Part shown: positions 1 through 64,000 of the stretch, in pieces
Numbering within the stretch: the first letter of the stretch is position 1
How the letters are laid out: the number at the start of each line of letters is the position of its first letter
NCBI RefSeq assembly: GCF_008087345.1
Contig: NZ_VHIB01000001.1
Location: 930,001 to 994,000, forward strand
From: Nocardioides caldifontis
Lineage (GTDB): Bacteria > Actinomycetota > Actinomycetes > Propionibacteriales > Nocardioidaceae
Direction: 5' to 3'
DNA length: 64,000 nucleotides
Position numbers and translations under genes: made by a program
Notes under the pieces: generated by a model
What the model was told of the DNA's origin: nothing
Databases searched by the model: none
Seen by the model: the letters and a program-made list of their open reading frames with translations, nothing else

Positions 1-326
1 CCCTCGACGCGTACGCCGCGGCGGCGCGGGGTGACCGTCCCGACGCGTTCGGGCGCACCGACTTCGGCATCGCCCCCCTGGAGCCGCCGTACGTCGCCTC
101 GCGCGTCACCCCCGGGCTGTTCCACACCCAGGGCGGGCTCGACGTCGACCTCGACGGCCGGGTGCTCACCGAGGGCGGGGCGACGGTGCCGGGGCTCTTC
201 GCCGTCGGCGGGGTCGCTGCCGGCGTCAGCGGGCACCACGGTGGTCGGGGCTACTCCTCCGGCAACGGGTTGCTCACGGCCGTGGGACTCGGCCGCTTGG
301 CGGGAGCAGCGGCGGCCGCGTCATGA
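1..326 (+). CDS. C-terminal part of an FAD-dependent fumarate reductase/succinate dehydrogenase-type flavoprotein
   Basis: Only the last 107 codons lie in the window, read in the frame that begins at base 3 and stops at 324-326. The fragment shows the C-terminal signature of the FrdA/SdhA/KstD-like flavoprotein superfamily: a VPGLFAVGG stretch, then GHHGGRGYSSGNGL and a closing helix LGRLAGAAAA, which form the part of the FAD domain that closes over the isoalloxazine ring. Such enzymes insert or reduce C=C bonds next to carboxyl or keto groups. Its stop overlaps the start of the next gene (ATGA), so it is translationally coupled to two MmgE/PrpD genes. A dehydrogenase followed by a PrpD-type dehydratase would suit a tricarboxylate-like or branched-acid route. 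The exact substrate is unknown. Confidence 0.85.
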   Translation, partial: LDAYAAAARGDRPDAFGRTDFGIAPLEPPYVASRVTPGLFHTQGGLDVDLDGRVLTEGGATVPGLFAVGGVAAGVSGHHGGRGYSSGNGLLTAVGLGRLAGAAAAAS

Positions 327-1708
327 CCCAGCGGGCCGACCTGCCGGTCGAGCGGTGGCAGCAGTGGCGGGCGAGGCTCACCACGCGGATCTCCGACGTC
401 GACCCGACGGCGCTGCTGGCTGACGGGCCGGTCCGGCGCAAGGCGGCGCTCGTGGTGGTGGACGACCTGGCCGCGATGGTCGCCGGTCACGCCCACCCCG
501 AGATCCGCACGCTCGTGGACGGCGCGGTGGCGCGCGGGGGTGCCGCGGAGGCCAGCCTGCTGTCGGGCGTCCGGGTGGCGCGCGAGCAGGCCGCGGCGAT
601 CAACGCCGCCGCGGCGGCGTGGGACGAGCTCGACGAGGGATACCGCCCTGCGACGTGTCACGGCGGTCTCTACACGGTGCCGGCGGTCACTGCCGAGGCG
701 GAGGCGACCGGCCGTTCCGTCGCGGAGGTGCTCAGCGCGACCGTCGTAGGCTACGAGGTCGTGACCGCCTTCGCGCGCGTCCTCCCACCGCCACGCCCGC
801 TCGTCCTGCACCCGCACGCGACCCTCTCTCCGATCGGGGCCGCAGCGGGGCTGACCTGGCTCCGCACGCGCGACGCCGAGGCCGTGCTCCGCGCGGCGGA
901 CGTCGCCGCGACGATGTCGATGGCGGGACCCTTCGGCCACGCCGTCACCGGTGCCCAGGTCCGCAACGGGTGGCCGGCTGCAGGAGCCGTCCTCGGGTTC
1001 ATGGCAGCCGACTTCGCCGTCGCCGGGCTCGGCGGCGAGCCTTCCAGCGCCTGGGACACCTTCGCGACCGGCTACGGCCACCAGATCTCGGATGGCGAGC
1101 TGGACCGCGCCTTCGACTCGTGGGCGATCCTGGACGGCTACCACAAGGTCTACGCCGCCTGTCAGTACACGCACTCGGCGCTCGAGGCGTCCCTCGAGCT
1201 GAGCACGAGGGCGCTGGCCGGCCGGTCGACCGACGAGGTGGACGAGGTCGTCGTCGCGACGCACCCGCTGGCGTACCCGCTCGACAACCGCGCCCCGGAC
1301 ACAGCGCTCGCCGGCAAGTTCTCGCTCCCGCACGTGGTCGCCGCCGTCCTCTCCACCGGTCGCACCGATCCCTCCGTGTTCGACGCTCCGCTGCTCGACG
1401 AGCCCGCCCTCGCCCGGGTGCGCGAGCGGGTCCGGCTGGAGCCGTTCGAGCCACTGCCCGCAGCACCGCACGACCGCCCCGCGCGGGTGACGCTCCGACT
1501 CGCCGACGGCACCACGCACGAGGCCACCTGCCTCAGCGCAGTCGGGGGCCCCGACCGGCCTCTCGACGAGTCGCAGGTGCTCGACAAGGTCGCGGCGTTG
1601 ACGAGCACCGCGGCGCCGGGATTCGAGCAGGTCGCACGCTCGCTGGTGCTGGAGCCGGCCGTACCCACCTCCGGCTGGGGCGAGCTGCTGACCGAGGCGC
1701 TGCGATGA
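323..1708 (+). CDS. MmgE/PrpD family protein (first copy)
   Basis: This 461-aa protein has the usual MmgE/PrpD length and its recognisable core around residues 90-125 (AAINAAAAAWDELDEG, then CHGGLYTVPA). The family includes 2-methylcitrate dehydratase, cis-aconitate decarboxylase and other lyases that act on tricarboxylates or related acids, without an Fe-S cluster. The ATG overlaps the upstream flavoprotein stop by 4 bp, and its own stop overlaps the start of a second PrpD paralogue, so the three genes form one operon. The two copies are clearly diverged, which allows either a heteromeric enzyme or two successive reactions. The family is clear but the substrate is not. Confidence 0.88.
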   Translation: MTQRADLPVERWQQWRARLTTRISDVDPTALLADGPVRRKAALVVVDDLAAMVAGHAHPEIRTLVDGAVARGGAAEASLLSGVRVAREQAAAINAAAAAWDELDEGYRPATCHGGLYTVPAVTAEAEATGRSVAEVLSATVVGYEVVTAFARVLPPPRPLVLHPHATLSPIGAAAGLTWLRTRDAEAVLRAADVAATMSMAGPFGHAVTGAQVRNGWPAAGAVLGFMAADFAVAGLGGEPSSAWDTFATGYGHQISDGELDRAFDSWAILDGYHKVYAACQYTHSALEASLELSTRALAGRSTDEVDEVVVATHPLAYPLDNRAPDTALAGKFSLPHVVAAVLSTGRTDPSVFDAPLLDEPALARVRERVRLEPFEPLPAAPHDRPARVTLRLADGTTHEATCLSAVGGPDRPLDESQVLDKVAALTSTAAPGFEQVARSLVLEPAVPTSGWGELLTEALR

Positions 1709-3078
1709 CCGGCCGCTCCCTCAGCCGTGAGCTCGTCGAGCGGGCAACCGGGGTGCACCGGAAGCTGCCCGACGAGGTGCTGGCCGCCGCCCGGCTCCAC
1801 CTGCTCGACGCGCTCGGTGTGGGGGTGGCCGGCGCCGCCCGTGGGCCGCTACGCGAGCTGCCCCGGATTGCGGCCGGTCACCCGGGCGGTCGCTCGACGG
1901 TCCTGGGCATTGGCACCACCACGACCGCGCCCGTCGCGGCCCTCGTCAACGGCTCGCTGATCCACTCGCTCGAGTACGACGACACCCACGTCGCGTCGGT
2001 GATGCACGGCAGCAGCACCGTGGCCGCCGCTGCGCTGGCGGTCGCGCAGGAGGTCGACGCCGACGGCGCCGACCTGCTCTCGGCCTTCACCCTGGGGTGG
2101 GAGCTCCTGGTCCGCATGGGGCTGGCCAGCCCCGGCACGCTGCAGGCCCGCGGCTTCCAGACGACGTCGGCCGCAGGTCCCTTCGCCGCTGCGCTCGTCT
2201 CGGGGCTGCTCCACGAGGACCCGCAGGACACCCTCGTCGAGGCGCTGGGGATCGCCGGCAGCCAGCCCGGCGGCACGTTCGCCTTCCTCGAGGCCGGCGA
2301 CACCGTCAAGGCAGGGCAGCCCGGTTGGGCAGCGCACTCGGGACTCTGGGCGGCTGAGCTGGCCCGCGGCGGCATGACCGGCCCCGAAGGCGTGCTGGAA
2401 GGGAAGTACGGCTTCTTCCAGCTGTACGCCGGTGATGCCGGTGCTCCCGACCGGCTCCGCGTGGAGCTGTCGGACCTGGGGGAGCGGTGGCACCTCACCG
2501 ACGCCGCTTTCAAGCTGATCCCCTGCTGCCACTTCATCCACCCGTTCGTCGAGGCGCTGGGCAACGCCCTCGACACCGGGATCGCGCCCGACGAGGTCGC
2601 GTCCGTCCACTGCCACGTCCCCCGCGGCGCCGCGCCGATCATCGCCGACCCGTGGCCGGCACGGCAGCGTCCCGCCACCCCGCACGACGTGCGGTGGAGC
2701 CTGCCGTACGTCCTCGCCGCGCGCGTGGTCGACGGCGAGGTCGGCCTCGCTCTCTTCGACGAGCCCATCGGTGGTGACCGGCTGGACCTGGCGCTGCGGG
2801 TCACCCACGAGCTCTGGGACGACTCCGGCTTCCCAGCGGTGTTCCCCGCACGGCTGTCGGTCACCACGCATGACGGTCGCACGGTCGAGGCCTCGGTCGA
2901 CGACGTGCTCGGCGGAGCGGGTCGGCCGGTCGCTCCCGAGGCGGTCGTGGCGAAGGCGCGCAGCAACTTCAGCGTCGGCGGACTGGCGCCCGAGGTGGTC
3001 GACCGTCTGGTCGCCGAGGTCGTCGAGACGGAGAGCCCCGACGTGAACCGTCTCGCGGGCTTGCTCCGGCGCGGCTGA
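1705..3078 (+). CDS. MmgE/PrpD family protein (second copy)
   Basis: This 457-aa protein starts at the ATG that overlaps the previous stop (ATGA). A longer in-frame opening upstream lies inside the first PrpD gene and was ignored. Residues 85-112 carry the family core (SLIHSLEYDDTHVASVMHG), containing the Asp and His residues typical of the all-helical MmgE/PrpD N-domain. A middle segment (AFKLIPCCHFIHPFVEAL) matches the family's second conserved block. It probably catalyses hydration/dehydration or decarboxylation of a polycarboxylate or CoA-free acid made by the neighbouring flavoprotein. It differs strongly from the first copy, so it is not a recent duplicate. Confidence 0.88.
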   Translation: MTGRSLSRELVERATGVHRKLPDEVLAAARLHLLDALGVGVAGAARGPLRELPRIAAGHPGGRSTVLGIGTTTTAPVAALVNGSLIHSLEYDDTHVASVMHGSSTVAAAALAVAQEVDADGADLLSAFTLGWELLVRMGLASPGTLQARGFQTTSAAGPFAAALVSGLLHEDPQDTLVEALGIAGSQPGGTFAFLEAGDTVKAGQPGWAAHSGLWAAELARGGMTGPEGVLEGKYGFFQLYAGDAGAPDRLRVELSDLGERWHLTDAAFKLIPCCHFIHPFVEALGNALDTGIAPDEVASVHCHVPRGAAPIIADPWPARQRPATPHDVRWSLPYVLAARVVDGEVGLALFDEPIGGDRLDLALRVTHELWDDSGFPAVFPARLSVTTHDGRTVEASVDDVLGGAGRPVAPEAVVAKARSNFSVGGLAPEVVDRLVAEVVETESPDVNRLAGLLRRG

Positions 3079-3192
3079 GCACCCGGGGACGCGCCGGCAG
3101 TACGCGAGCCGTGCCGTCCAGGGAACAGATCCGCCGATCCTTGTGTTCTCAACCTTCGTGCGTCCGACCGCGGCGCCAGGAGAGGACGCACC

Positions 3193-4431
3193 GTGACCGT
3201 CGCACCGCCCGCACCGGAGCTCACCGAGCCGGTGGCTCCGACGCGCCCCTGGCGGGTGGTGCTGTTGCTGGGGAGCCTGATCGCGCTCGGACCGCTGAGC
3301 ATCGACCTCTACCTGCCGGCCCTTCCCGAGCTCACCGACGACCTCGACGCGAGCCCGTCCGCCGTGCAGCTCACGCTCACCGGCATCCTCGTCGGCCTCG
3401 GCGTGGGCCAGCTCCTCATCGGCCCGCTCACCGACGTCTACGGCCGGCGCCGCCCGCTGCTCATCGGGATCACGCTCAGCGTCGTCGCCTCGCTGCTCTG
3501 CGCGGTGGCGCCGTCGATCCTCGTGCTCGACGTGCTCCGGGTCCTGCAGGGCATCGGGGCAGCCGCCGCGGCCGTGGTCGCGATGGCCGTCGTGCGTGAC
3601 CTCTTCACCGGCCGCGCCGCCGCGGCGGTCATCTCCCGGCTCGTGATGGTGATGGGGCTGGCACCAGTGCTCGCTCCCTCGTTGGGCAGCGCGGTCCTCG
3701 AGGTCGGCTCCTGGCGGACGATGTTCCTCGTCCTCGCCGGGCTCGGTGTGGTCCTCGCCGTGGTCGCCGCGGTCGGGCTCAAGGAGACCCTGCCCGCCGA
3801 GCGCCGGGCCGCGCCCGGCGTCCGCTCGACGCTCCAGGGGTACGGCGTGCTCCTGCGCGACCCGTCGCTCGTCGGCTACATGGCGATCGCGAGCCTGACG
3901 ATGGCCGCGGTCTTCGCCTATGTGTCGGGCGCCTCCTTCGTCCTCCAGGACGGCTTCGGCGTCGACTCGCGGACCTTCGCGCTGCTGTTCGGCGTCGGCG
4001 CTGTCGGCCTGATCGTCTCCTCGCAGCTCAACGTGGCGCTGCTGCGGCGGTTCCGCCCCGAGACGATCCTGACCGCGGCGCTGACGGTGGCCGCGCTCGG
4101 CGGCGCGGTGCTGCTCTTCGACGCCGTCACCGGCACCGGCGGGCTGCTCGGCATCGTGGTGCCGATCTGGCTGGTGCTGGCCACCGTGGCGCTCTGCGGC
4201 CCCAACGCCACCGCGCTCGCCCTCGCCCCGCACGGGCAGCGTGCCGGCGCGGCCGCGGCCCTGCTCGGCGCCGCGCAGTTCGCGGTCGGGGCGGCGATCG
4301 CCCCGCTCACCGGGCTCGGCGAGGCGGGCTCCGCGGTGCCGATGGCCGCGACCATCTCCGGCGCGCTCCTGCTCGCCGCGGTCCTGGTCCGGCTGGTGTT
4401 GCGGCCGAGGCCTTCCGTCGTCACCGCCTGA
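3193..4431 (+). CDS. MFS multidrug exporter, Bcr/CflA type
   Basis: This 412-aa integral membrane protein has about 12 hydrophobic segments. The first loop reads SIDLYLPALPEL and the conserved cytoplasmic loop 2-3 reads GPLTDVYGRRRPLL, which is the Bcr/CflA (DHA1) drug:H+ antiporter signature. It would export small hydrophobic or cationic compounds, perhaps toxic intermediates of the surrounding catabolism. The start is a GTG preceded by AGGAGAGGACGCACC, a good ribosome binding site. The 114-bp gap after the PrpD operon suggests its own promoter. A short hairpin follows the stop. Confidence 0.9.
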   Translation: MTVAPPAPELTEPVAPTRPWRVVLLLGSLIALGPLSIDLYLPALPELTDDLDASPSAVQLTLTGILVGLGVGQLLIGPLTDVYGRRRPLLIGITLSVVASLLCAVAPSILVLDVLRVLQGIGAAAAAVVAMAVVRDLFTGRAAAAVISRLVMVMGLAPVLAPSLGSAVLEVGSWRTMFLVLAGLGVVLAVVAAVGLKETLPAERRAAPGVRSTLQGYGVLLRDPSLVGYMAIASLTMAAVFAYVSGASFVLQDGFGVDSRTFALLFGVGAVGLIVSSQLNVALLRRFRPETILTAALTVAALGGAVLLFDAVTGTGGLLGIVVPIWLVLATVALCGPNATALALAPHGQRAGAAAALLGAAQFAVGAAIAPLTGLGEAGSAVPMAATISGALLLAAVLVRLVLRPRPSVVTA

Positions 4432-4435
4432 CCGA

Positions 4436-4450
4436 TCCCCGGGTCGGGGA
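4436..4450 (+). terminator. Short GC hairpin after the MFS gene
   Basis: TCCCC and GGGGA form a 5-bp stem around a GGGTC loop, 4 bp after the exporter stop and just upstream of a strong -35 box. No U-tract follows, so it may only slow polymerase. Confidence 0.3.
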
Positions 4451-4457
4451 GCGCTCC

Positions 4458-4487
4458 TTGACACCCCTCCGAATCAGTGCGCATGAT
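4458..4487 (+). promoter_or_regulatory. Sigma-70-like promoter of the DUF5999/thiolase operon
   Basis: A perfect TTGACA (4458-4463) is followed after 18 bp by CATGAT (4482-4487). The -10 region lies inside TGCGCATGATTATCA (4478-4492), an element that recurs almost unchanged upstream of the aldehyde dehydrogenase (12949) and the hydantoinase operon (46154). It may be a common operator or promoter core. Confidence 0.55.
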
Positions 4488-4511
4488 TATCACTGACTGG
4501 AAGGGGATGCC

Positions 4512-4691
4512 ATGTGCACTCACACGCCTCCTTGCCCTCCTCCGGAGGACAGCCACTGCTGCCGCGCGCGCCTGGTCGCCGACCACTCCGAGCAGGGGTG
4601 GTGCCGGCTCTGCAACGGCGTGATCGTCTTCGACGACGGCCTCTACCTCGCGCCGGACGGCCAGGTGCAGCCGGTGCAGCTCGCCGTCTGA
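4512..4691 (+). CDS. Small Cys-rich DUF5999-like protein
   Basis: This 59-aa ORF begins with MCTHTPPCP, continues with a His/Cys pair, and carries HSEQGWCRLCNGVIVFDDG in its second half. This matches the actinobacterial DUF5999 small-protein pattern (MCxHxPPCP, then HPEQGW-LLCNGVVVFDD). Cysteines lie at residues 2, 8, 16, 17, 31 and 34, with His at 4, 15 and 25, suggesting metal or redox chemistry. The ATG sits 9 bp after a GGAAGGGG ribosome site and about 25 bp after a good promoter. It is the first gene before a thiolase operon, separated by 63 bp. The function of the family is unknown to me. Confidence 0.72.
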   Translation: MCTHTPPCPPPEDSHCCRARLVADHSEQGWCRLCNGVIVFDDGLYLAPDGQVQPVQLAV

Positions 4692-4754
4692 GCCCTGCAG
4701 CCGGCGGACCACCGGCACTCCCACCTGCCCGCACGACGAGAGGGACCACCCTCC

Positions 4755-5933
4755 ATGAACAACGACAGGATCGTCGTCCTCGACGGCGCCCGCACCCCGA
4801 TCGGCAGCTTCGGCGGGGTCTTCAAGGACGTCCCCGGCCACGTGCTCGGTGCCACTGCCGCCCGTGCGGCACTCGACCGCGCGGGCGTCGAGGGCCGCCT
4901 CATCCGTGAGGTCGTGATGGGGTGCATCGGCCAGGTGGGGCCCGACGCCTACAACGCCCGCCGGGTGGCAGTCACCGCGGGGCTGCCGACCGACGTGCCG
5001 GCGTACACCGTGAACCGGCTGTGCGGGTCCGGGCTGCAGGCGGTCTGGTCGGCGGCGATGGAGATGCGCTGGAACGACCTGGACTTCGCCCTCGCCGGCG
5101 GCGACGAGTCGATGACTCGCATGCCGTTCTACGACTTCGGCGCGCGCAACGGCTACCGCCTCGGCAACCGCGAGCTCGCCGACGGCACCGTGCTGATGCT
5201 CACCGACCCCTTCCACGGCGTCCACATGGGCATCACCGCGGAGAACGTCGCGAGCAAGTACGGCGTCTCGCGCGCCGAGCAGGACGAGTTCGCCGCCGAG
5301 TCCCAGCGCCGCGCGGCCACCCCCGAGGCGAAGGCGGCGTTCGCGGAGGAGGTCGTGCCGGTCGAGGTCGGTGGCCGCAGGCCGCACACCGTCACCGAGG
5401 ACGAGCACCCCAAGCCGGGCACCACGGTCGAGACGCTCGCCCAGCTGCGGCCGGCCTTCCAGGCGGACGGCACGGTGACCGCAGGCAACGCCTCGGGGAT
5501 CAACGACGGCGCCGCGGCGCTGGTACTCGCGCGGGAGAGCGCCGCCGCCGAGCGCGGTCTCACCGGCCTGGTCTCGCTGGAGGCGGTTGCCACCGCCGCG
5601 ATGGAGCCAGAGCTGATGGGGTACGCCCCGACGCTGGCCCTTCGGTCGCTCTTCGCGCAGACAGGCACCTCGCCGTCCGACATCGGCGTCATCGAGCTCA
5701 ACGAGGCGTTCGCCTCCCAGGCGGTCGCGGTGATCCGCGACGCCGGACTCGACCCCGAGCAGGTCAACCCCTACGGCGGCGCGATCGCCCTCGGCCACCC
5801 GGTCGGCGCCACCGGCGCCAACTTGACCCTCCGCATCGCGAAGGACATGCACCGCCGCGACCTCGAGCTCGGCATCGTCACCATGTGCATCGGTGGCGGA
5901 CAAGCCCTGGCCGCGCTGTTCCGGAGGATCTGA
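4755..5933 (+). CDS. Acetyl-CoA C-acyltransferase (thiolase)
   Basis: This 392-aa protein has the normal thiolase length and all catalytic residues. Cys90 lies in NRLCGSGLQAV (the acylated nucleophile), NEAFA is in the active-site loop, His348 is in GHPVGATGA, and Cys378 is in MCIGGGQ (proton exchange). It performs thiolytic cleavage of 3-ketoacyl-CoA or the reverse condensation in the cytosol. The ATG follows GAGAGGGACCACC. An SCP2-type thiolase gene begins 1 bp after its stop, so the two belong to one operon. It most likely completes beta-oxidation of the compound degraded by this island. Confidence 0.93.
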   Translation: MNNDRIVVLDGARTPIGSFGGVFKDVPGHVLGATAARAALDRAGVEGRLIREVVMGCIGQVGPDAYNARRVAVTAGLPTDVPAYTVNRLCGSGLQAVWSAAMEMRWNDLDFALAGGDESMTRMPFYDFGARNGYRLGNRELADGTVLMLTDPFHGVHMGITAENVASKYGVSRAEQDEFAAESQRRAATPEAKAAFAEEVVPVEVGGRRPHTVTEDEHPKPGTTVETLAQLRPAFQADGTVTAGNASGINDGAAALVLARESAAAERGLTGLVSLEAVATAAMEPELMGYAPTLALRSLFAQTGTSPSDIGVIELNEAFASQAVAVIRDAGLDPEQVNPYGGAIALGHPVGATGANLTLRIAKDMHRRDLELGIVTMCIGGGQALAALFRRI

Positions 5934-5934
5934 C

Positions 5935-7074
5935 GTGGGGGACCAGGAGCAACCGGTGCACATCATCGGCATCGGCACCACGCCGCTCGACCGTCAGCCG
6001 CTCGGCTCCGACGAGGAGCTGGTGGTCGCGGCGACGCGCGCCGCGCTCGCCGACGCCGGCGTCGACGTGGCCCGGCTGACCGGGCTCAACGTCCAGAGCC
6101 ACCACGAGCCGGGCCCGGACGTGGGCCGGATCGTCCGCGAGCTCGCGGCGCCCTCCGTCCGGTGGGCGCCGCCCGGTGGCATCGGGGTCCCGGGGCTCGC
6201 GGCCGCCGCGCGCGCCGCCGTCGACGGGCGGGCGGACGTGATCGTGGTCTGCAAGGTGATGAACACCGCGACCGCGGTCAACCAGCCCGACGTCGACCCC
6301 GCGACGCGCCTGGTCTCCGGTCGCTTCCAGTACGAGCTGCCCTACGGGCTCGGCTACACCGTGCAGCGGGCCGCGCTCGTCCAGCGTCGCTGGATGGCGA
6401 GCCGCGGGGTGACCGCCGAGCAGCTGGGCACCCTGTGCTCGGTGCAGCGCGACCACGCGCTGCTCAACGACAACGCAGTGTTCTCCAAGCCGTTGACGGT
6501 GGAGGAGTACCTCGCGAGCCGCACCATCTGCGACCCGATGCGGCTCTTCGACTGCGACATGCCGGTCAACGGCGCGTACGCCTACGTCGTGACCTCCGAC
6601 CCGACGCTCGTGCAGCCCGGCCGCGCGGTCCGCCTGCTCGCCCACACGGAGGGCCAGCCCGACGACATGCCGCACATCCGCCAGGACGACTACCTGGGGA
6701 TCCACCCGCGCGTCGCGCGGCTCTACGGGAAGCTCGGCATCGACGCCGGCGACCTGTCGGCCCTCATGCTCTACGACGGCTTCTCCTACCTCGCCGCCCA
6801 GTGGCTCGAACGGCTCGGCGTCGTGGCGCCGGAGGCGGTGGGTGAGTTCATCGGCGACCGGACCAACCTGCGGTACGACGGGCCGGCGCCGCTCAACACC
6901 CACGGGGGGCAGCTCTCCGAAGGACGCATGCACGGCGCCGGGCACCTGATCGAGGCCGTCCGTCAGCTACGCGGCGACGCCGGGGTCCGCCAGGTGGCCG
7001 ACCCCCGGCTCGTCGCCGTCACCACCGCGTTCCCGTCGACCGGTGCCGTCGCGATCCTGGGAGCCACCCGATGA
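5935..7074 (+). CDS. SCP2-type thiolase/lipid-transfer protein lacking the acyl Cys
   Basis: This 379-aa thiolase-fold protein has the nonspecific lipid-transfer (SCP-x) signature near its end, NTHGGQLSEGRMHGAGHLIEA. The usual nucleophilic Cys motif is replaced by a Gly-rich segment (PGGIGVPGLAAAA), so ordinary thiolysis is unlikely. Related proteins paired with DUF35 partners (the Ltp2 type) act as retro-aldolases on steroid side chains. The GTG start, chosen over an internal upstream codon in the thiolase, sits behind CCGGAGGATCTGAC. The stop overlaps the next gene (ATGA), which encodes precisely such a Zn-ribbon/OB partner. Confidence 0.85.
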   Translation: MGDQEQPVHIIGIGTTPLDRQPLGSDEELVVAATRAALADAGVDVARLTGLNVQSHHEPGPDVGRIVRELAAPSVRWAPPGGIGVPGLAAAARAAVDGRADVIVVCKVMNTATAVNQPDVDPATRLVSGRFQYELPYGLGYTVQRAALVQRRWMASRGVTAEQLGTLCSVQRDHALLNDNAVFSKPLTVEEYLASRTICDPMRLFDCDMPVNGAYAYVVTSDPTLVQPGRAVRLLAHTEGQPDDMPHIRQDDYLGIHPRVARLYGKLGIDAGDLSALMLYDGFSYLAAQWLERLGVVAPEAVGEFIGDRTNLRYDGPAPLNTHGGQLSEGRMHGAGHLIEAVRQLRGDAGVRQVADPRLVAVTTAFPSTGAVAILGATR

Positions 7075-7496
7075 CGACCCTTCCGCAGGACGACCGCTCG
7101 CCGCTGCCGCACGTGGACGACGCCTCCGCCCCGCACTGGGACGGGCTGGCGCGAGGCGTGCTCACGCTGCGCCGCTGCACCGTCTGCCGGGCCCTCAACC
7201 ACCCGGCCGCCGAGGAGTGCCGGGTCTGCGAGAACATCCCGCTGGAGTGGGTGGACATCGGCCGCGAGGTGCGGCTCTACTCCTGGACGGTCGAGGTCCG
7301 CCCGGTGGTGCAGGGGATGCGGCCGCCGTACGTGGTGGGGCAGGTGACGCCCGCCGAGTGCGAGGACGGCGACGTGCGCCTGGTCGGCACCCTGCTGGCC
7401 GACCCGGAGCGGCTCGAGCTGGGGATGCCGCTGCTGCTCCAGCCCGTCATGGCGCCCGGGTCGGAGCGTCACCTGGCGGTGTACGTCCCGGCCTGA
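7071..7496 (+). CDS. Zn-ribbon/OB-fold protein (DUF35 type), partner of the SCP2-type thiolase
   Basis: This 141-aa protein has an N-terminal zinc ribbon with two CxxC pairs (Cys36/39 and Cys50/53) followed by an OB-fold beta domain (residues ~58-140). DUF35 proteins bind acyl-CoA and form obligate complexes with thiolase-like Ltp proteins. The 4-bp ATGA overlap with the preceding gene strongly supports a complex with it. The 3' end overlaps the convergent VOC gene by 28 bp. Confidence 0.9.
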   Translation: MTTLPQDDRSPLPHVDDASAPHWDGLARGVLTLRRCTVCRALNHPAAEECRVCENIPLEWVDIGREVRLYSWTVEVRPVVQGMRPPYVVGQVTPAECEDGDVRLVGTLLADPERLELGMPLLLQPVMAPGSERHLAVYVPA

Positions 7497-8005
7497 CCGG
7501 CGGCGGTCGCCGGTGAGCGGCGTACGGCCGTGGGGGAGGCGACGGCGACCAGCGCGGGGTAGTCGTGGGTGCTCAGCTCCACGGCGTTGCCCCACGGGTC
7601 CTCGCAGTAGCTGATCCGCCGCCCGCCCGGCAGCGGGAAGACCGGCGTGCGGGTCCTGCCGCCGAGCGCCTCGAGCCGCTCGCGGGCGTGGTCGATGTCG
7701 TCGACGGTGACCGCGAGGTGCGAGACCCCGACGCGCCAGAACTCGAGGTGCGGCGGGAGCGGGACCGGCTCCGGGCTGGGGAACTCGAACAGCTCGAGCC
7801 CGACCCCGGTCGAGTCCAGGAGGTGGGCGAGGCGCATGCCGCCCCAGACCTCACCGAAGATGGTGCGGCGGCGGCCGGTCGCCACCGGGTCCGAGGCGTC
7901 CACGGTGTCCGGGCCGCCGACCAGCTCCATCCCACACACCTCGGCGTAGAAGCGGACCGCGTGGTCGAGGTCGAGCACCGTGAGGCCGACGTGGTTCAGG
8001 GGCAT
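7469..8005 (-). CDS. VOC (glyoxalase/dioxygenase fold) family protein
   Basis: This 178-aa protein starts MPLNHVGLTVLDLDHAVRFY, the classical VOC first strand with a metal-binding His. A second half-motif (VSHLAVTVDDIDHARERLEALG) and a C-terminal DPWGNAVEL follow, giving two beta-alpha-beta-beta-beta modules. VOC enzymes are metal-dependent lyases, epimerases (for example methylmalonyl-CoA epimerase) or extradiol dioxygenases, and the sequence alone does not separate these. It is transcribed away from the mycofactocin SDR across an AT-rich 128-bp divergent region. Its last 28 bp overlap the DUF35 gene convergently. Confidence 0.87.
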   Translation of the reverse strand: MPLNHVGLTVLDLDHAVRFYAEVCGMELVGGPDTVDASDPVATGRRRTIFGEVWGGMRLAHLLDSTGVGLELFEFPSPEPVPLPPHLEFWRVGVSHLAVTVDDIDHARERLEALGGRTRTPVFPLPGGRRISYCEDPWGNAVELSTHDYPALVAVASPTAVRRSPATAAGQAGTYTAR

Positions 8006-8040
8006 GGGTGCTCCTCCGGTGTCCGCCCGGAGCCGGGCTC

Positions 8041-8079
8041 TTGACGGTGTGACATGATTTATAGTAATCGTATGTAAAG
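8041..8079. promoter_or_regulatory. AT-rich divergent promoter/operator region (VOC / mycofactocin SDR)
   Basis: In this GC-rich DNA the stretch contains TTGACG (8041-8046), CATGAT (8053-8058), a TATAGT -10-like hexamer (8060-8065) and an imperfect palindrome (TTTATAG...TATGTAAA). It is the only plausible control region for both flanking genes. Confidence 0.45.
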
Positions 8080-8133
8080 ATTGCGCTTGGCGCTCGTGTC
8101 GAGAGCGGCCGGCTTCGGGACTGAGGAGTGCTC

Positions 8134-8958
8134 ATGGGCAAGATGGACGGGAAAGTCGCCTTCGTCACCGGCGCCGCGCGCGGGCAGGGGAGGGCCCACG
8201 CCGTCGCGTTCGCCCGGGAGGGCGCCGACGTGGCGGTGCTCGACATCTGCGCGCCGGTCGAGTCGGTGCAGTACGAGATGCCGACCAAGCACGACCTCGA
8301 CGAGACGGTCCGGCTGATCGAGGCCGAGGGGCGGCGTGCCGTCCCGATCGTCGCCGACGTCCGGGACTGGGACGCGATGCAGGCCGCCGTCGCGCAGACG
8401 CTCGAGGAACTCGGCCGGATCGACGTGGTGATCGCGAACGCGGGCATCCTCCCGGCCACCGGCGAGCCCTCGCTCAAGATGAAGGCCTGGCACGAGGCCG
8501 TGGACATCCTCCTGACCGGCGTCTTCCACACGCTCAAGGCGACGATGACGCCGATGATCGAGGCCGGCAACGGTGGCTCGATGATCATCACCAGCTCGAC
8601 GTCGGGGCTGTTCGCCATCGCGTTCGACGTCGAGATGCTCAACCCCGGCGAGATGGGGTACGCCGCTGCCAAGACCGGCGTGGTCGGGCTGATGCGCAAC
8701 TTCGCCAAGGCCCTCGGCCCGCACGGCATCCGGGTGAACACCGTCCACCCCATGGGGGTGCGCACGCCGATGCTCAGCGGCGACTACTTCAAGGAGATCA
8801 TGGACCGGGCTCCGGCCGGCTGGTGCGCCAACGCGCTCGGCTACGACCTGATCGAGCCCGAGGACGTCGCCAACACCATGGTGTGGCTCGCCTCCGACGA
8901 CTCCCGCGCCATCACCGGCTCGACGATCGCCTGCGACGGTGGCCAGCTGGTGATGTGA
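8134..8958 (+). CDS. Mycofactocin-coupled SDR oxidoreductase
   Basis: This 274-aa short-chain dehydrogenase has the cofactor loop TGAARGQGRAHAVAFA (residues 12-27) and catalytic Ser154/155, Tyr176 and Lys180 (YAAAK). Between beta-2 and alpha-2 it has the roughly 20-residue insertion (SVQYEMPTKHDLDETVRLI) typical of SDRs that hold NAD tightly and pass electrons to mycofactocin. It should oxidise an alcohol without exchanging its nicotinamide. ATG 8134 is preferred over GTG 8128, because GAGGAG ends 5 bp before it. A cupin gene starts 1 bp after the stop. Confidence 0.9.
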   Translation: MGKMDGKVAFVTGAARGQGRAHAVAFAREGADVAVLDICAPVESVQYEMPTKHDLDETVRLIEAEGRRAVPIVADVRDWDAMQAAVAQTLEELGRIDVVIANAGILPATGEPSLKMKAWHEAVDILLTGVFHTLKATMTPMIEAGNGGSMIITSSTSGLFAIAFDVEMLNPGEMGYAAAKTGVVGLMRNFAKALGPHGIRVNTVHPMGVRTPMLSGDYFKEIMDRAPAGWCANALGYDLIEPEDVANTMVWLASDDSRAITGSTIACDGGQLVM

Positions 8959-8959
8959 C

Positions 8960-9349
8960 GTGCAGGTCACCCGAGGGCGCACGGACGAGTCGGCCGTGCC
9001 GGGCACGCACTACGCCCCGCACACCGGGGACGTGCACCTCGACTCCGTGCTCGCCGCCGACGGACTCTTCGTCAACGACGCCTACTACGCGGCGTGCGCG
9101 CGGACGCACTGGCACCGGCACAGCGGCGGTCAGCTGATCCTGGTCAGGTCCGGGGTCGGCGTCGTCGCGACCCGGTCCGGGGAGGTGGCGGTGGTCCGGG
9201 TGGGGGACGTCGTCCACGCCGCACCCGGCGAGGAGCACTGGCACGGCGCCGCCCCGGACTGCTTCGTCACCTACACCTCGGTCTCGCTGGGCTCGACCGA
9301 CACGCTCGAGGAAGTGCCGGGCGAGGAGTACGACGGCGTGTGGGGCTGA
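8960..9349 (+). CDS. Cupin-domain protein
   Basis: This 129-aa single-domain protein has a cupin core with metal ligands in THWHRHSGGQLILV and a second block DVVHAAPGEEHWHGA. Such small cupins occur beside CMD-type or SDR genes and act as metal-dependent isomerases, lyases or sensors. The GTG start lies directly behind the mycofactocin SDR stop (1-bp spacing), so it is co-transcribed. The length is normal for one cupin module. The reaction cannot be deduced. Confidence 0.85.
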   Translation: MQVTRGRTDESAVPGTHYAPHTGDVHLDSVLAADGLFVNDAYYAACARTHWHRHSGGQLILVRSGVGVVATRSGEVAVVRVGDVVHAAPGEEHWHGAAPDCFVTYTSVSLGSTDTLEEVPGEEYDGVWG

Positions 9350-9350
9350 G

Positions 9351-9476
9351 TTGGAGTACGTGCGGCTCCGGAGGACCGGCCTCGAGGTGTCCCGCGTCGC
9401 GCTGGGGTGCATGAGCTTCGGCGACCCGGCGCGGGGACTCAACAGCTGGTCGCTGCCGGAAGCGCTGCCCGCGTGA
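9351..9476 (+). pseudogene. N-terminal remnant of an aldo/keto reductase
   Basis: A 41-codon ORF starting with TTG encodes EYVRLRRTGLEVSRVALG followed by CMSFGDPARG, the first beta strand and helix of plant-type (YccK/YghZ-like) aldo/keto reductases, which normally have about 320 residues. After LNSWSLPE the similarity ends and a stop follows. None of the barrel with the catalytic Tyr/Lys/His is present anywhere nearby. The TGA overlaps the GTG of the MFS gene (GTGA). This is best explained by a deletion that removed about 90% of the gene and joined it to the exporter. It may still be translated as a leader peptide. Confidence 0.7.
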
Positions 9477-10789
9477 GGCTCCGGCGCGAGGGGGACGGCC
9501 CGACCGCGCCCGGCGGGGCCGCGGTCGCCGGCCCCGGTGCGGCGCCGGTCGGCGAGGGGGGTGCCCGGCCCGCTCCCCGGGGGCCGGTCGGGCTCGTGCT
9601 CGAGGGGCCGTTCGCCGCGGTCTTCTGGGGCAAGATGAGCTCCGCGGTCGCCACGTGGATGCATGCGCTCGTCGCGGTCGTCGTGGTCTACGACGTCTCG
9701 GGCTCGGCGACGGTGGTCAGCCTCGTGAGCGCGGCGCAGTTCGCGCCGCAGATCGTGCTCGCGCCCCTGGCCGGCGCGTGGTGCGACCGCGGGCGGATGG
9801 ACCGGCTCATCCTCCTGGGCCACGTGATGTGCGTGGTCGGTGCGGGCGGGCTGGGCCTCGTGCTGCTCGCCGACCCCGGTGCGGGCCCCACGGTCGTCGC
9901 CGTGTCCGCGCTGACGCTCCTCTGCGGCATGGGGCTCGCGATCGCGGGGCCGCCTTTCGCCGCGATCGTGCCCTCCGTGATCCGGCCGGGCGAGCTCAGC
10001 GTCGCGATGCCGCTGAGCACCTTCCCCAACACCTTCGGCAGGCTCGCCGGCCCGGCCGCGGGTGCGCTCGCCATCGCGGTGCTGCCGCACCCCGCGTCGT
10101 TCGGGGTCTGCGCCGCGATGTACGGCGTCACCGTCGTCGCCATGCTGGTGCCGTCGTTCCCGCAGGCCGCCGTCGCGGCCGGCGCCGTGGCCGGGTCCTC
10201 GCTGCGCGCCGGCATGCGCTACGTGGCGGGCCACCGGGGGCTGCGGCTGATGATGCTGGCGACCCTCACACTGGCCTTCGCGTCCGAGCCCTCGATCACC
10301 CTCGCGCCGGCGCTGTCCGAGGAGCTCGCGGGGAACGACGACCTGGTCGGCTGGCTCTCGTCGGGCTTCGGGCTCGGCGCGCTGGCAGGGTCGGCGGCGG
10401 CGATGGCCGCGCCGCGCCGGGTCAGCGTGCGGGCCCGCGCCACCACCGGGCTGGTGCTGCTCGCCTCCGGGATGGGGACGGTGGGGGTGGTGCACGCCGG
10501 AGCCTGGGCCGTCGGCTGCTTCGTGGTCGCGGGTGTCGGCTTCGCGCTGGCGATCGCCGGGTTCAGCACCCTCGTGCAGGCGCACGCCGCCCCGGAGTTC
10601 CGCGGCCGCGTCACCGGTCTCTGGCTGATCGCGTTCGTCGGCGCCCGTCCTCTCGCCGCCCTGCTCGTCGGGCTCGCGGCCGACCACGCCGGCACCGAGG
10701 TCGCCTTCGCCGGCGCGGGCCTGGTCGTGCTCGCGGCGGTCTGGGGGACCCGCCCGTCCGCGCTGGGTCCGAGGGCCCGACCCATGTGA
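9473..10789 (+). CDS. MFS transporter, EntS-like exporter family
   Basis: This membrane protein of about 438 aa has a hydrophilic Pro/Gly/Ala-rich N-terminus (~35 residues) followed by about 11-12 transmembrane segments. The MFS loop 2-3 is APLAGAWCDRGRMDRLI, and the TM4-5 region resembles enterobactin-exporter (MFS_3) proteins. It probably exports a small molecule. GTG 9473 is chosen because the open frame further upstream overlaps the aldo/keto-reductase remnant out of frame. A start closer to the first membrane helix (for example near 9598) cannot be excluded. It lies between two decayed genes, so the locus has suffered rearrangement. Confidence 0.82.
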   Translation: MRLRREGDGPTAPGGAAVAGPGAAPVGEGGARPAPRGPVGLVLEGPFAAVFWGKMSSAVATWMHALVAVVVVYDVSGSATVVSLVSAAQFAPQIVLAPLAGAWCDRGRMDRLILLGHVMCVVGAGGLGLVLLADPGAGPTVVAVSALTLLCGMGLAIAGPPFAAIVPSVIRPGELSVAMPLSTFPNTFGRLAGPAAGALAIAVLPHPASFGVCAAMYGVTVVAMLVPSFPQAAVAAGAVAGSSLRAGMRYVAGHRGLRLMMLATLTLAFASEPSITLAPALSEELAGNDDLVGWLSSGFGLGALAGSAAAMAAPRRVSVRARATTGLVLLASGMGTVGVVHAGAWAVGCFVVAGVGFALAIAGFSTLVQAHAAPEFRGRVTGLWLIAFVGARPLAALLVGLAADHAGTEVAFAGAGLVVLAAVWGTRPSALGPRARPM

Positions 10790-10835
10790 CACCGAGTGAC
10801 ACCGACAGGACCGCCGCACGTGGAGGAGGACCCCC

Positions 10836-11125
10836 ATGGTCGACCTGACCCGCCGCACGGTCACGTGCTTCGACGCCGACGCCCCGTCGCCGTCGGGGAT
10901 CTGGCACTGGGTGCGGCTCGACCTGCCCGCGCACGTCACCTCGTTGGCCCCGCGGCGCCGCCGGCGGTGACCTCCCCGGGCGCGGCCCACGAGCTGCCCA
11001 ACGACGCCGGGCTGACCGGCTTCCTCGGTGCGGCACCACCGCCCGGCGTCGTCGGCGCCCGCCTCAGCCTGGAGGCGACGGCTCGGGCCGTGCTCCACGG
11101 GACGTGGGAGCGGCAGGGGGGCTGA
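10836..11125 (+). pseudogene. Degraded YbhB/YbcL (PEBP, Raf-kinase-inhibitor-like) gene
   Basis: The ATG frame (10836-10970) encodes [18 protein letters not shown] followed by [10 protein letters not shown], the ligand-site signature of bacterial PEBP proteins. It then ends in an Arg run and a stop. The adjacent frame (from GTG 10967 to 11125) continues with HELPNDAGLTGFLGAAPPPG and a C-terminal ARAVLHGTWERQGG, which match the later PEBP motifs. The N-terminal beta strands, the stretch between the two blocks and the HRY...ALD segment are missing. An intact member has about 170-180 residues, so this is a frameshifted and internally deleted relic. A good ribosome site (GGAGGAGG) remains. Confidence 0.72.
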
Positions 11126-11140
11126 TCCGCAGGCAGGCGC

Positions 11141-11620
11141 TCAGCGGTCCCAGTCGAAGTACTCGCCGATGCGCGGCACCGCGTCGGAGCAGTACTCGCC
11201 GGCCACCAGGCAGGTCAGGGACTTCTGCATCCAGCGGCCGTCCACCCGCACCCAGGTGTCCAGGTAGCGCGCGAACCGGTGCCGGTCCGCGGTCTCCGGG
11301 TGGTCGGCGAACCGCTGCCACGAGTAGAGGTAGCAGCGCAGCGTCGCGGTGTCCGGGTCGTCGAAGGTGATCTCGACGTTGGAGACGTGGTGGCTGCTGG
11401 CGACCACGGTGCCGAGCCGCTCGGCGTACCAGTGTCGGATGGCCTCGCGCCCCTGGATCGGCTCGCCGCCGGGGCTGTAGGAGGCGGTGAACCCCTCGGT
11501 GACGAAGTCGGCGACCATCCGGTCTGGGTCGAGCGCGTCCGCGGCGCGTAGGTAGGCGTGCTTGCGGTCGGTGATCTCGGCCTTGTCGACCAGCTCCCTG
11601 ACGCGGGCCTCGTAGTCCAT
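11141..11620 (-). CDS. SnoaL/NTF2-like protein
   Basis: This 159-aa protein has the SnoaL-like cone fold pattern: an N-terminal helix with ITDRKHAYLRAADALD, then FVTEGFTASY, the REAIRHWYAERLG helix, and beta strands ending in WVRVDGRWMQKSL. Members are isomerases, hydratases, dehydratases or polyketide cyclases, often acting on steroid-like or aromatic rings. It lies 26 bp downstream of the CaiB-type transferase gene on the same strand, so the two share a transcript from the divergent promoter at about 12841-12991. Confidence 0.82.
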   Translation of the reverse strand: MDYEARVRELVDKAEITDRKHAYLRAADALDPDRMVADFVTEGFTASYSPGGEPIQGREAIRHWYAERLGTVVASSHHVSNVEITFDDPDTATLRCYLYSWQRFADHPETADRHRFARYLDTWVRVDGRWMQKSLTCLVAGEYCSDAVPRIGEYFDWDR

Positions 11621-11646
11621 GGGGAGCCTTCCTGGGAGTACGCCGG

Positions 11647-12840
11647 TCAGATGACCTGTTCGGAGCGGAGCTCGAAGATCCGGTCGGCCGAGAACCCTAG
11701 CCACTCGCCGTACACGAGCTCGTTGTCCTCGCCGAGCCGGGGGCCGACGCGCCAGACGTCGCTGGGGCGCTGGTGGAGCTTCGGCACCACGGCCTGCATC
11801 CGCACCGAGCCGAGGTCCGGGTCGGGGACGCTGACGATGTCCTCGCGCTCGGCGTACGTCTTGTCCTCCATGATGTCCGCCGCGCTGTAGATGCGAGAGG
11901 CGACGACCTCCCGGTCGGTCATCAGCCGGAGGCACTCGTCGGCTGGCCGGGCTGCGATCCACTCCCGGAGCAGCGAGTCGAGCCGGTCCTTGCGCTCGTT
12001 CTGCTGGGCGGCGGTCTGGTAGTCGTCCAGGGGCTCGCCGAGGAGCTCGGCGATGTTGCGCACCGAGCGGGGCGTCGCGGAGGTGACCGTGATCCAGGTG
12101 TCGTCGGCGCTGAGGAAGGTGTTGACCACCGCTCCCGGCGCCACCTCGAGGCTGTTGCCCGCGCGGCCCGGCGCGACGCCGAACTGGTCGTAGAAGATGA
12201 CCTGCCACTCGATGAGCCGGAACAGCGTCTCGAACAGCGCGAGGTCGACCCATTCGCCCTCGAAGTCCGGGTCGTCGCGGCGGACCAGCGCGGCGGAGAC
12301 CGCGAACGCGCCCATCAGCGCGGTCGTGGTGTCGGCGTGCGAGAACCCGGTGTGGACAGGAGGTCCGTCCGGGAAGCCGGTCACGTGGACGACGCCGCTG
12401 CGGGCCTCGCCGACCTTGCCGAAGCCGGGGGCGTTGTAGTCGCTGGACGTGACGCCGTTGCCGGTGATCTGGAGCATCACCGCGCGCGGGTTGAGGGCGT
12501 GCACCGCGTCCCAGTCGAGCCCCCACTTGCGGAGGGTGTCGACGCGGAAGTTGGTGATGACCACGTCGGCCCACTCGACCAGCTCGCGGGCGACCTCCTG
12601 GCCCTTGGGGCTCCGCAGGTCGAGGGTGACCGAGCGCTTGTTGCGCGCCGAGACCTTCCACCAGAGGTGGACGCCGTCCTTGGTGGGGCCCTGGTGGCGT
12701 CCGGGGTCGCCGTGCTTGGGATCCTCGACGTGCACGACGTCCGCGCCGAGGTCCGCCATCAGCGTCCCCGCCAGCGGACCGGCGATGACGTGGGCGAACT
12801 CCACGATCTTGACGCCGTGCAGTGCCGGTAGCTTCTCCAT
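11647..12840 (-). CDS. CaiB/BaiF-type CoA-transferase (copy 1 of 4)
   Basis: This 397-aa family III CoA-transferase opens with the standard VKIVEFAHVIAGPLAGTLMA and then DLGADVVHVEDPKHGDPGR. It has the Rossmann block RNKRSVTLDLRSPKGQEV and a central DDPDFEGEWVDLALFETLF. These enzymes move CoA between carboxylic acids through a covalent aspartyl-CoA ester, or act as racemases. It is the first gene of a two-gene minus-strand operon with a SnoaL-like gene and is divergent from the aldehyde dehydrogenase operon. Its role is probably to activate an acid intermediate to its CoA ester without ATP. Confidence 0.92.
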   Translation of the reverse strand: MEKLPALHGVKIVEFAHVIAGPLAGTLMADLGADVVHVEDPKHGDPGRHQGPTKDGVHLWWKVSARNKRSVTLDLRSPKGQEVARELVEWADVVITNFRVDTLRKWGLDWDAVHALNPRAVMLQITGNGVTSSDYNAPGFGKVGEARSGVVHVTGFPDGPPVHTGFSHADTTTALMGAFAVSAALVRRDDPDFEGEWVDLALFETLFRLIEWQVIFYDQFGVAPGRAGNSLEVAPGAVVNTFLSADDTWITVTSATPRSVRNIAELLGEPLDDYQTAAQQNERKDRLDSLLREWIAARPADECLRLMTDREVVASRIYSAADIMEDKTYAEREDIVSVPDPDLGSVRMQAVVPKLHQRPSDVWRVGPRLGEDNELVYGEWLGFSADRIFELRSEQVI

Positions 12841-12940
12841 TGGTGCCTCACCGTCCGTAGTGCGACGCCCGTTTCCGGCCGGGCGTCGTGCCGCGGGCTC
12901 CCCCGGGGCGCTGGGCCAACATGTGATGAACTGGTACCCT

Positions 12941-12965
12941 ACATTTTATGCGCATGATAGTCAAC
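12941..12965. promoter_or_regulatory. Candidate operator/promoter between CaiB and aldehyde dehydrogenase genes
   Basis: An AT-rich island in the 151-bp divergent gap reads ACATTTTATG, then TGCGCATGATAGTCA (12949-12963). It shares TNCGCATSATWRTCA with sites at 4478 and 46154. It also shares TTATGCG-N-ATRATA-N3-AAC with the palindrome at 16815. Confidence 0.45.
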
Positions 12966-12991
12966 GAACCGATTCCGGCTGGCTGGTTCGC

Positions 12992-14491
12992 ATGACCACC
13001 TCCGCCCTTCTCGGTGACCCTGCGGCCCGCGCGTGGCAGCCGCCGGCGGCCTGGAGCCGGTTGCCGCTGCTGATCGACGGTGCCGCGGTGCAGGGAGAGG
13101 GTGCTCCACTCGACGTCACCGACCCCGCCACCGGTGAACCGGTCGCCTCGGTCGCCATGGCGTCGCTCGACCAGCTCGACCGCGCGGTCGACGCGGCCCG
13201 CACCGCCTTCGACTCCGGCCCGTGGTCGCGGTTGACCGGTGAGGAGCGCCGCGCGGCGCTGCACCGGCTCGCGGACGTGCTGGACGGGTACGCCGACCAG
13301 CTCGCCGACGCGCTGGTCGCGGAGGTCGGCACGCCGGTCGCGATCGCCCGCGCGCTCCAGGTCGACTGGCCCCTCAAGCACCTGCGCTGGTACGCCGACC
13401 AGGCCGTCGTGGACCGCACGGAGGACCTCGGCCCGCACCACGAACCGGCGCCCAGCCACAGCATCGTCGCCTACCAGCCCGTCGGGGTCGTCGCGGCGAT
13501 CTCGGCGTACAACTACCCTCTCGCGCTGGCCATGCACAAGATCGGGCCGGCGCTGGCGGTGGGATGCACGGTGGTGCTCGTCCCCTCGCCGCGGACCCCG
13601 CTCGCCACCCTGCTGCTCGCGAAGGCGGTCGCCGAGGCCGGCCTGCCGGCCGGTGCCGTGAACGTCGTCGTCGGCGGCGCGGACGTCGCACGGCGGCTCA
13701 CCGAGCACCCCGGCGTGGACAAGGTGGCCTTCACCGGGTCGCCGCACGTGGGTACCGAGGTGATGCGCCAGGCGGCCACGCACCTGCGCGGAGTCGTGCT
13801 CGAGCTCGGCGGCAAGTCGGCGGCGATCTTCCTGCCGGGCTCCGACATCCGCGAGGTCACGCGGACGACGCACCTCCGGCACCTGCGCAACGGCGGCCAG
13901 GCCTGTGCCGCGCCCACCCGGATGCTGGTGCCGCGCGAGAGCTGGGACCAGTTCCTCGAAGCCAGCCGGGAGGCCTACGCCGAGATCCCGGTCGGCGACC
14001 CGCGGGACCCCGCCACCGTCGTCGGCCCGATGATCGACGAGGGCCACCGCGCCCGGATCGAGGCCGCCGTCGAGGCGGCCCTCGCCCAGGGCGCGCGGGT
14101 CGCGGCCGGCGGCGGGCGCCCCGAGCACGTCGGCGGGGCGTACCTGAACCCGGTGCTGCTGGTCGACGTCGACAACAGCTGGCCGATCGCCCAGGAGGAG
14201 CTCTTCGGGCCGGTCGCGGTCGCGATGCCCTACGACACCGTCGACGACGCGGTCGCCCTCGCGAACGACTCGCGCTTCGGGCTGCACGCCTACCTCTTCG
14301 GCGACCTCGACACCGCACGGGCGCTGGCCCCGCGGCTGCGGGTCGGATCGGTGACGATCAACGGCGGCGGCGGCTTCCGACCCGACGCTCCCATGGGCGG
14401 GTTCGGGATCAGCGGCATCGGTCGCGAGCTCGGTCACTGGGGGATCCACGAGTACCTCGAGCCCCAGCACGTGCAGTGGCGGACCGAGTAG
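12992..14491 (+). CDS. Aldehyde dehydrogenase family protein
   Basis: This 499-aa NAD(P)-dependent aldehyde dehydrogenase has catalytic Asn174 (SAYNYPLA), Glu271 (LELGGKSA) and Cys305 (NGGQACAAPTR). It oxidises an aldehyde, likely from a mycofactocin- or NAD-linked alcohol dehydrogenase in this island, to an acid that CaiB-type transferases can activate. One residue is odd: the Lys that normally contacts the cofactor in VLKPS is Val197 here (VLVPSPRTP). The ATG follows an AT-rich divergent promoter by about 30 bp. Two more genes follow closely. Confidence 0.92.
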   Translation: MTTSALLGDPAARAWQPPAAWSRLPLLIDGAAVQGEGAPLDVTDPATGEPVASVAMASLDQLDRAVDAARTAFDSGPWSRLTGEERRAALHRLADVLDGYADQLADALVAEVGTPVAIARALQVDWPLKHLRWYADQAVVDRTEDLGPHHEPAPSHSIVAYQPVGVVAAISAYNYPLALAMHKIGPALAVGCTVVLVPSPRTPLATLLLAKAVAEAGLPAGAVNVVVGGADVARRLTEHPGVDKVAFTGSPHVGTEVMRQAATHLRGVVLELGGKSAAIFLPGSDIREVTRTTHLRHLRNGGQACAAPTRMLVPRESWDQFLEASREAYAEIPVGDPRDPATVVGPMIDEGHRARIEAAVEAALAQGARVAAGGGRPEHVGGAYLNPVLLVDVDNSWPIAQEELFGPVAVAMPYDTVDDAVALANDSRFGLHAYLFGDLDTARALAPRLRVGSVTINGGGGFRPDAPMGGFGISGIGRELGHWGIHEYLEPQHVQWRTE

Positions 14492-14500
14492 GAGGCCCCC

Positions 14501-15064
14501 GTGTCCCGCATCCCACCCGCACCCGAGGCGACGTACGCCCCCGTCGTCGGTCATGACGCGCCGCTGCGCAACCAGGTCTACGCGCAGGCGCCGCGGATCG
14601 CCGGCCCCTACCTCGAGTTCATGCGCGCGCTGCGTGAACGCACGGTCCTGCCGCGCCGCCTCGTCGAGCTGGTCCGGCTCCGCGTCACCTTCCACAACCA
14701 GTGCCGCAGCTGCATGGCGGTGCGGTACGCCGACAGCCTCGAGGACGGCCTGACCGAGGAGCTGGTCTGCTCCCTGGAGAAGCCCGAGGAGGCCCCTGAC
14801 CTCACGGCGGCGGAAAAGGCGGCGCTCGCGTTCGCCGACCTGATGGCCACCGACCACCTCGCGATCTCCGACGCGACGTTCGCGGAGCTGCGGCGGCACT
14901 TCGACGACGAGCAGCTGATGGACCTGTGCTTCCAGGTCGCGACGTTCGTGGGCTACGGCCGGATGGGGTCGGCGCTGGCGATGACCGACGACCTCCCCGA
15001 GGAGTACGCCGAGGACGGCGTCCGCCTCGCTCCCTGGCGACAGGCCCCGCACACCGTCGTCTGA
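14501..15064 (+). CDS. AhpD-like/carboxymuconolactone decarboxylase family protein
   Basis: This 187-aa all-helical protein has the AhpD-type redox motif CRSCMAVRY (Cys68 and Cys71) after a conserved LVELVRLRVTFHNQ helix. AhpD-like proteins reduce peroxiredoxins or act as thiol-dependent peroxidases. Members in catabolic operons are often uncharacterised lyases or redox helpers. The GTG start is 9 bp after the aldehyde dehydrogenase stop, with GGAGGCCCCC as ribosome site. A second, shorter CMD-family gene at 18164 lacks the CxxC pair. Confidence 0.83.
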   Translation: MSRIPPAPEATYAPVVGHDAPLRNQVYAQAPRIAGPYLEFMRALRERTVLPRRLVELVRLRVTFHNQCRSCMAVRYADSLEDGLTEELVCSLEKPEEAPDLTAAEKAALAFADLMATDHLAISDATFAELRRHFDDEQLMDLCFQVATFVGYGRMGSALAMTDDLPEEYAEDGVRLAPWRQAPHTVV

Positions 15065-15090
15065 CGGCTCCCGCACACCGGAGGTGGCTC

Positions 15091-15810
15091 GTGACGTTCG
15101 TCCTCGTCCACGGCGGCGGCTTCGGCTCCCGCACCTGGGACCCGCTGCTGCCCCACCTCCCGGGGCCCGCACTCACGGTGGACCTTCCGGGTCGCGGTCG
15201 GCGGGGTGACGTCGACGTTGCCGGCGTGAGTGCCGACGACTGCGCGGCCGCCGTCGTCGAGGACCTGGTCGAGGCGGGGGTCGACGACGCCGTCCTCGTC
15301 GGCCACTCGCTTGCCGGCGTGACCGTGCCGCGGGTGCTCGCCCTGGCGCCCGAGCGCGTGCGGGCGGCGGTACTGGTGTCGGCGATCCTGCCCGGCCACG
15401 GTGAGAGCGTGATGACCACGATGGACCCGGCCACCCGGGAGGCCGTGCTGACCGCGGTCGAAGCGGGCACCTACAGCCCCGGCTCCGGTGCCGGGCTCGA
15501 GATGCTCTGCCACGACCTCGACGAGGAGCAGACCCGGTTCGTCGTCGAGAGCCGGACCGACGACTCGGTCCGGCTCCTCACCGAGCCGATGGACCTCGCC
15601 GGCGTGCGGAGCCCCGTGCCGCGGTGGTACGTGCACCTGACCCGCGACCGGCGGGTGCCGCCGGAGCTGCAGGAGCGGTGCCGCGCGCGGTGGGACGGGC
15701 GGCGGGTCACCCTGGAGACGGGTCACATGGCGATGGTCGCCGACCCCGAAGGGCTGGCCGGGATCCTCGCAAGGATCGCCCGGGACCCGGACGGGACCGG
15801 CGGGCGCTAG
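15091..15810 (+). CDS. Alpha/beta-hydrolase
   Basis: This 239-aa serine hydrolase has the oxyanion motif LVHGGGFGSRTW (residues 5-16), nucleophile elbow GHSLAG (Ser73) and catalytic His212 in GHMAM. It resembles small EstC/methyl-ketone-type esterases that hydrolyse esters or lactones. The GTG start has GGAGGTGGCTC directly upstream and lies 26 bp after the AhpD-like gene. It closes the aldehyde dehydrogenase operon, and its stop overlaps the convergent phosphotransferase stop by 4 bp. A role in ring-lactone or ester opening is plausible but unproven. Confidence 0.87.
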   Translation: MTFVLVHGGGFGSRTWDPLLPHLPGPALTVDLPGRGRRGDVDVAGVSADDCAAAVVEDLVEAGVDDAVLVGHSLAGVTVPRVLALAPERVRAAVLVSAILPGHGESVMTTMDPATREAVLTAVEAGTYSPGSGAGLEMLCHDLDEEQTRFVVESRTDDSVRLLTEPMDLAGVRSPVPRWYVHLTRDRRVPPELQERCRARWDGRRVTLETGHMAMVADPEGLAGILARIARDPDGTGGR

Positions 15811-16772
15811 CCCTTGCCGGCGGCCACCTGCAGCAGCCGCTCGATGGTCGGTGGCAGCTTCTCCTGATACGGGTCGACATGGCGGCCGGTGCGGTGCCGG
15901 TGGAGGTTGTGCGCCATGATCGCCCCCATCCGGAAGGCGCCCAGCCTGAGGAACCACTCCGCGTCCTCGACGGGCCCGCCGGCCGCCTCGCCGTACGCCG
16001 CGACCACGTGGTCCACGCCGGGCACGGTCACGTCGTCGCGGGCGATGCCGGGGAAGTGGCTCGCGTCGGCGAAGGTGGCCAGCCAGCCGAGGTCGACGCG
16101 CGGGTCGCCGAGCGTCCAGATCTCCCAGTCGACCAGCGCGCGTGGCACGGTGCCCTCCATCAGGAGGTTCCCGAGCCGGAAGTCGCCGTGCACAAGGGCG
16201 ACGGCACCGGCACCAGGGACCGCCTCGGCGAGCCGCTTCCCGGCCTCCTCGCCGAGCGGGCGGAACTCCTCCTCACCGGCGGCGGCGATCCGGCGGAACT
16301 GCGCGAGCTCGTCCGACGGCGTGCGGACCGGCTCGTCGCCCAGCCCGTCGACGGGCACACGGTGCAGGGTCGCCAGCAGCTCGGTCGCGACGTCGAACCG
16401 GCGCCGGACCAGGTCGGCGGGCAGGTCGGCCCCGGTCTCGTCGATGACCGGCTCGACGGCCTCGCCGGCGGCGAAGGAGACCAGCGCGAGCGGGGGCTCG
16501 GCCTCCTCGGTCGCGATGACCTGGGGGACCGGCACGTGCGCCGCCACCAGCGCCATCGCCCGTGCCTGGCGCAGCACGTCGTGGCGGCCCACCGCCGGAC
16601 GACCGGCCGCGGCGACCTTGACGACCAGCCGGCCGCCGGACGCGGTGGAGGCGGTGAGCGTGATGCCGGAGTGGCCCCCCGGCATCGGCCGCAGCTCGGT
16701 GACCTCGTCGCCGGCGAGTCGGGAGACCCGGTCGCGGAGCTCGGGGGTGATGGCGTCGTCGGCTGCGCTCAT
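15807..16772 (-). CDS. Phosphotransferase family protein (APH fold)
   Basis: This 321-aa aminoglycoside-phosphotransferase-like kinase has the catalytic loop VHGDFRLGN and the metal-binding segment DWEIWTLGDP. In actinobacteria and in human ACAD10/11 this kinase type occurs with acyl-CoA dehydrogenases and is thought to phosphorylate 4-hydroxyacyl-CoA before elimination. Here it is divergent from an acyl-CoA dehydrogenase gene, fitting that role. ATG 16772 is preferred over the longer frame, because the extra N-terminus crosses the promoter and the neighbouring gene. GAGGAACCTGGC precedes the chosen start. Confidence 0.87.
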   Translation of the reverse strand: MSAADDAITPELRDRVSRLAGDEVTELRPMPGGHSGITLTASTASGGRLVVKVAAAGRPAVGRHDVLRQARAMALVAAHVPVPQVIATEEAEPPLALVSFAAGEAVEPVIDETGADLPADLVRRRFDVATELLATLHRVPVDGLGDEPVRTPSDELAQFRRIAAAGEEEFRPLGEEAGKRLAEAVPGAGAVALVHGDFRLGNLLMEGTVPRALVDWEIWTLGDPRVDLGWLATFADASHFPGIARDDVTVPGVDHVVAAYGEAAGGPVEDAEWFLRLGAFRMGAIMAHNLHRHRTGRHVDPYQEKLPPTIERLLQVAAGKG

Positions 16773-16801
16773 GCCAGGTTCCTCGCGTCGCGGTCGGAGA
16801 T

Positions 16802-16831
16802 TTGCGTGTGCCGCATTATTATGCGAATAAT
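16802..16831 (+). promoter_or_regulatory. Promoter and palindromic operator upstream of the acyl-CoA dehydrogenase operon
   Basis: TTGCGT (16802-16807) and AATAAT (16826-16831) form a -35/-10 pair with an 18-bp spacer. The -10 box is the right arm of the palindrome ATTATT-ATGCG-AATAAT (16815-16831). A repressor bound there would block this promoter and could also control the divergent phosphotransferase. Confidence 0.6.
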
Positions 16832-16866
16832 ACATAACATCAAGGCGAACGAAGGAGAGCGGCACC

Positions 16867-18174
16867 GTGTGGGACTTCGAGACCGACCCTGAGTACCAGG
16901 AGAAGCTGGACTGGGCCGACCAGTTCATGCGGAGCCGCGTGGAGCCCCTTCAGTACGTCATCAACCACCCCCTGGACCTGCAGGACCCGGTCCGCCAGGA
17001 GCTGATCCCCCCGCTGCAGGAGGAGGTCAAGCGCCAAGGGCTGTGGGCCACCCATCTCGGCCCCGAGCTCGGTGGCCCCGGCTACGGGCAGGTGAAGCTC
17101 GGGCTGCTCAACGAGATCCTCGGTCGCTCCGGCCCCGGCCCCACGGTCGGGCCGATCGTCTTCGGCACCGCCGCGCCCGACACGGGCAACGCCGAGATCA
17201 TCGCCCACTACGGCACCGGGGAGCAGAAGAAGCGCTACCTCCAGCCGCTGCTCGACGGCACGATGTTCAGCGCCTTCTCGATGACCGAGCCGCAGGGTGG
17301 CTCGGACCCCAAGACGTTCACAACCCAGGCCGTGCTCGACGGCGACGAGTGGGTCATCAACGGCGAGAAGTGGTTCTCCTCCAACGGCCGCTGGGCCGAG
17401 GTGCTCGTGCTGCTCGCGGTGACCGACCCCGACGCGCCCATCCTCGAGCGGATGTCGATGTTCCTCGTGCCCAAGGACACCCCTGGTGTCGAGATCGTCC
17501 GCCACGTCGGCGTCCAGGGCTGGGTCGAGGGCGAGGGCGGGGGAGACCATTCCTACATCCGCTACAAGGACGTGCGGATTCCCAAGGACCACCTGCTCGG
17601 GGAGGTCGGCGACGGGTTCAAGGTCGCGCAGACGCGGCTCTCCGGTGGCCGGGTGCACCACGCGATGCGGAGCATCGGCCACATGAAGGCCGCCTTCGAG
17701 ATGATGACCGAGCGTGCGCAGTCCCGGTTCACCCAGGGCGAGAAGCTCGGTGACAAGCAGCTGGTCCAGCAGATGATCGCCGACGCCTGGATGACCATCG
17801 AGCAGGCGCGGTTGCTGGTGCTGCAGACCGCCTGGAAGATCGACCGGCTGCAGAACTACCGCGCGGTGCGCAAGGACATCGCCGCCGCCAAGATCGTGAC
17901 CTCGCGGGCCCTGGTGGACGTCGCGACCAAGGCGCTGCAGATCCACGGGGCGCTCGGGATCACCCACGAGATGCCGTTCGTCTCGATGATCGTCAACGGC
18001 ATCCACGTCGGCCTCGCCGACGGCCCGAGCGAGATCCACCAGCTCACGATCGCCCGCGACATCCTGCGCGACGTCAAGCCCGCGGAGGGGATCTGGCCCT
18101 CCCAGCACATCCCCGCGCTGGTCGAGCAGGCGCGCGAGCTCTACGGCGACACGTTGGCCCGCCATGGGCGCTGA
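16867..18174 (+). CDS. Acyl-CoA dehydrogenase
   Basis: This 435-aa flavoenzyme has the ACAD N-domain motif FSMTEPQGGSDP, the FAD-stacking segment NGEKWFSSNGRW, and a C-domain with QIHGALGITHEMPF and ADGPSEIHQLTIAR. It introduces a 2,3-double bond in an acyl-CoA. It resembles the ACAD10/11-like group, which usually pairs with APH-type kinases such as the divergent neighbour. The GTG start lies 6 bp after AAGGAGAG. It heads a run of six overlapping genes ending with a thiolase/DUF35 pair. The partial gene at 63571 is a related paralogue. Confidence 0.93.
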   Translation: MWDFETDPEYQEKLDWADQFMRSRVEPLQYVINHPLDLQDPVRQELIPPLQEEVKRQGLWATHLGPELGGPGYGQVKLGLLNEILGRSGPGPTVGPIVFGTAAPDTGNAEIIAHYGTGEQKKRYLQPLLDGTMFSAFSMTEPQGGSDPKTFTTQAVLDGDEWVINGEKWFSSNGRWAEVLVLLAVTDPDAPILERMSMFLVPKDTPGVEIVRHVGVQGWVEGEGGGDHSYIRYKDVRIPKDHLLGEVGDGFKVAQTRLSGGRVHHAMRSIGHMKAAFEMMTERAQSRFTQGEKLGDKQLVQQMIADAWMTIEQARLLVLQTAWKIDRLQNYRAVRKDIAAAKIVTSRALVDVATKALQIHGALGITHEMPFVSMIVNGIHVGLADGPSEIHQLTIARDILRDVKPAEGIWPSQHIPALVEQARELYGDTLARHGR

Positions 18175-18538
18175 CGACCGCGGGCCCGAGCGCCGCGGCC
18201 GGGCACAGGGGCGCAAGGCCGACCGGCTCCAAGCGGCGCTCGGCGAGCTGGACCCGACGCTCGCGCGCTGGGCGGACGACCACATCTTCGGCGACGTCTG
18301 GGCCGAGGACGCGCTCGGCTTCGACGACCGGATGCTGGTCGCGATCACGGCGCTGGCGACCCTGGGGCGGCGCAACCAGCTGCGCAACTACCTGCACGGC
18401 GCGCTGCAGTCCGGGCGGACGCCCGAGGAGCTGCGCGAGGTGATGAAGATGCTCACCGTCTACGCCGGGTTCCCCGTCGCCATCGAGGCGATGCTCGAGC
18501 TCGACGCGGCGGTCAAGGCGTCGGGAGCCGGATCGTGA
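18164..18538 (+). CDS. Carboxymuconolactone decarboxylase (CMD) family protein
   Basis: This 124-aa helical protein has the CMD core (ALGFDDRMLVAITALATLG, then RNQLRNYLHGALQSG and EELREVMKMLTVYAGFP). It lacks the CxxC of AhpD, so it resembles gamma-carboxymuconolactone decarboxylase-like lyases or cofactor-free helpers rather than a peroxidase reductant. The ATG overlaps the end of the acyl-CoA dehydrogenase by 11 bp, and its stop overlaps the next GTG (GTGA). The basic N-terminus (~20 residues) could be an over-long start. Confidence 0.85.
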   Translation: MGADDRGPERRGRAQGRKADRLQAALGELDPTLARWADDHIFGDVWAEDALGFDDRMLVAITALATLGRRNQLRNYLHGALQSGRTPEELREVMKMLTVYAGFPVAIEAMLELDAAVKASGAGS

Positions 18539-19680
18539 CCGCCGACCTCGCAGGCCACGCCCGGGAGCTGGCGGGCTGGCTGCGCGACAACGCCGAGCGG
18601 CTGGCGCCCTGGCGCCGTCGCCCGCCGGGCTCGCTGGCGGCCGCGGTCGAGCACGACCGGGGACTGCTCGCCCTGCTGCACGAGGCGGGCTGGTCGCGGT
18701 ACGGCTGGCCCGAGCAGGCCGGCGGCCTCGGCGGCCCGGTCGCCCTCCGCGCCGTGCTGTACGACGAGCTCGCGGCCGCTGACGTCGAGGTGCCCGAGGC
18801 CTACGTGATCCTGGAGACCCTCGGCCCGCTGCTCACCGCCTTCGCGCCCGACCTGGCCGCCACCCACCTGCCGCGGTTCCTCCGGGGCGAAGAGCTGTGG
18901 GGCCAGGGGTTCTCCGAGCCCGAGGCCGGCAGCGACCTGGCCGGGCTCCGGACCCGCGCGGAGGCTGCCGGCAACGGCTTCGTGGTCAACGGGCAGAAGA
19001 TCTGGACGACGCTGGGGCAGTTCGCCTCACACGCAGCGGTCCTGGCCCGCACCGGTGCGCCCGACAGTGCGCACCGTGGGCTCACCATGCTGTGGGTCGA
19101 CCTGGGGCAGCCGGGCGCCTCCGTGCGGCCGATCCCGGCGTCCAGCGGACGCGACGAGTTCGCCGAGATGTTCTTCGAGGACGCCCGCGTGGACGGCTCC
19201 CGGGTCATCGGTGAGGTCGGCGGCGGCTGGGCCGCGGCGATGTACCTCCTCCAGTACGAACGCGGCATGTACGCCTGGCTGCGGCAGGCGATCCTGCACC
19301 GCCGGCTGCGGGAGGTCGCCGCCATGGCCCCGGCCGGGGCGTCGCCCTCGTCGCTCGCGGCACTGGGGCGGGCGCAGCGGGTCTGCGCCGGGCTGCGCGC
19401 ACGGTCCCGGACCACGGTGCTGCGGCTGTCCGCGGGCGAGAACCCGGGCCCCGAGATCTCGGTGGACAAGGTGCTCCTCGGCCAGGCGGAGCAAGCGGTC
19501 TTCGACGCCTGGCGCCAGCTCTGCTGGGAGGCCATGGCGGTCGACGACGGCGACCTGTCGTCCACGCTCCGCGAGGAGTGGTTCTACAGCCGCGCGTCGA
19601 CGATCTTCGGCGGTGCTGCCGACATCCAGCGCGACATCCTCTCCGACCGCGTCCTCCGACTGCCGCGAGGTGCACGATGA
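18535..19680 (+). CDS. Acyl-CoA dehydrogenase, likely alpha subunit of a heteromer
   Basis: This 381-aa ACAD has EPEAGSDLAGLRTRA in the FAD pocket, NGQKIWTT, and the C-terminal IFGGAADIQRDILSDRVL-type helix. Its gene is joined by an ATGA overlap to a shorter ACAD-like gene that lacks the FAD-contact motifs. Steroid side-chain ACADs of actinobacteria (FadE26-27, FadE28-29 types) are alpha2beta2 heteromers encoded in exactly this arrangement. It should therefore be the FAD-binding alpha chain of such a complex. The GTG start overlaps the preceding CMD-type stop. Confidence 0.9.
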   Translation: MTADLAGHARELAGWLRDNAERLAPWRRRPPGSLAAAVEHDRGLLALLHEAGWSRYGWPEQAGGLGGPVALRAVLYDELAAADVEVPEAYVILETLGPLLTAFAPDLAATHLPRFLRGEELWGQGFSEPEAGSDLAGLRTRAEAAGNGFVVNGQKIWTTLGQFASHAAVLARTGAPDSAHRGLTMLWVDLGQPGASVRPIPASSGRDEFAEMFFEDARVDGSRVIGEVGGGWAAAMYLLQYERGMYAWLRQAILHRRLREVAAMAPAGASPSSLAALGRAQRVCAGLRARSRTTVLRLSAGENPGPEISVDKVLLGQAEQAVFDAWRQLCWEAMAVDDGDLSSTLREEWFYSRASTIFGGAADIQRDILSDRVLRLPRGAR

Positions 19681-20597
19681 ACGACCAGGTCGCCGCGTTC
19701 GCCGAGCTGACCACCGAGCTGCTGGTGGCGGGGCAGGTCGACGACCTCGTCGCCCAGCTCGCCGACCCCGACCTCGCCGAGGAGTGGGACGACCCCGCGG
19801 TGGTCGCCGCCGTCGCCGAGCCCTACGGGCGGGCGGCCGCCGGCGGGCGGCTGCTCGACGTGGCCGTGCTCCGCCGGCCCGACGTCTCGCTGCTCGTGCC
19901 GGTGACCGGGCACGACCCCGCCACCGCGGCGCGCCGCTCCACCGGCGGTCTCGAGCTCGACGGCCTCGTCCGGGGGACCGTCGCAGGCACGCTCGCCGTC
20001 CTGCTCGACGGGAAGGTCGGGCTCGTCGCCACCGGCACGTTGGACGTCGTCCCGGTGACCGGGCTCGACCCGGCGGCGGAGCTCCGCCGGGTGCGCGGGC
20101 GGGTCGCCGAGCCCGACGAGCAGCTCGACGTCGACGCCGCGACGGTGCTGTCCCGTGCGGCACGGTTCCTCGCGCACGAGCTCCTCGGAGCCGGCGGTGC
20201 CGCGCTGGACCTCGCGGTCGAGCACGTCCGCTCGCGGCACCAGTTCGGCGTACCTCTCGGCTCCTTCCAGGCGGTCCGTCACCGGCTCGCCGAGGCGCAT
20301 GTCCAGCTGACCGCGGCCCGCGAACTGCTGGCCGCCATCGGAGCCGACGCCGACCCCGACGTGCACCTGCTGGTGCTCAAGTCGTGGGCGGGAGCCGCGG
20401 CCCAGACGGCCGTCGCAGCCGCCCAGCAGGTCTGCGGTGGGATGGGGTTCACCGAGGAGTTCGGGCTCCACCGATCCGTGCGCCGGGCCCACCTCCTCGA
20501 CGGGCTGCTCGGCGGCTGGGAGGAAGCCGACGTGCTGCTCGGCCGTCTCGCGACAGAAGGCCGTGTCATCCCCGACCGTCAGGTGGTGCTCTCATGA
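19677..20597 (+). CDS. Shortened acyl-CoA dehydrogenase homologue, likely beta subunit
   Basis: This 306-aa protein matches only the C-terminal half of ACADs (residues ~150-300), with SRHQFGVPLGSFQAVRHRL and QQVCGGMGFTEEFGLHR. The N-terminal half is short and lacks the EPxAGSD FAD motif. That is the expected form of the structural beta chain in heteromeric alpha2beta2 ACADs acting on bulky CoA esters. ATG 19677 overlaps the stop of the alpha gene by 4 bp, and its own stop overlaps the thiolase ATG. Confidence 0.87.
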   Translation: MNDQVAAFAELTTELLVAGQVDDLVAQLADPDLAEEWDDPAVVAAVAEPYGRAAAGGRLLDVAVLRRPDVSLLVPVTGHDPATAARRSTGGLELDGLVRGTVAGTLAVLLDGKVGLVATGTLDVVPVTGLDPAAELRRVRGRVAEPDEQLDVDAATVLSRAARFLAHELLGAGGAALDLAVEHVRSRHQFGVPLGSFQAVRHRLAEAHVQLTAARELLAAIGADADPDVHLLVLKSWAGAAAQTAVAAAQQVCGGMGFTEEFGLHRSVRRAHLLDGLLGGWEEADVLLGRLATEGRVIPDRQVVLS

Positions 20598-21727
20598 AGG
20601 ACGTGGTGATCGCTGGAGTGGGGATCCACCCCTTCGGCCGGTTCGAGCACGGCTATCGGGAGATGGGCGAGCTCGCAGCTCGTGGTGCCCTGGCGGACGC
20701 CTCCGTCGGCATCCAGGACGTCGACATGGTCTTCGTCGCCAACGTCGGGGCGGAGATGGCCAAGGGCCACAACGTGGTCGACCGGATCGGCCGCACCGGC
20801 GTGCCCGTCATCAACGTCGAGGCCGCCTGCGCCTCGAGCGGCTCGGGGCTCTTCATGGCCGCGAAGATGGTCGAGTCCGGCGCCGCCGACGTCGTCCTCT
20901 GCCTCGGCGTGGAGAAGGCCCCGAGGGGGTTCATCGCCTCCAGCGGCTTCGACCAGTGGCAGATCGAGAACGGGCTCGGCGTCAACCCGATGTACTTCGC
21001 GATCCAAGCCCAGGAGCTGGTCGCCGCCACCGACGCGACCGTCGAGGACCTCGCCGACGTCTCGGTGAAGAACCACCGGCACGCGGTCGACAACCCCCAC
21101 GCGATGTACCGCCGCGAGGTCACCCGGGAGGAGGTCCTCGCGAGCAAGCCGATCTGCCCCCCGCTCACCCTGCTGATGCTCTGCGCCCCCAACGAGGGCG
21201 CCGCGGCCGTCGTGCTGATGAGCCGCAAGGAGGCGGAGCGACGTGGCGTCGCGGCCCCGGTCACCCTCGCCGGCCTCGGCCTGGTCTCGCGTGGCCCCGA
21301 CGACTGGTTCGTGCCGGCGCCGGCCTACCAGGCGGAACGGACGAGCCTGAGCGCACGCGCCGCGACGGCGGCGCTCGAGGACGCGGGGGTCACCGTCGAG
21401 GATGTCGACGTGGTCGAGTGCCAGGACACCGACGCGGCCTCGGAGCTGATCGCCTACTCCGACCTCGGGCTCTGCAAGCCAGGTGACGAAGCGGCGCTGC
21501 TCCGCAGCGGGGCCACCGCGCTCGGCGGCCGTATCCCGGTCAACCCCTCGGGTGGGCTGCTCTCCAAGGGCGAGCCGCTCGGGGCCTCCGGGCTCGGCCA
21601 GGTGCACGAGCTCGTCCAGCAGGTCCGCGGCCGGTGCGGGAGCCGACAGGTCACGGACGCCCGCGTCGGGCTCGGCCACGTCATGGGCGCGGGCCACAAC
21701 TCCTGCGTGGTGGTGGTGCACCGATGA
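20594..21727 (+). CDS. Ltp-type thiolase-like lipid-transfer protein
   Basis: This 377-aa thiolase-superfamily protein has EAACASSGSGLFMA (Cys79), NPSGGLLSKGEPLGASG and the terminal GLGHVMGAGHNSCVVVVHR, the fingerprint of Ltp proteins. In steroid degradation Ltp2 with a DUF35 partner cleaves the side chain by retro-aldol reaction, and other members thiolyse ketoacyl-CoA. The retained Cys79 leaves thiolysis possible here. It is coupled by ATGA overlaps to the ACAD beta gene upstream and a DUF35 gene downstream, so ACAD, hydratase-type and cleavage steps are made together. Confidence 0.9.
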   Translation: MKDVVIAGVGIHPFGRFEHGYREMGELAARGALADASVGIQDVDMVFVANVGAEMAKGHNVVDRIGRTGVPVINVEAACASSGSGLFMAAKMVESGAADVVLCLGVEKAPRGFIASSGFDQWQIENGLGVNPMYFAIQAQELVAATDATVEDLADVSVKNHRHAVDNPHAMYRREVTREEVLASKPICPPLTLLMLCAPNEGAAAVVLMSRKEAERRGVAAPVTLAGLGLVSRGPDDWFVPAPAYQAERTSLSARAATAALEDAGVTVEDVDVVECQDTDAASELIAYSDLGLCKPGDEAALLRSGATALGGRIPVNPSGGLLSKGEPLGASGLGQVHELVQQVRGRCGSRQVTDARVGLGHVMGAGHNSCVVVVHR

Positions 21728-22107
21728 GCGACGAGCTGTTCGGACCCGGCGAGCCGGGCGATCCGACGTACCTGAAGGGGTCGGTCTGCCGGGCGTGCGG
21801 GCGGGCCGAGTTCCCGCGGCGGGCGGAGTGCCCGGCCTGCGGCGCGGAGTCGGAGCCGGTCGACCTCGAGGGTCCGGCGCGGCTCCGCGTCAGCAGCGCG
21901 GTCCTCGCCCAGCCGCCGGGGAGCAAGGTCCAGGCGCCGTACGGCGTGGGGGTCGCCGAGTTCCCGCAGGGGCTCTGCGTCATCGGGCTGCTGGTGGGGG
22001 AGCCGGCCGCGGGTGCCACCGTCGAGGTGGTGGTGCACGAGCCTTACCCGGGGGGTCGGATCTTCGCGTTCCGCGAGCCCGGCTTCCTTCCTGCTGTCGC
22101 TATTTAG
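21724..22107 (+). CDS. Zn-ribbon/OB-fold (DUF35) partner of the Ltp-type thiolase
   Basis: This 127-aa protein has a zinc ribbon with Cys22/25 and Cys36/39 and an OB-fold from about residue 50. It is the second such protein in the window, again directly behind a thiolase-type gene with an ATGA overlap, so it is probably a dedicated subunit of that enzyme. It is the last gene of the operon that begins at 16867. An AT-rich promoter begins immediately at its 3' end. Confidence 0.88.
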   Translation: MSDELFGPGEPGDPTYLKGSVCRACGRAEFPRRAECPACGAESEPVDLEGPARLRVSSAVLAQPPGSKVQAPYGVGVAEFPQGLCVIGLLVGEPAAGATVEVVVHEPYPGGRIFAFREPGFLPAVAI

Positions 22108-22126
22108 GCTTATAGTATCTATAGAT
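22101..22126 (+). promoter_or_regulatory. Promoter/operator of the second acyl-CoA dehydrogenase operon
   Basis: TATAGT (22111-22116) is a good -10, with TTCCTG 17 bp upstream. It overlaps the perfect palindrome ATCTATAGAT (22117-22126). GCTTATAGTA (22108-22117) is identical to half of the palindrome at 44202-44217. Confidence 0.5.
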
Positions 22127-22204
22127 CCGGCGTCGGCCGTCTTCCGGCCGCAGTGCCGACCAGGCATCCGTCGCTCGCCGCCGCGGGCCACCAGAGAGGG
22201 CATC

Positions 22205-23368
22205 ATGGGGTTCTTCAACTTCCTCACCGAAGACCAGCAGGCATGGCGGGACAACTGCTTCCGCTTCATGGAGCGCGAGATCACGCGGGAGTACATCCGC
22301 GAGCACGACATGGAGCGCGAGTACTACTTCGAGGGGTACGACAAGATCGTCAAGGAGGGCTGGCACTCGCTGCTCATGCCCGAGGAGCTCGGTGGCTCGG
22401 CCGCCGGCCCGATGGAGTACGCCGCCATGTGCGAGGCGGGTGGCCGGTACGGCTACGACTTCGTCGCCGCGGTCGTCGGGACGCCGTCGTTCACCGCGCA
22501 GAACCTGATCAAGTACGGCAACCAGTACCACCTCGACACGTTCATCAAGCCGTTCGTCGCCGGCGAGCTGCGGTTCTCGATCGGCATCTCCGAGCCCGAG
22601 GCCGGCTCCGACGCCGCGTCGACCAAGACCCGCGCCGTCCGCGACGGCGACGAGTACGTCATCTCCGGCGCCAAGCAGTGGATCTCCGGCTCCGGCCTGC
22701 CGAACGCCCACATCCTGATGCTGGTGCGCACCGACCCCGACGCCCCGAAGCACAAGGGGCTGTCGACGATCATCGTCCCGGCCGAGGCCGAGGGCGTGAC
22801 CCTGCGCAAGCTCAAGACCCTCGCGCGCCGCGGCATGGGCACCTACCAGGTGTTCCTCGACCAGGTCCGCGTCCCGGCGGTGAACCTCCTCGGCGAGGAG
22901 GGCCAGGGATGGGAGGTCATCGGCGGCAACCTCGAGCTCGAGCGCATCGCCTGCGCCGCGGGCTACACCGGCAACGCCCAGCAGGCCGTGGACGACGCGC
23001 TGCTCTACTCGACCCAGCGCGAGCAGTTCGGCCAGCCGATCTACGAGTTCCAGGTGCTCAAGCACATGCTCGCCGACATGCAGACCGAGGTCGACGCGGC
23101 GCGGCTACTGACGTACCGGGCCGCGGCGAAGGTGGCCGCCGGCGAGCCGGCGCTGCGCGAGGTCTCGATGGCCAAGCTGTTCGCCTCCGAGACGCTCGCC
23201 AGCGTCGCCAAGCGCGGAGTCCAGATCATGGGCGGCCACGGCATGCTCCCCGAGGCGGACATGGAGCGCTACTTCCGTGAGGGCATGCAGTCGCTGGTCG
23301 GTGGCGGCACCTCGCAGATCCAGCGATCGATCATCGCCAAGACCATGCGCCAAGAGCTCAAGGGCTGA
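22205..23368 (+). CDS. Acyl-CoA dehydrogenase
   Basis: This 387-aa enzyme has all ACAD blocks: ISEPEAGSDAASTKTRA, SGAKQWISGSG, LERIACAAGYTGNAQQAVD, REQFGQPIYEFQ, and GGGTSQIQRSIIAKTMRQ at the end. It is a short/branched-chain-type dehydrogenase that starts a beta-oxidation cycle. ATG 22205 is preceded by AGAGAGGGCATC. It is the first of four genes (CaiB transferase, enoyl-CoA hydratase, MaoC) that together cover activation, dehydrogenation and hydration. The palindromic promoter about 90 bp upstream suggests substrate-controlled expression. Confidence 0.93.
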   Translation: MGFFNFLTEDQQAWRDNCFRFMEREITREYIREHDMEREYYFEGYDKIVKEGWHSLLMPEELGGSAAGPMEYAAMCEAGGRYGYDFVAAVVGTPSFTAQNLIKYGNQYHLDTFIKPFVAGELRFSIGISEPEAGSDAASTKTRAVRDGDEYVISGAKQWISGSGLPNAHILMLVRTDPDAPKHKGLSTIIVPAEAEGVTLRKLKTLARRGMGTYQVFLDQVRVPAVNLLGEEGQGWEVIGGNLELERIACAAGYTGNAQQAVDDALLYSTQREQFGQPIYEFQVLKHMLADMQTEVDAARLLTYRAAAKVAAGEPALREVSMAKLFASETLASVAKRGVQIMGGHGMLPEADMERYFREGMQSLVGGGTSQIQRSIIAKTMRQELKG

Positions 23369-23375
23369 GGTCGAC

Positions 23376-24644
23376 GTGACCGACACCCGACCTCCAGCGG
23401 CGGGCGGCCCGCCCGGGCCCCTCGGCGGGATCCGGGTGCTGGACTTCACCCGACACCTCGCTGGTCCGTACGCCACCACGATCATGGGCGACTTCGGTGC
23501 CGACGTGATCAAGATCGAGTCGGTGCCGACGGGCGACCCGGCACGGACGATCCGGATGGCCGACGAGCCGAAGGACCGTGACGGGCAGGCGTTCATCGCC
23601 TACAACCACGGCAAGCGCTCGATCGCGGTGGACATGCGCACCGAGGAGGGGCTCGCGCTGGTGCACCGGATGGTCGCCGACGCGGACGTCGTCGTGGAGA
23701 ACTACCGTCCAGGCGTCGCGCACCAGATCGGCATCGGCTACGAGGAGCTCCGCGCGATCAATCCGCGGATCGTCTACTGCTCGATCTCCGCCTTCGGCCA
23801 GGAAGGCCCGTGGGCCGAGCGCCCCGCCACCGACCCGGTCGTGCAGGCGATGAGCGGGCTGATCTCGGTGACCGGTCACCCGGGCGACCCCGTCCGGGTG
23901 GGGGTGCCGATGGGCGACATCATGGGCGCGATGACCGGCCTCCAGGGCATCCTCATGGCGCTGCTGGAGCGGGAACGGTCCGGCGAGGGACAGTGGATCG
24001 ACGTCTCGTTGATGCACGCCCTCGCGTTCACCCACACCACCCGGCTGGCGGAGTACTTCGCCACCGGCAAGGCGCCGGAGGGCCAGGGCACCGCGCACAG
24101 CACCGTCGCGCCGTACGAGGTCTTCCCGACCAAGGACCGGCCGGTGATCGCCGGCTCCTGGACCGAGGACACCTGGCCGCGGTTCTGCAAGGCGCTGGGC
24201 GTCCCCGCGATGGCGACCGACCCGCGGTTCGCCACCAACCCCGACCGGCTGGCCAACCGGCCGGAGCTGCGGCGGGTGGTCACCGAGATCATGGAGCAGC
24301 GCACCGCCGAGGAGTGGGAGCAGGAGTTCGCCCGCGCCGGTGCGCTGTTCGGGCCGGTGCTGACCGTGCCGCAGATGCTGGAGCACCCGCAGATGGAGAA
24401 GCGGCCGGCGGTCACCGAGGTGACCTGTTCGGACGATCGGGTGGTCAAGGTCCCCGACTCCAGCTCCGCGATCCGCATGGTGCGGACCTCGGGCGGGGTC
24501 GCGCTGCCGCCGCCGCTGCTCAGCGAGCACGCCGTCGAGATCCTCGACGAGCTCGGGCTCGAGGCGGACGAGGTGAAGCGGCTGATCGAGTCGGGCGCGG
24601 TCCGGGCGCCGAGACGAGTGGGAGGGGAGCACGTTGGCGTCTGA
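23376..24644 (+). CDS. CaiB/BaiF-type CoA-transferase (copy 2 of 4)
   Basis: This 422-aa family III CoA-transferase begins after a Pro/Gly-rich leader with GIRVLDFTRHLAGPYATTI and DFGADVIKIESVPTGDP. It continues with NHGKRSIAVDMRTEEG, YCSISAFGQEGPWAERP and GEGQWIDVSLMHALAF. It would transfer CoA to the pathway acid before dehydrogenation by the adjacent ACAD. The GTG is 7 bp after the ACAD stop. Its 3' end overlaps the enoyl-CoA hydratase start by 11 bp. The overall length is slightly above average for the family. Confidence 0.92.
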   Translation: MTDTRPPAAGGPPGPLGGIRVLDFTRHLAGPYATTIMGDFGADVIKIESVPTGDPARTIRMADEPKDRDGQAFIAYNHGKRSIAVDMRTEEGLALVHRMVADADVVVENYRPGVAHQIGIGYEELRAINPRIVYCSISAFGQEGPWAERPATDPVVQAMSGLISVTGHPGDPVRVGVPMGDIMGAMTGLQGILMALLERERSGEGQWIDVSLMHALAFTHTTRLAEYFATGKAPEGQGTAHSTVAPYEVFPTKDRPVIAGSWTEDTWPRFCKALGVPAMATDPRFATNPDRLANRPELRRVVTEIMEQRTAEEWEQEFARAGALFGPVLTVPQMLEHPQMEKRPAVTEVTCSDDRVVKVPDSSSAIRMVRTSGGVALPPPLLSEHAVEILDELGLEADEVKRLIESGAVRAPRRVGGEHVGV

Positions 24645-25401
24645 CGCCGTCCTCTACGAGGCGAAGGACCAGGTCGCCACGATCACGATCAACCGCCCGG
24701 AGAGCCACAACGCACTGTCGGCCGAGGTGCGCGACGGGCTGCGCTCCTCGTTCCAGCGGTTCGAGGCCGACGACGAGGTGCGGGTGGCCGTGCTCACCGG
24801 TGCCGGTGGCAAGGCGTTCTGCGCCGGCGGCGACCTCAAGGAGATGATGGCCAACCGGTCGCAGAACCTGGGGCGCGACTTCGTCGTGATGCCGGGGCGC
24901 AACGAGGTCGTGGAGAAGCCCTGGATCGCGGCGGTCAGCGGCCACGCGGTCGGCGGCGGTGTCCTCTACACGATGCTCGCCGACATGGCGATCGCCTCCA
25001 CCACGGCGAAGTTCAAGATGCCGGAGGCGATGATCAGCCGCGGCGCTCCGTGGTCGGTCGCGCTGGCGCAGCAGCTGCCGAGCAAGGTGTGGTTCGAGAT
25101 GGCGGTGACCGGCAGGACGGTCGACGCCGAGCGAGCCCTCCAGGTGGGGCTGGTCAACCAGGTCGTCGAGCCCGAGGAGCTGCTCGACACGGCCCTCGAG
25201 GTGGCCGGCCGGATCGCCCGGTCGGCGCCGCTGACGGTGCACGCCACCAAGAAGTCCATCCGGGCCGCGGCCGAGATGGGGATGAGCGCGGCCTGGGACG
25301 TGGCCGACGAGTACTTCGATCGGGTCTATTCCAGCGAGGACGCGGTCGAGGGGCCGCGCGCCTGGGTGGAGAAGCGCGATCCCGTCTGGAAGGGACGCTG
25401 A
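24634..25401 (+). CDS. Enoyl-CoA hydratase/isomerase
   Basis: This 255-aa crotonase-fold protein has the first oxyanion block GAGGKAFCAGGDLKEM and the second GHAVGGGVLYTMLADMAIAS. It hydrates 2-enoyl-CoA or isomerises the double bond. The start is a TTG within the end of the CaiB gene, chosen because GGAGGGGAGC lies 3-12 bp upstream and the protein then aligns at full crotonase length. The typical catalytic Glu pair is not obvious in the usual positions (SRGAPWSVALAQ), so an isomerase or atypical hydratase is possible. Confidence 0.9.
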   Translation: MASDAVLYEAKDQVATITINRPESHNALSAEVRDGLRSSFQRFEADDEVRVAVLTGAGGKAFCAGGDLKEMMANRSQNLGRDFVVMPGRNEVVEKPWIAAVSGHAVGGGVLYTMLADMAIASTTAKFKMPEAMISRGAPWSVALAQQLPSKVWFEMAVTGRTVDAERALQVGLVNQVVEPEELLDTALEVAGRIARSAPLTVHATKKSIRAAAEMGMSAAWDVADEYFDRVYSSEDAVEGPRAWVEKRDPVWKGR

Positions 25402-25404
25402 ACG

Positions 25405-25860
25405 GTGCAGCTGCAGGTCGACAAGTACTGGAACGAGATCGAGGTCGGCGAGAGCACCGGCGTCTCGCGGGGACGGACCGTCACGGAGACCGACGTCGTC
25501 CACTTCATGATGCTGACCGGCAACTGGGTGGAGATCCACTCCAACGTCGAGTTCGCGAAGGACACGCCGTTCGGGCAGCGGCTGGTGCAGGGCTCGCTGG
25601 TGCTCGCGATGAGCCAGGGGCTCTTCACCACCGGCCGTGCGGTGGCCGCCTTCTACGGGCTCGACAAGCTCCGGTTCACCAAGCCCGTCTTCATCGGCGA
25701 CACCATCAAGGTCGAGTGCGTCCTGCTCTCCAAGAAGGACAAGAACGAGAAGTTCGGGCTGGCCACCTGGGAGATGCGGGTGACCAACCAGCGCGACGAG
25801 CAGGTGCAGGTCGCCGAGTACACCTACCTGAACTACAAGGAGCGTCCCGAGTCCTGGTGA
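25405..25860 (+). CDS. MaoC-like (hot-dog fold) hydratase
   Basis: This 151-aa protein has a MaoC/R-hydratase pattern: a VTETDVVHFMMLTGNW helix, then EIHSNVEFAKDTPFGQRLVQG and a KPVFIGDTIKVECVL beta strand. The family His is present, but the usual Asp of FxGDxNPxH is Asn/Trp (TGNWVEIH), so activity may differ. It is probably a 2-enoyl-CoA hydratase of opposite stereochemistry to the crotonase encoded just upstream. GTG 25405 lies 3 bp after that gene. The last 28 bp overlap the convergent flavoprotein gene. Confidence 0.87.
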   Translation: MQLQVDKYWNEIEVGESTGVSRGRTVTETDVVHFMMLTGNWVEIHSNVEFAKDTPFGQRLVQGSLVLAMSQGLFTTGRAVAAFYGLDKLRFTKPVFIGDTIKVECVLLSKKDKNEKFGLATWEMRVTNQRDEQVQVAEYTYLNYKERPESW

Positions 25861-26372
25861 TCCGGGCCCGGTCCGCCCCGGCCGTCGCCGGCGAGCAGCC
25901 GCGAGTCGTGGCTGGCGGCGAGGGCGACCGGCCGGAACGCGATGACGACGCGATTCGGCGTGTCGAGCAGCCGGATGAAGGCTTCCTCGGCGCCGGGCGC
26001 AGCCAGCCGCTCGGCCCAGAGGGGCAGGAACCAGTCGAGGGTCTCCCGGTCCCGGTGGACCGTCCCGACGCCGCGGTACGAGACCATCTGCCGGCCCGGC
26101 GTACCCGTGCCGGCGTTGGAGACCACGATGCTCATCCGCGGGTCACGCGCGAGCGCGGTCACTTGCTGGCGGTCCGAGGTGGCGGTGAGCCAGAAGATCC
26201 CGTCCACCCGCATGAAGCTCATGATCACCGCCGCGGGCCAGCCCCCCTCGCGCGAGAACACCACCGTGCACTCGGTCTGCCGCTCGAGGAGCGCGTCGCG
26301 CTCGGCCACGGACAGCCGTGCGCCGGCCAGCCTCTCGAGCTCCTGCTCGCCCGGCTTCGCCACGCCGGTCAC
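25833..26372 (-). CDS. Pyridoxamine-5'-phosphate-oxidase-like flavin/F420-binding protein
   Basis: This protein of about 179 aa has the split-barrel pattern of PPOX-type oxidoreductases: RDALLERQTECTVVFSREG, AAVIMSFMRVDGIFWLTAT, then RDPRMSIVVSNAG and a YRGVGTVHRD strand. Actinobacterial members often use F420 or FMN/haem. It starts at a GTG that overlaps the stop of the upstream SDR (GTGA), so the two are translationally coupled. A hydride shuttle between the SDR product and a deazaflavin is possible but speculative. The tail overlaps the MaoC gene by 28 bp. Confidence 0.8.
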   Translation of the reverse strand: MTGVAKPGEQELERLAGARLSVAERDALLERQTECTVVFSREGGWPAAVIMSFMRVDGIFWLTATSDRQQVTALARDPRMSIVVSNAGTGTPGRQMVSYRGVGTVHRDRETLDWFLPLWAERLAAPGAEEAFIRLLDTPNRVVIAFRPVALAASHDSRLLAGDGRGGPGPDHQDSGRSL

Positions 26373-27187
26373 CGCGGGGTGGTGTCGAGGGAGAGGTCGA
26401 ACTCGCCCATGAGGTTGCGGGGCTCGCCGCCGATGAGGAGACGACCGCCGTCGACGTCGAGCATCGCGCCGGTCATCCACCGGGCCTCGTCGGAGAGCAG
26501 GAAGGTGACCGCTCCGGCGATGTCGCGCGGCTCGCCGAGCCGCTGCAGCGGCAGGATCGCGGCTTCCTCCGTGCCGCGGTCCCCCTCCCAGAGCACGCCG
26601 GCCATCGTGGTGCGGACGAGGCCGGGGGAGACGCTGTTCACCCGGATGCCGTGCGGGCCGAGCTCCCGCGCGAGCCCCTTGGTGAGCACGTCGAGCGCGG
26701 CCTTGCTGGCCGTGTAGCCGGCGACCATGGGCTGGACCTGCCGGGCGCCGATCGTGCTGATGTTGACCACGGCCGAGCCCGGGTGCTCGCCGAGCCCGCC
26801 GGCGACGGCGGTCTGGACGAGCGCCAGCGGGGCCCACGCGTTGGTCGTCACGGTGGTCAGGAACGCCTCGCGGGTGATCTCCATCAGCCCGCCGTACGAC
26901 GCGTTCGCGCCGGCGTTGTTGACGACGAAGTCGATCCTCCCGAACGCCTCCTGCGCCGCCCGGACGATCGTCTCCGGCGCCTGCGGGTCGCGCATGTTGG
27001 CGATGCACCCCACCGCGTTGCCCTCGCCGAGGGCGGCGACGGTCTCCTCGATCTCGTCCGGCTTGCGGGCCACGACGAGGACATGGGATCCGCGCTCCAC
27101 GAGGGACTCGGCGGTCGCCCGGCCGATGCCGCGCGTGGCTCCGGTGATGATCGCCGTGCGGCCGGCGAAGTGCGTCGTGAGATTCAT
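26369..27187 (-). CDS. SDR-family oxidoreductase
   Basis: This protein of about 272 aa is a classical NAD(P)-dependent short-chain dehydrogenase: TGATRGIGRATAESL cofactor loop, NNAGAN, a YTASKAALDVL active-site helix and a C-terminal GAMLDVDGGRLL. It would oxidise or reduce a hydroxyacyl-CoA or alcohol intermediate. Two ATGs (27193 and 27187) are in frame. The inner one is preferred, because the promoter CTGACA-N18-TATTAT would start transcription at about 27187 and no ribosome site exists. The mRNA thus looks leaderless. It is coupled to the PPOX-like gene. Confidence 0.88.
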   Translation of the reverse strand: MNLTTHFAGRTAIITGATRGIGRATAESLVERGSHVLVVARKPDEIEETVAALGEGNAVGCIANMRDPQAPETIVRAAQEAFGRIDFVVNNAGANASYGGLMEITREAFLTTVTTNAWAPLALVQTAVAGGLGEHPGSAVVNISTIGARQVQPMVAGYTASKAALDVLTKGLARELGPHGIRVNSVSPGLVRTTMAGVLWEGDRGTEEAAILPLQRLGEPRDIAGAVTFLLSDEARWMTGAMLDVDGGRLLIGGEPRNLMGEFDLSLDTTPR

Positions 27188-27194
27188 AACCATG

Positions 27195-27224
27195 ATAATA
27201 AGAGATTACGAGGGGTGCTGTCAG
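27195..27224 (-). promoter_or_regulatory. Promoter of a leaderless SDR transcript
   Basis: On the minus strand CTGACA (27224-27219) and TATTAT (27200-27195) are spaced by 18 bp. Transcription would begin 7-8 nt downstream, at the ATG of 27187, and no Shine-Dalgarno sequence is seen. Confidence 0.6.
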
Positions 27225-27276
27225 CACAGGGCGCCTCTTGAGCTTCGCGAGTGGCTCGGGCAAGATCGGCTAACTA

Positions 27277-27291
27277 GTCGCATGATTCGTA
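27277..27291 (+). promoter_or_regulatory. CGCATGATT element upstream of the second mycofactocin SDR operon
   Basis: GTCGCATGATTCGTA lies 24 bp before the start codon. It shares CGCATGAT with the sites at 4478 and 12949. It is a weak member of that group. Confidence 0.3.
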
Positions 27292-27314
27292 CGGAACGAG
27301 GAGCGCGGAGAACC

Positions 27315-28166
27315 ATGGGGATGTTGGACGGCAAGGTCGCGTTCGTGACCGGCGCCGCACGTGCGCAAGGACGCGCGCACGCGGTCGCCATGGCGCGCAA
27401 CGGTGCGGACGTGATCATCTGCGACATCGGTGAGGACGTCGACGGGCTGCGCTACAGCCTCGGCACGCTGGAGGAGCTCGAGGAGACCGCCGGGCTGGTC
27501 CGCGCCGAGGGGCGCCGGGTCGTCAGCCGGAAGGCCGACGTCCGCTCGCAGGCCGAGCTCGACGCGGTCGTCGCCGCGGGGGTCGAGGAGCTCGGCCGCG
27601 TCGATGTGCTGGTCGCGAACGCGGCGATCAACCAGCTGAAGCCGTTCTGGGAGATCACCGAGGCCGACTGGGAGGCGGTGGTCGGTACCAACCTCGCCGG
27701 CGTCTGGCGGTCGGCCAAGGCGGTGATGCCGCACCTGGTCCGCCAGCGGAGCGGGTCGATGGTGCTGATCTCCTCGGTCAACGGCCTCGAGCCGGCGAAC
27801 GGCTACGCGCACTACGGCGCCGCCAAGCACGGCGTCATCGGGCTGATGGGCAGCATCGCGCTCGAGGGCGCGCCCTACGGCATCCGTTGCAACGCGATCT
27901 GCCCGGGCTTCGTGAAGTCGGGGATGACGACGTTCCAGGACCAGCTCGACAAGTACGCCGGCCACCCGGGCGCGACCCTCGACGTCCTCGACGACGCCGG
28001 CCGCGGGTTCCACCCGTTCAACGGCCTGACCTACCTGGAGCCGGAGCACATCGCCGAGGCCGCGGTGTGGCTCTCCTCGACCGCCGCGATCGCGGTCAAC
28101 GGCGTGGCCATGCCGGTCGACGCCGGTCACCTGCTGGTCGCCGGGAAGGTGTGGCGCGACGCATGA
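27315..28166 (+). CDS. Mycofactocin-coupled SDR oxidoreductase (second copy)
   Basis: This 283-aa SDR has TGAARAQGRAHAVAMA (residues 12-27), the mycofactocin-type insertion (GLRYSLGTLEELEETAGLV, residues 44-62), and catalytic Ser153/154, Tyr167 and Lys171 (YGAAK). It should oxidise a secondary alcohol with non-exchangeable NAD. It is about as long as, but clearly different from, the copy at 8134, which suggests different substrates. ATG 27315 follows GGAGCGCGGAGAACC. The stop overlaps a CoA-transferase start (ATGA) in a four-gene operon. Confidence 0.91.
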   Translation: MGMLDGKVAFVTGAARAQGRAHAVAMARNGADVIICDIGEDVDGLRYSLGTLEELEETAGLVRAEGRRVVSRKADVRSQAELDAVVAAGVEELGRVDVLVANAAINQLKPFWEITEADWEAVVGTNLAGVWRSAKAVMPHLVRQRSGSMVLISSVNGLEPANGYAHYGAAKHGVIGLMGSIALEGAPYGIRCNAICPGFVKSGMTTFQDQLDKYAGHPGATLDVLDDAGRGFHPFNGLTYLEPEHIAEAAVWLSSTAAIAVNGVAMPVDAGHLLVAGKVWRDA

Positions 28167-29362
28167 GCGAGCATGGGACGGTGGCGTCCGACGCGCAGCC
28201 CCTGACCGGAGTCCGGGTCCTCGACCTGGGCATGAACATCGCCGGCCCCCAGGCGACGACGCTCCTCGCCGACCTCGGTGCCGACGTCGTCAAGGTGGAG
28301 TCGCCGCAGGGTGACACCAGCCGCGCCCTCGAGCCCAAGCTCGACGGGGTCAGCGCGATGGCGATGACGATGAACCGGAACAAGCGTTACCTCGGGCTCG
28401 ACCTGCGCCACCCCGACGCCGCGCCGGTCCGGGAGGCGTTGGTGCGTTGGGCGGACGTCGCGGTGCAGAACCTGCGTCCGGGCAAGGCCGAGCAGCTCGG
28501 CATCGGCGCCGACCAGTGCCACGACATCAATCCGCGGCTGGTGCACGTCAGCGTCGAGGCGTTCTACCCCTCCGAGGGCACCCGCCCCGGCTACGACCTG
28601 CTGGTTCAGGCGGAGACCGGGATGATGCACCTCACCGGTGACGCGGACGGTCCGCCGTCGCGGCTGCCGGGGAGCCTGCTCGACCACACCACCGGGCTGT
28701 TCGCGGCCTTCGGCATCGCGGCCGCGCTGCACGGCCCGCGCGACCGGCACCGGCTCACGGTGTCGATGAGCGACGTGGCGCAGAGCCTGCTCGGCGACCG
28801 TGTGGCCGCCTACCTGCTCAGCGGCGAGGCGCCCCAGCGGATGGGTTCGGCGATCTCGGTGACCACGCCGCTGCAGTCCTACCGGACGGGTGACGGGGAT
28901 CTCGCGATCGGCGCCGCGAGCGACGCTCTCTTCCGCCGGCTGGGGGAGGCCCTGGGGGTGGACCTGGCCGGCGACAGCCGGTTCGCCACCCAAGCCACCC
29001 GGCTGCAGCACCGGCACGAGCTCGACGACGCGATCGAGGAGGTGCTGGCGACCGCGTCCGCGGAAGTCTGGTACGAGCGGCTCCACGCGGCGGGGATCCC
29101 CACCGCGCGGGTCCGCGACCTGCCCGGGGCGGTGGAGCGCCACCGCGAGCTCAGCCGCACCGGGCTCGTGCCCGTCGAGGGGCTGCCGGGCGCGGAGCTG
29201 GTCGCGAACCCTCTGGGATCGGCCGTGGCGCCCCGCGTTCCCGGCCCGGTCGGTGCCGACTCGCGCTCCCTGCTCGTCGACCTCCTCGGTTTCGGCCAGG
29301 ACGACTACCTCAAGTGGGTCGAGTCCGGAGTCGTCGTACCGACACCGGAGGAGGGCGCATGA
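28163..29362 (+). CDS. CaiB/BaiF-type CoA-transferase (copy 3 of 4)
   Basis: This 399-aa family III CoA-transferase has VRVLDLGMNIAGPQATTLLA, DLGADVVKVESPQGDTSR, then NRNKRYLGLDLRHPDA and ADVAVQNLRPGKAEQLG. The SDGR-like second domain is present but the family's GQ/EG-rich turn is altered (HVSVEAFYPSEGTRPG). It would move CoA onto an acid formed from the alcohol oxidised by the preceding SDR. Both ends overlap neighbours by 4 bp. The next gene is another CaiB-fold member of racemase type, so activation and epimerisation are encoded side by side. Confidence 0.9.
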   Translation: MSEHGTVASDAQPLTGVRVLDLGMNIAGPQATTLLADLGADVVKVESPQGDTSRALEPKLDGVSAMAMTMNRNKRYLGLDLRHPDAAPVREALVRWADVAVQNLRPGKAEQLGIGADQCHDINPRLVHVSVEAFYPSEGTRPGYDLLVQAETGMMHLTGDADGPPSRLPGSLLDHTTGLFAAFGIAAALHGPRDRHRLTVSMSDVAQSLLGDRVAAYLLSGEAPQRMGSAISVTTPLQSYRTGDGDLAIGAASDALFRRLGEALGVDLAGDSRFATQATRLQHRHELDDAIEEVLATASAEVWYERLHAAGIPTARVRDLPGAVERHRELSRTGLVPVEGLPGAELVANPLGSAVAPRVPGPVGADSRSLLVDLLGFGQDDYLKWVESGVVVPTPEEGA

Positions 29363-30540
29363 CCGGACCGCTGCAAGGGCTCAAGGTCGTCGAGATGGCC
29401 GGGCAGGGCCCGGTGCCCTTCGCCGGGATGCAGCTCGCGGACCTCGGGGCCGAGGTGCTCCGCCTCGAGCGCCCGACCGGACGCACGGTCAAGCTCGCGC
29501 CGCCGCGCTTCGACGTGGTGGCACGAGGGCGCCGCTCGGTCGCCATCGACATGAAGGCCGAAGGAGCCGCCGAGCTGGTCCTGGGGCTGTTGGAGGAGGC
29601 GGACGTCTTCCTCGAGGGGTTCCGTCCAGGTGTCTGCGAACGGCTCGGGATCGGCCCGGAGCCGGCGCTGCGCGCGAACCCGCGGCTCGTCTACGCCCGG
29701 GTCACCGGGTGGGGGCAGGACGGCCCCCGGGCCCTCCAGGGCGGCCACGACATCAACTACATCGCCGTGACCGGTGCACTGGCGGCCATCGGGGAGAAGG
29801 GGCGCGCCCCTGTGCCACCGCTCAACCTCGTCGGCGACTTCGGGGGCGGCGGCATGTCCGCCCTGGTCGGCATCCTGGCCGCGCTGTACGGCGTCGAGCA
29901 CGGGCTGCCCGGCCAGGTCGTCGACGTGGCGATGGTCGAGGGGGTCAACACCCTGCTCGCCACCGCGCACGGCTACCAGGGCGCCGGCGTCCTGGTCGAC
30001 GAGCGCGAGAGCAACTTCGTCGACGGGGGTGCGCCCTACTACCGCGCGTACGAGTGCGCGGACGGCAACCACGTCGCGGTGGGTGCCGTGGAGCCCCAGT
30101 TCTTCCGGGCGCTGGTCACTACGCTCGGCGTCGACATCGACCCTGCCGGCCAGATGGACCGGTCGCGCTGGCCGGAGATGCGCAAGCAGCTCGCCGACGC
30201 CTTCGCCACCCGCTCGCGCGACGCGTGGGTCGAGCTCTTCGACGGGGTGGACGCCTGCGTCTCCCCCGTCCTGACGCTGGGCGAGGCGCACACCGACCCG
30301 CAGCTCGTCGCCCGCGAGGCGCTGCAGGTGGTCGACGGTGTGCCGCAGCCCGCGCCGTCGCCCCGGTTCTCTCGGACCCCTGCCGAGGTCGGTGCGCCGC
30401 CTCGCCGTCCCGGCTCCGACACGCGTACGGCGCTCGCCGACTGGGGTGTCGCGGCGGAGCGCGTCGAGGAGCTGCTGGGCGCGGGCGTGGTCCACGAGCC
30501 CGAGCCGCAGGGCGACGTGGGAGCGGCCGGGAGCCGATGA
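29359..30540 (+). CDS. Alpha-methylacyl-CoA racemase-like CaiB-family enzyme (copy 4 of 4)
   Basis: This 393-aa protein has the racemase signature GWGQDGPRALQGGHDINYIAVTG, which contains the His and Asp used for proton transfer in AMACR/MCR, and the GDFGGGGMSALVGILAA segment. AMACR interconverts (R)- and (S)-2-methylacyl-CoA, allowing ACADs to accept methyl-branched chains such as those of isoprenoids and sterols. It has normal length. Overlaps with the CoA-transferase upstream and the LLM gene downstream place it in the same operon as the mycofactocin SDR. It is one of the best hints that the substrate is methyl-branched. Confidence 0.9.
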   Translation: MTGPLQGLKVVEMAGQGPVPFAGMQLADLGAEVLRLERPTGRTVKLAPPRFDVVARGRRSVAIDMKAEGAAELVLGLLEEADVFLEGFRPGVCERLGIGPEPALRANPRLVYARVTGWGQDGPRALQGGHDINYIAVTGALAAIGEKGRAPVPPLNLVGDFGGGGMSALVGILAALYGVEHGLPGQVVDVAMVEGVNTLLATAHGYQGAGVLVDERESNFVDGGAPYYRAYECADGNHVAVGAVEPQFFRALVTTLGVDIDPAGQMDRSRWPEMRKQLADAFATRSRDAWVELFDGVDACVSPVLTLGEAHTDPQLVAREALQVVDGVPQPAPSPRFSRTPAEVGAPPRRPGSDTRTALADWGVAAERVEELLGAGVVHEPEPQGDVGAAGSR

Positions 30541-31499
30541 GCCCGCGGACCGGTCCGGGGGTCGCGCCGCTCGGCCACGGCTCGGTCTCGCTCGGCCTGT
30601 CGGCGGTGGGCGAGGTCGGCGCCGACGTGGTCCGGCGGCTGGTGGTCGACGCCCGCACGGCCGTCGAGACCGGCTTCGACGGCGTCACCCTCAGCGAGCA
30701 CCACCGCGGGTTCCCCGGCTACGTGCCCGACCCGCTCTCCGCCGCGTCGCTCCTGCTCGAGCGGCTGCCGACCGGCTGGGCCTGCGCGGCGCCGGCGATC
30801 CTCCCGCTGCGCCACCCCGTCCTGGCGGCCGAGCAGCTCGCATGGGCCGCGGCGGCCCACCCGGGCCGGGTGGCCGCGGCGTTCGTCCCGGGTTACCAGG
30901 AGGACGACTTCGCGCTCCTCGGCGAGGAGTTCACGGCCCGGCGCGCCCGCCACTGGGAGCGGCTCGAGCAGCTGGTGGGGCTGGTCGGGCCGGAGCACCG
31001 GCGCGGTGCGCTGGCGGGTGATCCCGCCGTGGTCGGGCTTCCCGGCGACGGGGTGCCCCTGCTGACCGGCGCTGCGGGGCCGGTCGCGGTCCGTCGGGCC
31101 GCGCGGCTCGGGGTCGGCGTGCTGCTGCCGTCCCTCCGGCCGCCGCAGGAGGTGCGGCAGCTCGCGGAGCGGTACGCGGACGAGGGCGGGCAGGCGCCGG
31201 TGGTGCTGATCCGCCGCCTCCACGTCGGCACCGGCAGCCCGGGCAGCGAGGTGAACCGCGCGCGGTGGCGTTCCCGCGCCGGCAGCGCTGACTGGCTCGA
31301 CCTCAGTGACGCGGCGGTCGCCACCGGGGAGCCGGGCCGGGTCGCGGAGCTCCTGGCCGAGGCGGTGAGGAGCTCGGGGTGCACGGCGCTCAACCTGCGG
31401 CTGGAGTGCTACGCAGACGCACCCGACCAGGTGTCCGCGCAGCTGGAGGCGCTCGGCGAGCACGTGCTGCCGGAGGTGCGCGCCGCGCTGGGTCGCTGA
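30537..31499 (+). CDS. LLM-class flavin/F420-dependent oxidoreductase
   Basis: This 320-aa luciferase-like TIM barrel has an N-terminal segment with VETGFDGVTLSEHHRGFPGYVPDPL and a central AHPGRVAAAFVPGYQEDDFALLG. It contains both long barrel helices but is near the lower length limit of the family. LLM proteins are FMN- or F420-dependent monooxygenases, reductases or dehydrogenases. It is the last gene of the operon that starts at 27315 (4-bp overlap with the racemase). Its stop is 16 bp from the convergent TetR gene. A Baeyer-Villiger-like or F420 reduction role is possible. Confidence 0.85.
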   Translation: MSPRTGPGVAPLGHGSVSLGLSAVGEVGADVVRRLVVDARTAVETGFDGVTLSEHHRGFPGYVPDPLSAASLLLERLPTGWACAAPAILPLRHPVLAAEQLAWAAAAHPGRVAAAFVPGYQEDDFALLGEEFTARRARHWERLEQLVGLVGPEHRRGALAGDPAVVGLPGDGVPLLTGAAGPVAVRRAARLGVGVLLPSLRPPQEVRQLAERYADEGGQAPVVLIRRLHVGTGSPGSEVNRARWRSRAGSADWLDLSDAAVATGEPGRVAELLAEAVRSSGCTALNLRLECYADAPDQVSAQLEALGEHVLPEVRAALGR

Positions 31500-31515
31500 A
31501 CCCGCCGGTGGCGTC

Positions 31516-32058
31516 TCAGCCGACGACCGCGTGCACCAGCCGGTCGAGGACCGGCCGCGCGTCGAACTCGGCGCCGCGAGCGAGGCGCTGGAGGAAGAGC
31601 CCCTCGAAGGCCGCGGAGATGGTGAGCATCGCCAGCTCCGGGTCGGAGGCGCCCATCCGCTCGACCGCCGGGATGACGATCTTCTCGGTGGTGCTCCGGG
31701 CCCGGGCGAGCGCGTTGCGGACCTCGGGGTTGTGGCTGGCCTCCATGACCAGCACGAGCCGGGCGCTGGTGAGCACCCGTCCCGGCCCCGTCATCTCCTC
31801 GAAGAGGTCGAAGAGGGTGCGGGCCAGCTCGTCCGGCGTCTCGGGGGAGTAGGCCCCCGCTACCAGCGGCACTTCGCGCTGCAGCATCCAGTCGACCGCA
31901 CCCTCGAGGAGCGCGGCCCGGGTCCGGAAGTAGTTCGACGCCGACCCCTTGGGAACCTCGGCCTTGGCGTCGACCCGCGCGTGTGTCAGGGCACGCAGCC
32001 CCTCCGTGCCGAGGAGCGTGATCGCTGCTTCGGAAACCTGCTCGCGGACTGACGCCAT
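31516..32058 (-). CDS. TetR-family transcriptional regulator
   Basis: This 180-aa regulator has an N-terminal HTH (residues ~5-45, with GLRALTHARVDAKAEVPKGSASNYFRT). This is followed by an all-helical ligand domain typical of TetR_C proteins. It is divergent from the ferredoxin gene. The intergenic palindrome CACTAT-ATCT-GTAGTG begins only 6 bp from its ATG and overlaps its TATAGT -10, so autorepression is likely. The -10 position predicts a leaderless mRNA. The same palindrome type occurs at 33590 and 44202, making it the best candidate regulator of the P450/UGSC and thioredoxin-reductase units. Confidence 0.88.
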   Translation of the reverse strand: MASVREQVSEAAITLLGTEGLRALTHARVDAKAEVPKGSASNYFRTRAALLEGAVDWMLQREVPLVAGAYSPETPDELARTLFDLFEEMTGPGRVLTSARLVLVMEASHNPEVRNALARARSTTEKIVIPAVERMGASDPELAMLTISAAFEGLFLQRLARGAEFDARPVLDRLVHAVVG

Positions 32059-32063
32059 GAGAA

Positions 32064-32079
32064 CACTATATCTGTAGTG
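32064..32079. promoter_or_regulatory. 6-4-6 palindromic operator, TetR/ferredoxin divergent promoter
   Basis: CACTATATCTGTAGTG has 6-bp arms with one mismatch around a 4-bp centre. It covers the minus-strand TATAGT -10 (32070-32065) of the TetR gene. It matches the form YACTAY-N4-RTAGTR seen at 33590-33605 and 44202-44217. Confidence 0.6.
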
Positions 32080-32140
32080 GACAGAGCGCGATCTCGACGG
32101 TACTTTGAGGCGAATGGTGTTCAGGGATCGAGGAGGGCGC

Positions 32141-32341
32141 ATGAGACTCCGGGTCGACCGCGACCGCTGCATCGGGTCGAGCAACTGCGTGGTGGTGATG
32201 CCTGACGTCTTCGACCAGGACGAAGCCGAAGGGCTCGTCCAGCTCCTCGACGACAGTGGCGCCGGCCACGACGAGGACGCTCTCCACGACGTCGCGTACG
32301 CCTGTCCGGCGCAGGCGATCGAGGTCGTCGAGGGTGGCTGA
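32141..32341 (+). CDS. [3Fe-4S]-type ferredoxin
   Basis: This 66-aa ferredoxin has cluster Cys10 and Cys16 (CIGSSNC) and Cys55 (YACPAQAI). With only three Cys in the C-x5-C...C pattern, a [3Fe-4S] cluster is expected, as in actinobacterial P450-linked ferredoxins. It would pass electrons from the adjacent FAD reductase to the P450 encoded at 35454. ATG 32141 directly follows GAGGAGGGCGC, while the longer in-frame start lacks a ribosome site. The stop lies within the reductase gene (8-bp overlap). Confidence 0.92.
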   Translation: MRLRVDRDRCIGSSNCVVVMPDVFDQDEAEGLVQLLDDSGAGHDEDALHDVAYACPAQAIEVVEGG

Positions 32342-33536
32342 CTTTCGGGAGCTCGGCGAGGTCGTGATCGTCGGCGCCGGCGTGGCCGGGTTGACCGCAG
32401 CGGGGGCCCTGCGTCGCCGTGGGTACGTCGGCGGACTCACCGTGGTGGGAGCGGAGCGCCATGCGCCCTACGACCGGCCACCGCTCTCCAAGCAGGTGCT
32501 CGCCGCCGGGTGGGGCGAGGACCGGATCCGGCTCCGCGTCCCGCCGGAGCTCGAGACGGCCGGAGCCACCTGGGCCCTCGGTGAGGTGGCGACCCGGCTC
32601 GACGTCGAGCGCCGCGAGCTCTGCACCGACCGGGGGCGGACGCTCCCGTGGGACGGGCTCGTGATCGCGACCGGCGTGCGGCCACGGACGCTGCCGGGCC
32701 GCGCGTACTCCAACGTGCTCACGCTGCGCACCGTCGATGACGCGATGGCGCTCCGTGACGCACTGCCCGGGGCGCGCTCGGTGGTCGTGGTCGGCGCCGG
32801 GGTGCTGGGCTGCGAGGTCGCGGCCTCGGCCCGGGGGCTCGGCCTCCCGGTGACCCTCGTCGACGGCCTCGTGACCCCGATGCTGCGCCAGCTCGGGCCC
32901 GCCCTCGGGGCTCACCTGGGTGCCCGGCACGAGGCGCACGGTGTCCGCCTGCGGCTCGGCGTCGGTGTGGAGGCGCTCGAGGGCGGTGTGCGCGCCGAAG
33001 CGGTGCGGCTCGCCGACGGGAGCGCGGTCGAGGGGGACCTCTTCGTCGTCGCGATCGGCGCCGAGCCCGACCTCGGGTGGCTCGAGGGGAGCGGGCTGCC
33101 CCTGGGGGACGGCGTGCTCTGCGACGACCGGCTCCGGGTGGCGCCCGGGGTGGTGGCGGCAGGCGACCTGGCCAGCTGGCCGCACCCTCTCTTCGGTCGG
33201 CGGATGCGCGTGGAACACCGCTTCAACGCGTCCGAGCAGGCGACGGCCGCCGCGACCAACCTGCTCGGCGGCGACGTGGTCCACGACGCCGTCCCGTACT
33301 TCTGGTCCGAGCAGCTCGGCGTCCGAGTCCAGGTCTTCGGCGACCCGTCCCGCGCCGAGCGGGCCGAGCTCGTCGCAGGTGATCTCGCCTCGGACCGCTT
33401 CGCGGCTGTCCTGCGCGACGCCGACGACGCGGTCACCGCTTGCGTGTCCTGGAACCTGCCCAAGGCGGGTCCGGACCTGCGGCTTCGCGTCCTCGAGGCG
33501 TGTGCGGCGCGCGGAGCGGTTGCCGCCACGCCCTAG
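32334..33536 (+). CDS. NAD(P)H:ferredoxin oxidoreductase (FAD-dependent)
   Basis: This 400-aa protein of the putidaredoxin-reductase type has a first dinucleotide motif VIVGAGVAGLTAAGALRR, PPLSKQVL, a second motif VVVGAGVLGCEVAA, and AAGDLASWPHP near the FAD terminus. It takes electrons from NAD(P)H to the ferredoxin coded just upstream. The GTG start overlaps the ferredoxin ORF, so the pair is made in one transcript. Together with the P450 this gives a complete class-I redox chain. Confidence 0.92.
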   Translation: MADFRELGEVVIVGAGVAGLTAAGALRRRGYVGGLTVVGAERHAPYDRPPLSKQVLAAGWGEDRIRLRVPPELETAGATWALGEVATRLDVERRELCTDRGRTLPWDGLVIATGVRPRTLPGRAYSNVLTLRTVDDAMALRDALPGARSVVVVGAGVLGCEVAASARGLGLPVTLVDGLVTPMLRQLGPALGAHLGARHEAHGVRLRLGVGVEALEGGVRAEAVRLADGSAVEGDLFVVAIGAEPDLGWLEGSGLPLGDGVLCDDRLRVAPGVVAAGDLASWPHPLFGRRMRVEHRFNASEQATAAATNLLGGDVVHDAVPYFWSEQLGVRVQVFGDPSRAERAELVAGDLASDRFAAVLRDADDAVTACVSWNLPKAGPDLRLRVLEACAARGAVAATP

Positions 33537-33589
33537 TCGCTCCTCCCGACATCGCGGGGACGAACCCTCTGGTCTATTCGCACAGTTAG

Positions 33590-33605
33590 TACTACGGTCG
33601 TAGTA
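33590..33605. promoter_or_regulatory. Perfect palindromic operator upstream of the UGSC-P450 operon
   Basis: TACTACGGTCGTAGTA is a perfect inverted repeat (7-bp arms, GT centre) in the 93-bp gap after the ferredoxin reductase. It lies 24 bp before the next start and has the same YACTAY-N4-RTAGTR form as the TetR operator at 32064. Confidence 0.65.
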
Positions 33606-33629
33606 ACCACCCTTTCAGTAGGAGCCCTC

Positions 33630-34163
33630 ATGCTCGTTCTCTCACCGCAACCGCACCACGGCGCTGCCGGGCGGCCCCAGTGCCCTCCCGTCGGCGCGCT
33701 CAAAGGCAAGACCATCGGTCTGCGCCGCGACAAGTTCTGGCTGTCCTGGGACTGGATCACCGACGAGTGGGCCCGGCTGCTCGAGGCCGACGGCGCCGAG
33801 ACGCTGATCTGGCGCGCACCCGTCGGCAAGGGCGATCAAGCGATGGCGGAGGGTGGCGAGGAGTACGCGAAGTTCCTCTCGTCGATCGATGTCGCCATCA
33901 GCGGGCTGGGCAACTGCGGCTCCTGCACCCTGTGGGCCATCCACGACGCCGTCGGGGCCCTCGACTCCGGGCTGCCGACGGTCGCGGTGACCACCGAGCA
34001 CTTCGAGTCGCTCGGCCGGACCCTCGCCGCCCAGCGCGGGCACGACAGCCTCCGCGTCAAGCTCATGCCCTACCCGCTCGAGGGGCGCCCCGAGGACGAG
34101 GTCCGCCAGATCGCCCGAGACAACTACGAGAACCTTCTGACCGTGATGGGAGCAAGCCGATGA
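33630..34163 (+). CDS. UGSC-family protein, Cys form
   Basis: This 177-aa protein contains GLGNCGSCTLWAIHDAVGAL (residues 92-111). It matches the UGSC family, in which the first position is selenocysteine in many members and Cys96 here, with Cys99 as partner (CGSC). GLPTVAVTTEHFESLGR and an EDEVRQIARDNYENLL helix follow. The family is considered thiol-redox-like, but its reaction is unknown. The first residues (about 1-22) look poorly conserved. ATG 33630 follows TAGGAGCCCTC. Its stop overlaps the next gene (ATGA), beginning a six-gene operon that also contains a cytochrome P450. Confidence 0.8.
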   Translation: MLVLSPQPHHGAAGRPQCPPVGALKGKTIGLRRDKFWLSWDWITDEWARLLEADGAETLIWRAPVGKGDQAMAEGGEEYAKFLSSIDVAISGLGNCGSCTLWAIHDAVGALDSGLPTVAVTTEHFESLGRTLAAQRGHDSLRVKLMPYPLEGRPEDEVRQIARDNYENLLTVMGASR

Positions 34164-35218
34164 CCGCGGTGCTGACCAGTGAGCGGGTGGACGTGCCCGA
34201 GGACATCTCCGACTTCTCCGTGGACGCGCTCGCCCGCGGCTGGTCCGACGGGTTACCTGTCGTGCCGCCGACCGAGGAGCGGGTCGCCGAGCACGTGGCC
34301 GCCAGCGGCCTGGCGCCCGACTTCGTGCTCGGCACCCTCTACCCTTCCGGCGTGGCCTGCACGGTGGAGCACCTCGCCGTCAACGCCGTGATGGCCGGGG
34401 CGCCGGCGGCCTCGATGAAGCTGCTCGCCGCCTCGGTCAACGCGCTGGCCGACCCGGCGTTCGACCTCGCGGGGCTCAACGCCACCACCGCGTCGGTCGT
34501 CCCCGCGCTGGTGGTCAGCGGCCCGGTGCGCGACGAGCTCGGGCTGCCCTACAAGCACGGTGTGCTGGGCGGGGCGGCCGGGCCCGCGCCGGCGATCGGT
34601 CGAGCGCTGCGGCTGCTCATGCGCAACGTCGCCGGCCAGGTCGTGGGCGTCACCTCCGAGTCGGTCTTCGGCCAGCCCGGCCGCGTCACCGGCATCGTCG
34701 CCTCGGAGTGGGTCGAGGAGTCGCCCTGGCCGTCCATCGGCGAGCGGCGCGGCATCGAGGGCGACTCGGTCACGGTGTACGGCGTGCTCGGCTCGGCCAA
34801 CATCCTCAACAGCTACGGCAGCAGCGGCTCGGAGATCCTCCAGGTCGTCGGGAAGTCCCTCTGCTTCATGGGCAACAACAACATGGACCACTCGGCGCAG
34901 TTCGCCCACCAGGTCGTGATGCTGAACCCGGTCTGGGCGAAGATCGTCGCCAAGGAGTTCCCGCGGATCGAGGACGTCCAGGAGGTCCTCTACGACACCG
35001 CAGCCGTCCACATCAGCGAGTTCCCCGAGTCGCTGCACGGCCCGCTCCACGAGGCTGCCGACGTCCGCGACGACGGCCGGGTCTACCTGATGGACTCGCC
35101 TGCCGACGTCTCGGTCCTGGTCGCCGGCGGCAAGGGTTCGCTGCACGGCACGATGCTGCCCGGCATGTCGAACATGCTCCCGGTGACCCGCTCGCTCGAC
35201 CCGAAGGAGTGGGCGTGA
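34160..35218 (+). CDS. Unrecognised 352-aa conserved protein, partner of the UGSC protein
   Basis: I cannot assign this protein a function. Visible features are an N-terminal WSDGLPVVPPTEERVAEHV, a Gly/Ala-rich middle (GVLGGAAGPAPAIGRALRLL), and then SEWVEESPWPSIGERRG. Further on come NSYGSSGSEILQVVGKSLC, a MGNNNMDHSAQFAHQV segment and a C-terminal SVLVAGGKGSLHGTMLPG. No signal peptide or transmembrane helix is evident, so it should be cytosolic. It overlaps the UGSC gene and the following small gene by 4 bp each, implying stoichiometric synthesis. From memory, homologues with the DGLPVVPPTEERV motif accompany UGSC proteins elsewhere. Confidence 0.7.
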   Translation: MTAVLTSERVDVPEDISDFSVDALARGWSDGLPVVPPTEERVAEHVAASGLAPDFVLGTLYPSGVACTVEHLAVNAVMAGAPAASMKLLAASVNALADPAFDLAGLNATTASVVPALVVSGPVRDELGLPYKHGVLGGAAGPAPAIGRALRLLMRNVAGQVVGVTSESVFGQPGRVTGIVASEWVEESPWPSIGERRGIEGDSVTVYGVLGSANILNSYGSSGSEILQVVGKSLCFMGNNNMDHSAQFAHQVVMLNPVWAKIVAKEFPRIEDVQEVLYDTAAVHISEFPESLHGPLHEAADVRDDGRVYLMDSPADVSVLVAGGKGSLHGTMLPGMSNMLPVTRSLDPKEWA

Positions 35219-35457
35219 GCGTCGCGGCGGGCATCGAGCAGGCCCAGGCGCTCCTCGCTGCGGACGGCAGCCGGCTCGTCGTGCTCGAGGAGGCGGCGGA
35301 CCGCGTCCACTTCCGGCTCGACCTGGAGAGCGCGGAGTGCGCCGACTGCGTGCTGCCGGCGGCCCACCTGACGACCGTGGTCGCCGGCGTCATGCGCGAG
35401 GCCACCGGGAACCCCCAGTTCGCCGTGCAGATCGACGACCCGAGGACGGAGCCGTGA
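35215..35457 (+). CDS. NifU-like C-terminal-domain mini-protein
   Basis: This 80-aa protein has the outline of a NifU C-terminal scaffold: a LLAADGSRLVVLEE strand pair, then FRLDLESAECADCVLPAAHL with Cys42 and Cys45, followed by a helix VVAGVMREATG. In NifU/Nfu the CxxC binds or transfers an Fe-S cluster. The match is by pattern only and the surrounding residues differ (CADC-VLP), so another thiol or metal function is possible. The GTG overlaps the 352-aa gene stop, and its own stop overlaps the P450 start. Confidence 0.55.
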   Translation: MSVAAGIEQAQALLAADGSRLVVLEEAADRVHFRLDLESAECADCVLPAAHLTTVVAGVMREATGNPQFAVQIDDPRTEP

Positions 35458-36713
35458 CCACGCTCGAGGACGGCCTTCTCCGGTTCTTCCGCCCCGACGC
35501 CGAGCTGATGGCGGACCCCTTCCCGCTCTACGCACAGCTGCGGGAGGCCGGCCCGGCGTACCGCTTCAAGGACCGGGTGCTGGTCAGCCACTTCGAGCCG
35601 GCTCGCGAGCTGCTCGTGGCGCCGACGACGCGGCAGGGGCTGTCGGTGCGCGGGTCGCGCTACCGAGCGGTCATCGACGGGCTCGGCGAGGACGACGTCA
35701 CGAAGCTCGTGGAGCTCTTCGGCTTCTACGAGAAGCGCGTGAGCGGCGTCGACGGCGACAAGCACAAGCGGCTCCGCCGCCTGGCCCAGCGGGCGTTCAC
35801 GCATCGTGTCGTCAGCCAGATGGAGCAGCGGATCCAGGAGATCACCGACCAGCTGCTCGCCTCGGTCGCGGACCGCGGCACGTTCGAGTTCGTGGAGGAG
35901 TTCGCCTACCACCTGCCGCTGATCGTCATCTGCGACATGTTCGACATCCCGTCCGAGGACCGGGGGCAGCTCCGGGACTGGGCGAGCGACCTGGGGCGCT
36001 TCGTCGGGGCGGACTGGTCGGACGTGAAGACGCTCCGCGAGACGCACAGGTCCGTCTTCGCGATGCGCGAGTACCTCACCGGTGTCTTCGCTGGCAAGCG
36101 CGGCGGCGAGACCACGGAGCTGATGGCCGCCCTGCTCAACGCCGAGGGGGACGAGGAGGACCACTTCACCGAGGACGAGCTGGTCGCGGTGATCACGCAG
36201 TTCGTCTTCGCCGGCCACGAGACGACCACCAACCTGATGGGGAACTCGATGGTCACGCTGCTGCGCGACCACCGCGAGCAGTGGGAGCTGCTGCGCGAAC
36301 AGCCCGAGCTGGTCCCCGGTGCGGTCGAGGAGCTGCTCCGCTACTCGGGGACGACGCAGTACGTCGACAAGCTGGTCTCGGAGGACTGCGAGATAGGAGG
36401 CGTCGAGGTCAAGGCGTGGGACACCGTCGTGGTCGCCGTCGCCGCGGCGAACCGCGACGAGACGGCCTTCCCGGACGGCGAGCGGTTCGACGTGACCCGC
36501 GACGGGAAGAGCCACCTCTCCTTCGGCTTCGGCCCGCACCACTGCCTCGGGGCGGCGCTGGCCCGCATCGAGATGGCCACGCTGCTGCGGACGCTCACCC
36601 GGCGGTTCCCGGAGATGGGCCTCGTCGAGCCCGAGCACGTCGTGTACGGCGCCAACAGCATGCTGCGCGGGCCGGAGCGGCTGCCGGTGCGGCTCGGGAG
36701 GGAGCACTCGTGA
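35454..36713 (+). CDS. Cytochrome P450
   Basis: This 419-aa bacterial P450 has the I-helix oxygen-activation motif AGHETT (residues 253-258), the K-helix ExxR (E293-R296), and the haem loop FGFGPHHCLGAALA with thiolate Cys364. It hydroxylates a substrate using electrons from a ferredoxin, which with its reductase is coded 2-3 kb upstream under a similar operator. It is embedded by 4-bp overlaps between the NifU-like gene and an SDR that could oxidise the new hydroxyl. The combination with UGSC-type genes is unusual. Confidence 0.94.
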   Translation: MTTLEDGLLRFFRPDAELMADPFPLYAQLREAGPAYRFKDRVLVSHFEPARELLVAPTTRQGLSVRGSRYRAVIDGLGEDDVTKLVELFGFYEKRVSGVDGDKHKRLRRLAQRAFTHRVVSQMEQRIQEITDQLLASVADRGTFEFVEEFAYHLPLIVICDMFDIPSEDRGQLRDWASDLGRFVGADWSDVKTLRETHRSVFAMREYLTGVFAGKRGGETTELMAALLNAEGDEEDHFTEDELVAVITQFVFAGHETTTNLMGNSMVTLLRDHREQWELLREQPELVPGAVEELLRYSGTTQYVDKLVSEDCEIGGVEVKAWDTVVVAVAAANRDETAFPDGERFDVTRDGKSHLSFGFGPHHCLGAALARIEMATLLRTLTRRFPEMGLVEPEHVVYGANSMLRGPERLPVRLGREHS

Positions 36714-37483
36714 CGACGCTCGACAGCCGGGTCGCTCTGGTGACCGGGGCCGCATCCGGGGTCGGCCAGGCGGTCGCCAGGCGCTACCTGCGCGCAGGTG
36801 CCTCCGTGGTGGCGGTCGACCGCAACCCCGACGGGCTCGCGCGCCTCGACGACTCCGGCGACCGGCTGGCCACTGCCGTGGCCGACGTGGGCGTCCGGTC
36901 CGAGCTGGAGGCGGCCGTGGGGACGGCCGTGTCCCGGTTCGGCGGTCTCGACGTCGTCGCCGCCGTTGCCGGCATCTCGCGGACCGGGTCCGTGCTCGAC
37001 ATGTCGGACGAGGACCGCGACGCCATCCTCGGGGTCAACCTCGTCGGTGTGTGGAACACCGTCAAGGCGGCCCTCCCGGCGCTGCTCGACCGTGGTGCCG
37101 GCGGCCGGATCCTCGCCTGCGGCTCGGTCGAGTCCGTCCTCGGGGGCGTGGGGCTGGCGGCGTACGTGGCCTCCAAGCACGGGCTCGTCGGCCTGATCAA
37201 GTCGGTCGCGCTCGAGTGCGCGCCGCACGGGATCACCGCCAACGTGGTCTCCCCAGCCGGCGTCGACACCGAGATGCTGCGGACCGTGGTGCCGCCCGAG
37301 GCGATCCAGCACATCGCCGACACCACCCCGATCGCACGGTTGAGCTCGCCCGACGAGATCGCCGCGTTCTTCGAGTTCCTCGCCGGGCCGGACGCCGGCT
37401 ACATCACCGGCAGCAACATCGTGGTCGACGGGGGAGTCGTCCTCCTCAACAGCCACACGACCGGCCAGTCGTGGGCGTCGTGA
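36710..37483 (+). CDS. SDR-family oxidoreductase
   Basis: This 257-aa classical SDR has TGAASGVGQAVARRYL, a VAAVAGISRTG variant of the NNAG motif, a YVASKHGLVGLIKSV active-site helix and a terminal GSNIVVDGGVVL. It is NAD(P)-dependent and probably dehydrogenates the alcohol produced by the preceding P450. Its GTG overlaps the P450 stop and its own stop overlaps the LLM gene. It lacks the mycofactocin insertion seen in the SDRs at 8134 and 27315. Confidence 0.9.
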   Translation: MTTLDSRVALVTGAASGVGQAVARRYLRAGASVVAVDRNPDGLARLDDSGDRLATAVADVGVRSELEAAVGTAVSRFGGLDVVAAVAGISRTGSVLDMSDEDRDAILGVNLVGVWNTVKAALPALLDRGAGGRILACGSVESVLGGVGLAAYVASKHGLVGLIKSVALECAPHGITANVVSPAGVDTEMLRTVVPPEAIQHIADTTPIARLSSPDEIAAFFEFLAGPDAGYITGSNIVVDGGVVLLNSHTTGQSWAS

Positions 37484-38367
37484 ACGCACCCGTGCACATC
37501 GGCGTCAAGATCCCGAACTGGGGGCCGCTCGCGGGCCCGGAGGCGGTCGCCGCGACGGCAGCCGCCGCCGAGGAGCGCGGGTTCGGCTCGGTGTGGGTCT
37601 CGGACCACGTCGCCATGCCGCCCGGAGCCGACGCCTCCAGCCACGGGCTGGAGCCGCGCACACCGTTCCTCGACCCGTTCACGACGCTCTCGTACGTCGC
37701 GGCCCGAACCACCCGCGTCCAGCTCGGGACCGGCGTCTACGTGCTGCCACTGCGCCCTCCGCTCCTCACGGCGAAGCAGGCGGCGAGCGTCGACGTCCTG
37801 AGCGGAGGACGTCTGCTGCTGGGGGTGGGGGTCGGGTGGCTGCGCGACGAGTTCGAGCTGCTCGGAGCCTCGTGGGACGACCGCGGGCGCCGGACCGACG
37901 CTGCCCTCGAGCTGGTGCGCGGAAGTTGGGACGGGACGGCTGCAGGGGTCGAGATGTGGCCGCGACCAGCGGGGCAGGTGCCCGTGCTGATCGGTGGCGA
38001 GTCGCCGGCCGCGTTGGCACGGACGGTCCGGCTGGGGGACGGCTGGTACGGCAGCGGGATCACCCCGCAGCGGTTCGCGGAGGTGGTCACGGCCCTCCGC
38101 GCACGGATGTGGAGGGCCGGGGCCGAGGGGGAGCTGCTCATGGGGACAAGGGCGGCCGGCGTCGCGCCCGAGGACGCCCGCGCCACCGTCGAGGCGTTCG
38201 GCCGCGCCGGCGCCACCTTCGTGGTCCTCGACGCGCCCGTCCCGGACGTCGCGGGCGCCGTCGCATGGGTGCACCGGACCGCTGACGAGCTCCGCCTCGA
38301 GCCCGGGACGAGCACTCCGCTGGCCAGTGCGCGGCCCTGGGCGGTTGCCGAACCCGCTTGTGGGTGA
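37480..38367 (+). CDS. LLM-class F420-dependent oxidoreductase
   Basis: This 295-aa luciferase-like protein has an N-terminal IGVKIPNWGPL strand, FGSVWVSDHVAMPP, RTTRVQLGTGVYVLPLRPPLLTAKQ and GGRLLLGVGVGWLRDEFELLG. These are the standard blocks of the F420-dependent LLM subgroup. It may reduce or oxygenate the ketone from the SDR. It is the sixth and last gene of the operon beginning with the UGSC protein, and it is unrelated in detail to the LLM protein at 30537. Confidence 0.9.
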   Translation: MNAPVHIGVKIPNWGPLAGPEAVAATAAAAEERGFGSVWVSDHVAMPPGADASSHGLEPRTPFLDPFTTLSYVAARTTRVQLGTGVYVLPLRPPLLTAKQAASVDVLSGGRLLLGVGVGWLRDEFELLGASWDDRGRRTDAALELVRGSWDGTAAGVEMWPRPAGQVPVLIGGESPAALARTVRLGDGWYGSGITPQRFAEVVTALRARMWRAGAEGELLMGTRAAGVAPEDARATVEAFGRAGATFVVLDAPVPDVAGAVAWVHRTADELRLEPGTSTPLASARPWAVAEPACG

Positions 38368-38385
38368 ATAGTTCGCAGGAATCTA

Positions 38386-38414
38386 TTGATCGTGACTGTG
38401 ATCACCGTTAGCGT
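38386..38414 (+). promoter_or_regulatory. Promoter with spacer palindrome before the Liv-type transporter operon
   Basis: TTGATC (38386-38391) and TAGCGT (38409-38414) are spaced by 17 bp. The spacer contains the palindrome GTGATCAC (38398-38405), a likely repressor site. The start codon follows 55 bp downstream after GAAGGAAGAGG. Confidence 0.55.
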
Positions 38415-38469
38415 GACGGGCATCGCAGTGTCCCGGCGTCTGCCGTGACCAACGAAGGAAGAGGTCGAG

Positions 38470-39654
38470 ATGCGTCGTAGCAAGTTCGCAGCGATCGGGG
38501 TGGCAGCGGTGATGGCCGCAGGGCTGGCTGCCTGCGGTGAGGAGTCGTCCGGCGCGGGCGGCTCCGACGGAGTGTTCAAGGTCGGGTTCACCTCGGACCT
38601 CTCCGGCAAGTACGCCCTCAACGGCGTCGGCCAGCGGGACGGCTTCAAGGCCTACTTCGACTACGTGAACTCGCAGGGCGGGATCGACGGCCACAAGGTC
38701 GACGTGACCTACCTCGACGACGCCTCCGACCTGACCCGCGGAACGGCGAACACCACGCAGCTGATGACGGTCGACCGGGTCTCTGCCATCGGCGGCTACA
38801 TCCTGAGCAACGTCTGCGGCGCGGCCGGCGCGATCGCCGACGCCAACAAGGTCCCGATCAACTGCGCGACGGTCACCGACGACCTCATGGACCCGGTGCA
38901 GCCGTACGTGTACACGGCCCGGATGGTGCAGAGCAACGAGGCCCTGCCGATGGTGACGCTCGCGGAGAAGCTCGTCGACAGCGACAAGCCCAAGGTCGCC
39001 ATCATCGTCTACGCCTCGGCGGCGAGCGTGACGCTCCAGGAGAAGCTCGAGGCGCTGGTGGAGGAGAAGGGGTGGGAGCTCGTCGCGAGCGAGCAGGTGC
39101 CGCTCACCGCGTCGGACGCCAGCGCGCAGACCGCCAAGGTGATCGCCGCCGAGCCGGACGTCGTGTTGGGGGCTCTCTACGACCCGCTGGCCGTCGAGTT
39201 CATGCGGGCGCTGAAGGCGAAGAAGGTCGACATTCCCTTCATCGACTACGACGGCGCCAGCTACACCTCCGGGCTGCTCGCGGTCAAGGACCCGAACTTC
39301 CACGTGTTCTCGTCGTTCTCGCTCGACGGCAAGGGTGAGGGCGAGGGGCTCGAGCAGTACCGCGCCGCCCTCGAGGCCGCCGGTGTCGACCCGACCACGC
39401 CCTATGTGAACAACGGATACGCCCAGGCGTTCTCCATCGGCGAGGGGCTCAAGCAGTGCGGTTACCCCTGCACCGGCGAGGACATGCAGAAGGCCCTCGA
39501 CGAGCAGGACGTGGACACCGGAGGCTTCGCTGCCGGTCCGATGGCGTACTCGCCCGACGACCACGAGGGCATGGGCTTCGCGAACTTCTACTACTGGGAC
39601 CCCGCGTCGAAGTCGGTCAAGGCTTCGCTCGAGGGCACCCCGGCCGGCTCCTGA
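38470..39654 (+). CDS. Branched-chain-type ABC transporter substrate-binding lipoprotein
   Basis: This 394-aa exported protein begins with a lipoprotein signal peptide (lipobox LAAC, Cys22) and a Ser/Gly linker. It continues as a LivK/Leu-Ile-Val-type periplasmic-binding fold: VGFTSDLSGKYALNGVGQRDG, INSQGG-like VNSQGGIDGHKVDV, DDASDLTRGTANTTQLM, and DPLAVEFMRALKAKK. It would capture the pathway substrate outside the membrane for the permease genes that follow. Proteins of this type in actinobacteria bind aromatic acids, amides or amino acids as well as Leu/Ile/Val. The operon position suggests import of the P450 substrate. Confidence 0.93.
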   Translation: MRRSKFAAIGVAAVMAAGLAACGEESSGAGGSDGVFKVGFTSDLSGKYALNGVGQRDGFKAYFDYVNSQGGIDGHKVDVTYLDDASDLTRGTANTTQLMTVDRVSAIGGYILSNVCGAAGAIADANKVPINCATVTDDLMDPVQPYVYTARMVQSNEALPMVTLAEKLVDSDKPKVAIIVYASAASVTLQEKLEALVEEKGWELVASEQVPLTASDASAQTAKVIAAEPDVVLGALYDPLAVEFMRALKAKKVDIPFIDYDGASYTSGLLAVKDPNFHVFSSFSLDGKGEGEGLEQYRAALEAAGVDPTTPYVNNGYAQAFSIGEGLKQCGYPCTGEDMQKALDEQDVDTGGFAAGPMAYSPDDHEGMGFANFYYWDPASKSVKASLEGTPAGS

Positions 39655-39684
39655 CCGCGGGTCGGCCACGTTCGTAGGAGTGAG

Positions 39685-40566
39685 ATGAGCAACGAACTCG
39701 CCCAGGCGCTCTCGGGTGCCCTGGTGCTCGGCAGCCTGTACGCCGTCGTGGGGATCGGATTCGTCATCCTCTACAAGGCGACCGGCGTCATCAACTTCGC
39801 CCAGGGCGCGCTCATGCTGATGGGAGGCTTCATCTTCTTCAGCCTCCACGAGTCTGCGGGGCTGGCCTGGCCGTTGGCGATGGCCGGCGCCGTGCTGATC
39901 ATGTTCGTCATCGGAGCCCTGATCTACCTGGGGATCTTCCGGCGGCTGGTCGGGGCGGAGGAGTTCACGCTCGTGATCGCCACGCTGGGGCTCAGCGTGT
40001 GCGTGCTCACCGTGTCCCTGATCATCTGGGGACCGGGGACGCGGACGCTGCCGGAGACCCTGTCGCGGTCGGAGCTCTTCTCCATCGGCAACCTCGGGTT
40101 CTCCAGCGTCGAGGTCTTCTCGATCGTCACCGCCCTCGTGGTCGTCGCGGTGCTCGACCTCGCGCTGCGGCGCACCCGGATCGGGATCCAGATGCGGGCC
40201 GTCGCCGACGGCCCGCTCCTGGCCTCCCTGTCGCGGGTGAACGTGCACGCGATGTCGGCGATCGCCTGGGGGATCGCGAGCTTCTGCGCCGCGGTGGCCG
40301 GCGTTGCCTACACCATGCGGCTCTCGGCCGACCCGGCCGGGATGCACGCCCTGGGGCTGCTGGCCTTCCCGGCGATCCTCCTCGGCGGCATCGACTCGGT
40401 GCGCGGTGTCCTCGTGGGCGGCTTCCTGCTCGCGTTGGCCCAGAGCAGCGCGGCGTTCCTCCTGGGCGGCGAGTGGTCCGAGGTCGTCGCCTACGCCCTG
40501 ATGTTGGCCGTGCTGGTCGTCCGGCCCCGCGGCTTCTTCGGCTCCCGACAGGCGGTGCGATTGTGA
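39685..40566 (+). CDS. Branched-chain-type ABC transporter permease (LivH type)
   Basis: This 293-aa membrane protein has about eight transmembrane segments and LivH motifs: GLVL-like LVLGSLYAVVGIGFVILYKATGVINFAQG at the N-terminus (the conserved N-F-A-Q-G turn), and later AFPAILLGGIDSVRGVLVGGFLL. It forms one half of the transmembrane channel. It lies 30 bp after the binding protein gene, with GTAGGAGTGAG as ribosome site. It overlaps the fused LivM-LivF gene by 4 bp. Confidence 0.92.
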   Translation: MSNELAQALSGALVLGSLYAVVGIGFVILYKATGVINFAQGALMLMGGFIFFSLHESAGLAWPLAMAGAVLIMFVIGALIYLGIFRRLVGAEEFTLVIATLGLSVCVLTVSLIIWGPGTRTLPETLSRSELFSIGNLGFSSVEVFSIVTALVVVAVLDLALRRTRIGIQMRAVADGPLLASLSRVNVHAMSAIAWGIASFCAAVAGVAYTMRLSADPAGMHALGLLAFPAILLGGIDSVRGVLVGGFLLALAQSSAAFLLGGEWSEVVAYALMLAVLVVRPRGFFGSRQAVRL

Positions 40567-42452
40567 CCACAGGCGAGAACACGTTGGAGGGTCAGGCGAC
40601 GAACGTCGAGGTGCCGCCGGAAGCACCCGCCTCCGGCGCCTCCACGGCCGGCCGTCCATCCGGCTTGCGGAGCTCGAAGGGGTACCGCCTGCTGGCGCCC
40701 TTCCTCCCGTGGCTGGCCGGAGCCCTGGCCCTGGTGGTGTTCGCGAACACCGCGAGCCCCTACGTGCTGCTGATCTCCGGAACGGTCCTGATCTACGCGA
40801 TCAGCGCCATCGGGCTCAACGTGGTGATGGGCCAGGCCGGCCTGGTGTCGATCGGCAACGCGGCGCTGATGGCGGTCGGCGCCTACACCACCGCGATCCT
40901 CGCGAAGGAGGAGAGCTGGTCGGCGTTCCCTCTGCCGATCATCATCAGCGGCGTGATCGGCGGCCTGCTCGGGCTGCTGATCGCGTTGCCGGCGTTGCGG
41001 CTGCGGGGGATCTACCTGGCGCTCGCCACGCTGGCTCTCCAGTTCTTCGTGGTGTTCGCCGGCGACCGCTACCAGGCGGAGTCCGGGCTGCTGTCCGGCG
41101 TACCGGTGCCGCCGCTGTCGATCGGGGACCGCTACTTCGTCCCGGGACGCGATTTCGTGCTGCTGCTCGGGGCGTTCCTCGGGCTGACCATCCTCGTCGT
41201 GCGGGCAATGTCGCGGCATGCTCCCGGTCGCATGTGGACGGCCATCAGCGAGAGCGAGCTCGCGGCCACCGCGATCGGCGTCAACGCCGCGCGCTGGAAG
41301 CTGGCGGCGTTCGTGGTGAGCTCCGCGATCATCGCGGTCTCCGGCTCGCTGTTCGCCTACTACAACCAGATCGTCTCGGCGGAGACGTTCACGATCGAGT
41401 TCGCGGTCGTCTTCATCATCATCCTGATCCTGGGTGGCATGGGCACGATGTCCGGGGCGATCGTGGGCTCGGTCATCGTCGTATCGCTGCCCTACGTCCT
41501 GACCCGGCTCACCGGCACCCTGCCGTCCGACGGCATCGGGGAGTGGCTGAGCAACAACATCTTCTACGTCAACAACGGCCTCTACGGGCTGCTCGTCCTC
41601 GTGGTGCTGCTCTACATGCCGCAGGGGGTCGTCCCGTCCGTGACCGGGCTGGCGCGGCGCCTTGCGCATCGCGGCGCCGACCAGCCCCGGTCGTCCGACC
41701 GTCCTGCGCGGTCGGCTGCCCGACCCGCGGTCGCCAAGGGCGACGACAAGCCGGCGGTGCTCGAGGTCGAGGACCTCGACGTGATGTACGAGACCGGGGC
41801 CCGCGCCGTGAGCGGGCTCCACCTGAGGGTCGAGGCGAACGCGATCGTCGCCGTGCTCGGGCGCAACGGTGCCGGGAAGACGAGCACGCTCCGTGCGGTC
41901 AGCGGGTTCCTGGGCACCGAGCAGGTCCGCCTCCGCGGCCACATCCGGCTGGAGGGCAAGGACGTCCTCGGTAGCTCGCCGGGTCGCACCGCGGCGGCCG
42001 GTCTGGTGCTGGTGCCCGAGCGCGACAAGGTCTTCCCCTCGTTGACGGTGGAGGAGCACCTCCGGCTCGCGACGTCGGGCGACTACCGCCCCGTACTGGA
42101 GAAGCCGCACTTCCACCGCTTGCGCGAGCGGCTCGACCAGCCCGCCGGGCTGCTCAGCGGTGGTGAGCGCCAGCTGCTCGCACTGGCGACGGCGGCGATG
42201 CTGAAGCCCCGGCTGCTGATGGTCGACGAGTTCACCCTGGGGCTCGCCCCAGTGATGATCCAGGAGGTGGCCCGGGTCATCCGCGGCCTGCGCGACGAGG
42301 GCATGACCGTGCTGCTGGTGGAGCAGAACGCCGCCGCGGCGCTCGAGCTCGCCGACCACGTCTACCTGATGGAGGGCGGCGAGGTGGTCGCCGAGGGGAC
42401 TCCGGCCGAGATGGCCGACCGCGTGACGATGACCTCGGAGGTGACCTCGTGA
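40563..42452 (+). CDS. Fused LivM-type permease and LivF-type ATPase
   Basis: This 629-aa protein joins two subunits that are normally separate. Residues ~40-360 are a LivM permease (multiple TM helices, GQAGLVSIGNAALMAVGAY, LRLRGIYLALATLA, GGMGTMSGAIVG). A basic linker (~361-395) leads to an ABC ATPase of LivF type with Walker A GRNGAGKT (433-440), signature LSGGE (531-535) and Walker B LLMVDE (551-556). The residue after the catalytic Glu is Phe rather than Pro. The reading frame is continuous, so this is a real fusion and not two overlapping genes. The GTG start overlaps the LivH stop. Confidence 0.92.
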   Translation: MTTGENTLEGQATNVEVPPEAPASGASTAGRPSGLRSSKGYRLLAPFLPWLAGALALVVFANTASPYVLLISGTVLIYAISAIGLNVVMGQAGLVSIGNAALMAVGAYTTAILAKEESWSAFPLPIIISGVIGGLLGLLIALPALRLRGIYLALATLALQFFVVFAGDRYQAESGLLSGVPVPPLSIGDRYFVPGRDFVLLLGAFLGLTILVVRAMSRHAPGRMWTAISESELAATAIGVNAARWKLAAFVVSSAIIAVSGSLFAYYNQIVSAETFTIEFAVVFIIILILGGMGTMSGAIVGSVIVVSLPYVLTRLTGTLPSDGIGEWLSNNIFYVNNGLYGLLVLVVLLYMPQGVVPSVTGLARRLAHRGADQPRSSDRPARSAARPAVAKGDDKPAVLEVEDLDVMYETGARAVSGLHLRVEANAIVAVLGRNGAGKTSTLRAVSGFLGTEQVRLRGHIRLEGKDVLGSSPGRTAAAGLVLVPERDKVFPSLTVEEHLRLATSGDYRPVLEKPHFHRLRERLDQPAGLLSGGERQLLALATAAMLKPRLLMVDEFTLGLAPVMIQEVARVIRGLRDEGMTVLLVEQNAAAALELADHVYLMEGGEVVAEGTPAEMADRVTMTSEVTS

Positions 42453-43234
42453 GCACGACCGACCAGGAGACGCCCCTTGCGGTGCGCGGCGCGCTGTTGC
42501 GCTTCGGCGGCATCCTCGCGCTCAACGACGTGAACTTCGACGTCGAGCCGGGGGAGACCTTCGGGATCATCGGACCCAACGGCGCCGGCAAGACCGCCCT
42601 GCTCAACTGCGTGAGCGGCGTCTACCGGCTCACCGAGGGGAACGTGGATTTCTTCGGGGAGCGGATCAGCGGCCTCCCGCCGCACCGGATCTCGGCGAAG
42701 GGGCTGGGTCGCACGTTCCAGAACATGGAGCACTTCCGGCGGTTCAAGGTGCTGGAGTACGTCATGCTCGGCCGGATGCACGAGGCGCGCGCCTCGGTGT
42801 TCGCCTCGGTGTTCGCCTGGCCCTACATGGAGCGGCTCGAGCGTGAGGAGCGGTCGCTCGCGATGGAGCTGCTCGAGGAGCTGGGCCTCGCCCACCTGGC
42901 GCAGGCAAAGCTCTCAGACCTGCCGTACGGCGTGCAGAAGCGGGTCGACATCGCGCGCGCGCTGCTCGGCCGTCCCAAGGTGCTGCTCCTCGACGAACCC
43001 ACGTCGGGGACGATCACACAGGAGCGCACGGAGGTCTCGCGCGCCATCGACATGGTGTCGGCCCGCGGGGTCCCGACCGTGCTCGTGGACCACGACGTCG
43101 ACTTCGTCTCCCGCCACTGCGCGCGCGTCCTCGTGCTGAGCTACGGCAAGCAGGTGGGGGTCGGCAGCCCGGCGGAGATGCTGGCGCGTCCCGACGTCAT
43201 CGAGACGTTCCTGGGCACCCCTGCCACGAGCTGA
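42449..43234 (+). CDS. Branched-chain-type ABC transporter ATPase (LivG type)
   Basis: This 261-aa ATPase has Walker A GPNGAGKTALLN, GLGRTFQN in the Q-loop, a LivG-like signature LPYGVQKRVDIARAL and Walker B VLLLDEPTSG. It pairs with the LivF domain of the fused protein to energise import. The D-loop is atypical (TSGTITQE instead of the usual AGLNP-type). The GTG start overlaps the fusion gene by 4 bp. A strong hairpin 4 bp after its stop ends the operon. Confidence 0.93.
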   Translation: MSTTDQETPLAVRGALLRFGGILALNDVNFDVEPGETFGIIGPNGAGKTALLNCVSGVYRLTEGNVDFFGERISGLPPHRISAKGLGRTFQNMEHFRRFKVLEYVMLGRMHEARASVFASVFAWPYMERLEREERSLAMELLEELGLAHLAQAKLSDLPYGVQKRVDIARALLGRPKVLLLDEPTSGTITQERTEVSRAIDMVSARGVPTVLVDHDVDFVSRHCARVLVLSYGKQVGVGSPAEMLARPDVIETFLGTPATS

Positions 43235-43237
43235 CGA

Positions 43238-43262
43238 GCGCTCCCCGCCGTCCGGGGAGCGC
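43238..43262. terminator. Strong hairpin terminator between convergent genes
   Basis: GCGCTCCCCG and CGGGGAGCGC form a perfect 10-bp stem with a 5-nt loop between the Liv-type operon and the convergent SnoaL-like gene (43273). There is no U-tract, as is common in high-GC actinobacteria. It may act in both directions. Confidence 0.7.
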
Positions 43263-43272
43263 CGTCAGGCGG

Positions 43273-43770
43273 TCAGCCTCGGGGTCGGCCCGGGGCGCCC
43301 CCGCCGGCGGCCTGGAGCGCGGCACGGGTCCACCAGCGGTCGGTGACGTCCGCGCCGTGCGACCAGTCGTAGACGCACTGACGGTGCTGGATGCGCCACT
43401 CGCCGTTGCGCCGGGTGAACCGGTCGAGGTAGCGGCCGGCGTTGACGTAGTCCCGCGACGTGCCGTTCTCGTGGGCCGTCAGCACGGCGATGAAGTAGGA
43501 CTCGCAGGTGGCGTCGTCGCCGTCGAGCCGGATGTCGGTGTTGCCGATCAGGTGGTAGTTGACCTCGATCGGGGAGTTGCCGACGAAGACCGGCGAGGCG
43601 GTCGCGAGGTACTCGCGGATCGGCCCGTCGAACCCTTCGTGGTCCTCGGTCGCGTCCTCGTGGTAGCAGGAGAGCGCGCTCTCGAGATCGCGCGCGTCCG
43701 TGGCCCGGGCGCGGCGGTAGAGCACCTGCCGGATCTCACGCTCGTCGAGCAGCATCTGCAACGGGTCCAT
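43273..43770 (-). CDS. SnoaL/NTF2-like protein
   Basis: This 165-aa protein has EIRQVLYRRARATDARDLESALSCYHEDA, the N-terminal helix and first strand of the SnoaL_4 group, and a closing AGRYLDRFTRRNGEWRIQHR strand pair. Family members include dehydratases, isomerases and ring-hydroxylating-dioxygenase small-subunit relatives. It lies 3 bp from an EthD-like gene on the same strand, and both are divergent from the thioredoxin-reductase-like gene under the palindrome at 44202. Confidence 0.85.
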   Translation of the reverse strand: MDPLQMLLDEREIRQVLYRRARATDARDLESALSCYHEDATEDHEGFDGPIREYLATASPVFVGNSPIEVNYHLIGNTDIRLDGDDATCESYFIAVLTAHENGTSRDYVNAGRYLDRFTRRNGEWRIQHRQCVYDWSHGADVTDRWWTRAALQAAGGGAPGRPRG

Positions 43771-43773
43771 GGG

Positions 43774-44166
43774 TCACCTTTCGTGGGTGGTGGCGGTCCG
43801 AGAGGGGTCGCGGGCTGGATCCACCCGCGGGCCGATCGCGGAGAAGAACCCGACCAGCGCGTCAGCCGCCATCGCACGCGGCGGCGATATGAGTGGTGCA
43901 CGTCCGGCCGCAGCGGCCTCGGCCCGGTCCTCCTGCTGGAGCCGGAGCTGCTCACGGGCGAGCTCCACGTCGTCGACCTCGTAGAGGGCGAGGTACTTGT
44001 ACGGCGGGGCCGTGTCGTCCGGGCCGGCACGGACGAACCGTTGGGCCGACCTCACGCCGTCGAGGACGTCGACCATCTCGTGGACGTGGACGGCGTCGTA
44101 CCACTCGTTGAACTCGTCCTCGCGGCCCGGAAGCGCGTTGCTCAGGACGACCAGCAGGTGGCTCAT
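43774..44166 (-). CDS. EthD-like dimeric alpha/beta-barrel protein
   Basis: This 130-aa protein begins [30 protein letters not shown], the ferredoxin-like fold seen in EthD/DUF4286-type dimeric alpha-beta barrel proteins. [10 protein letters not shown] is the third strand. Such proteins assist P450 or ring-oxidation pathways (EthD in ether degradation) with unknown chemistry. It is the first gene of a two-gene unit with the SnoaL-like protein. Its start lies 36 bp from the 44202-44217 palindrome. The C-terminal 25 residues look disordered. Confidence 0.75.
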
Positions 44167-44201
44167 GCAGACCGCTCCTTCCGACGGTTCCTATCCCTTC
44201 T

Positions 44202-44217
44202 TACTATGCTTATAGTA
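44202..44217. promoter_or_regulatory. Perfect palindromic operator, EthD-like/thioredoxin-reductase divergent promoter
   Basis: TACTATGCTTATAGTA has perfect 6-bp arms around GCTT. It overlaps a TATAGT -10 (44211-44216) for the plus-strand gene, with TTCCTA 17 bp upstream. Arm sequence and spacing match the sites at 32064 and 33590. Confidence 0.65.
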
Positions 44218-44243
44218 GAGCTCATTCGTCCGGAGGAGAAGGT

Positions 44244-45173
44244 GTGGACAGAGGGCAGCGGGACGTGATCATCATCGGGTCGGGACCGGCGGGGTTGACC
44301 GCCGCCACCTACACGGCCCGGGCGGGGCTCGACCCGCTTCTCTTCGAGGGCTCGGTGACCGCCGGCGGCGCCCTCATGAACACCACCGAGGTGGAGAACT
44401 TCCCCGGCTTCGAGGAAGGGATCCAGGGGCCCGACCTGATGACCCGGATGCGCACCCAGGCCGAGCGGTTCGGGGCGGCGATCGTGACCGACGACGTCAC
44501 TGCGGTGCGGCTGGAGGACGAGGTCAAGGTCGTCGTCGACGGGGCGGGGGTGGAGCACGCCGCCCGCGCCTTGGTCCTGGCGATGGGCTCGGCCTACCGC
44601 GAGCTGGGTCTCCCGCACGAGAAGCGGCTCTCCGGTCGCGGCGTCTCGTGGTGCGCCACCTGCGACGGCTTCTTCTTCCGAGGACGGGACGTCGCGGTCG
44701 TCGGCGGAGGCGACTCGGCGGTCGAGGAGGCGCTCTTCCTCACCCGGTTCGCCAGCTCCGTCACGTTGGTCCACCGTCGCGATGAACTTCGGGCCTCGCG
44801 GATCATGGCGGACCGGGCAGGAGCCGAGGAGCGGATCACCTTCGCCTGGAACAGCGAGGTGACGGAGCTCCACGGCGACGAGGTGCTGTCGGGGGTGACG
44901 CTCCGCGACACCGTGACCGGAGCCGTGCGGGACCTCGCGGTGGCCGGGCTGTTCGTCGCGGTCGGCCACGAGCCGCGCAACGAGCTGGTCAAGGGGCTCG
45001 TGGAGGTGGACGCCGACGGCTACGTGCTCACCGAGGGCAAGAGCTCGCGGACCAGCGTCCCGGGGGTCTTCGCGTGCGGCGACCTGGTGGACCGCACCTA
45101 CCGCCAGGCCGTGACGGCGGCGGGTTCAGGGTGTGCCGCGGCCATCGACGCGGAGCGCTACCTCGCCCACTGA
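44244..45173 (+). CDS. trxB: Thioredoxin-reductase-like FAD/NAD(P)H oxidoreductase
   Basis: This 309-aa protein has the thioredoxin-reductase layout: [20 protein letters not shown] for FAD, the redox-active pair in [10 protein letters not shown] (Cys137/Cys140), [15 protein letters not shown] for NADPH, and the terminal [27 protein letters not shown]. It reduces a disulfide partner, classically thioredoxin. No thioredoxin gene is nearby, so it is probably not the housekeeping copy. Its promoter carries the same palindrome as the UGSC-P450 operon, making the CGSC protein a possible physiological partner. GTG 44244 follows CCGGAGGAGAAG. Confidence 0.85.
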
Positions 45174-45190
45174 GCCCGGTGCCGGCTCAG
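45170..45190. terminator. Bidirectional hairpin between thioredoxin reductase and FadR-type genes
   Basis: CTGAGCC and GGCTCAG form a 7-bp stem with a 7-nt loop that includes the stop codons of both convergent genes. Confidence 0.5.
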
Positions 45191-45954
45191 CTCCAGTCGA
45201 CGACGTCGTCCATGCGTGCTGGGTACCGCCGCTCGCAGTAGTCCTGGTAGTGCTGCAGGTGCTCGCGCATGAGCTCCTCCGCCCGGCGCCCGTCGTGCTT
45301 CTCGATCGCCCGGGTGATCTCCTGGTGCGCGGCATGAACCGAGGGTCGCTCCTCGGGGGCGAAGAGCACGCTGGTCACGCGCTGGGACCAGATGCTCTGG
45401 ATCGAGTTGGCGGCCAGGGCGAGGACCAGGTTGTCACCCGCGAGGCACACGGTGGCGTGGAACCCGCTCGTCACCGCGGCGTACGTGGAGTCGTCCTCCA
45501 TCGGCTTCTCGCCCTCGTCGAGGGCGGCGCGCACCATCTCCGCCGGTTCCTCGCCCTCGATCTCGGCGGCCCGCCGGGCGAGCATCGACTCCAGCTCGCA
45601 CCTTGCCTCGAGGAGCTGGCGGTAGGTGGCCCCGATCGACTGCAGGTGCAGGGTCCACATCTGGCCGAAGGAGACGGCGTCCGACGAGGCCACGACCGGG
45701 CCGCCGCCGGGGCCGGTCTTGATGGTCACCAGCCCGTTGACCTCGAGGATCCGCAGCGCCTCGCGGAGCGAGCCCCGGCCGATGTCGAACCGGTCCAGCA
45801 TCGCTGCCTCCGACGGGAGCCGGTCGCCCGGGACGAGCCCCTGCACCTGGATGTCGCGCAGGATCTGCCGTGCGATGTGCTCGGAGATCTTGGCGGTCCG
45901 GGACGGAGACCGCGCCGGACGAGCAAGGCGGGGTGCAAGCGAGTCGTTCGTCAC
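45187..45954 (-). CDS. GntR-family (FadR subfamily) transcriptional regulator
   Basis: This 255-aa regulator has an N-terminal winged HTH (residues ~24-90: ISEHIARQILRDIQVQGLVPGDRLPSE, then IGRGSLREALRILEVNGLV). The C-terminal helical FCD ligand domain has metal-ligand-type His residues (FHATVCLAGDN, SVHAAHQEI). FCD regulators sense organic acids. It is divergent from the hydantoinase/ABC operon across 276 bp and should control it. The GTG start follows GATGAGGACCCACCACC. Confidence 0.9.
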   Translation of the reverse strand: MTNDSLAPRLARPARSPSRTAKISEHIARQILRDIQVQGLVPGDRLPSEAAMLDRFDIGRGSLREALRILEVNGLVTIKTGPGGGPVVASSDAVSFGQMWTLHLQSIGATYRQLLEARCELESMLARRAAEIEGEEPAEMVRAALDEGEKPMEDDSTYAAVTSGFHATVCLAGDNLVLALAANSIQSIWSQRVTSVLFAPEERPSVHAAHQEITRAIEKHDGRRAEELMREHLQHYQDYCERRYPARMDDVVDWS

Positions 45955-46230
45955 GGTGGTGGGTCCTCATCGTCGTGGGCGACTGGTGCGTCGTGGCGCG
46001 GGTCGGGCACGGTTCGAGTCTAGGGCCACGGACGCCGCCCATGCGGTTCATGCGGATGGTAACCCCGCGCGTCTCATCGGCCGTCAGCCGAACCTCCATG
46101 CCCCCGGTCCTTCCGGACTATTGACGTGACGCGCGCTACATCTGTTCTAATCGTTCGCATCATTGTCAGCGACTGACTCCGCCGCCGTGGGCTCCTCCCG
46201 GCAGGCGTCGACGCCCGAGTGAGGAAGTGC
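45955..46230. promoter_or_regulatory. Divergent control region, FadR-type regulator / HyuB-gamma operon
   Basis: This 276-bp gap holds no convincing ORF. It contains a plus-strand promoter candidate TTGACG (46121-46126) with TCTAAT (46146-46151, 19-bp spacer), the element TTCGCATCATTGTCA (46154-46168) shared with sites at 4478 and 12949, and a direct repeat CATGCGG-TT-CATGCGG (46040-46055). No classical FadR-type inverted repeat could be fixed. Confidence 0.45.
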
Positions 46231-48615
46231 ATGACCCTCCAAGCAACCTCCGCGACCGGAACGAGCACTCCGGACGGCATCATCCGCAACCCGCAGGTGG
46301 ACTTCTCAGCCATCGAGCCGGGCGCCTGGGACGGGCGCGACCTGCCGTACCTGCCTCGGATCGACCTGGACGTCGACCCGTCGTTGCAGCTCAACACCGA
46401 GTTCGACCGCGACGTCGACCCGATCACCTACCAGGTCCTCCGGTCGCGGTTCTGGAACCTCAACCTCGACCACTCGGACACGATCAAGCGGGTGTCGGGC
46501 TCGGCCAACATCGTCTACATGGACGACTTCAACACGTCCCTGCTCACCGAGAACGGCGACACGATCGTCTGCGGCCCGTCGGTGCAGTACTTCACCGGGC
46601 ACGGCGACATGGCAGTCAAGTGGACGCTGGAGAACCGCAGCGCCAACCCGGGGATCGAGGACAACGACGTCTTCCTGCAGAACGACCCGTACATCGGCAC
46701 CGAGCACCAGATGGACACCATGATGTACATGCCGGTCTTCTGGGAGGGCGGGCTGTTCTGCTGGATCCTCAGCAACACCCACATGGGTGACATCGGCGGC
46801 ACCGACCCCGGCAGCTTCTGCATCGGCGCCCAGGACATCTACAGCGAGAGCACGCCGGTACCGCCGATCAAGATCGCGAGCCGCGGCGTCCTCCGCGACG
46901 ACGTCGTCGAGATGTTCACCCGCAAGAGCCGCATGCCCGCGCAGATCGCGCTGCAGATCCGCAGCCAGCTCGCCGGCCTTCGGCTGACCCGCGAGCGGAT
47001 GCACCAGATGCTCGAGGAGCACGGCGCCGCGGTGGTGAAGGGCGCCATGCGCCGCATGATCAAGGACTGCTCGGAGACGGTCGGCAAGCGGCTGCTGCAG
47101 ATCCCCGACGGCAAGTGGACCGAGGTCCTGTACGTCGGAAGTGCGGGCCCCGACGACCGCGACGTGCACCGTCTGGTCACGACCGTCGAGAAGCGCGGGG
47201 ACCGGCTGATCTTCGACAACGAGGGGAGCGACCCGCAGTTCTACGCGGCGAACGCGCCCTTCTCCGCCTGGCGTTCCAGCCTGCTCAGCGCGGGTGCGAC
47301 GTTGTTCGGCTACGACCAGTACAACTGCCCGGCCGGCGTCGCCGACCACATGGAGTTCCGCCCGGTGGCCGGCACCATGACCTGCGCCCGCTATCCCGCC
47401 GCGGTCTCCACGCTCACCTCGTCGATCGTGACCGTCTACCTGGCGAGCCAGGTGCTCAGCAAGATGGCGCTCGCGGGACCCGAGCACATCCGCAAGGCGG
47501 CCAACGCCAGCGGCGGCGTCTCGCTGCCCGGTTGGTGGGTCGCCTCAGGGCTGGACCGCAAGGGCAACTTCGTCGCCGAGCTCACCGCGGACAGTCTGCT
47601 GGGCTCCATCGGCGCCTTCCCCACGCGCGACGGTGTGGACACCGGTGGCGCGTGGTGGTGGCCGAACTCCAACGCCGGCAACCTCGAGGAGTGGGAGTCG
47701 TCGCTCCCGATCCTCTACCTGTTCCGCCGCGAGCAGATCGACAGCGGGGGTGCCGGCAAGTGGCGCGGCGGAAACGGCCTCGAGCTGGCGGTCGTGCCGC
47801 ACAAGACCGACGGCCTGGTCACCCAGATCGTCTCCTCCGATCCCGCCATCAACACCTCGCCGGGCCTGGCCGGCGGGCTGCCGGGCCACCCGGGCAACTT
47901 CCTCGCCCGGCTCTCGACCGGCGTGAAGGACCACCTGTCGCAAGGGACCATGCCTGCCAACCGAACCGAGCTCGAGGAGAGCTTCGGGTCGCTCGACCGG
48001 CTGTCGCCCAAGTCGGTGACCAACCTGACCCCGGATGACGTCTTCTGCGTCGAGTACAGCGGCGGCGGCGGCTTCGGCGACCCGTTGTTCCGGGACCCGT
48101 CCCTGGTCGTCGAGGACGTCGAGAACGGCAGTCTCACGGTCGACCACGCGCGCCAGCACCACGGCGTCGTGATCGACGGGACGGAGCTCGACGGGGAGGC
48201 CACCGCCTCCCTGCGCCGTGAGCTGCTGACGGTGCGGCTCAGCAGCGCCGCCGCGCCCCGCCAGCCCGCCGAGGGCACGGTCGACCCGGGCTCGGTTCGG
48301 CTCGTGTCCGACGTGCTCGGCATCGCGTCCACCAGCGACGGCCCGAGCTGGGCGTGCGGAGAGTGCGGTCAGCGGCTCGGCTCCGTCGACCAGAACTACA
48401 AGGAGGGCGCGGCGGTCGTCGACACCAACCCCTTCGAGGTCGACCCGATCGCGTACCCCGACCCCTCGGACTTCTGCGACGTCCCCTTCGTGCTCCGGCA
48501 GACGCTGTGCCCCTCGTGCGGCGTGTGCCTGAACGCCGAGTGCTGCCGGGCGGACGACGACCTGCTCCACGACATCAGCCTCTCCGAGTCCGGCCTGTCC
48601 ATGCTCGGGCACTGA
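46231..48615 (+). CDS. Hydantoinase B-type subunit fused to an acetone-carboxylase-gamma-like zinc domain
   Basis: This 794-aa protein has two parts. Residues ~50-620 are a HyuB/AcxB-like domain (DPITYQVLRSRFWNLN, NDPYIGTEHQMDTMMYMPVF, GGAGKWRGGNGLE, YSGGGGFGDPL). Residues ~700-794 contain Cys709/Cys712 and Cys760/Cys763 in paired CxxC knuckles (WACGECG; LCPSCG), like the separate gamma subunit of acetone or acetophenone carboxylases. Such complexes carboxylate ketones with ATP. ATG 46231 is chosen over GTG 46219, because GAGGAAG lies directly between them. It leads a seven-gene operon with HyuA, an importer and a flavoprotein. Confidence 0.85.
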   Translation: MTLQATSATGTSTPDGIIRNPQVDFSAIEPGAWDGRDLPYLPRIDLDVDPSLQLNTEFDRDVDPITYQVLRSRFWNLNLDHSDTIKRVSGSANIVYMDDFNTSLLTENGDTIVCGPSVQYFTGHGDMAVKWTLENRSANPGIEDNDVFLQNDPYIGTEHQMDTMMYMPVFWEGGLFCWILSNTHMGDIGGTDPGSFCIGAQDIYSESTPVPPIKIASRGVLRDDVVEMFTRKSRMPAQIALQIRSQLAGLRLTRERMHQMLEEHGAAVVKGAMRRMIKDCSETVGKRLLQIPDGKWTEVLYVGSAGPDDRDVHRLVTTVEKRGDRLIFDNEGSDPQFYAANAPFSAWRSSLLSAGATLFGYDQYNCPAGVADHMEFRPVAGTMTCARYPAAVSTLTSSIVTVYLASQVLSKMALAGPEHIRKAANASGGVSLPGWWVASGLDRKGNFVAELTADSLLGSIGAFPTRDGVDTGGAWWWPNSNAGNLEEWESSLPILYLFRREQIDSGGAGKWRGGNGLELAVVPHKTDGLVTQIVSSDPAINTSPGLAGGLPGHPGNFLARLSTGVKDHLSQGTMPANRTELEESFGSLDRLSPKSVTNLTPDDVFCVEYSGGGGFGDPLFRDPSLVVEDVENGSLTVDHARQHHGVVIDGTELDGEATASLRRELLTVRLSSAAAPRQPAEGTVDPGSVRLVSDVLGIASTSDGPSWACGECGQRLGSVDQNYKEGAAVVDTNPFEVDPIAYPDPSDFCDVPFVLRQTLCPSCGVCLNAECCRADDDLLHDISLSESGLSMLGH

Positions 48616-48658
48616 GCGACTCCCTCCCCGACCGACCACGATCCATCAAGGGACACAC

Positions 48659-50764
48659 GTGAGTACTGACACCACTTTCGCCATCGGCGTCGACATCGGC
48701 GGCACCTTCACCGACTGCGTGCTGCTCGGCGCGGACGGCTCCATCGTCGGGGCGAAGTCGCCGACCACCCCGAGCGACCGCTCCGAGGGGTTCTTCAGCT
48801 CGATTGCTCGCGCGGCCGAGAAGATCGGCCTCGACGAGGCCGGGCTCTACGCGAGGACGAGCCGGCTCGTGCACGGGACGACCACCGGCACGAACGCGAT
48901 CGTCTCGCGCACCGGGGCCGACGTCGGGCTGATCACCACCGCCGGCCACGGCGACGTCATGTTCCTGATGCGTGGCGGCGGCCGCACCGCGGGCCTCGCG
49001 TCGGACGAGGCGCTGCACGTCTTCAACACCGTCAAGCCCGACCCGCTCGTGCCGCGCGAGATGATCGTGGAGGTCCCGGAGCGCATCGACGTCGACGGTG
49101 ACGTGATCGTCGCGCTCGACGAGGACGCGACCCGCAAGGCCGTGCGTACGCTCCTCGACCGCGGGGCCGAGGCGATCGCGATCAGCCTCGTCTGGTCGTT
49201 CCGCAACCAGGTGCACGAGCACCGGGTGCGCGAGATCGTGGAGGAGGAGGCACCGGGGACGTTCATCACGTGCGCCTCGGACCTGGTGGCGCAGCTCGGG
49301 GAGTACGAGCGCACCACGACCGCGATCATGAACGCCTACATCGGGCCCCTGATGGTCGACTACATCGACCGCATCGAGACCGGCGCCCGGGAGCGCGGCT
49401 TCACCGGCCGCGTGCTGTTCGCCCAGTGCGCCGGTGGCGCCATCACCGGCGACGAGGCCCGGATCGCGCCGATCCGCACGGTGCAGTCCGGCCCGGTCGC
49501 GGGCATCGTGAGCTCGCAGCTGCTGTGCGAGCAGCTCGGCTACCCGAACGCCCTGCTGGCCGACATGGGGGGCACCACCTTCGACGTCAGCGTCATCAGG
49601 CACGGCGAGCCGCTGCGCCGGCACACCTCGGTGTTCCAGCGCTACGAGATCGCGCTGCCGATGCTCGACGTCGAGTCCGTGGGCGCGGGCGGCGGCAGCC
49701 TCGCCTGGCTCGACGAGTCGGGCCGGCTCAACGTCGGGCCGCAGAGCGCCGGTGCCTACCCCGGCCCGGTCTGCTACGGCAACGGCAACGAGGTCGCCAC
49801 CGTCACCGACGCGGACGTCGCGCTCGGCATCATCAACCCCGACACGTTCCTCAACGGGCGGATGCAGATCGACGGCGAGGCCAGCAAGAAGGCGCTCGAG
49901 GCGGCCGGCACCCCGCTCGAGCTCGACGCCATGGAGGCGGCCGCCGGGGTGAACCGTCTCGTCGACGCCAAGATGGCGGACCTGATCCGCCGGATGAGCG
50001 TGCTGCGGGGCCTCGACCCACGCCAGTTCGTGATGCTGGCCTTCGGTGGAGGCGGTCCGGTGCACGCCAGCGCTGTCGCCCGCGAGGCCGGCGTGCGGAA
50101 GGTCATCGTGCCGCTGCCCCACGTCGCCGCGATGTGGTCGGCGCTGGGCGCCGCGGTCTCCGACGTCACGCACGTCTACCAGACGCCGACGGAGATCCGC
50201 CTGCCCGTCTCGGCCGAGCAGCTCAACGAGATCCTGGACGCCCAGGAGCAGGAGGCCCGCGACACGCTGAAGACCGAGGGGTTCGGCGACGTCGAGCCGA
50301 GCCTGTCCCGCACGCTCCGGATGAAGTACGCCGCGCAGGTCTTCGACGTCGACGTCCCGCTCGCCCCCGGCCGCATCGACGACGAGCGCTGCCGGTCGAT
50401 CGAGGACGAGTTCGCCAAGGTCTACACCGAGCTCTTCGGCGCCGGGTCCGGCTACGCCGAGGCCGGCGTGGTGATCACCAACGTCACGACGCGGGCCACG
50501 GTGACCACCCCGAAGCCCACGCTGCCGAAGGTGGACCAGGCCGACGCGGAAGCGGGCGTGACCCGCACGACCCGGCCGGTCTACTGGGCCGAGGACGGCG
50601 CGGTCCGCGACACCCCGGTGATCCGGCTCGAGCACGGTGTGTTCGGAGGCCAGCTCGAGGGGCCGGCGCTGGTCGAGCTGCCCGACACCGTCGTGGTGAT
50701 CCACCACGGGGAGACCGCGACGTTCGACGACCGCGGCAACCTCGTCGTCGACATCCCGGCCTGA
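48659..50764 (+). CDS. Hydantoinase A/oxoprolinase-type ATP-dependent subunit
   Basis: This 701-aa protein has the ASKHA-fold phosphate motif GVDIGGTFTDCV (residues 10-21), LVHGTTTGTNAI, the second ATP loop LLADMGGTTFDVSVI, and AFGGGGPVHASAVA. It belongs to the HyuA/AcxA family and should phosphorylate the substrate, or its enol, during carboxylation or amide hydrolysis, working with the HyuB-type fusion encoded 43 bp upstream. GTG 48659 is preceded by CATCAAGGGACACAC. The presence of a gamma-type zinc domain favours a carboxylase over a hydantoinase. Confidence 0.92.
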   Translation: MSTDTTFAIGVDIGGTFTDCVLLGADGSIVGAKSPTTPSDRSEGFFSSIARAAEKIGLDEAGLYARTSRLVHGTTTGTNAIVSRTGADVGLITTAGHGDVMFLMRGGGRTAGLASDEALHVFNTVKPDPLVPREMIVEVPERIDVDGDVIVALDEDATRKAVRTLLDRGAEAIAISLVWSFRNQVHEHRVREIVEEEAPGTFITCASDLVAQLGEYERTTTAIMNAYIGPLMVDYIDRIETGARERGFTGRVLFAQCAGGAITGDEARIAPIRTVQSGPVAGIVSSQLLCEQLGYPNALLADMGGTTFDVSVIRHGEPLRRHTSVFQRYEIALPMLDVESVGAGGGSLAWLDESGRLNVGPQSAGAYPGPVCYGNGNEVATVTDADVALGIINPDTFLNGRMQIDGEASKKALEAAGTPLELDAMEAAAGVNRLVDAKMADLIRRMSVLRGLDPRQFVMLAFGGGGPVHASAVAREAGVRKVIVPLPHVAAMWSALGAAVSDVTHVYQTPTEIRLPVSAEQLNEILDAQEQEARDTLKTEGFGDVEPSLSRTLRMKYAAQVFDVDVPLAPGRIDDERCRSIEDEFAKVYTELFGAGSGYAEAGVVITNVTTRATVTTPKPTLPKVDQADAEAGVTRTTRPVYWAEDGAVRDTPVIRLEHGVFGGQLEGPALVELPDTVVVIHHGETATFDDRGNLVVDIPA

Positions 50765-50780
50765 GCGAAGGAACACGATC

Positions 50781-51860
50781 GTGGACACCACGGATCTGGC
50801 GCCGGAGAACGACGAGGTGCGTGTGAGCGCGGGGGCGGCCGGGACACCCGCCGCCCCCGCGCCCCCCAGCCGGGGACCGAGCGCGTTGCGCCGGTTCTCC
50901 GCCTCGCAGTTCGGGCTCGTCCTGACGTACGGCGTCGTCGTCGTCTTCTTCTGGGTGCAGCGTCCGGACGTGTTCTCCCAGATGGCGACGTGGCAGGGCA
51001 TCCTCAACGCTGCTGCCCTCCCGGCCATCGTGGCCATGGCGCTCACGGTCACCCTGATCGCCGGCGACTTCGACCTCTCGATCGGCGCGACCATCGGCCT
51101 CGCGATGGCCGTGACCGTCGCGACGATGGTCAACTGGGAGTGGGGCTGGCCGATGGCCGTCGGGCTCGCGCTCCTGTGCGCCATCGGCGTCGGGGTGCTC
51201 AACGGCGTGCTCGTCGCCAACCTGGGCGTCAACAGCTTCATCGCCACGCTCGCGATGAGCAGCCTGGTCCAGGGGTTCGACGCCAAGGTGTCCAACCAGC
51301 AGACGATCTCCTCGGGGCTGCCCGACGGGTTCGTGAACCTCGGCTCGGAGCGCATCGCCGGGTTCAGCCTCGCGTTCTGGCTGGCGCTGGTCGTCGGCGT
51401 GCTCCTCTACGTGCTGGTGAGCCACACGGAGAACGGCCGCTACCTGTTCGCGGTCGGCGGCAACCGTGAGGCCGCCCGGCTGGCCGGGGTGCGGGTCCGC
51501 TGGCTCCGCTACGTCGGCATGATCTCCGCGGCCCTCGGCGCGGCCGTCGTCGGTGCGCTGCTCGCAGCCCAGACCGCGTCCTACTACCCGAACGCGGGCG
51601 GCGGCTACCTGCTCCCTGCCTACGCGGCGGCGTTCCTCGGCACCGCCCTCGGCGGCGGCCGGTTCGGGATCGTCGCGACCGGCTTCGGCGTCGTCTTCCT
51701 GCAGACCCTCCAGACGGGGCTGACCGTCATCAACGTCCAGCCCTGGGTCGTCCTGGTCGTCCAGGGCGCGGTGCTCGCCATCGCGGTCGTCCTGTCCACC
51801 TCGCAGGGGAAGCTGCGCCTCCCCGCCCTGCCGCGCAGGCCACGTAACGCCGCGGGCTGA
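50781..51860 (+). CDS. Ribose/sugar-type ABC transporter permease (RbsC type)
   Basis: This 359-aa membrane protein has a Pro/Ala-rich cytosolic N-terminus (~40 residues), then about eight to ten TM segments. The RbsC-like motifs are ALTVTLIAGDFDLSIGATIGL and GENRYLFAVGGN-like NGRYLFAVGGNREAARLAGV (the ATPase-coupling loop), then YLLPAYAAAFLGTALGGGRFG. It forms the homodimeric channel of a CUT2-type importer. It lies 16 bp after the HyuA gene, so solute import and the carboxylase are co-expressed. CUT2 systems import sugars but also other polar molecules such as AI-2 or urea derivatives. Confidence 0.92.
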   Translation: MDTTDLAPENDEVRVSAGAAGTPAAPAPPSRGPSALRRFSASQFGLVLTYGVVVVFFWVQRPDVFSQMATWQGILNAAALPAIVAMALTVTLIAGDFDLSIGATIGLAMAVTVATMVNWEWGWPMAVGLALLCAIGVGVLNGVLVANLGVNSFIATLAMSSLVQGFDAKVSNQQTISSGLPDGFVNLGSERIAGFSLAFWLALVVGVLLYVLVSHTENGRYLFAVGGNREAARLAGVRVRWLRYVGMISAALGAAVVGALLAAQTASYYPNAGGGYLLPAYAAAFLGTALGGGRFGIVATGFGVVFLQTLQTGLTVINVQPWVVLVVQGAVLAIAVVLSTSQGKLRLPALPRRPRNAAG

Positions 51861-51926
51861 CCGGCTGCTCCACCGTCGGCCGGACGGAATCCGGCCACGA
51901 TCACTTCGTCAGAGAAGAGCGAACGC

Positions 51927-53015
51927 ATGCGCATGCAACTTCGGCGTCGGCTGCTGGCCGCGCTCATGACAGGAGCCCTGGCAGCCTCCGTGGCTGCCTG
52001 CGGCTCGGAGGAGGCCAGCGGCTCGGGCGGGTCGGGCTCCGGCGGCGGCAGCGACAGCGTCGCCGGCAAGAACATCGGGCTGCTGTACATCGTGAAGGCG
52101 GCCGAGTTCAGCAACCGGTCGGCGGCCGCCCTCAAGGCCGCGGCCGAGGAGCTCGACTGGAACCTCGCCGAGTCGGACCCGGCGGGTGACGCCCAGAAGG
52201 CCATCACCGGACTCGAAGGGTTCGTCACGCAGCGCAAGGACGCGGTCCTCTCCGCGACCTGGGAGGCCACCGCGATCCGCCAGCCGCTGCTCTCCGCGCA
52301 GCAGGCGAACATCCCGGTCATCGACATCTGGGGCGGTGTCCAGCCGAGCGATCTCTACTCCGGCATCCTGGCCACCGACGAGACCGAGTTCGGCCGCGTC
52401 GGTTCGGAGGCGTTCCTCGCGCTGCTGGAGGAGGGCGACGAGGTCGCCATGCTGACCTCGTCCGCGTTCACCTTCGGCGCCGCACGCGACAAGGTCTTCG
52501 AGGAGCTCGCGGGCGAGGCCGGTGTCGAGGTCGTCGCGACGCACGACACCGACTACACCAACCCGCAGGCCGACACGACGAAGGCGGTCACCGACATCCT
52601 GGCCGCCAATCCGGACCTCGACGGCATCTTCGCCGACTCGAGCCTCCACATCCCTGCGCTCGTCCCCGTACTCGAGGACAAGGGGCTGTGCGGCAAGGTC
52701 AAGGTCCTCGGCTTCTACGGTGACCTGCCCAACCTCGCCGCCGTGCGTGACGGCTGCGTCGACATCATCGCCGAGGCGCCGGTGATGGCGCAGAGCTGGA
52801 CCGTGATGGACCTGCTCGCTCAGCACTTCGCCGAGGGCACCGAGATCCCCGAGTCCTTCCCGGAGGGCTACCCGTTCGACCCGGCCGAGGTCGTGCTCGT
52901 GACCAAGGACAACGTGCCCAGTGACCCTGAGCAGTACGTCGACGTCGAGTTCGACTACGTCTCGTACTTCACCGAGCGGTGGGCCGAGGGCACCTACGGG
53001 CCCGACGCAGGCTGA
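51927..53015 (+). CDS. Ribose-type ABC transporter substrate-binding lipoprotein
   Basis: This 362-aa protein has a lipoprotein signal peptide (lipobox VAAC, Cys25) and a long Gly/Ser linker. It then has a RbsB-type fold (NIGLLYIVKAAEFSNRSAAAL, GDAQKAITGLEGFVTQRKDAV, LAANPDLDGIFADSS, VKVLGFYGDLPNLAAVRDG). It delivers the solute to the RbsC-type permease gene just upstream. Adjacent ATG codons at 51927 and 51933 are alternative starts. The ligand is probably the ketone, amide or hydantoin-like substrate of the carboxylase, since the binding pocket cannot be read directly. Confidence 0.9.
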   Translation: MRMQLRRRLLAALMTGALAASVAACGSEEASGSGGSGSGGGSDSVAGKNIGLLYIVKAAEFSNRSAAALKAAAEELDWNLAESDPAGDAQKAITGLEGFVTQRKDAVLSATWEATAIRQPLLSAQQANIPVIDIWGGVQPSDLYSGILATDETEFGRVGSEAFLALLEEGDEVAMLTSSAFTFGAARDKVFEELAGEAGVEVVATHDTDYTNPQADTTKAVTDILAANPDLDGIFADSSLHIPALVPVLEDKGLCGKVKVLGFYGDLPNLAAVRDGCVDIIAEAPVMAQSWTVMDLLAQHFAEGTEIPESFPEGYPFDPAEVVLVTKDNVPSDPEQYVDVEFDYVSYFTERWAEGTYGPDAG

Positions 53016-53026
53016 GGAGGAAGACC

Positions 53027-54559
53027 GTGACCCCGATCAGCCCCGGCGGCGTCCCCGTGCTCGAGTGCCGAGGAGTGGTGAAGCGTTACGGCCCCCTGCT
53101 GGCCGTCGACACCGTCGACCTCTCGGTCACGGCCGGGGAGGTCGTCGGGCTGGTCGGGAAGAACGGCGCCGGCAAGAGCTCGCTGATCAAGGTGCTCACC
53201 GGTGCCGTGCAGCCGGACTCCGGACAGCTCCTGATGTCCGGCGAGGAGGTCTCCTTCCGAGGCCCCGGTGACTCGCGCTCCCGCGGGGTCGGGTGCGTCC
53301 ACCAGGAGCTCAACCTCATCGAGCAGGCGACGATCGCCGAGAACATCGCCCTCGGGGGCGGCTACCCGCACAGCCCCGTGGGGCTGGTCAACTGGCGCGG
53401 GCTCCACGCACGCGCCCAGGAGCTCATGGACGCGGTCGACATCGGCCACGTCCACCCGCGGACGCCGGTGAGCGCGCTCACCGCCGTGCAGCGGCGCCAG
53501 GTGATGATCGCCTCCGCCTTGTGGCACATCCCGAAGGTGCTGATCCTCGACGAGCCCACGGCGTCGCTCTCCGAGCACGAGGTCGTGATCCTGCACGGGA
53601 TCGTGAAGCGGCTGCAGGAGCGCGGCACCGCGATCATCTACGTCTCCCACCGGCTCGACGAAGTCATCGGCATCACCGACCGGGTCGTGGTGATGCGGGA
53701 CGGCGCGGTCGTCGAGGAGGAGCGGACCGAGGCGCTCGACAAGCCCCGGCTCGTCGAGATGATCACCGGGGGAGCGGTTCCCACCGAGCCTCCGCTCCGA
53801 GGTGACGCCGGCTCCGGCGAAGTGGTCCTGCGCGTCGACGGGGTCACCTCCGACAAGAGCCCGCACCCGGCGTCGTTCGAGGTGCGGGCCGGGGAGATCC
53901 TCGGGCTCGCCGGGCTGGTGGGCTCCGGCCGCTCCGAGCTGCTCCGGGCGATCTACGGCGCCGACGACCGGCGCTCCGGCGAGGTCACCGTCTTCGGCGA
54001 GGCGGTGCCCGACCGCCCGGCGGCGTCCCTCCGTGCCGGGCTCGCCTTCCTCTCCGAGGATCGGCTCCACGCCGGGCTGGTCACCGGGTTCTCGATCGGC
54101 CGGAACATCACCTTCGCCAGCATGGACAGGTTCCGGGTCAGCTCCTGGCTGCCGGTTCCGTCGCGGCGGCGCGAGCGTGACGAGGCCCGGAGCAAGGTGG
54201 CCGAGCTGAGCGTCAAGGCGAGCTCGGTGGACCAGCCGGTGCTGTCGCTGTCGGGCGGCAACCAGCAGAAGGTCCTGATGGCGCGCTGGCTCGCCACCGA
54301 GCCGCGCGTGCTCCTGCTGGACGAGCCGACCCTGGGCATCGACGTCGAGGCGAAGGCCGAGATCTACGACCTGCTACGCAAGCTCGCGGCCCGCGGCTTC
54401 GCGCTCGTCGTCGTCTCCTCGGAGTTCCCCGAGCTGGAGCTGCTGTGCACCCGTGCGCTGGTGATGCGGGAGGGCCGGATCGTGGCCGAACTCGAAGGGC
54501 GGAGCGTGACCGAGGCCAACCTGTTGCACCACTGCTTCGACGCCCGTGTCGAGGCGTGA
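53027..54559 (+). CDS. Ribose-type ABC transporter ATPase with two ABC domains (RbsA type)
   Basis: This 510-aa tandem ATPase has a first domain with Walker A GKNGAGKS (44-51) and Walker B VLILDEPTASLSEHE. Its signature is degenerate (SALTAVQRRQVMIAS). The second domain has the typical CUT2 replacement GLVGSGRSELLRAIYG at Walker A, an intact LSLSGGNQQKVLMARWL signature and LLLDEPTLGID. This asymmetry is normal for RbsA. GTG 53027 follows GAGGAGGAAGACC, 11 bp after the binding-protein stop, and the longer upstream frame overlaps that gene. It completes the importer. Confidence 0.93.
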   Translation: MTPISPGGVPVLECRGVVKRYGPLLAVDTVDLSVTAGEVVGLVGKNGAGKSSLIKVLTGAVQPDSGQLLMSGEEVSFRGPGDSRSRGVGCVHQELNLIEQATIAENIALGGGYPHSPVGLVNWRGLHARAQELMDAVDIGHVHPRTPVSALTAVQRRQVMIASALWHIPKVLILDEPTASLSEHEVVILHGIVKRLQERGTAIIYVSHRLDEVIGITDRVVVMRDGAVVEEERTEALDKPRLVEMITGGAVPTEPPLRGDAGSGEVVLRVDGVTSDKSPHPASFEVRAGEILGLAGLVGSGRSELLRAIYGADDRRSGEVTVFGEAVPDRPAASLRAGLAFLSEDRLHAGLVTGFSIGRNITFASMDRFRVSSWLPVPSRRRERDEARSKVAELSVKASSVDQPVLSLSGGNQQKVLMARWLATEPRVLLLDEPTLGIDVEAKAEIYDLLRKLAARGFALVVVSSEFPELELLCTRALVMREGRIVAELEGRSVTEANLLHHCFDARVEA

Positions 54560-54575
54560 GGGAAGGGAGGGGACC

Positions 54576-55154
54576 GTGCCGGCTGAGAGCCGCACGCTGG
54601 AGGAGCGGCTGCGCCGTCTCGAGGACCGCCGGGAGATCGACGACCTGGTGCTGCTGTACTTCCTCGCGATGGACGAGCGCGACCTCGACGCGTTGCCCAG
54701 GATCTTCACCGAGGACGCCTACCTCGGCTCCCGGGACGGCGTCTTCGACGCGCGGGGGCTGTCGGCGGTGACCGCGGCGTACCGAGGCCGGTTCGACGTC
54801 CTGGGTCCCACGTTCCACTACTCCCACGGCCTCGTCGTGCGGTTCGACGAGCAGGACCCGGATCGGGCCGACGGCCTGCTCACCGCGCACGCCGAGGTGG
54901 TCCGCCACGACGTCACGATGTGGGTGGCGCTGCGCTACCGGGACACCTACCGGAGGACGCCGGACGGATGGCGGATCGTCACCCGGGTGATGTCCTACAT
55001 GTACTACGTCCCCGCATCCGACTACGCCGAGGCGCTGCGCGACAGCGACCGGAACCTGGCGTACGGCGAGCCGCGGGAGGCCGACTGGCCGTCGGTCCTG
55101 CACGGCACGCGGCTGGACTGGCTGGAGGCCGCCGAGGAAGGCGCCCGTCGCTGA
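54576..55154 (+). CDS. SnoaL/NTF2-like protein
   Basis: This 192-aa protein has LEERLRRLEDRREIDDLVLLYFLAMDERDLDALPRIFTEDA, the SnoaL_4-type N-terminus, and a GWRIVTRVMSYMYY terminal strand. It is longer than usual by a tail of about 40 residues. It may isomerise or dehydrate a ring or enone intermediate. The GTG start, behind GGGAGGGGACC, lies 16 bp after the ATPase stop. Its TGA shares an A with the ATG of the flavoprotein gene (TGATG), so it is translationally coupled to a KstD-like enzyme. Confidence 0.83.
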   Translation: MPAESRTLEERLRRLEDRREIDDLVLLYFLAMDERDLDALPRIFTEDAYLGSRDGVFDARGLSAVTAAYRGRFDVLGPTFHYSHGLVVRFDEQDPDRADGLLTAHAEVVRHDVTMWVALRYRDTYRRTPDGWRIVTRVMSYMYYVPASDYAEALRDSDRNLAYGEPREADWPSVLHGTRLDWLEAAEEGARR

Positions 55155-56782
55155 TGGCCACGCTGCCGACCGTCGACGTGGCGGTCCTGGGCAGCGGGGC
55201 CGCCGGACTCACCGCGGCGCTCGCGGCCGCCGACGCCGGGGCGGAGGTCGCCGTCTACGAGAAGGCCGACTCCCTGGGCGGCACCACCGCGCTGTCGAGC
55301 GGCGTGGCTTGGCTGCCCGGCAACCGCTACGCCCGGGCGGCGGGCATCGACGACCCGGCGGGCTCGGCGCTGGAGTACCTCGCGGCGTTGTCCCACGGGA
55401 TGATCCGCCCTGAGATGGCCGCCGCCTTCGTGCACTCGGTCGAACCGCTCACCGAGTGGCTGGAGACGCGGACGCCGCTGCACCTCCGACTGGTCCCCGG
55501 CTACCCCGACTACCACCCCGAGGTCCCCGGCGGACGCCCGCGGGGAGGACGGTCGGTCGAGCCCGAGCTGTTCGCCTTCGAGGAGCTCGGCGAGTGGGGT
55601 GGGCGGTTCCTCGGCTTCCCGCGTCGTACGTACGTCACCGAGACGCCGGTCGGCGGCGGCACCGGCTTCCTCACCCCTGAGGTCGAGCGGGAGCGCACGT
55701 CGCGAGGGGTGGAAGGCTTGGGACGCGCCCTCCTCGGTGCGCTCCTCAAGGGGCTCCTGGACAAGGGCGTCCGGCCCGTCACCGGAAAGGCCGCCGCCCG
55801 CCTGGTCACCGAGGACGGAGCGGTGCGCGGCGTCCGGTTCGCCGACGGCGACATGGTGGGGGCCCGCCGGGGCGTGGTCATCGCGACCGGAGGGTTCGAG
55901 CGCGACCCGTCGCTGGTGACCGCGTTCCTCCGCGGGCCGATGTGCCACCCGTCCGGTGCCCCCACGAACACCGGCGACGGGCTGCGGATGGCGATGCGGG
56001 TCGGCGCCCAGCTCGGGATGATGCGCGAGGCCTGGTGGGTCCCCGTCGTCGCCGAGCCCGGCGAGGAGCAGGACCAGTGGGCCCTCCACGGCGTGCAGCT
56101 GGTGCAGCGCGAACGCACGTTGCCGCGCACGATCATGGTCAACGCCTCGGGGCGGCGGTTCACCAACGAGGCCGCCAACTACAACGCCCTGGGCGGCGCC
56201 TTCCACGCCTTCGACCCGACCCGGTTCGGCTACGTCAACCAGCCCTGCTGGATCCTCTTCGACCAGGGTTTCGTCGACGAGTACGGCGGCTACGGCACCC
56301 CGGCCGGCGGTGACATGCCCGGCTGGATCACCCGCGCGGAGACGGTCGAGGGGCTGGCGGAGGCCCTCGGGCTGCCGGCCGACGAGCTGGCGGCGACCGT
56401 GCGCCGCTGGAACGAGCTCGTGGACCGTGGCCACGACGACGACTTCCTCCGGGGTGACAGCGCGTTCGACGGCTGGTGCGGAGACCGTAGGAAGTACCCG
56501 GGCACCGCTGCCACGCTCGGGCCGCTCGACAGCGGGCCCTACTACGGCGCGCGCCTGCACAGCAGCTCGTTGGGGACGAAGGGCGGCCCGCTGACCACCG
56601 TCGACGCCGAGGTCCTCGACGTCGACGGAGCGCCGGTCCCGGGGCTGTGGGCCGTCGGCAACGCGATGGCGGCCCCCACCGGGATGGTCTACGGCGGCGC
56701 AGGCGGAACGCTTGGTCCGGCCCTGGTCTTCGGGTTCCGCGGTGGGCGGTCCGCCGCCGGCCACCCCGTCCCCGCCCGCTGA
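55154..56782 (+). CDS. KstD-like FAD-dependent dehydrogenase
   Basis: This 542-aa flavoprotein has VAVLGSGAAGLTAALAAADAG at the N-terminus, EKADSLGGTTALSSGVAWLPGN, a VIATGGFERDPSLV loop and the C-terminal block GLWAVGNAMAAPTGMVYGGAG. These are features shared with 3-oxosteroid 1-dehydrogenase/fumarate reductase flavoproteins. It probably introduces a C=C bond next to a keto group. Coupled to a SnoaL-like protein, and with HyuA and HyuB-gamma in the same operon, it suggests desaturation and carboxylation of a cyclic ketone. The substrate is uncertain. Confidence 0.88.
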   Translation: MATLPTVDVAVLGSGAAGLTAALAAADAGAEVAVYEKADSLGGTTALSSGVAWLPGNRYARAAGIDDPAGSALEYLAALSHGMIRPEMAAAFVHSVEPLTEWLETRTPLHLRLVPGYPDYHPEVPGGRPRGGRSVEPELFAFEELGEWGGRFLGFPRRTYVTETPVGGGTGFLTPEVERERTSRGVEGLGRALLGALLKGLLDKGVRPVTGKAAARLVTEDGAVRGVRFADGDMVGARRGVVIATGGFERDPSLVTAFLRGPMCHPSGAPTNTGDGLRMAMRVGAQLGMMREAWWVPVVAEPGEEQDQWALHGVQLVQRERTLPRTIMVNASGRRFTNEAANYNALGGAFHAFDPTRFGYVNQPCWILFDQGFVDEYGGYGTPAGGDMPGWITRAETVEGLAEALGLPADELAATVRRWNELVDRGHDDDFLRGDSAFDGWCGDRRKYPGTAATLGPLDSGPYYGARLHSSSLGTKGGPLTTVDAEVLDVDGAPVPGLWAVGNAMAAPTGMVYGGAGGTLGPALVFGFRGGRSAAGHPVPAR

Positions 56783-56783
56783 A

Positions 56784-56805
56784 CCGCCCCTCCTGGCGCG
56801 GGCGG
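56784..56805. terminator. Weak hairpin after the KstD-like gene
   Basis: CCGCCC (56784-56789) and GGGCGG (56800-56805) can pair over a 10-nt loop right after the stop. The right arm is also part of a 13-bp direct repeat upstream of the regulator gene, so its role is ambiguous. Confidence 0.3.
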
Positions 56806-56844
56806 CTCAACAGACCTACGCGCGCCACGAGGGGCGGCTCAACA
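56800..56844. promoter_or_regulatory. 13-bp direct repeats upstream of the BTAD/LuxR regulator gene
   Basis: GGGCGGCTCAACA occurs at 56800-56812 and again at 56832-56844 (32-bp period) in the 150-bp gap before the regulator. The CTCAA core recurs at 60460, 60471 and 61928, so it may be the regulator's binding element. Confidence 0.45.
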
Positions 56845-56932
56845 CCTTGGGTCGGTGGTCCCGAGGCCGCTGGCCCGTTGAGGCCATGTCCACCACCGTC
56901 CTCCCGCCCTACCGTTTCACGGGGGAGGTGCT

Positions 56933-59900
56933 GTGGACAGGTCCTCGCGCCTGCGCGTCAACGTGCTCGGCGAGCTCACCGCGTCGTACGACGGTCACCC
57001 GCTCGACCTCGGTGGCCGCCGTCAACGCGCCGTCCTGGCCCGGCTGCTGCTCGCGCGCGGCGAGGCCGTGCCCGCCGAGCGGATCGTCGACGCGGTCTGG
57101 GGCGACGCGGCGCCGAAGGACGCGTCGGGGGCGTTGCAGGCCTACGTCTCCCACCTCCGTCGCGGGCTCCAGCCGGACGCGCCTGCCCGGGAGCGCTCCG
57201 CGGTGATCGTCCGGGAGGGGCCGGGCTACGCCTTCCGGCAGCCGGACGACACGGTCGACGCGTGGCGGTTCGAGGAGCTGGTCCGACGGGCCGACGACGC
57301 GGGCCGCCCCGAGGAGGTGGTGGCGCTGCTCGGTGAGGCACTCGAGCTGTGGCGCGGCCCCGCGCTGGTGGACTACGCCGACGAGCCGTGGGCGCAGGCG
57401 GAGATCACCCGGCTCACCGAGCTCCGCACCGTCGCCCGCGAGCGCCGGCTGGCCGCCCGGCTGGAGACCGAGGAGGCCTCCCTCCTGGTGCCGGAGCTGG
57501 AGCTGATGGTCTCCGACGAGCCGCTGCGCGAGGAGCGGTGGCGGCTGCTGGCGCTCGCGTTGTACCGCGCCCACCGCCAGGCGGATGCCCTCGCCGCCCT
57601 GCGCCGCGCCCGGCGGGCGCTCGCCGACGAGCTCGGCGTCGACCCCGGCCCGGCCCTCCGGCAGCTCGAGGCGGAGGTCCTCGCACAGTCGCCCTCCTTG
57701 GCGCCTGCAGCGCCGCGGCCGCGGGCCGCCGGCGCACCGAGCACCACGCCCGACGACCTCGTCGAGCGCGACCGCGAGCTCGAGGCGATCGCCCGGGCCC
57801 TCGACGGGCTCGACCACGGCGAGCCTTCGGTGGTCCTCGTCGAGGGGCCGGCCGGCATCGGCAAGACGCGGCTCCTCGCGGAGCTCCGCCGGCTGGCCGC
57901 CGACCGCTCGGTGCGGCTGCTGACCAGCCGGGGCAGCCAGCTGGAGAGCGCGTTCGCCTACGGCGTCGTGCGCCAGCTGTTCGAGCCGGAGCTGACCGTG
58001 CCGGAGGTGCGCGAGGAGCTGCTCGGCGGGGCCGCCGCCCCGGCCAAGGGAGTGTTCGACGACGCCGAGGGGCGCCACTCCGACGGGTTCGGGGTCCTGC
58101 ACGGGCTGTACTGGCTGACGCTCAACCTCACGCGCTCCGGTCCGCTGGTGCTGGCGATCGACGACGCGCAGTGGTGCGACGGCGCGTCGCTGCGCTACCT
58201 CAGCTACCTGACGCGGCGGCTCACCGACGTGCCGGTCCTCGTCGTCGCCGCGATCCGCACCGGCGGCGACCCGGCGGTCCGCGACGACCTGCAGGGCGAG
58301 CTCCTCGCCGAGCTCGCGCTCGAGCCCGACACCGTGGTGCTGCGACCGCGGACGCTGTCGGAGGAGGCGACCGGGGCGCTCGTCGAGAGCCGGCTCGAGG
58401 CGGCCCCGGCAAAGCTCTTCACCCAGGCCTGCCACCGGACGACGTCCGGCAACCCGCTGCTGCTCAGCCAGCTGCTGCGCGGCCTCGCCGCCGACGGGGT
58501 GCGCCCCGACGCCTCGCACGCCGACCGCGTGCTGGCGGTCGGGTCGCGCGCGGTGTCGAGCATGGTGCAGGTGCGGATGCGCCGCCTGCCCGAGGAGGCG
58601 GCCGAGGTGGCACGCGCGGCCGCGGTGCTCGGCGACGGCGCGGCACTGCCGGTGGTCGCCGCGCTGGCCGGGCTCCCCGAGGAGGCGACCGCCGACGGGC
58701 TGGCCGTCCTGGCCCGCGCCGAGATCGTCTGCGACGCCGAGCCGCTGGCCTTCGTGCACCCGCTGGTGCGCGACGCGGTCTACCAGGCGTTGCCCGCGGC
58801 CGAGCGAGGGCTGCGCCACGAGCGTGCCGCCGAGGCGCTGCGGGCCGCCGGCGGGACCGACGAGCAGGTCGCCGCCCACCTCCTGCTCGCCCCGCCACGC
58901 GGTGAGGAGGAGGTCGTGGCCCTGTTGCGCACGGCGGCCCGGTCTGCCGCCCGGCGCGGTGCCTCGGACAGCGCGGTGACCTACCTGCGCCGGGCCCTCG
59001 AGGAGTCGCCCCACGGCGCGTGGCGGGCAGAGGTCGTGCTCCAGCTCGGGCTCCTCGAGGCGGGGCTCGACGGCGCCACCGGGGCCGAGCACCTGGTCGA
59101 GGCGTACCACCTCCACACCGACCCGCAGGTCCGCGCCGAGATCGCGATCGCCGCGGCCGCGACGCAGGTCTTCGCCAGCCCGCCCGGGGTCGCGACCGCC
59201 TTCGCCCGCGAGGCGGAGGCCGCGGTGCCCGAGGGGCTCGCCGACCAGCGGCAGGCGCTCGTCGCGCTGCAGCGGATGAGCGGGTTCATGCACGCCCTCG
59301 AGGACGGCTGGCGCACCCCCGCGCCGCCACCGGTCGGCCACGGGCCCGGGGCGCGGATGCTCGCCGCGACCATCGCGCTCGAGGCCTGCCTCGACGGGGT
59401 CGACCGCGAGCAGGCGATCAGGATGGCGCGGTTCGCCCTCGACGACGACCTGCTGCTCGGCGTCGACGACGGGCTCTTCTGGGTCAACGCCGCAGCGGTG
59501 CGCACCCTCGCCGACGACGACCTCGGCACGTTCTGGGACCGCGCCCGGGTGACCGCCCACGCCCGCGGCTCGTTGTTCGCCGCCCTCTCGACCAGCTTGT
59601 GGGAAGGGTTCTGGCGGTGGCGCCGCGGCGAGCTCCACGAGGCCCTCGCCCGGCTCCGTGACGCGCTGGAGCAGGACCGGATGTGGGGCGGGGCGCGGCT
59701 CGGCGAGCCCTTCGCCCGCGGCTTCCTGATCGGCTGCCACCTGGACCGGGGCGACGTCGCCGCGGCCCGCGCCGTCGCCGACGCCCGCTCGCCCGGCCCG
59801 GTCCGCGGCGAGGGCGGCCGGATCTTCCAGGAGGCGCTCGCCCGGCTGCTCGTGGTCGAGGGGCAGCCGGACGCGGCGGTCGCCGCTCTCGACGCCGCGC

Positions 59901-60523
59901 CCGAGGCGGTCGCGTCGGCGAACCCGGTCTGGAGCCCGCGCCGCACGATCGAGGCGATGGCCCTCGCCACCGCCGGCCGTACGGCGGAGGCCGTCACGCT
60001 CGCGGAGGCGGACGTCGAGCTCCTCCGCCGGTGGGGAGCACCGTCGTACTTGGGCCGGGGGCTGCTCCTCCTCGGTGAGCTGCGCGGGCCCGACGGGCTC
60101 CCCGAGCTCCGCGAGGCGGTCTCCCTGCTCTCCACCACCACCGCCGCCGTGGACCTCGCCCGCGCCCGGCTCACGCTGGGCAGCCGGCCCCAGGTGCCCG
60201 ACGAGGAGGCGGTGCCGCTGCTGGCCGCGGCCCGCACGAGCGCCGCACAGCGCGGGGCGACCGGGGTGCTGCACGCGGCCTGCGAGGCCCTCGAGGCGCG
60301 CGGCCACGTCGCCGAGACCGCCGAGGTCGAGCGGCCGCTGTCCTCCACCGAACGGCGGGTCCTCGAGCTCGCCGACGAGGGGCTGGGCGTGCACGAGGTC
60401 GCCCAGCGGCTGTTCCTCACCCCGGAGACGGTGCGCACGGTGCTCGAGGAGCTCGCGGGCTCAAGTCTTTCTCAAGTCCCCGCAGGGACCATTGGTCCCG
60501 ACCAGGACAGGAGGCCGCCGTGA
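56933..60523 (+). CDS. Large transcriptional regulator: OmpR-type/BTAD head, AAA ATPase, LuxR HTH tail
   Basis: This 1196-aa protein has an N-terminal SARP/AfsR-type winged helix (residues ~8-95, GGRRQRAVLARLLL), a BTAD helical domain (~100-245, ALYRAHRQADALAALRRARRAL), and an AAA/NTPase module with Walker A GPAGIGKT (~304-311) and a LVLAIDDAQWCD Walker B. Long TPR-like alpha repeats follow, then a LuxR-type HTH (~1136-1180, STERRVLELADEGLG). Two DNA-binding ends in one protein are unusual. It should activate the two FAD-oxidoreductase genes behind it, the first of which overlaps its stop (GTGA). GTG 56933 follows GGGGGAGGTGCT. Confidence 0.88.
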   Translation: MDRSSRLRVNVLGELTASYDGHPLDLGGRRQRAVLARLLLARGEAVPAERIVDAVWGDAAPKDASGALQAYVSHLRRGLQPDAPARERSAVIVREGPGYAFRQPDDTVDAWRFEELVRRADDAGRPEEVVALLGEALELWRGPALVDYADEPWAQAEITRLTELRTVARERRLAARLETEEASLLVPELELMVSDEPLREERWRLLALALYRAHRQADALAALRRARRALADELGVDPGPALRQLEAEVLAQSPSLAPAAPRPRAAGAPSTTPDDLVERDRELEAIARALDGLDHGEPSVVLVEGPAGIGKTRLLAELRRLAADRSVRLLTSRGSQLESAFAYGVVRQLFEPELTVPEVREELLGGAAAPAKGVFDDAEGRHSDGFGVLHGLYWLTLNLTRSGPLVLAIDDAQWCDGASLRYLSYLTRRLTDVPVLVVAAIRTGGDPAVRDDLQGELLAELALEPDTVVLRPRTLSEEATGALVESRLEAAPAKLFTQACHRTTSGNPLLLSQLLRGLAADGVRPDASHADRVLAVGSRAVSSMVQVRMRRLPEEAAEVARAAAVLGDGAALPVVAALAGLPEEATADGLAVLARAEIVCDAEPLAFVHPLVRDAVYQALPAAERGLRHERAAEALRAAGGTDEQVAAHLLLAPPRGEEEVVALLRTAARSAARRGASDSAVTYLRRALEESPHGAWRAEVVLQLGLLEAGLDGATGAEHLVEAYHLHTDPQVRAEIAIAAAATQVFASPPGVATAFAREAEAAVPEGLADQRQALVALQRMSGFMHALEDGWRTPAPPPVGHGPGARMLAATIALEACLDGVDREQAIRMARFALDDDLLLGVDDGLFWVNAAAVRTLADDDLGTFWDRARVTAHARGSLFAALSTSLWEGFWRWRRGELHEALARLRDALEQDRMWGGARLGEPFARGFLIGCHLDRGDVAAARAVADARSPGPVRGEGGRIFQEALARLLVVEGQPDAAVAALDAAPEAVASANPVWSPRRTIEAMALATAGRTAEAVTLAEADVELLRRWGAPSYLGRGLLLLGELRGPDGLPELREAVSLLSTTTAAVDLARARLTLGSRPQVPDEEAVPLLAAARTSAAQRGATGVLHAACEALEARGHVAETAEVERPLSSTERRVLELADEGLGVHEVAQRLFLTPETVRTVLEELAGSSLSQVPAGTIGPDQDRRPP
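60461..60478 (+). promoter_or_regulatory. SARP-like direct repeat inside the regulator 3' end
   Basis: TCAAGTC-TTTC-TCAAGTC is an exact heptamer direct repeat with 11-bp period, the arrangement bound by AfsR/SARP winged helices. It lies 42 bp before the start of the first FAD-oxidoreductase. Confidence 0.5.
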
Positions 60524-61908
60524 CCCTCGAGAGCCTCCGCGCCGACGCCCTCCGCGACCTCTGCGGTGGCGCCGTCCACCTGCCCGGCGACCCGGCCTAC
60601 GACCTGGCCCGGACGCCCTGGAACACCCTGGTCTGCGACGAGCCCGCAGCGGTCGCCTACCCGGCCTTCCCCGACGAGGTCGCCGAGGTCCTGCGCGCCG
60701 CCGCCTCGCTGGGGCTCGGGGTCGCCGCCCAGGGCACCGGTCACGGGGCGCCGGCGCTCGCGGGCCGGCTCCACGACGCCGTGCTGCTGCGCACCTCCGC
60801 GATGGACGAGGTGCGGATCGACCCCGAGCGGCGGCTCGCCCGCGTCGGCGCCGGTGCGCTGTGGGGCGACGTCGTGGAGGCCGCGGGTGCCGACGGGCTG
60901 GCCGCGCTGCACCCGTCCGCACCCGACGTGGGGGTGGTCGGCTACTCGATCGGCGGCGGCATCGGGTGGTACGCCCGCCGCCTCGGGCTCCAGTGCAACG
61001 CGGTCACCGCCGCCGAGCTGGTGCTCGCCGACGGCACGTTCGTCCGGGCCACCGAGACCGAGGAGCCCGAGCTCTTCTGGGCGATCCGCGGCGGGGGCAC
61101 GCCGCTGGGCGTCGTCTGCGCGCTGGAGTTCCGGCTGCAGCCGCTGGAGTCCGTCGTGGCCGGCTTCCTCGCCTGGGACTGGACCCAGGCCGAGCGGGTG
61201 CTCCCGGGCTGGGTGGCCTGGTGCGCCGACGCCCCCGAGGAGGCCACGACGTCCTTCCGGCTGCTCGACGTGCCCCTCGACCCCGCGCTGCCGGCGGAGC
61301 TCCGCGGCCGGCGGCTCGCGATCGTCGACGGCGCGGTGCTCGGCGACGACGGCTTCGCCCGGGAAGTGCTGGCACCGCTGCGCGCACTCGCCCCGGAGAT
61401 CGACACGGTCGAGCGGGTGCCGGCGGCCGCGCTCGTCCGGCTCCACCTCGACCCGGAGGGCCCCACCCCGGCGTACGCGAGCAGCACGCTGGTCTCCGAC
61501 CTCCCCGACCAGGCGGTCGCGGCCGTCGTCGAAGCCGCCGGCCCGCGGTCGGGCAGCGGGCTCGCGGTCGCCGAGCTCCGCCAGCTCGGCGGTGCGCTGG
61601 CACGCCCGGCGCAGGACGGCGGGATCCTGTCGTCGCTCGACGGCTCCTTCCTCGCCCTCGGGGTCGGGCTCGACGCCGACGGGACGGGGATGGAGCAGCA
61701 GCGCGAGGACGCCGCGCGGTTCCTCGCCGCCGTCGAGCCGTGGGCGACCGGCCGTGCGTACCTGCCGATGGTCGAGGACAGCACCGACACCCGGAAGGCG
61801 TTCGCCCCCGAGGTCCACGCGCAGCTCTCCGCGATCCGCCGCTCCGTCGACCCGGAGGGGCTCTTCATGGCGCCGCGGTCCCCGGCCGTTGGTCCCTCCA
61901 CACCCTGA
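60520..61908 (+). CDS. FAD-binding oxidoreductase (PCMH/BBE type), first copy
   Basis: This 462-aa protein has a PCMH FAD domain: TGHGAPALAG with His75 as the likely covalent FAD anchor, and DVGVVGYSIGGGIGWYARRLG. It then has a substrate domain and a BBE-type C-terminus (VDPEGLFMAPRSP). The Cys used for a second covalent bond in berberine-bridge-type enzymes is Ala134 here, so the flavin should be monocovalent. It oxidises alcohols or sugars, or cyclises secondary metabolites, with oxygen. The GTG start overlaps the regulator stop by 4 bp. Confidence 0.9.
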   Translation: MTLESLRADALRDLCGGAVHLPGDPAYDLARTPWNTLVCDEPAAVAYPAFPDEVAEVLRAAASLGLGVAAQGTGHGAPALAGRLHDAVLLRTSAMDEVRIDPERRLARVGAGALWGDVVEAAGADGLAALHPSAPDVGVVGYSIGGGIGWYARRLGLQCNAVTAAELVLADGTFVRATETEEPELFWAIRGGGTPLGVVCALEFRLQPLESVVAGFLAWDWTQAERVLPGWVAWCADAPEEATTSFRLLDVPLDPALPAELRGRRLAIVDGAVLGDDGFAREVLAPLRALAPEIDTVERVPAAALVRLHLDPEGPTPAYASSTLVSDLPDQAVAAVVEAAGPRSGSGLAVAELRQLGGALARPAQDGGILSSLDGSFLALGVGLDADGTGMEQQREDAARFLAAVEPWATGRAYLPMVEDSTDTRKAFAPEVHAQLSAIRRSVDPEGLFMAPRSPAVGPSTP

Positions 61909-61928
61909 CCGACGCACGCCGCAGCTCC

Positions 61929-61957
61929 TCAAGGTCGGCGCAACCCCGCGCCAAGTG
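61929..61957 (+). promoter_or_regulatory. Possible repeat element between the two FAD-oxidoreductase genes
   Basis: TCAAGGT (61929-61935), GCAACCC (61940-61946) and CCAAGTG (61951-61957) are degenerate heptamers at an 11-bp period. They resemble the TCAAGTC pair at 60461. This is weak evidence for regulator binding upstream of the second enzyme. Confidence 0.25.
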
Positions 61958-62012
61958 CTCCGCGGCACGGTCGTCCCGGCAACGAAGCCACGACCGGACC
62001 GAGGAGCAGACC

Positions 62013-63422
62013 ATGTCCACCAACACCCCGACCACCGCCACCACGACGAGCACCACCGCGCCGTACGACGAGCTGCGCGCCGTCCTCACCGGGACCGTGC
62101 ACACCCCCGACGACCCGGCCTACGCGACCCTCTCGTCGCCGTGGCTGCTGACCGAGCCGATGCGCCCCGCGGCCGTCGTGGCCGTCCGCACCGCCGAGGA
62201 CGTCGCCGAGACCGTCCGGTTCGCCCGTCGGCACGGCTGCACCGTCGGCGTCCAGGCCACCGGCCACGGCGCCGTCTCGTCGCTCGCCGGCCACCTCCTC
62301 GTGGTGACCGCCGGCCTCGACGAGCTCACCGTGCACCCGCAGGGCTGGGCCCGCGTCGGCGCCGGCGTCAAGTGGAAGCCCGTCATCGAGGCGGCCGCGC
62401 CCTTCGGCCTCGCGCCGCTGAACGGCTCGACGAGCGACGTCGGCGTCGTGGGCTACACGACCGGCGGGGGCGTGGGCCCGCTGGCCCGCACCCACGGCCT
62501 CGCGGCCGACCGCGTGCGCGCCTTCGACGTCGTCACCGGCGACGGGGAGCTGCGCCGGGTCACCCCCGAGGAGCACCCCGACCTGTTCCGTGCGCTGCGC
62601 GGCGGCAAGGGCGCCTCCGCGATCGTCACCGCCGTGGAGTTCGACATGGTGCACCTGCCGACGTTCTACGGCGGCGCGGTGTACTTCGACGCCCACGACG
62701 CCGCGACCGTCATCTCCCGCTGGCGCACCTGGTCGCAGGAGCTGCCGGAGCAGGGGACGACGTCGTTCGCGCTCTTCCAGCTGCCCGACATGCCGGGCGT
62801 CCCGCCGGCCCTGGCCGGGCGGATGACGCTGGCGGTCCGCTTCGCGTGGACCGGTGACGCGCAGGAGGGCCGCCGGCTGCTCGACCAGCTCCGCGCGACG
62901 GGGCCGGTGGTGCTCGACGACGCCACGCTCCGGCCCTACACGGAGGTCGACGCCGTCCACGCCGACCCGGTCGACCCGATGCCGGTCGTCGACCCGGCGA
63001 TCCTGCTCGACGGGTTCCCCGAGGAGGCGATCGACACGCTGCTCGCGGTGGCCGGCCCGGACTCCGGCTCCCCGCAGCTGCTCGTGGAGCTCCGCCACCT
63101 CGGTGGCGCCTACGCGCGGCCGGCCGCGCACCCCGACGCCTTCTGCCACCGCGACGCGGCCTACAGCCTGCTCGCCGTGGGCTTCCCGGAGATGGGCGCC
63201 GCGGAGCACGCCGAGCAGATCTTCGCGGCGATGGCCGCGTGGGACAACGGGATGATCTGGCCGAACTTCGGCCCGGCGCACGACGAGCGCACCGCGCGTC
63301 GGGCGTACGACGAGGAGACGCTGGCGCACCTCGCCGAGGTCGTGCGGACCTACGACCCCGACGGTGTCCTGCAGATCGGCGGGTTCACCCGGCAGGTCGA
63401 CGGGGACGCCGCCGCGGCCTGA
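62013..63422 (+). CDS. FAD-binding oxidoreductase (PCMH/BBE type), second copy
   Basis: This 469-aa protein is a paralogue of the preceding enzyme, with a Thr-rich N-terminal leader, TGHGAVSSLAG (His85, presumed FAD link), DVGVVGYTTGGGVGPLARTHG and a C-terminal DPDGVLQIGGFT. The position of the second covalent Cys is Thr140, so monocovalent flavin is expected. The two copies differ enough to act on different substrates. ATG 62013 lies 6 bp after GAGGAGCAG. A strong terminator hairpin follows the stop. Confidence 0.9.
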   Translation: MSTNTPTTATTTSTTAPYDELRAVLTGTVHTPDDPAYATLSSPWLLTEPMRPAAVVAVRTAEDVAETVRFARRHGCTVGVQATGHGAVSSLAGHLLVVTAGLDELTVHPQGWARVGAGVKWKPVIEAAAPFGLAPLNGSTSDVGVVGYTTGGGVGPLARTHGLAADRVRAFDVVTGDGELRRVTPEEHPDLFRALRGGKGASAIVTAVEFDMVHLPTFYGGAVYFDAHDAATVISRWRTWSQELPEQGTTSFALFQLPDMPGVPPALAGRMTLAVRFAWTGDAQEGRRLLDQLRATGPVVLDDATLRPYTEVDAVHADPVDPMPVVDPAILLDGFPEEAIDTLLAVAGPDSGSPQLLVELRHLGGAYARPAAHPDAFCHRDAAYSLLAVGFPEMGAAEHAEQIFAAMAAWDNGMIWPNFGPAHDERTARRAYDEETLAHLAEVVRTYDPDGVLQIGGFTRQVDGDAAAA

Positions 63423-63434
63423 CCTGCACCGCGC

Positions 63435-63466
63435 GAGGGCCCCTGACCACCTGGTCGGGGGCCCTC
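63435..63466 (+). terminator. Strong hairpin terminator after the FAD-oxidoreductase pair
   Basis: GAGGGCCCC pairs with GGGGCCCTC (9 bp), and the helix continues through a T-G wobble into GACCA/TGGTC, starting 13 bp after the stop. No U-tract is present. Confidence 0.75.
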
Positions 63467-63570
63467 AGCCGTGCTCCGGTGTGGGGGTGGTCACCACCCG
63501 GCTCGCGCGGCCCGACATCATGGCTGGCGCCGGTCGCCCGCGACCTGCCTGCGACGACAGGAGCGATGAG

Positions 63571-64000
63571 ATGGACTTCGAGCCGACCCCACGCGCGTCC
63601 GAGACGCTGGAGAAGTTCTGGGACTTCATGCGCGAGCACGTCTTCCCGGCCGAGCCGGCGTGGGCCGAGCACCTCCGCGTGCACGGCGAGCACACCTACC
63701 CGCCGGTGATGGAGGAGCTCAAGGCCGAGGCGCGCCGGCGCGGGCTCTGGAACCTCTTCCTGCCGTCGCTGTCCGGGATGACCAACCTCGAGTACGCCGC
63801 GGTGGCGGAGGCGTCCGGCTGGTCGCCCGTCATCGCCCCCGAGGCGATCAACTGCCAGGCCCCGGACACCGGGAACATGGAGCTGCTGCACATGTTCGGC
63901 ACCGACGAGCAGAGGAAGCAGTGGCTCGAGCCGCTGCTCGAGGGCGAGATCCGGTCGGCCTTCGCGATGACCGAGCCGCAGGTGGCCTCCTCGGACGCGA
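63571..64000 (+). CDS. N-terminal part of an acyl-CoA dehydrogenase
   Basis: The first 143 codons are present and the gene runs off the window end. The sequence begins MDFEPTPRASETLEKFWDFM and continues with GLWNLFLPSLSGMTNLEYA, NCQAPDTGNMELLHMFGT, RKQWLEPLLEGEIRSAFAMTE-type blocks (ACAD N-domain) and the start of the FAD motif. It is closest to the ACAD10/11-like enzyme encoded at 16867, which shares APDTGNAE and FSMTEPQ. ATG 63571 follows ACAGGAGCGATGAG. The 148-bp gap upstream contains the terminator of the previous operon and no recognisable further element. Confidence 0.9.
   Translation, partial: MDFEPTPRASETLEKFWDFMREHVFPAEPAWAEHLRVHGEHTYPPVMEELKAEARRRGLWNLFLPSLSGMTNLEYAAVAEASGWSPVIAPEAINCQAPDTGNMELLHMFGTDEQRKQWLEPLLEGEIRSAFAMTEPQVASSDA

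Follow-up and report, generated by a model that had tools for sequence, protein, structure and literature searches.

A possible cysteine-based, distant relative of glycine reductase encoded in a UGSC-family operon of Nocardioides caldifontis

The UGSC operon and its surroundings

The window, by which we mean the whole 64-kb stretch of the Nocardioides caldifontis genome that was analysed, carries six genes on one strand that are referred to here as g1 to g6. Genes in the window and in the related loci were called by simple scoring of codon positions.

33590-33605, no strand: palindrome TACTACGGTCGTAGTA, 24 nt 5' of the UGSC start codon, putative operator of the operon
33630-34163, + strand: g1, UGSC protein, 177 aa
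34160-35218, + strand: g2, 352 aa, of a family without a name
35215-35457, + strand: g3, 80 aa, Nfu-like third component with a C-x-x-C-x-x-P motif
35454-36713, + strand: g4, cytochrome P450, 419 aa (PF00067, 99.5 bits)
36710-37483, + strand: g5, short-chain dehydrogenase (SDR), 257 aa (PF13561, 178.8 bits)
37480-38367, + strand: g6, F420-dependent LLM-class oxidoreductase, 295 aa (TIGR03619, 203.6 bits; cut-off 166.9)

The initial annotation of this DNA had described a six-gene operon with five 4-bp overlaps, and both the coordinates and the letters at the junctions confirm it, each of the five junctions reading ATGA or GTGA; the position at which it began the operon, 33590, is where a perfect palindrome 5' of the UGSC gene begins. 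The overlaps themselves are not special, because eight other adjacent gene pairs of the window have the same -4 spacing (in a gene list that we selected), and as a sign of a protein complex they were rejected. Hydantoinase-type genes lie elsewhere in the window, at 46219-50764.

Conservation of UGSC, g2 and g3 as a module

Of 125 loci examined that hold a relative of g2, 116 also have a UGSC domain, so that the pairing of UGSC with g2 holds up as a conserved one in the neighbourhood survey that had been proposed for it. UGSC lies within 600 bp of g2 and on the same strand for 139 of 157 g2 matches, a g2 split into two matches being counted twice. These counts are per locus or per match and uncorrected for relatedness, with some genomes supplying several loci and some loci being short. 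The two proteins are encoded in one frame in 35 copies, at 25 of 80 loci; these fusions were found by frame, with start sites not checked one by one, and in one of them (L086, at 5251) the UGSC match lacks the motif. UGSC and g3 share a frame in L043 and L190, and all three parts are joined in L103 (Bacillus dakarensis), where a single internal UGA stands at the selenocysteine (Sec) position. The closest relatives of the window genes carry the UGSC-g2 pair (L064) or the trio (L065). We conclude that g1-g2-g3 is a separate, older module. The natural fusions UGSC-g2, UGSC-g3 and UGSC-g2-g3 also make a single complex of the first three proteins, as the initial annotation had suggested, the most likely arrangement as judged from sequence.

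Relationships of the three proteins

The g1 protein is a member of the UGSC family by its score of 108.2 bits against PF24696 (Pfam gathering cut-off 25), and it shares the motif of the UGSC selenoproteins, here SGLGNCGSC. It differs from them in having Cys for Sec (CGSC; Cys96 and Cys99) and in scoring below the cut-off of the UGSC_fam equivalog model NF041046 (68.1 bits against 125). C96, G97 and C99 are invariant in 70 UGSC sequences (the window protein and 69 of 83 copies) when TGA is read as Cys. UGA encodes the first residue of the motif in 89 of the 92 UGSC domains of loci L064-L143, a count in which three domains (L081, L030 and L060) were unread or misread, L060 elsewhere showing CGSC. 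UGSC was one of the major selenoprotein families in the Global Ocean Sampling survey (PMC2398784), and a 2026 review describes the functions of its selenoprotein group as largely uncharacterised (PMC13188914).

When the UGSC family profile was compared with the Sec region of GrdB, the two aligned with an hhalign probability of 93.3 and an E-value of 2.8e-7, the CGSC falling on the U-G-T-C of GrdB; a second, GrdB-C-like set gave a probability of 91.9, and controls gave 5.5, 22.4 (over 14 columns) and 0.2. These E-values are for single-pair comparisons, and one of the controls, Nfu, also had an E-value of 9.4e-4. TIGR01917 (GrdB) is listed for 14 of 30 aligned UGSC-g2 fusions (from the 35) at E<=10, with a best value of 7.5e-5; on rescanning ten fusions at E<=1, only two matched it (7.5e-5 and 0.054). 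The Pfam GRDB model, whose matches stop just before the Sec, is not among the 25 listed of 36 Pfam families for the 70 UGSC sequences at E<=10, and g1 by itself matched no GrdB model (PF07355 or TIGR01917) in Pfam or NCBIfam, nor in Pfam at E<=10. Taken at the level of profiles, UGSC is a distant relative of the GrdB selenocysteine region, and g1 would be a GrdB-like catalytic subunit. With its 177 aa, g1 corresponds in length to about the Sec region of GrdB only.

In the UGSC part of a predicted fusion model, strands and helices alternate in five units, an order seen in flavodoxin-like folds, and given this order a thioredoxin fold is not favoured. The fusion model had a single Foldseek match at E<=0.001, a beta-N-hexosaminidase (6.4e-4, the matched part of the model not being stated), the other matches being to assorted alpha/beta folds; comparison of UGSC with solved structures gave chance-level matches only.

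For g2 there was no Pfam or NCBIfam match at E<=0.001, no Pfam match at E<=10, and no relative among solved structures (PDB) by sequence. Its AlphaFold2 model is of high confidence (pLDDT 94.2, pTM 0.93) and, as predicted, is without a clear known fold. The g2 profile gave probabilities of 0.7 with GrdB and 0.1 with the GrdE profile, so that g2 was rejected as a relative of either; since it is unlike both, the likeness of the module to glycine reductase is confined to UGSC, over 64 aligned columns. Within an alignment of 90 sequences (the window protein and 89 of 92 listed copies, with L105, L127 and L136 left out and L116 dropped earlier), the window g2 lacks C81 and C180, where 87 and 82 of the 90 have Cys, as well as further residues conserved in its relatives. 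One conserved region of g2 comprises DGLP, R148 and E183. The absence of the two conserved cysteines marks it as a divergent branch, and both are also replaced in its nearest relative, L064 (47% identity). All trees and alignments were unrooted and without trimming by hand. The g2 family may well be the conserved unknown domain to which UGSC is fused in PMC2398784 (UGSC/Unknown_1). The window differs from that arrangement in having separate genes and a third one, and the published description of UGSC/Unknown_1 is not known to include a gene neighbourhood, a relation to GrdB or a connection with thioredoxin reductase.

The description of g3 as NifU-like stands as a remote relationship and not as family membership. 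Its profile aligns with Nfu at an hhalign probability of 91.2 over 61 columns, running through the CxxC, and the NifU-like structure 2z51 in the PDB is matched at E 8.1e-6, but g3 matched no Pfam or NCBIfam family at E<=0.001 and no Pfam family, PF01106 included, at E<=10. It differs from the Nfu/NifU C-terminal domain also in a Pro three residues past the second Cys that is invariant in 13 g3 sequences. PF01106 had zero matches across the N. caldifontis genome.

A thioredoxin reductase and related palindromes

The following features of the window bear on the redox partners and the control of the operon.

16817-16832, no strand: related palindrome TATTATGCGAATAATA, 5' of an acyl-CoA dehydrogenase gene (16867); two mismatches; intergenic by the gene calls
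31516-32058, - strand: TetR-family regulator (TetR_C_31, 67.4 bits for a longer frame, 31516-32184; the shorter start is that of the gene calls)
32064-32079, no strand: related palindrome CACTATATCTGTAGTG, between the TetR and ferredoxin genes; two mismatches; intergenic if TetR starts at 32058
32105-32341, + strand: ferredoxin (PF13370, 42.8 bits), probable redox partner of the P450
32256-33536, + strand: ferredoxin reductase (PF07992, 181.5 bits); start codon uncertain, probably near 32334
44202-44217, no strand: palindrome TACTATGCTTATAGTA, putative operator, 26 nt 5' of the thioredoxin reductase start
44244-45173, + strand: thioredoxin reductase (TIGR01292, 391.5 bits; cut-off 343.45)

The thioredoxin reductase gene lies 5.9 kb beyond the operon; one other copy above the TIGR01292 cut-off exists elsewhere in the genome, and no thioredoxin gene was found beside the window copy. 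Matches to thioredoxin reductase occur in 11 of the 125 g2 loci, some of them weak (24 bits in L126). Nine, all encoded on the g2 strand, lie no more than 3 kb from g2, which corresponds to 12.9 per Mb as against 1.7 per Mb farther out, and L043 and L190 have the gene order trxB-trxA-g2-UGSC-g3. Because thioredoxin reductase is the redox partner that is enriched, we prefer to see the trio as a reductase and not as an aid to the oxidation, and we propose the enzyme encoded at 44244-45173 as its electron source. Glycine reductase is described as using the dithiol of thioredoxin (PMC10298544); for a corresponding reductant here, what is observed amounts to gene clustering and a common palindrome.

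The pattern TACTAYNNNNRTAGTA, which was derived from the two sites themselves, has only two exact matches in the whole genome, 5' of the UGSC operon and of the thioredoxin reductase gene. In the initial, unbiased search for palindromes the expected number was 0.27, and a count of 2 was attained by 3 of 100 shuffles; when the genome was scanned with the first site allowing two mismatches, that site alone came back, and the reversed control gave 1 and 2. As far as sequence can indicate it, the palindromes common to the promoters of the UGSC operon, ferredoxin/TetR and thioredoxin reductase point to one regulon, for which the TetR protein is the candidate binder.

Alternative explanations

The initial annotation had inferred from what it called strict coupling to a P450 that the trio is a complex dedicated to the P450 and accessory to its oxidation, by activation or sulfur chemistry. 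The single operon of six overlapping genes and the related palindrome in the TetR/ferredoxin region would agree with this, as would locus L196, where a P450 gene lies 2.7 kb from g2 on the same strand. The neighbourhood survey that was to decide the matter goes against it, however: across the 125 loci a single P450 is centred within 3 kb of g2, and on the opposite strand, versus six farther out, and at 5 kb the numbers are four (L196 being the only one on the g2 strand) and three. These and the other neighbour counts come from single-sequence phmmer seeds (E<=1e-5), which can miss distant members. No P450 match was found in the stretches examined around L064 and L065, which carry the pair and the trio, and the 4-bp overlap is routine in the window. 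SDR and LLM genes show only a mild excess near g2 (for SDR 34.3 per Mb near and 26.8 farther out, for LLM 14.3 and 8.7). With P450 genes not enriched around relatives of g2, a conserved coupling to P450 was rejected; the P450 is a local partner gene outside the conserved module, and a role of the trio as its accessory is improbable.

Redox chemistry of another kind, in which UGSC-g2 would reduce thiol-disulfides or peroxides, for example in protection of the P450 pathway, and would cleave no C-X bond, is rather unlikely. It could account for the Sec/Cys-x-x-Cys motif and the thioredoxin reductase neighbours, and a thioredoxin-like fold and redox role were assumed for UGSC in 2008 (PMC2398784); against it stand the flavodoxin-like strand-helix order of the predicted UGSC model, the profile relation to GrdB, which acts on C-X, and, as a weak hint, class III CoA-transferases near g2 in 18 of the 125 loci. 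That g2 is instead a hydrolase of the cyclic-amide fold (barbiturase, cyanuric acid hydrolase), with UGSC and g3 as accessory subunits, is quite improbable. The best 16 Foldseek matches of its model are all cyclic amide hydrolases, and the hydantoinase-type genes of the window would suit such a reading; the likeness (best E 6e-3, probability 0.44, TM 0.17-0.20, rmsd at least 12) is too weak for a claim of fold, and the candidate was set aside on this account. Cyclic amide hydrolases have a threefold Toblerone architecture with Ser-Lys sites, and hydrolysis would need neither Sec/Cys nor thioredoxin reductase. We regard as very improbable that the window genes encode a binding module, decayed or put to another use, and not a working enzyme. 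The replacement of C81 and C180, in L064 as well, and the Cys form of UGSC could be taken that way, but the frames are intact in a tight operon, the CGSC is retained and g2 is predicted to fold with high confidence; since L064, which is 47% identical, shows the same losses, selection is suggested.

A proposed thioredoxin-driven reductase

Redox or dehalogenation-type chemistry, which had been among the earlier suggestions for the first three proteins, is plausible. We favour, with a probability of roughly 0.55, a Cys-based, thioredoxin-driven reductase with GrdB-like action that is under common control with the P450 module. The mechanism that we infer comprises a complex, an electron path, C-X chemistry and binding by TetR. 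In it, g1, g2 and g3 would assemble into one reductase complex, with electrons passing from NADPH through the thioredoxin reductase (44244-45173) and thioredoxin, assumed to be the housekeeping one, to Cys96-x-x-Cys99 of UGSC. Substrate would be held by g2 while the first Cys (Sec in most relatives) attacks the carbon bearing the leaving group, as in GrdB; resolution of the intermediate by the second Cys would leave a disulfide, which thioredoxin would reduce again, for a net conversion of C-X to C-H. The CxxC of g3 may relay electrons or dock thioredoxin. In N. caldifontis the operon adds an oxidation module of P450, SDR and F420-dependent LLM enzyme.

Among known systems, GrdB/GrdE and PrdB/PrdA resemble the module in a [U/C]-G-x-C-type motif, judged from the family profiles, and, as far as gene clustering indicates, in having thioredoxin reductase partners; it differs from GrdB/GrdE in the short g1, a g2 unrelated to GrdE and the P450 setting, and Grd models had no match among 24 window genes scanned. 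The fluoroacetate reductase pair FarBE, for which cleavage of the C-F bond of fluoroacetate has been proposed (PMC10838667), indicates that carbon-halogen bonds may be within reach of GrdB-type proteins.

Searches of an open-licence library listed no paper with an assigned UGSC reaction or with the UGSC-g2-g3 module. The trio looks like a widespread module, a distant Cys-based and GrdB-like cousin of glycine reductase that is powered by thioredoxin. More tentatively, and at somewhat less than even odds, it could represent an undescribed superfamily of soluble, thioredoxin-driven, C-X-cutting reductases with a new partner fold, found in bacteria and haloarchaea and made up mostly of selenoproteins, of which the window would hold a form with Cys only, tied to a P450 pathway through a single regulator. 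With its links to a partner family that Pfam and NCBIfam lack, to an Nfu-like third component, to GrdB and to thioredoxin reductase, UGSC acquires a testable reaction class. A Cys form that comes with a thioredoxin reductase of its own, seemingly under one and the same operator, should lend itself more readily to expression and assay than the selenoproteins do. As to substrates, the CoA-transferases near g2, sought with those of the window as seeds, give a weak hint of acid breakdown.

An independent UGSC-g2 module

The array of six genes with 4-bp overlaps described in the initial annotation was confirmed at 33630-38367, where the genes run in one direction with five such overlaps; since 8 other gene pairs of the window also show a 4-bp overlap, this arrangement by itself means little. 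The recognised families in the operon are UGSC, P450, SDR and F420-type LLM enzyme, and Pfam and NCBIfam scans recognised no family for the second gene, g2 (352 aa), or the third, g3 (80 aa). Genes for a TetR protein, ferredoxin and ferredoxin reductase lie 5' of the operon; on its 3' side are a periplasmic-binding-protein gene and genes whose translations look like transporters of the branched-chain-amino-acid type.

28163-31499: genes of two class III CoA-transferases and of an LLM enzyme, overlapping by 4 bp, a short way upstream
31516-32058 (-): TetR gene
33630-38367: six-gene operon
43273-44166: SnoaL-like gene and a gene of 130 aa with no family, separated from the divergently read thioredoxin reductase gene by a palindrome at 44202
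44244-45173 (+): thioredoxin reductase, 5.9 kb past the operon
46219-50764: gene pair of hydantoinase B/A type; tail of the B gene acetone carboxylase gamma-like (PF08882, 28.8 bits)

Relatives of g2 were found in 24 of 296 genomes from a phylum sample and in 15 of 294 genomes from a family sample, both counts including the window's own genome, and on 22 plasmid records, haloarchaeal ones among them. The GTDB collection contributed at least 577 stretches, the best 80 of which were analysed. Of 157 g2 matches, 139 have a UGSC domain on their strand at no more than 600 bp (90 upstream, 49 downstream). The survey of neighbours thus bears out the pairing of UGSC with g2 and speaks against the strict coupling to a P450 that had been proposed, P450 genes being rarer within 3 kb of g2 than further out (Table). 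The single P450 within 3 kb is not on the g2 strand; at 5 kb there are 4 near g2 (1 on its strand, in locus L196) vs 3 far. The pair UGSC-g2 and the trio UGSC-g2-g3 are an independent module.

Table. Matches around g2 relatives: loci (of 125); density per Mb within 3 kb of g2 vs further out; matches within 3 kb on the g2 strand
UGSC: 116
g3-like domain: 13; 17.2 vs 1.7; 12/12
Thioredoxin reductase: 11; 12.9 vs 1.7; 9/9
Thioredoxin: 3
SDR: 41; 34.3 vs 26.8
LLM: 18; 14.3 vs 8.7
P450: 6; 1.4 vs 5.2

Natural fusions provide good evidence that the products of UGSC, g2 and g3 work together, as the initial annotation had supposed for its first three proteins, with the qualification that g3 is present in a minority of loci. 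One-frame UGSC-g2 without an intervening stop occurs in 35 copies in 25 of the 80 GTDB loci, as defined by the shared frame, start sites not being checked individually. In Bacillus dakarensis all three are joined in a single frame, the only internal UGA of which stands at the selenocysteine (Sec) position, and in L065, from an alphaproteobacterial MAG, they adjoin in the order of the window. UGSC and g3 share one frame on an Arthrobacter plasmid and in L190, from the window's own family, preceded in both by thioredoxin reductase, thioredoxin and g2.

Several other arrangements were encountered. As just upstream of the window's operon, two CoA-transferases and an LLM match adjoin UGSC-g2 in L104, there on the other strand. 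In two genomes of the window's family (L192, 7462-15096; L194, 7375-15081) UGSC-g2 is followed by one-strand matches to thioredoxin reductase, CoA-transferase, acyl-CoA dehydrogenases, enoyl-CoA hydratase and SDR.

Relation to glycine reductase

UGSC was described as a selenoprotein family, with a fusion to an unknown domain, in a 2008 survey (PMC2398784), and a 2026 review places it among selenoproteins with largely uncharacterised functions (PMC13188914). In the open-licence literature we found no reaction assigned to UGSC, in agreement with the initial annotation, and no description of a UGSC-g2-g3-thioredoxin reductase module.

Profile comparison of 70 UGSC with 8 GrdB (glycine reductase protein B) sequences gave a probability of 93.3 (E 2.8e-7, 64 columns), with CGSC falling on the U-G-T-C of GrdB, and a second set, of short GrdB-C-like proteins, gave 91.9; for the controls the probabilities were 5.5, 22.4 (14 columns, E 9.4e-4) and 0.2. 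In scans at E<=10, TIGR01917 (glycine reductase selenoprotein B) was listed for 14 of 30 UGSC-g2 fusions (best 7.5e-5) and PrdB for 6 of 30 (best 2.1e-4); on rescanning 10 fusions at E<=1, TIGR01917 remained in 2 (E 7.5e-5 and 0.054), spanning profile positions 327-406 and 333-396, the region of the GrdB Sec. No GRDB was among the 25 of 36 families listed in a Pfam scan (E<=10) of 70 UGSC sequences; the GRDB matches fetched stop just before Sec, and the model therefore covers little of this region. Comparisons of g2 with GrdB and GrdE profiles revealed no relation. Given the UGSC-GrdB match and the lack of one for g2, UGSC is probably a GrdB-like catalytic domain, resembling the Sec region of GrdB but having in g2 a partner unlike GrdE. 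We read the module as a probable GrdB-like reductase whose partner is new. The short GrdB-C-like proteins (L173-L178, L183, L184) have a U-P-x-C motif with in-frame UGA, in genomes that also carry UGSC, and are possibly another uncharacterised selenoprotein group.

For g3, likeness to Nfu was seen in profile comparison (probability 91.2; PDB 2z51, E 8.1e-6). The AlphaFold2 model of the window g2 (pLDDT 94.2, pTM 0.93; 90 sequences) had no PDB match at E<=0.001 in Foldseek, the best being cyclic amide hydrolases (E 6e-3, TM about 0.2). The triple fusion was modelled with pLDDT 84.9 and pTM 0.81 (g3 part about 47-72 per block); its PDB match list does not say which model part matched.

UGA occupies the first motif position in 89 of 92 UGSC domains of the 80 GTDB loci, in 19 of the 24 from the phylum sample and in 3 of the 9 from plasmids. 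Among the 15 of the window's own family it does so in only 1. The window protein, the only UGSC of its genome, has Cys there. Sec use elsewhere in this genome is likely, given a tRNA-Sec (C3:366152-366242, 78.3 bits; also found by ARAGORN) and a SelB-like match (C3:340889-341923, 230 bits, just below the cut-off of 242).

Proposed electron supply and putative regulon

The perfect palindrome TACTACGGTCGTAGTA precedes the UGSC gene by 24 nt. A window search with its arms (<= 3 mismatches) found one further site, 26 nt before a gene matching TIGR01292 over cut-off, the thioredoxin reductase gene (expected matches 0.27; two sites in 3 of 100 shuffles). The common form TACTAYNNNNRTAGTA, a pattern drawn from both sites themselves, occurs at these two places only in the 4.8 Mb genome (reversed control 0); when the genome was searched more strictly, for the first site with 2 mismatches, no site but this one was recovered (reversed control 1 and 2). 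With 2 mismatches, TACTAYNNNNRTAGTA has two more window sites (expected 0.07 per window), between the TetR and ferredoxin genes and before an acyl-CoA dehydrogenase gene, besides a fifth match that overlaps the first site; in shuffles of each of the three other regions 2 mismatches were reached in 0.3 to 0.5%. By our gene calls all four sites are intergenic, which for the site beside TetR requires a TetR start at 32058 and not 32184. From the shared palindromes we infer that the TetR protein controls the operon, ferredoxin and thioredoxin reductase together through these putative operators. A second thioredoxin reductase over cut-off is present in the genome, so that of the window can be a dedicated one.

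Electrons would pass from NADPH through thioredoxin reductase and thioredoxin to the UGSC Cys pair, the first Cys of which would attack a carbon with a leaving group and the second resolve the intermediate, for a net conversion of C-X to C-H. In glycine reductase the electrons come from a thioredoxin dithiol and the reaction proceeds via a Se-C bond (PMC10298544). For fluoroacetate, cleavage of the C-F bond by a GrdB-type pair has been proposed on the basis of expression data and comparative genomics (PMC10838667). Class III CoA-transferases within 5 kb of g2 in 18 of 125 loci (19.7 per Mb near vs 13.5 far) hint weakly at organic acid breakdown.

Origin of the window g2

In a FastTree tree of 134 g2 sequences, the window copy groups with L064 (a gammaproteobacterial MAG); L065 joins next and L104 after it, every step at 99. 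Own-family copies are outside its 15 nearest rows, and this placement suggests horizontal transfer. The cysteines C81 and C180, present in 87 of 90 and 82 of 90 sequences, are missing from the window g2 and from L064. FarE, the fluoroacetate reductase subunit, is reportedly also without conserved cysteines of its family (PMC10838667), a parallel rather than a sign of homology. Several UGSC or UGSC-g2 copies, up to three per locus, are found in L095, L120, L128, L139 and L143, suggesting substrate-specific duplicates.
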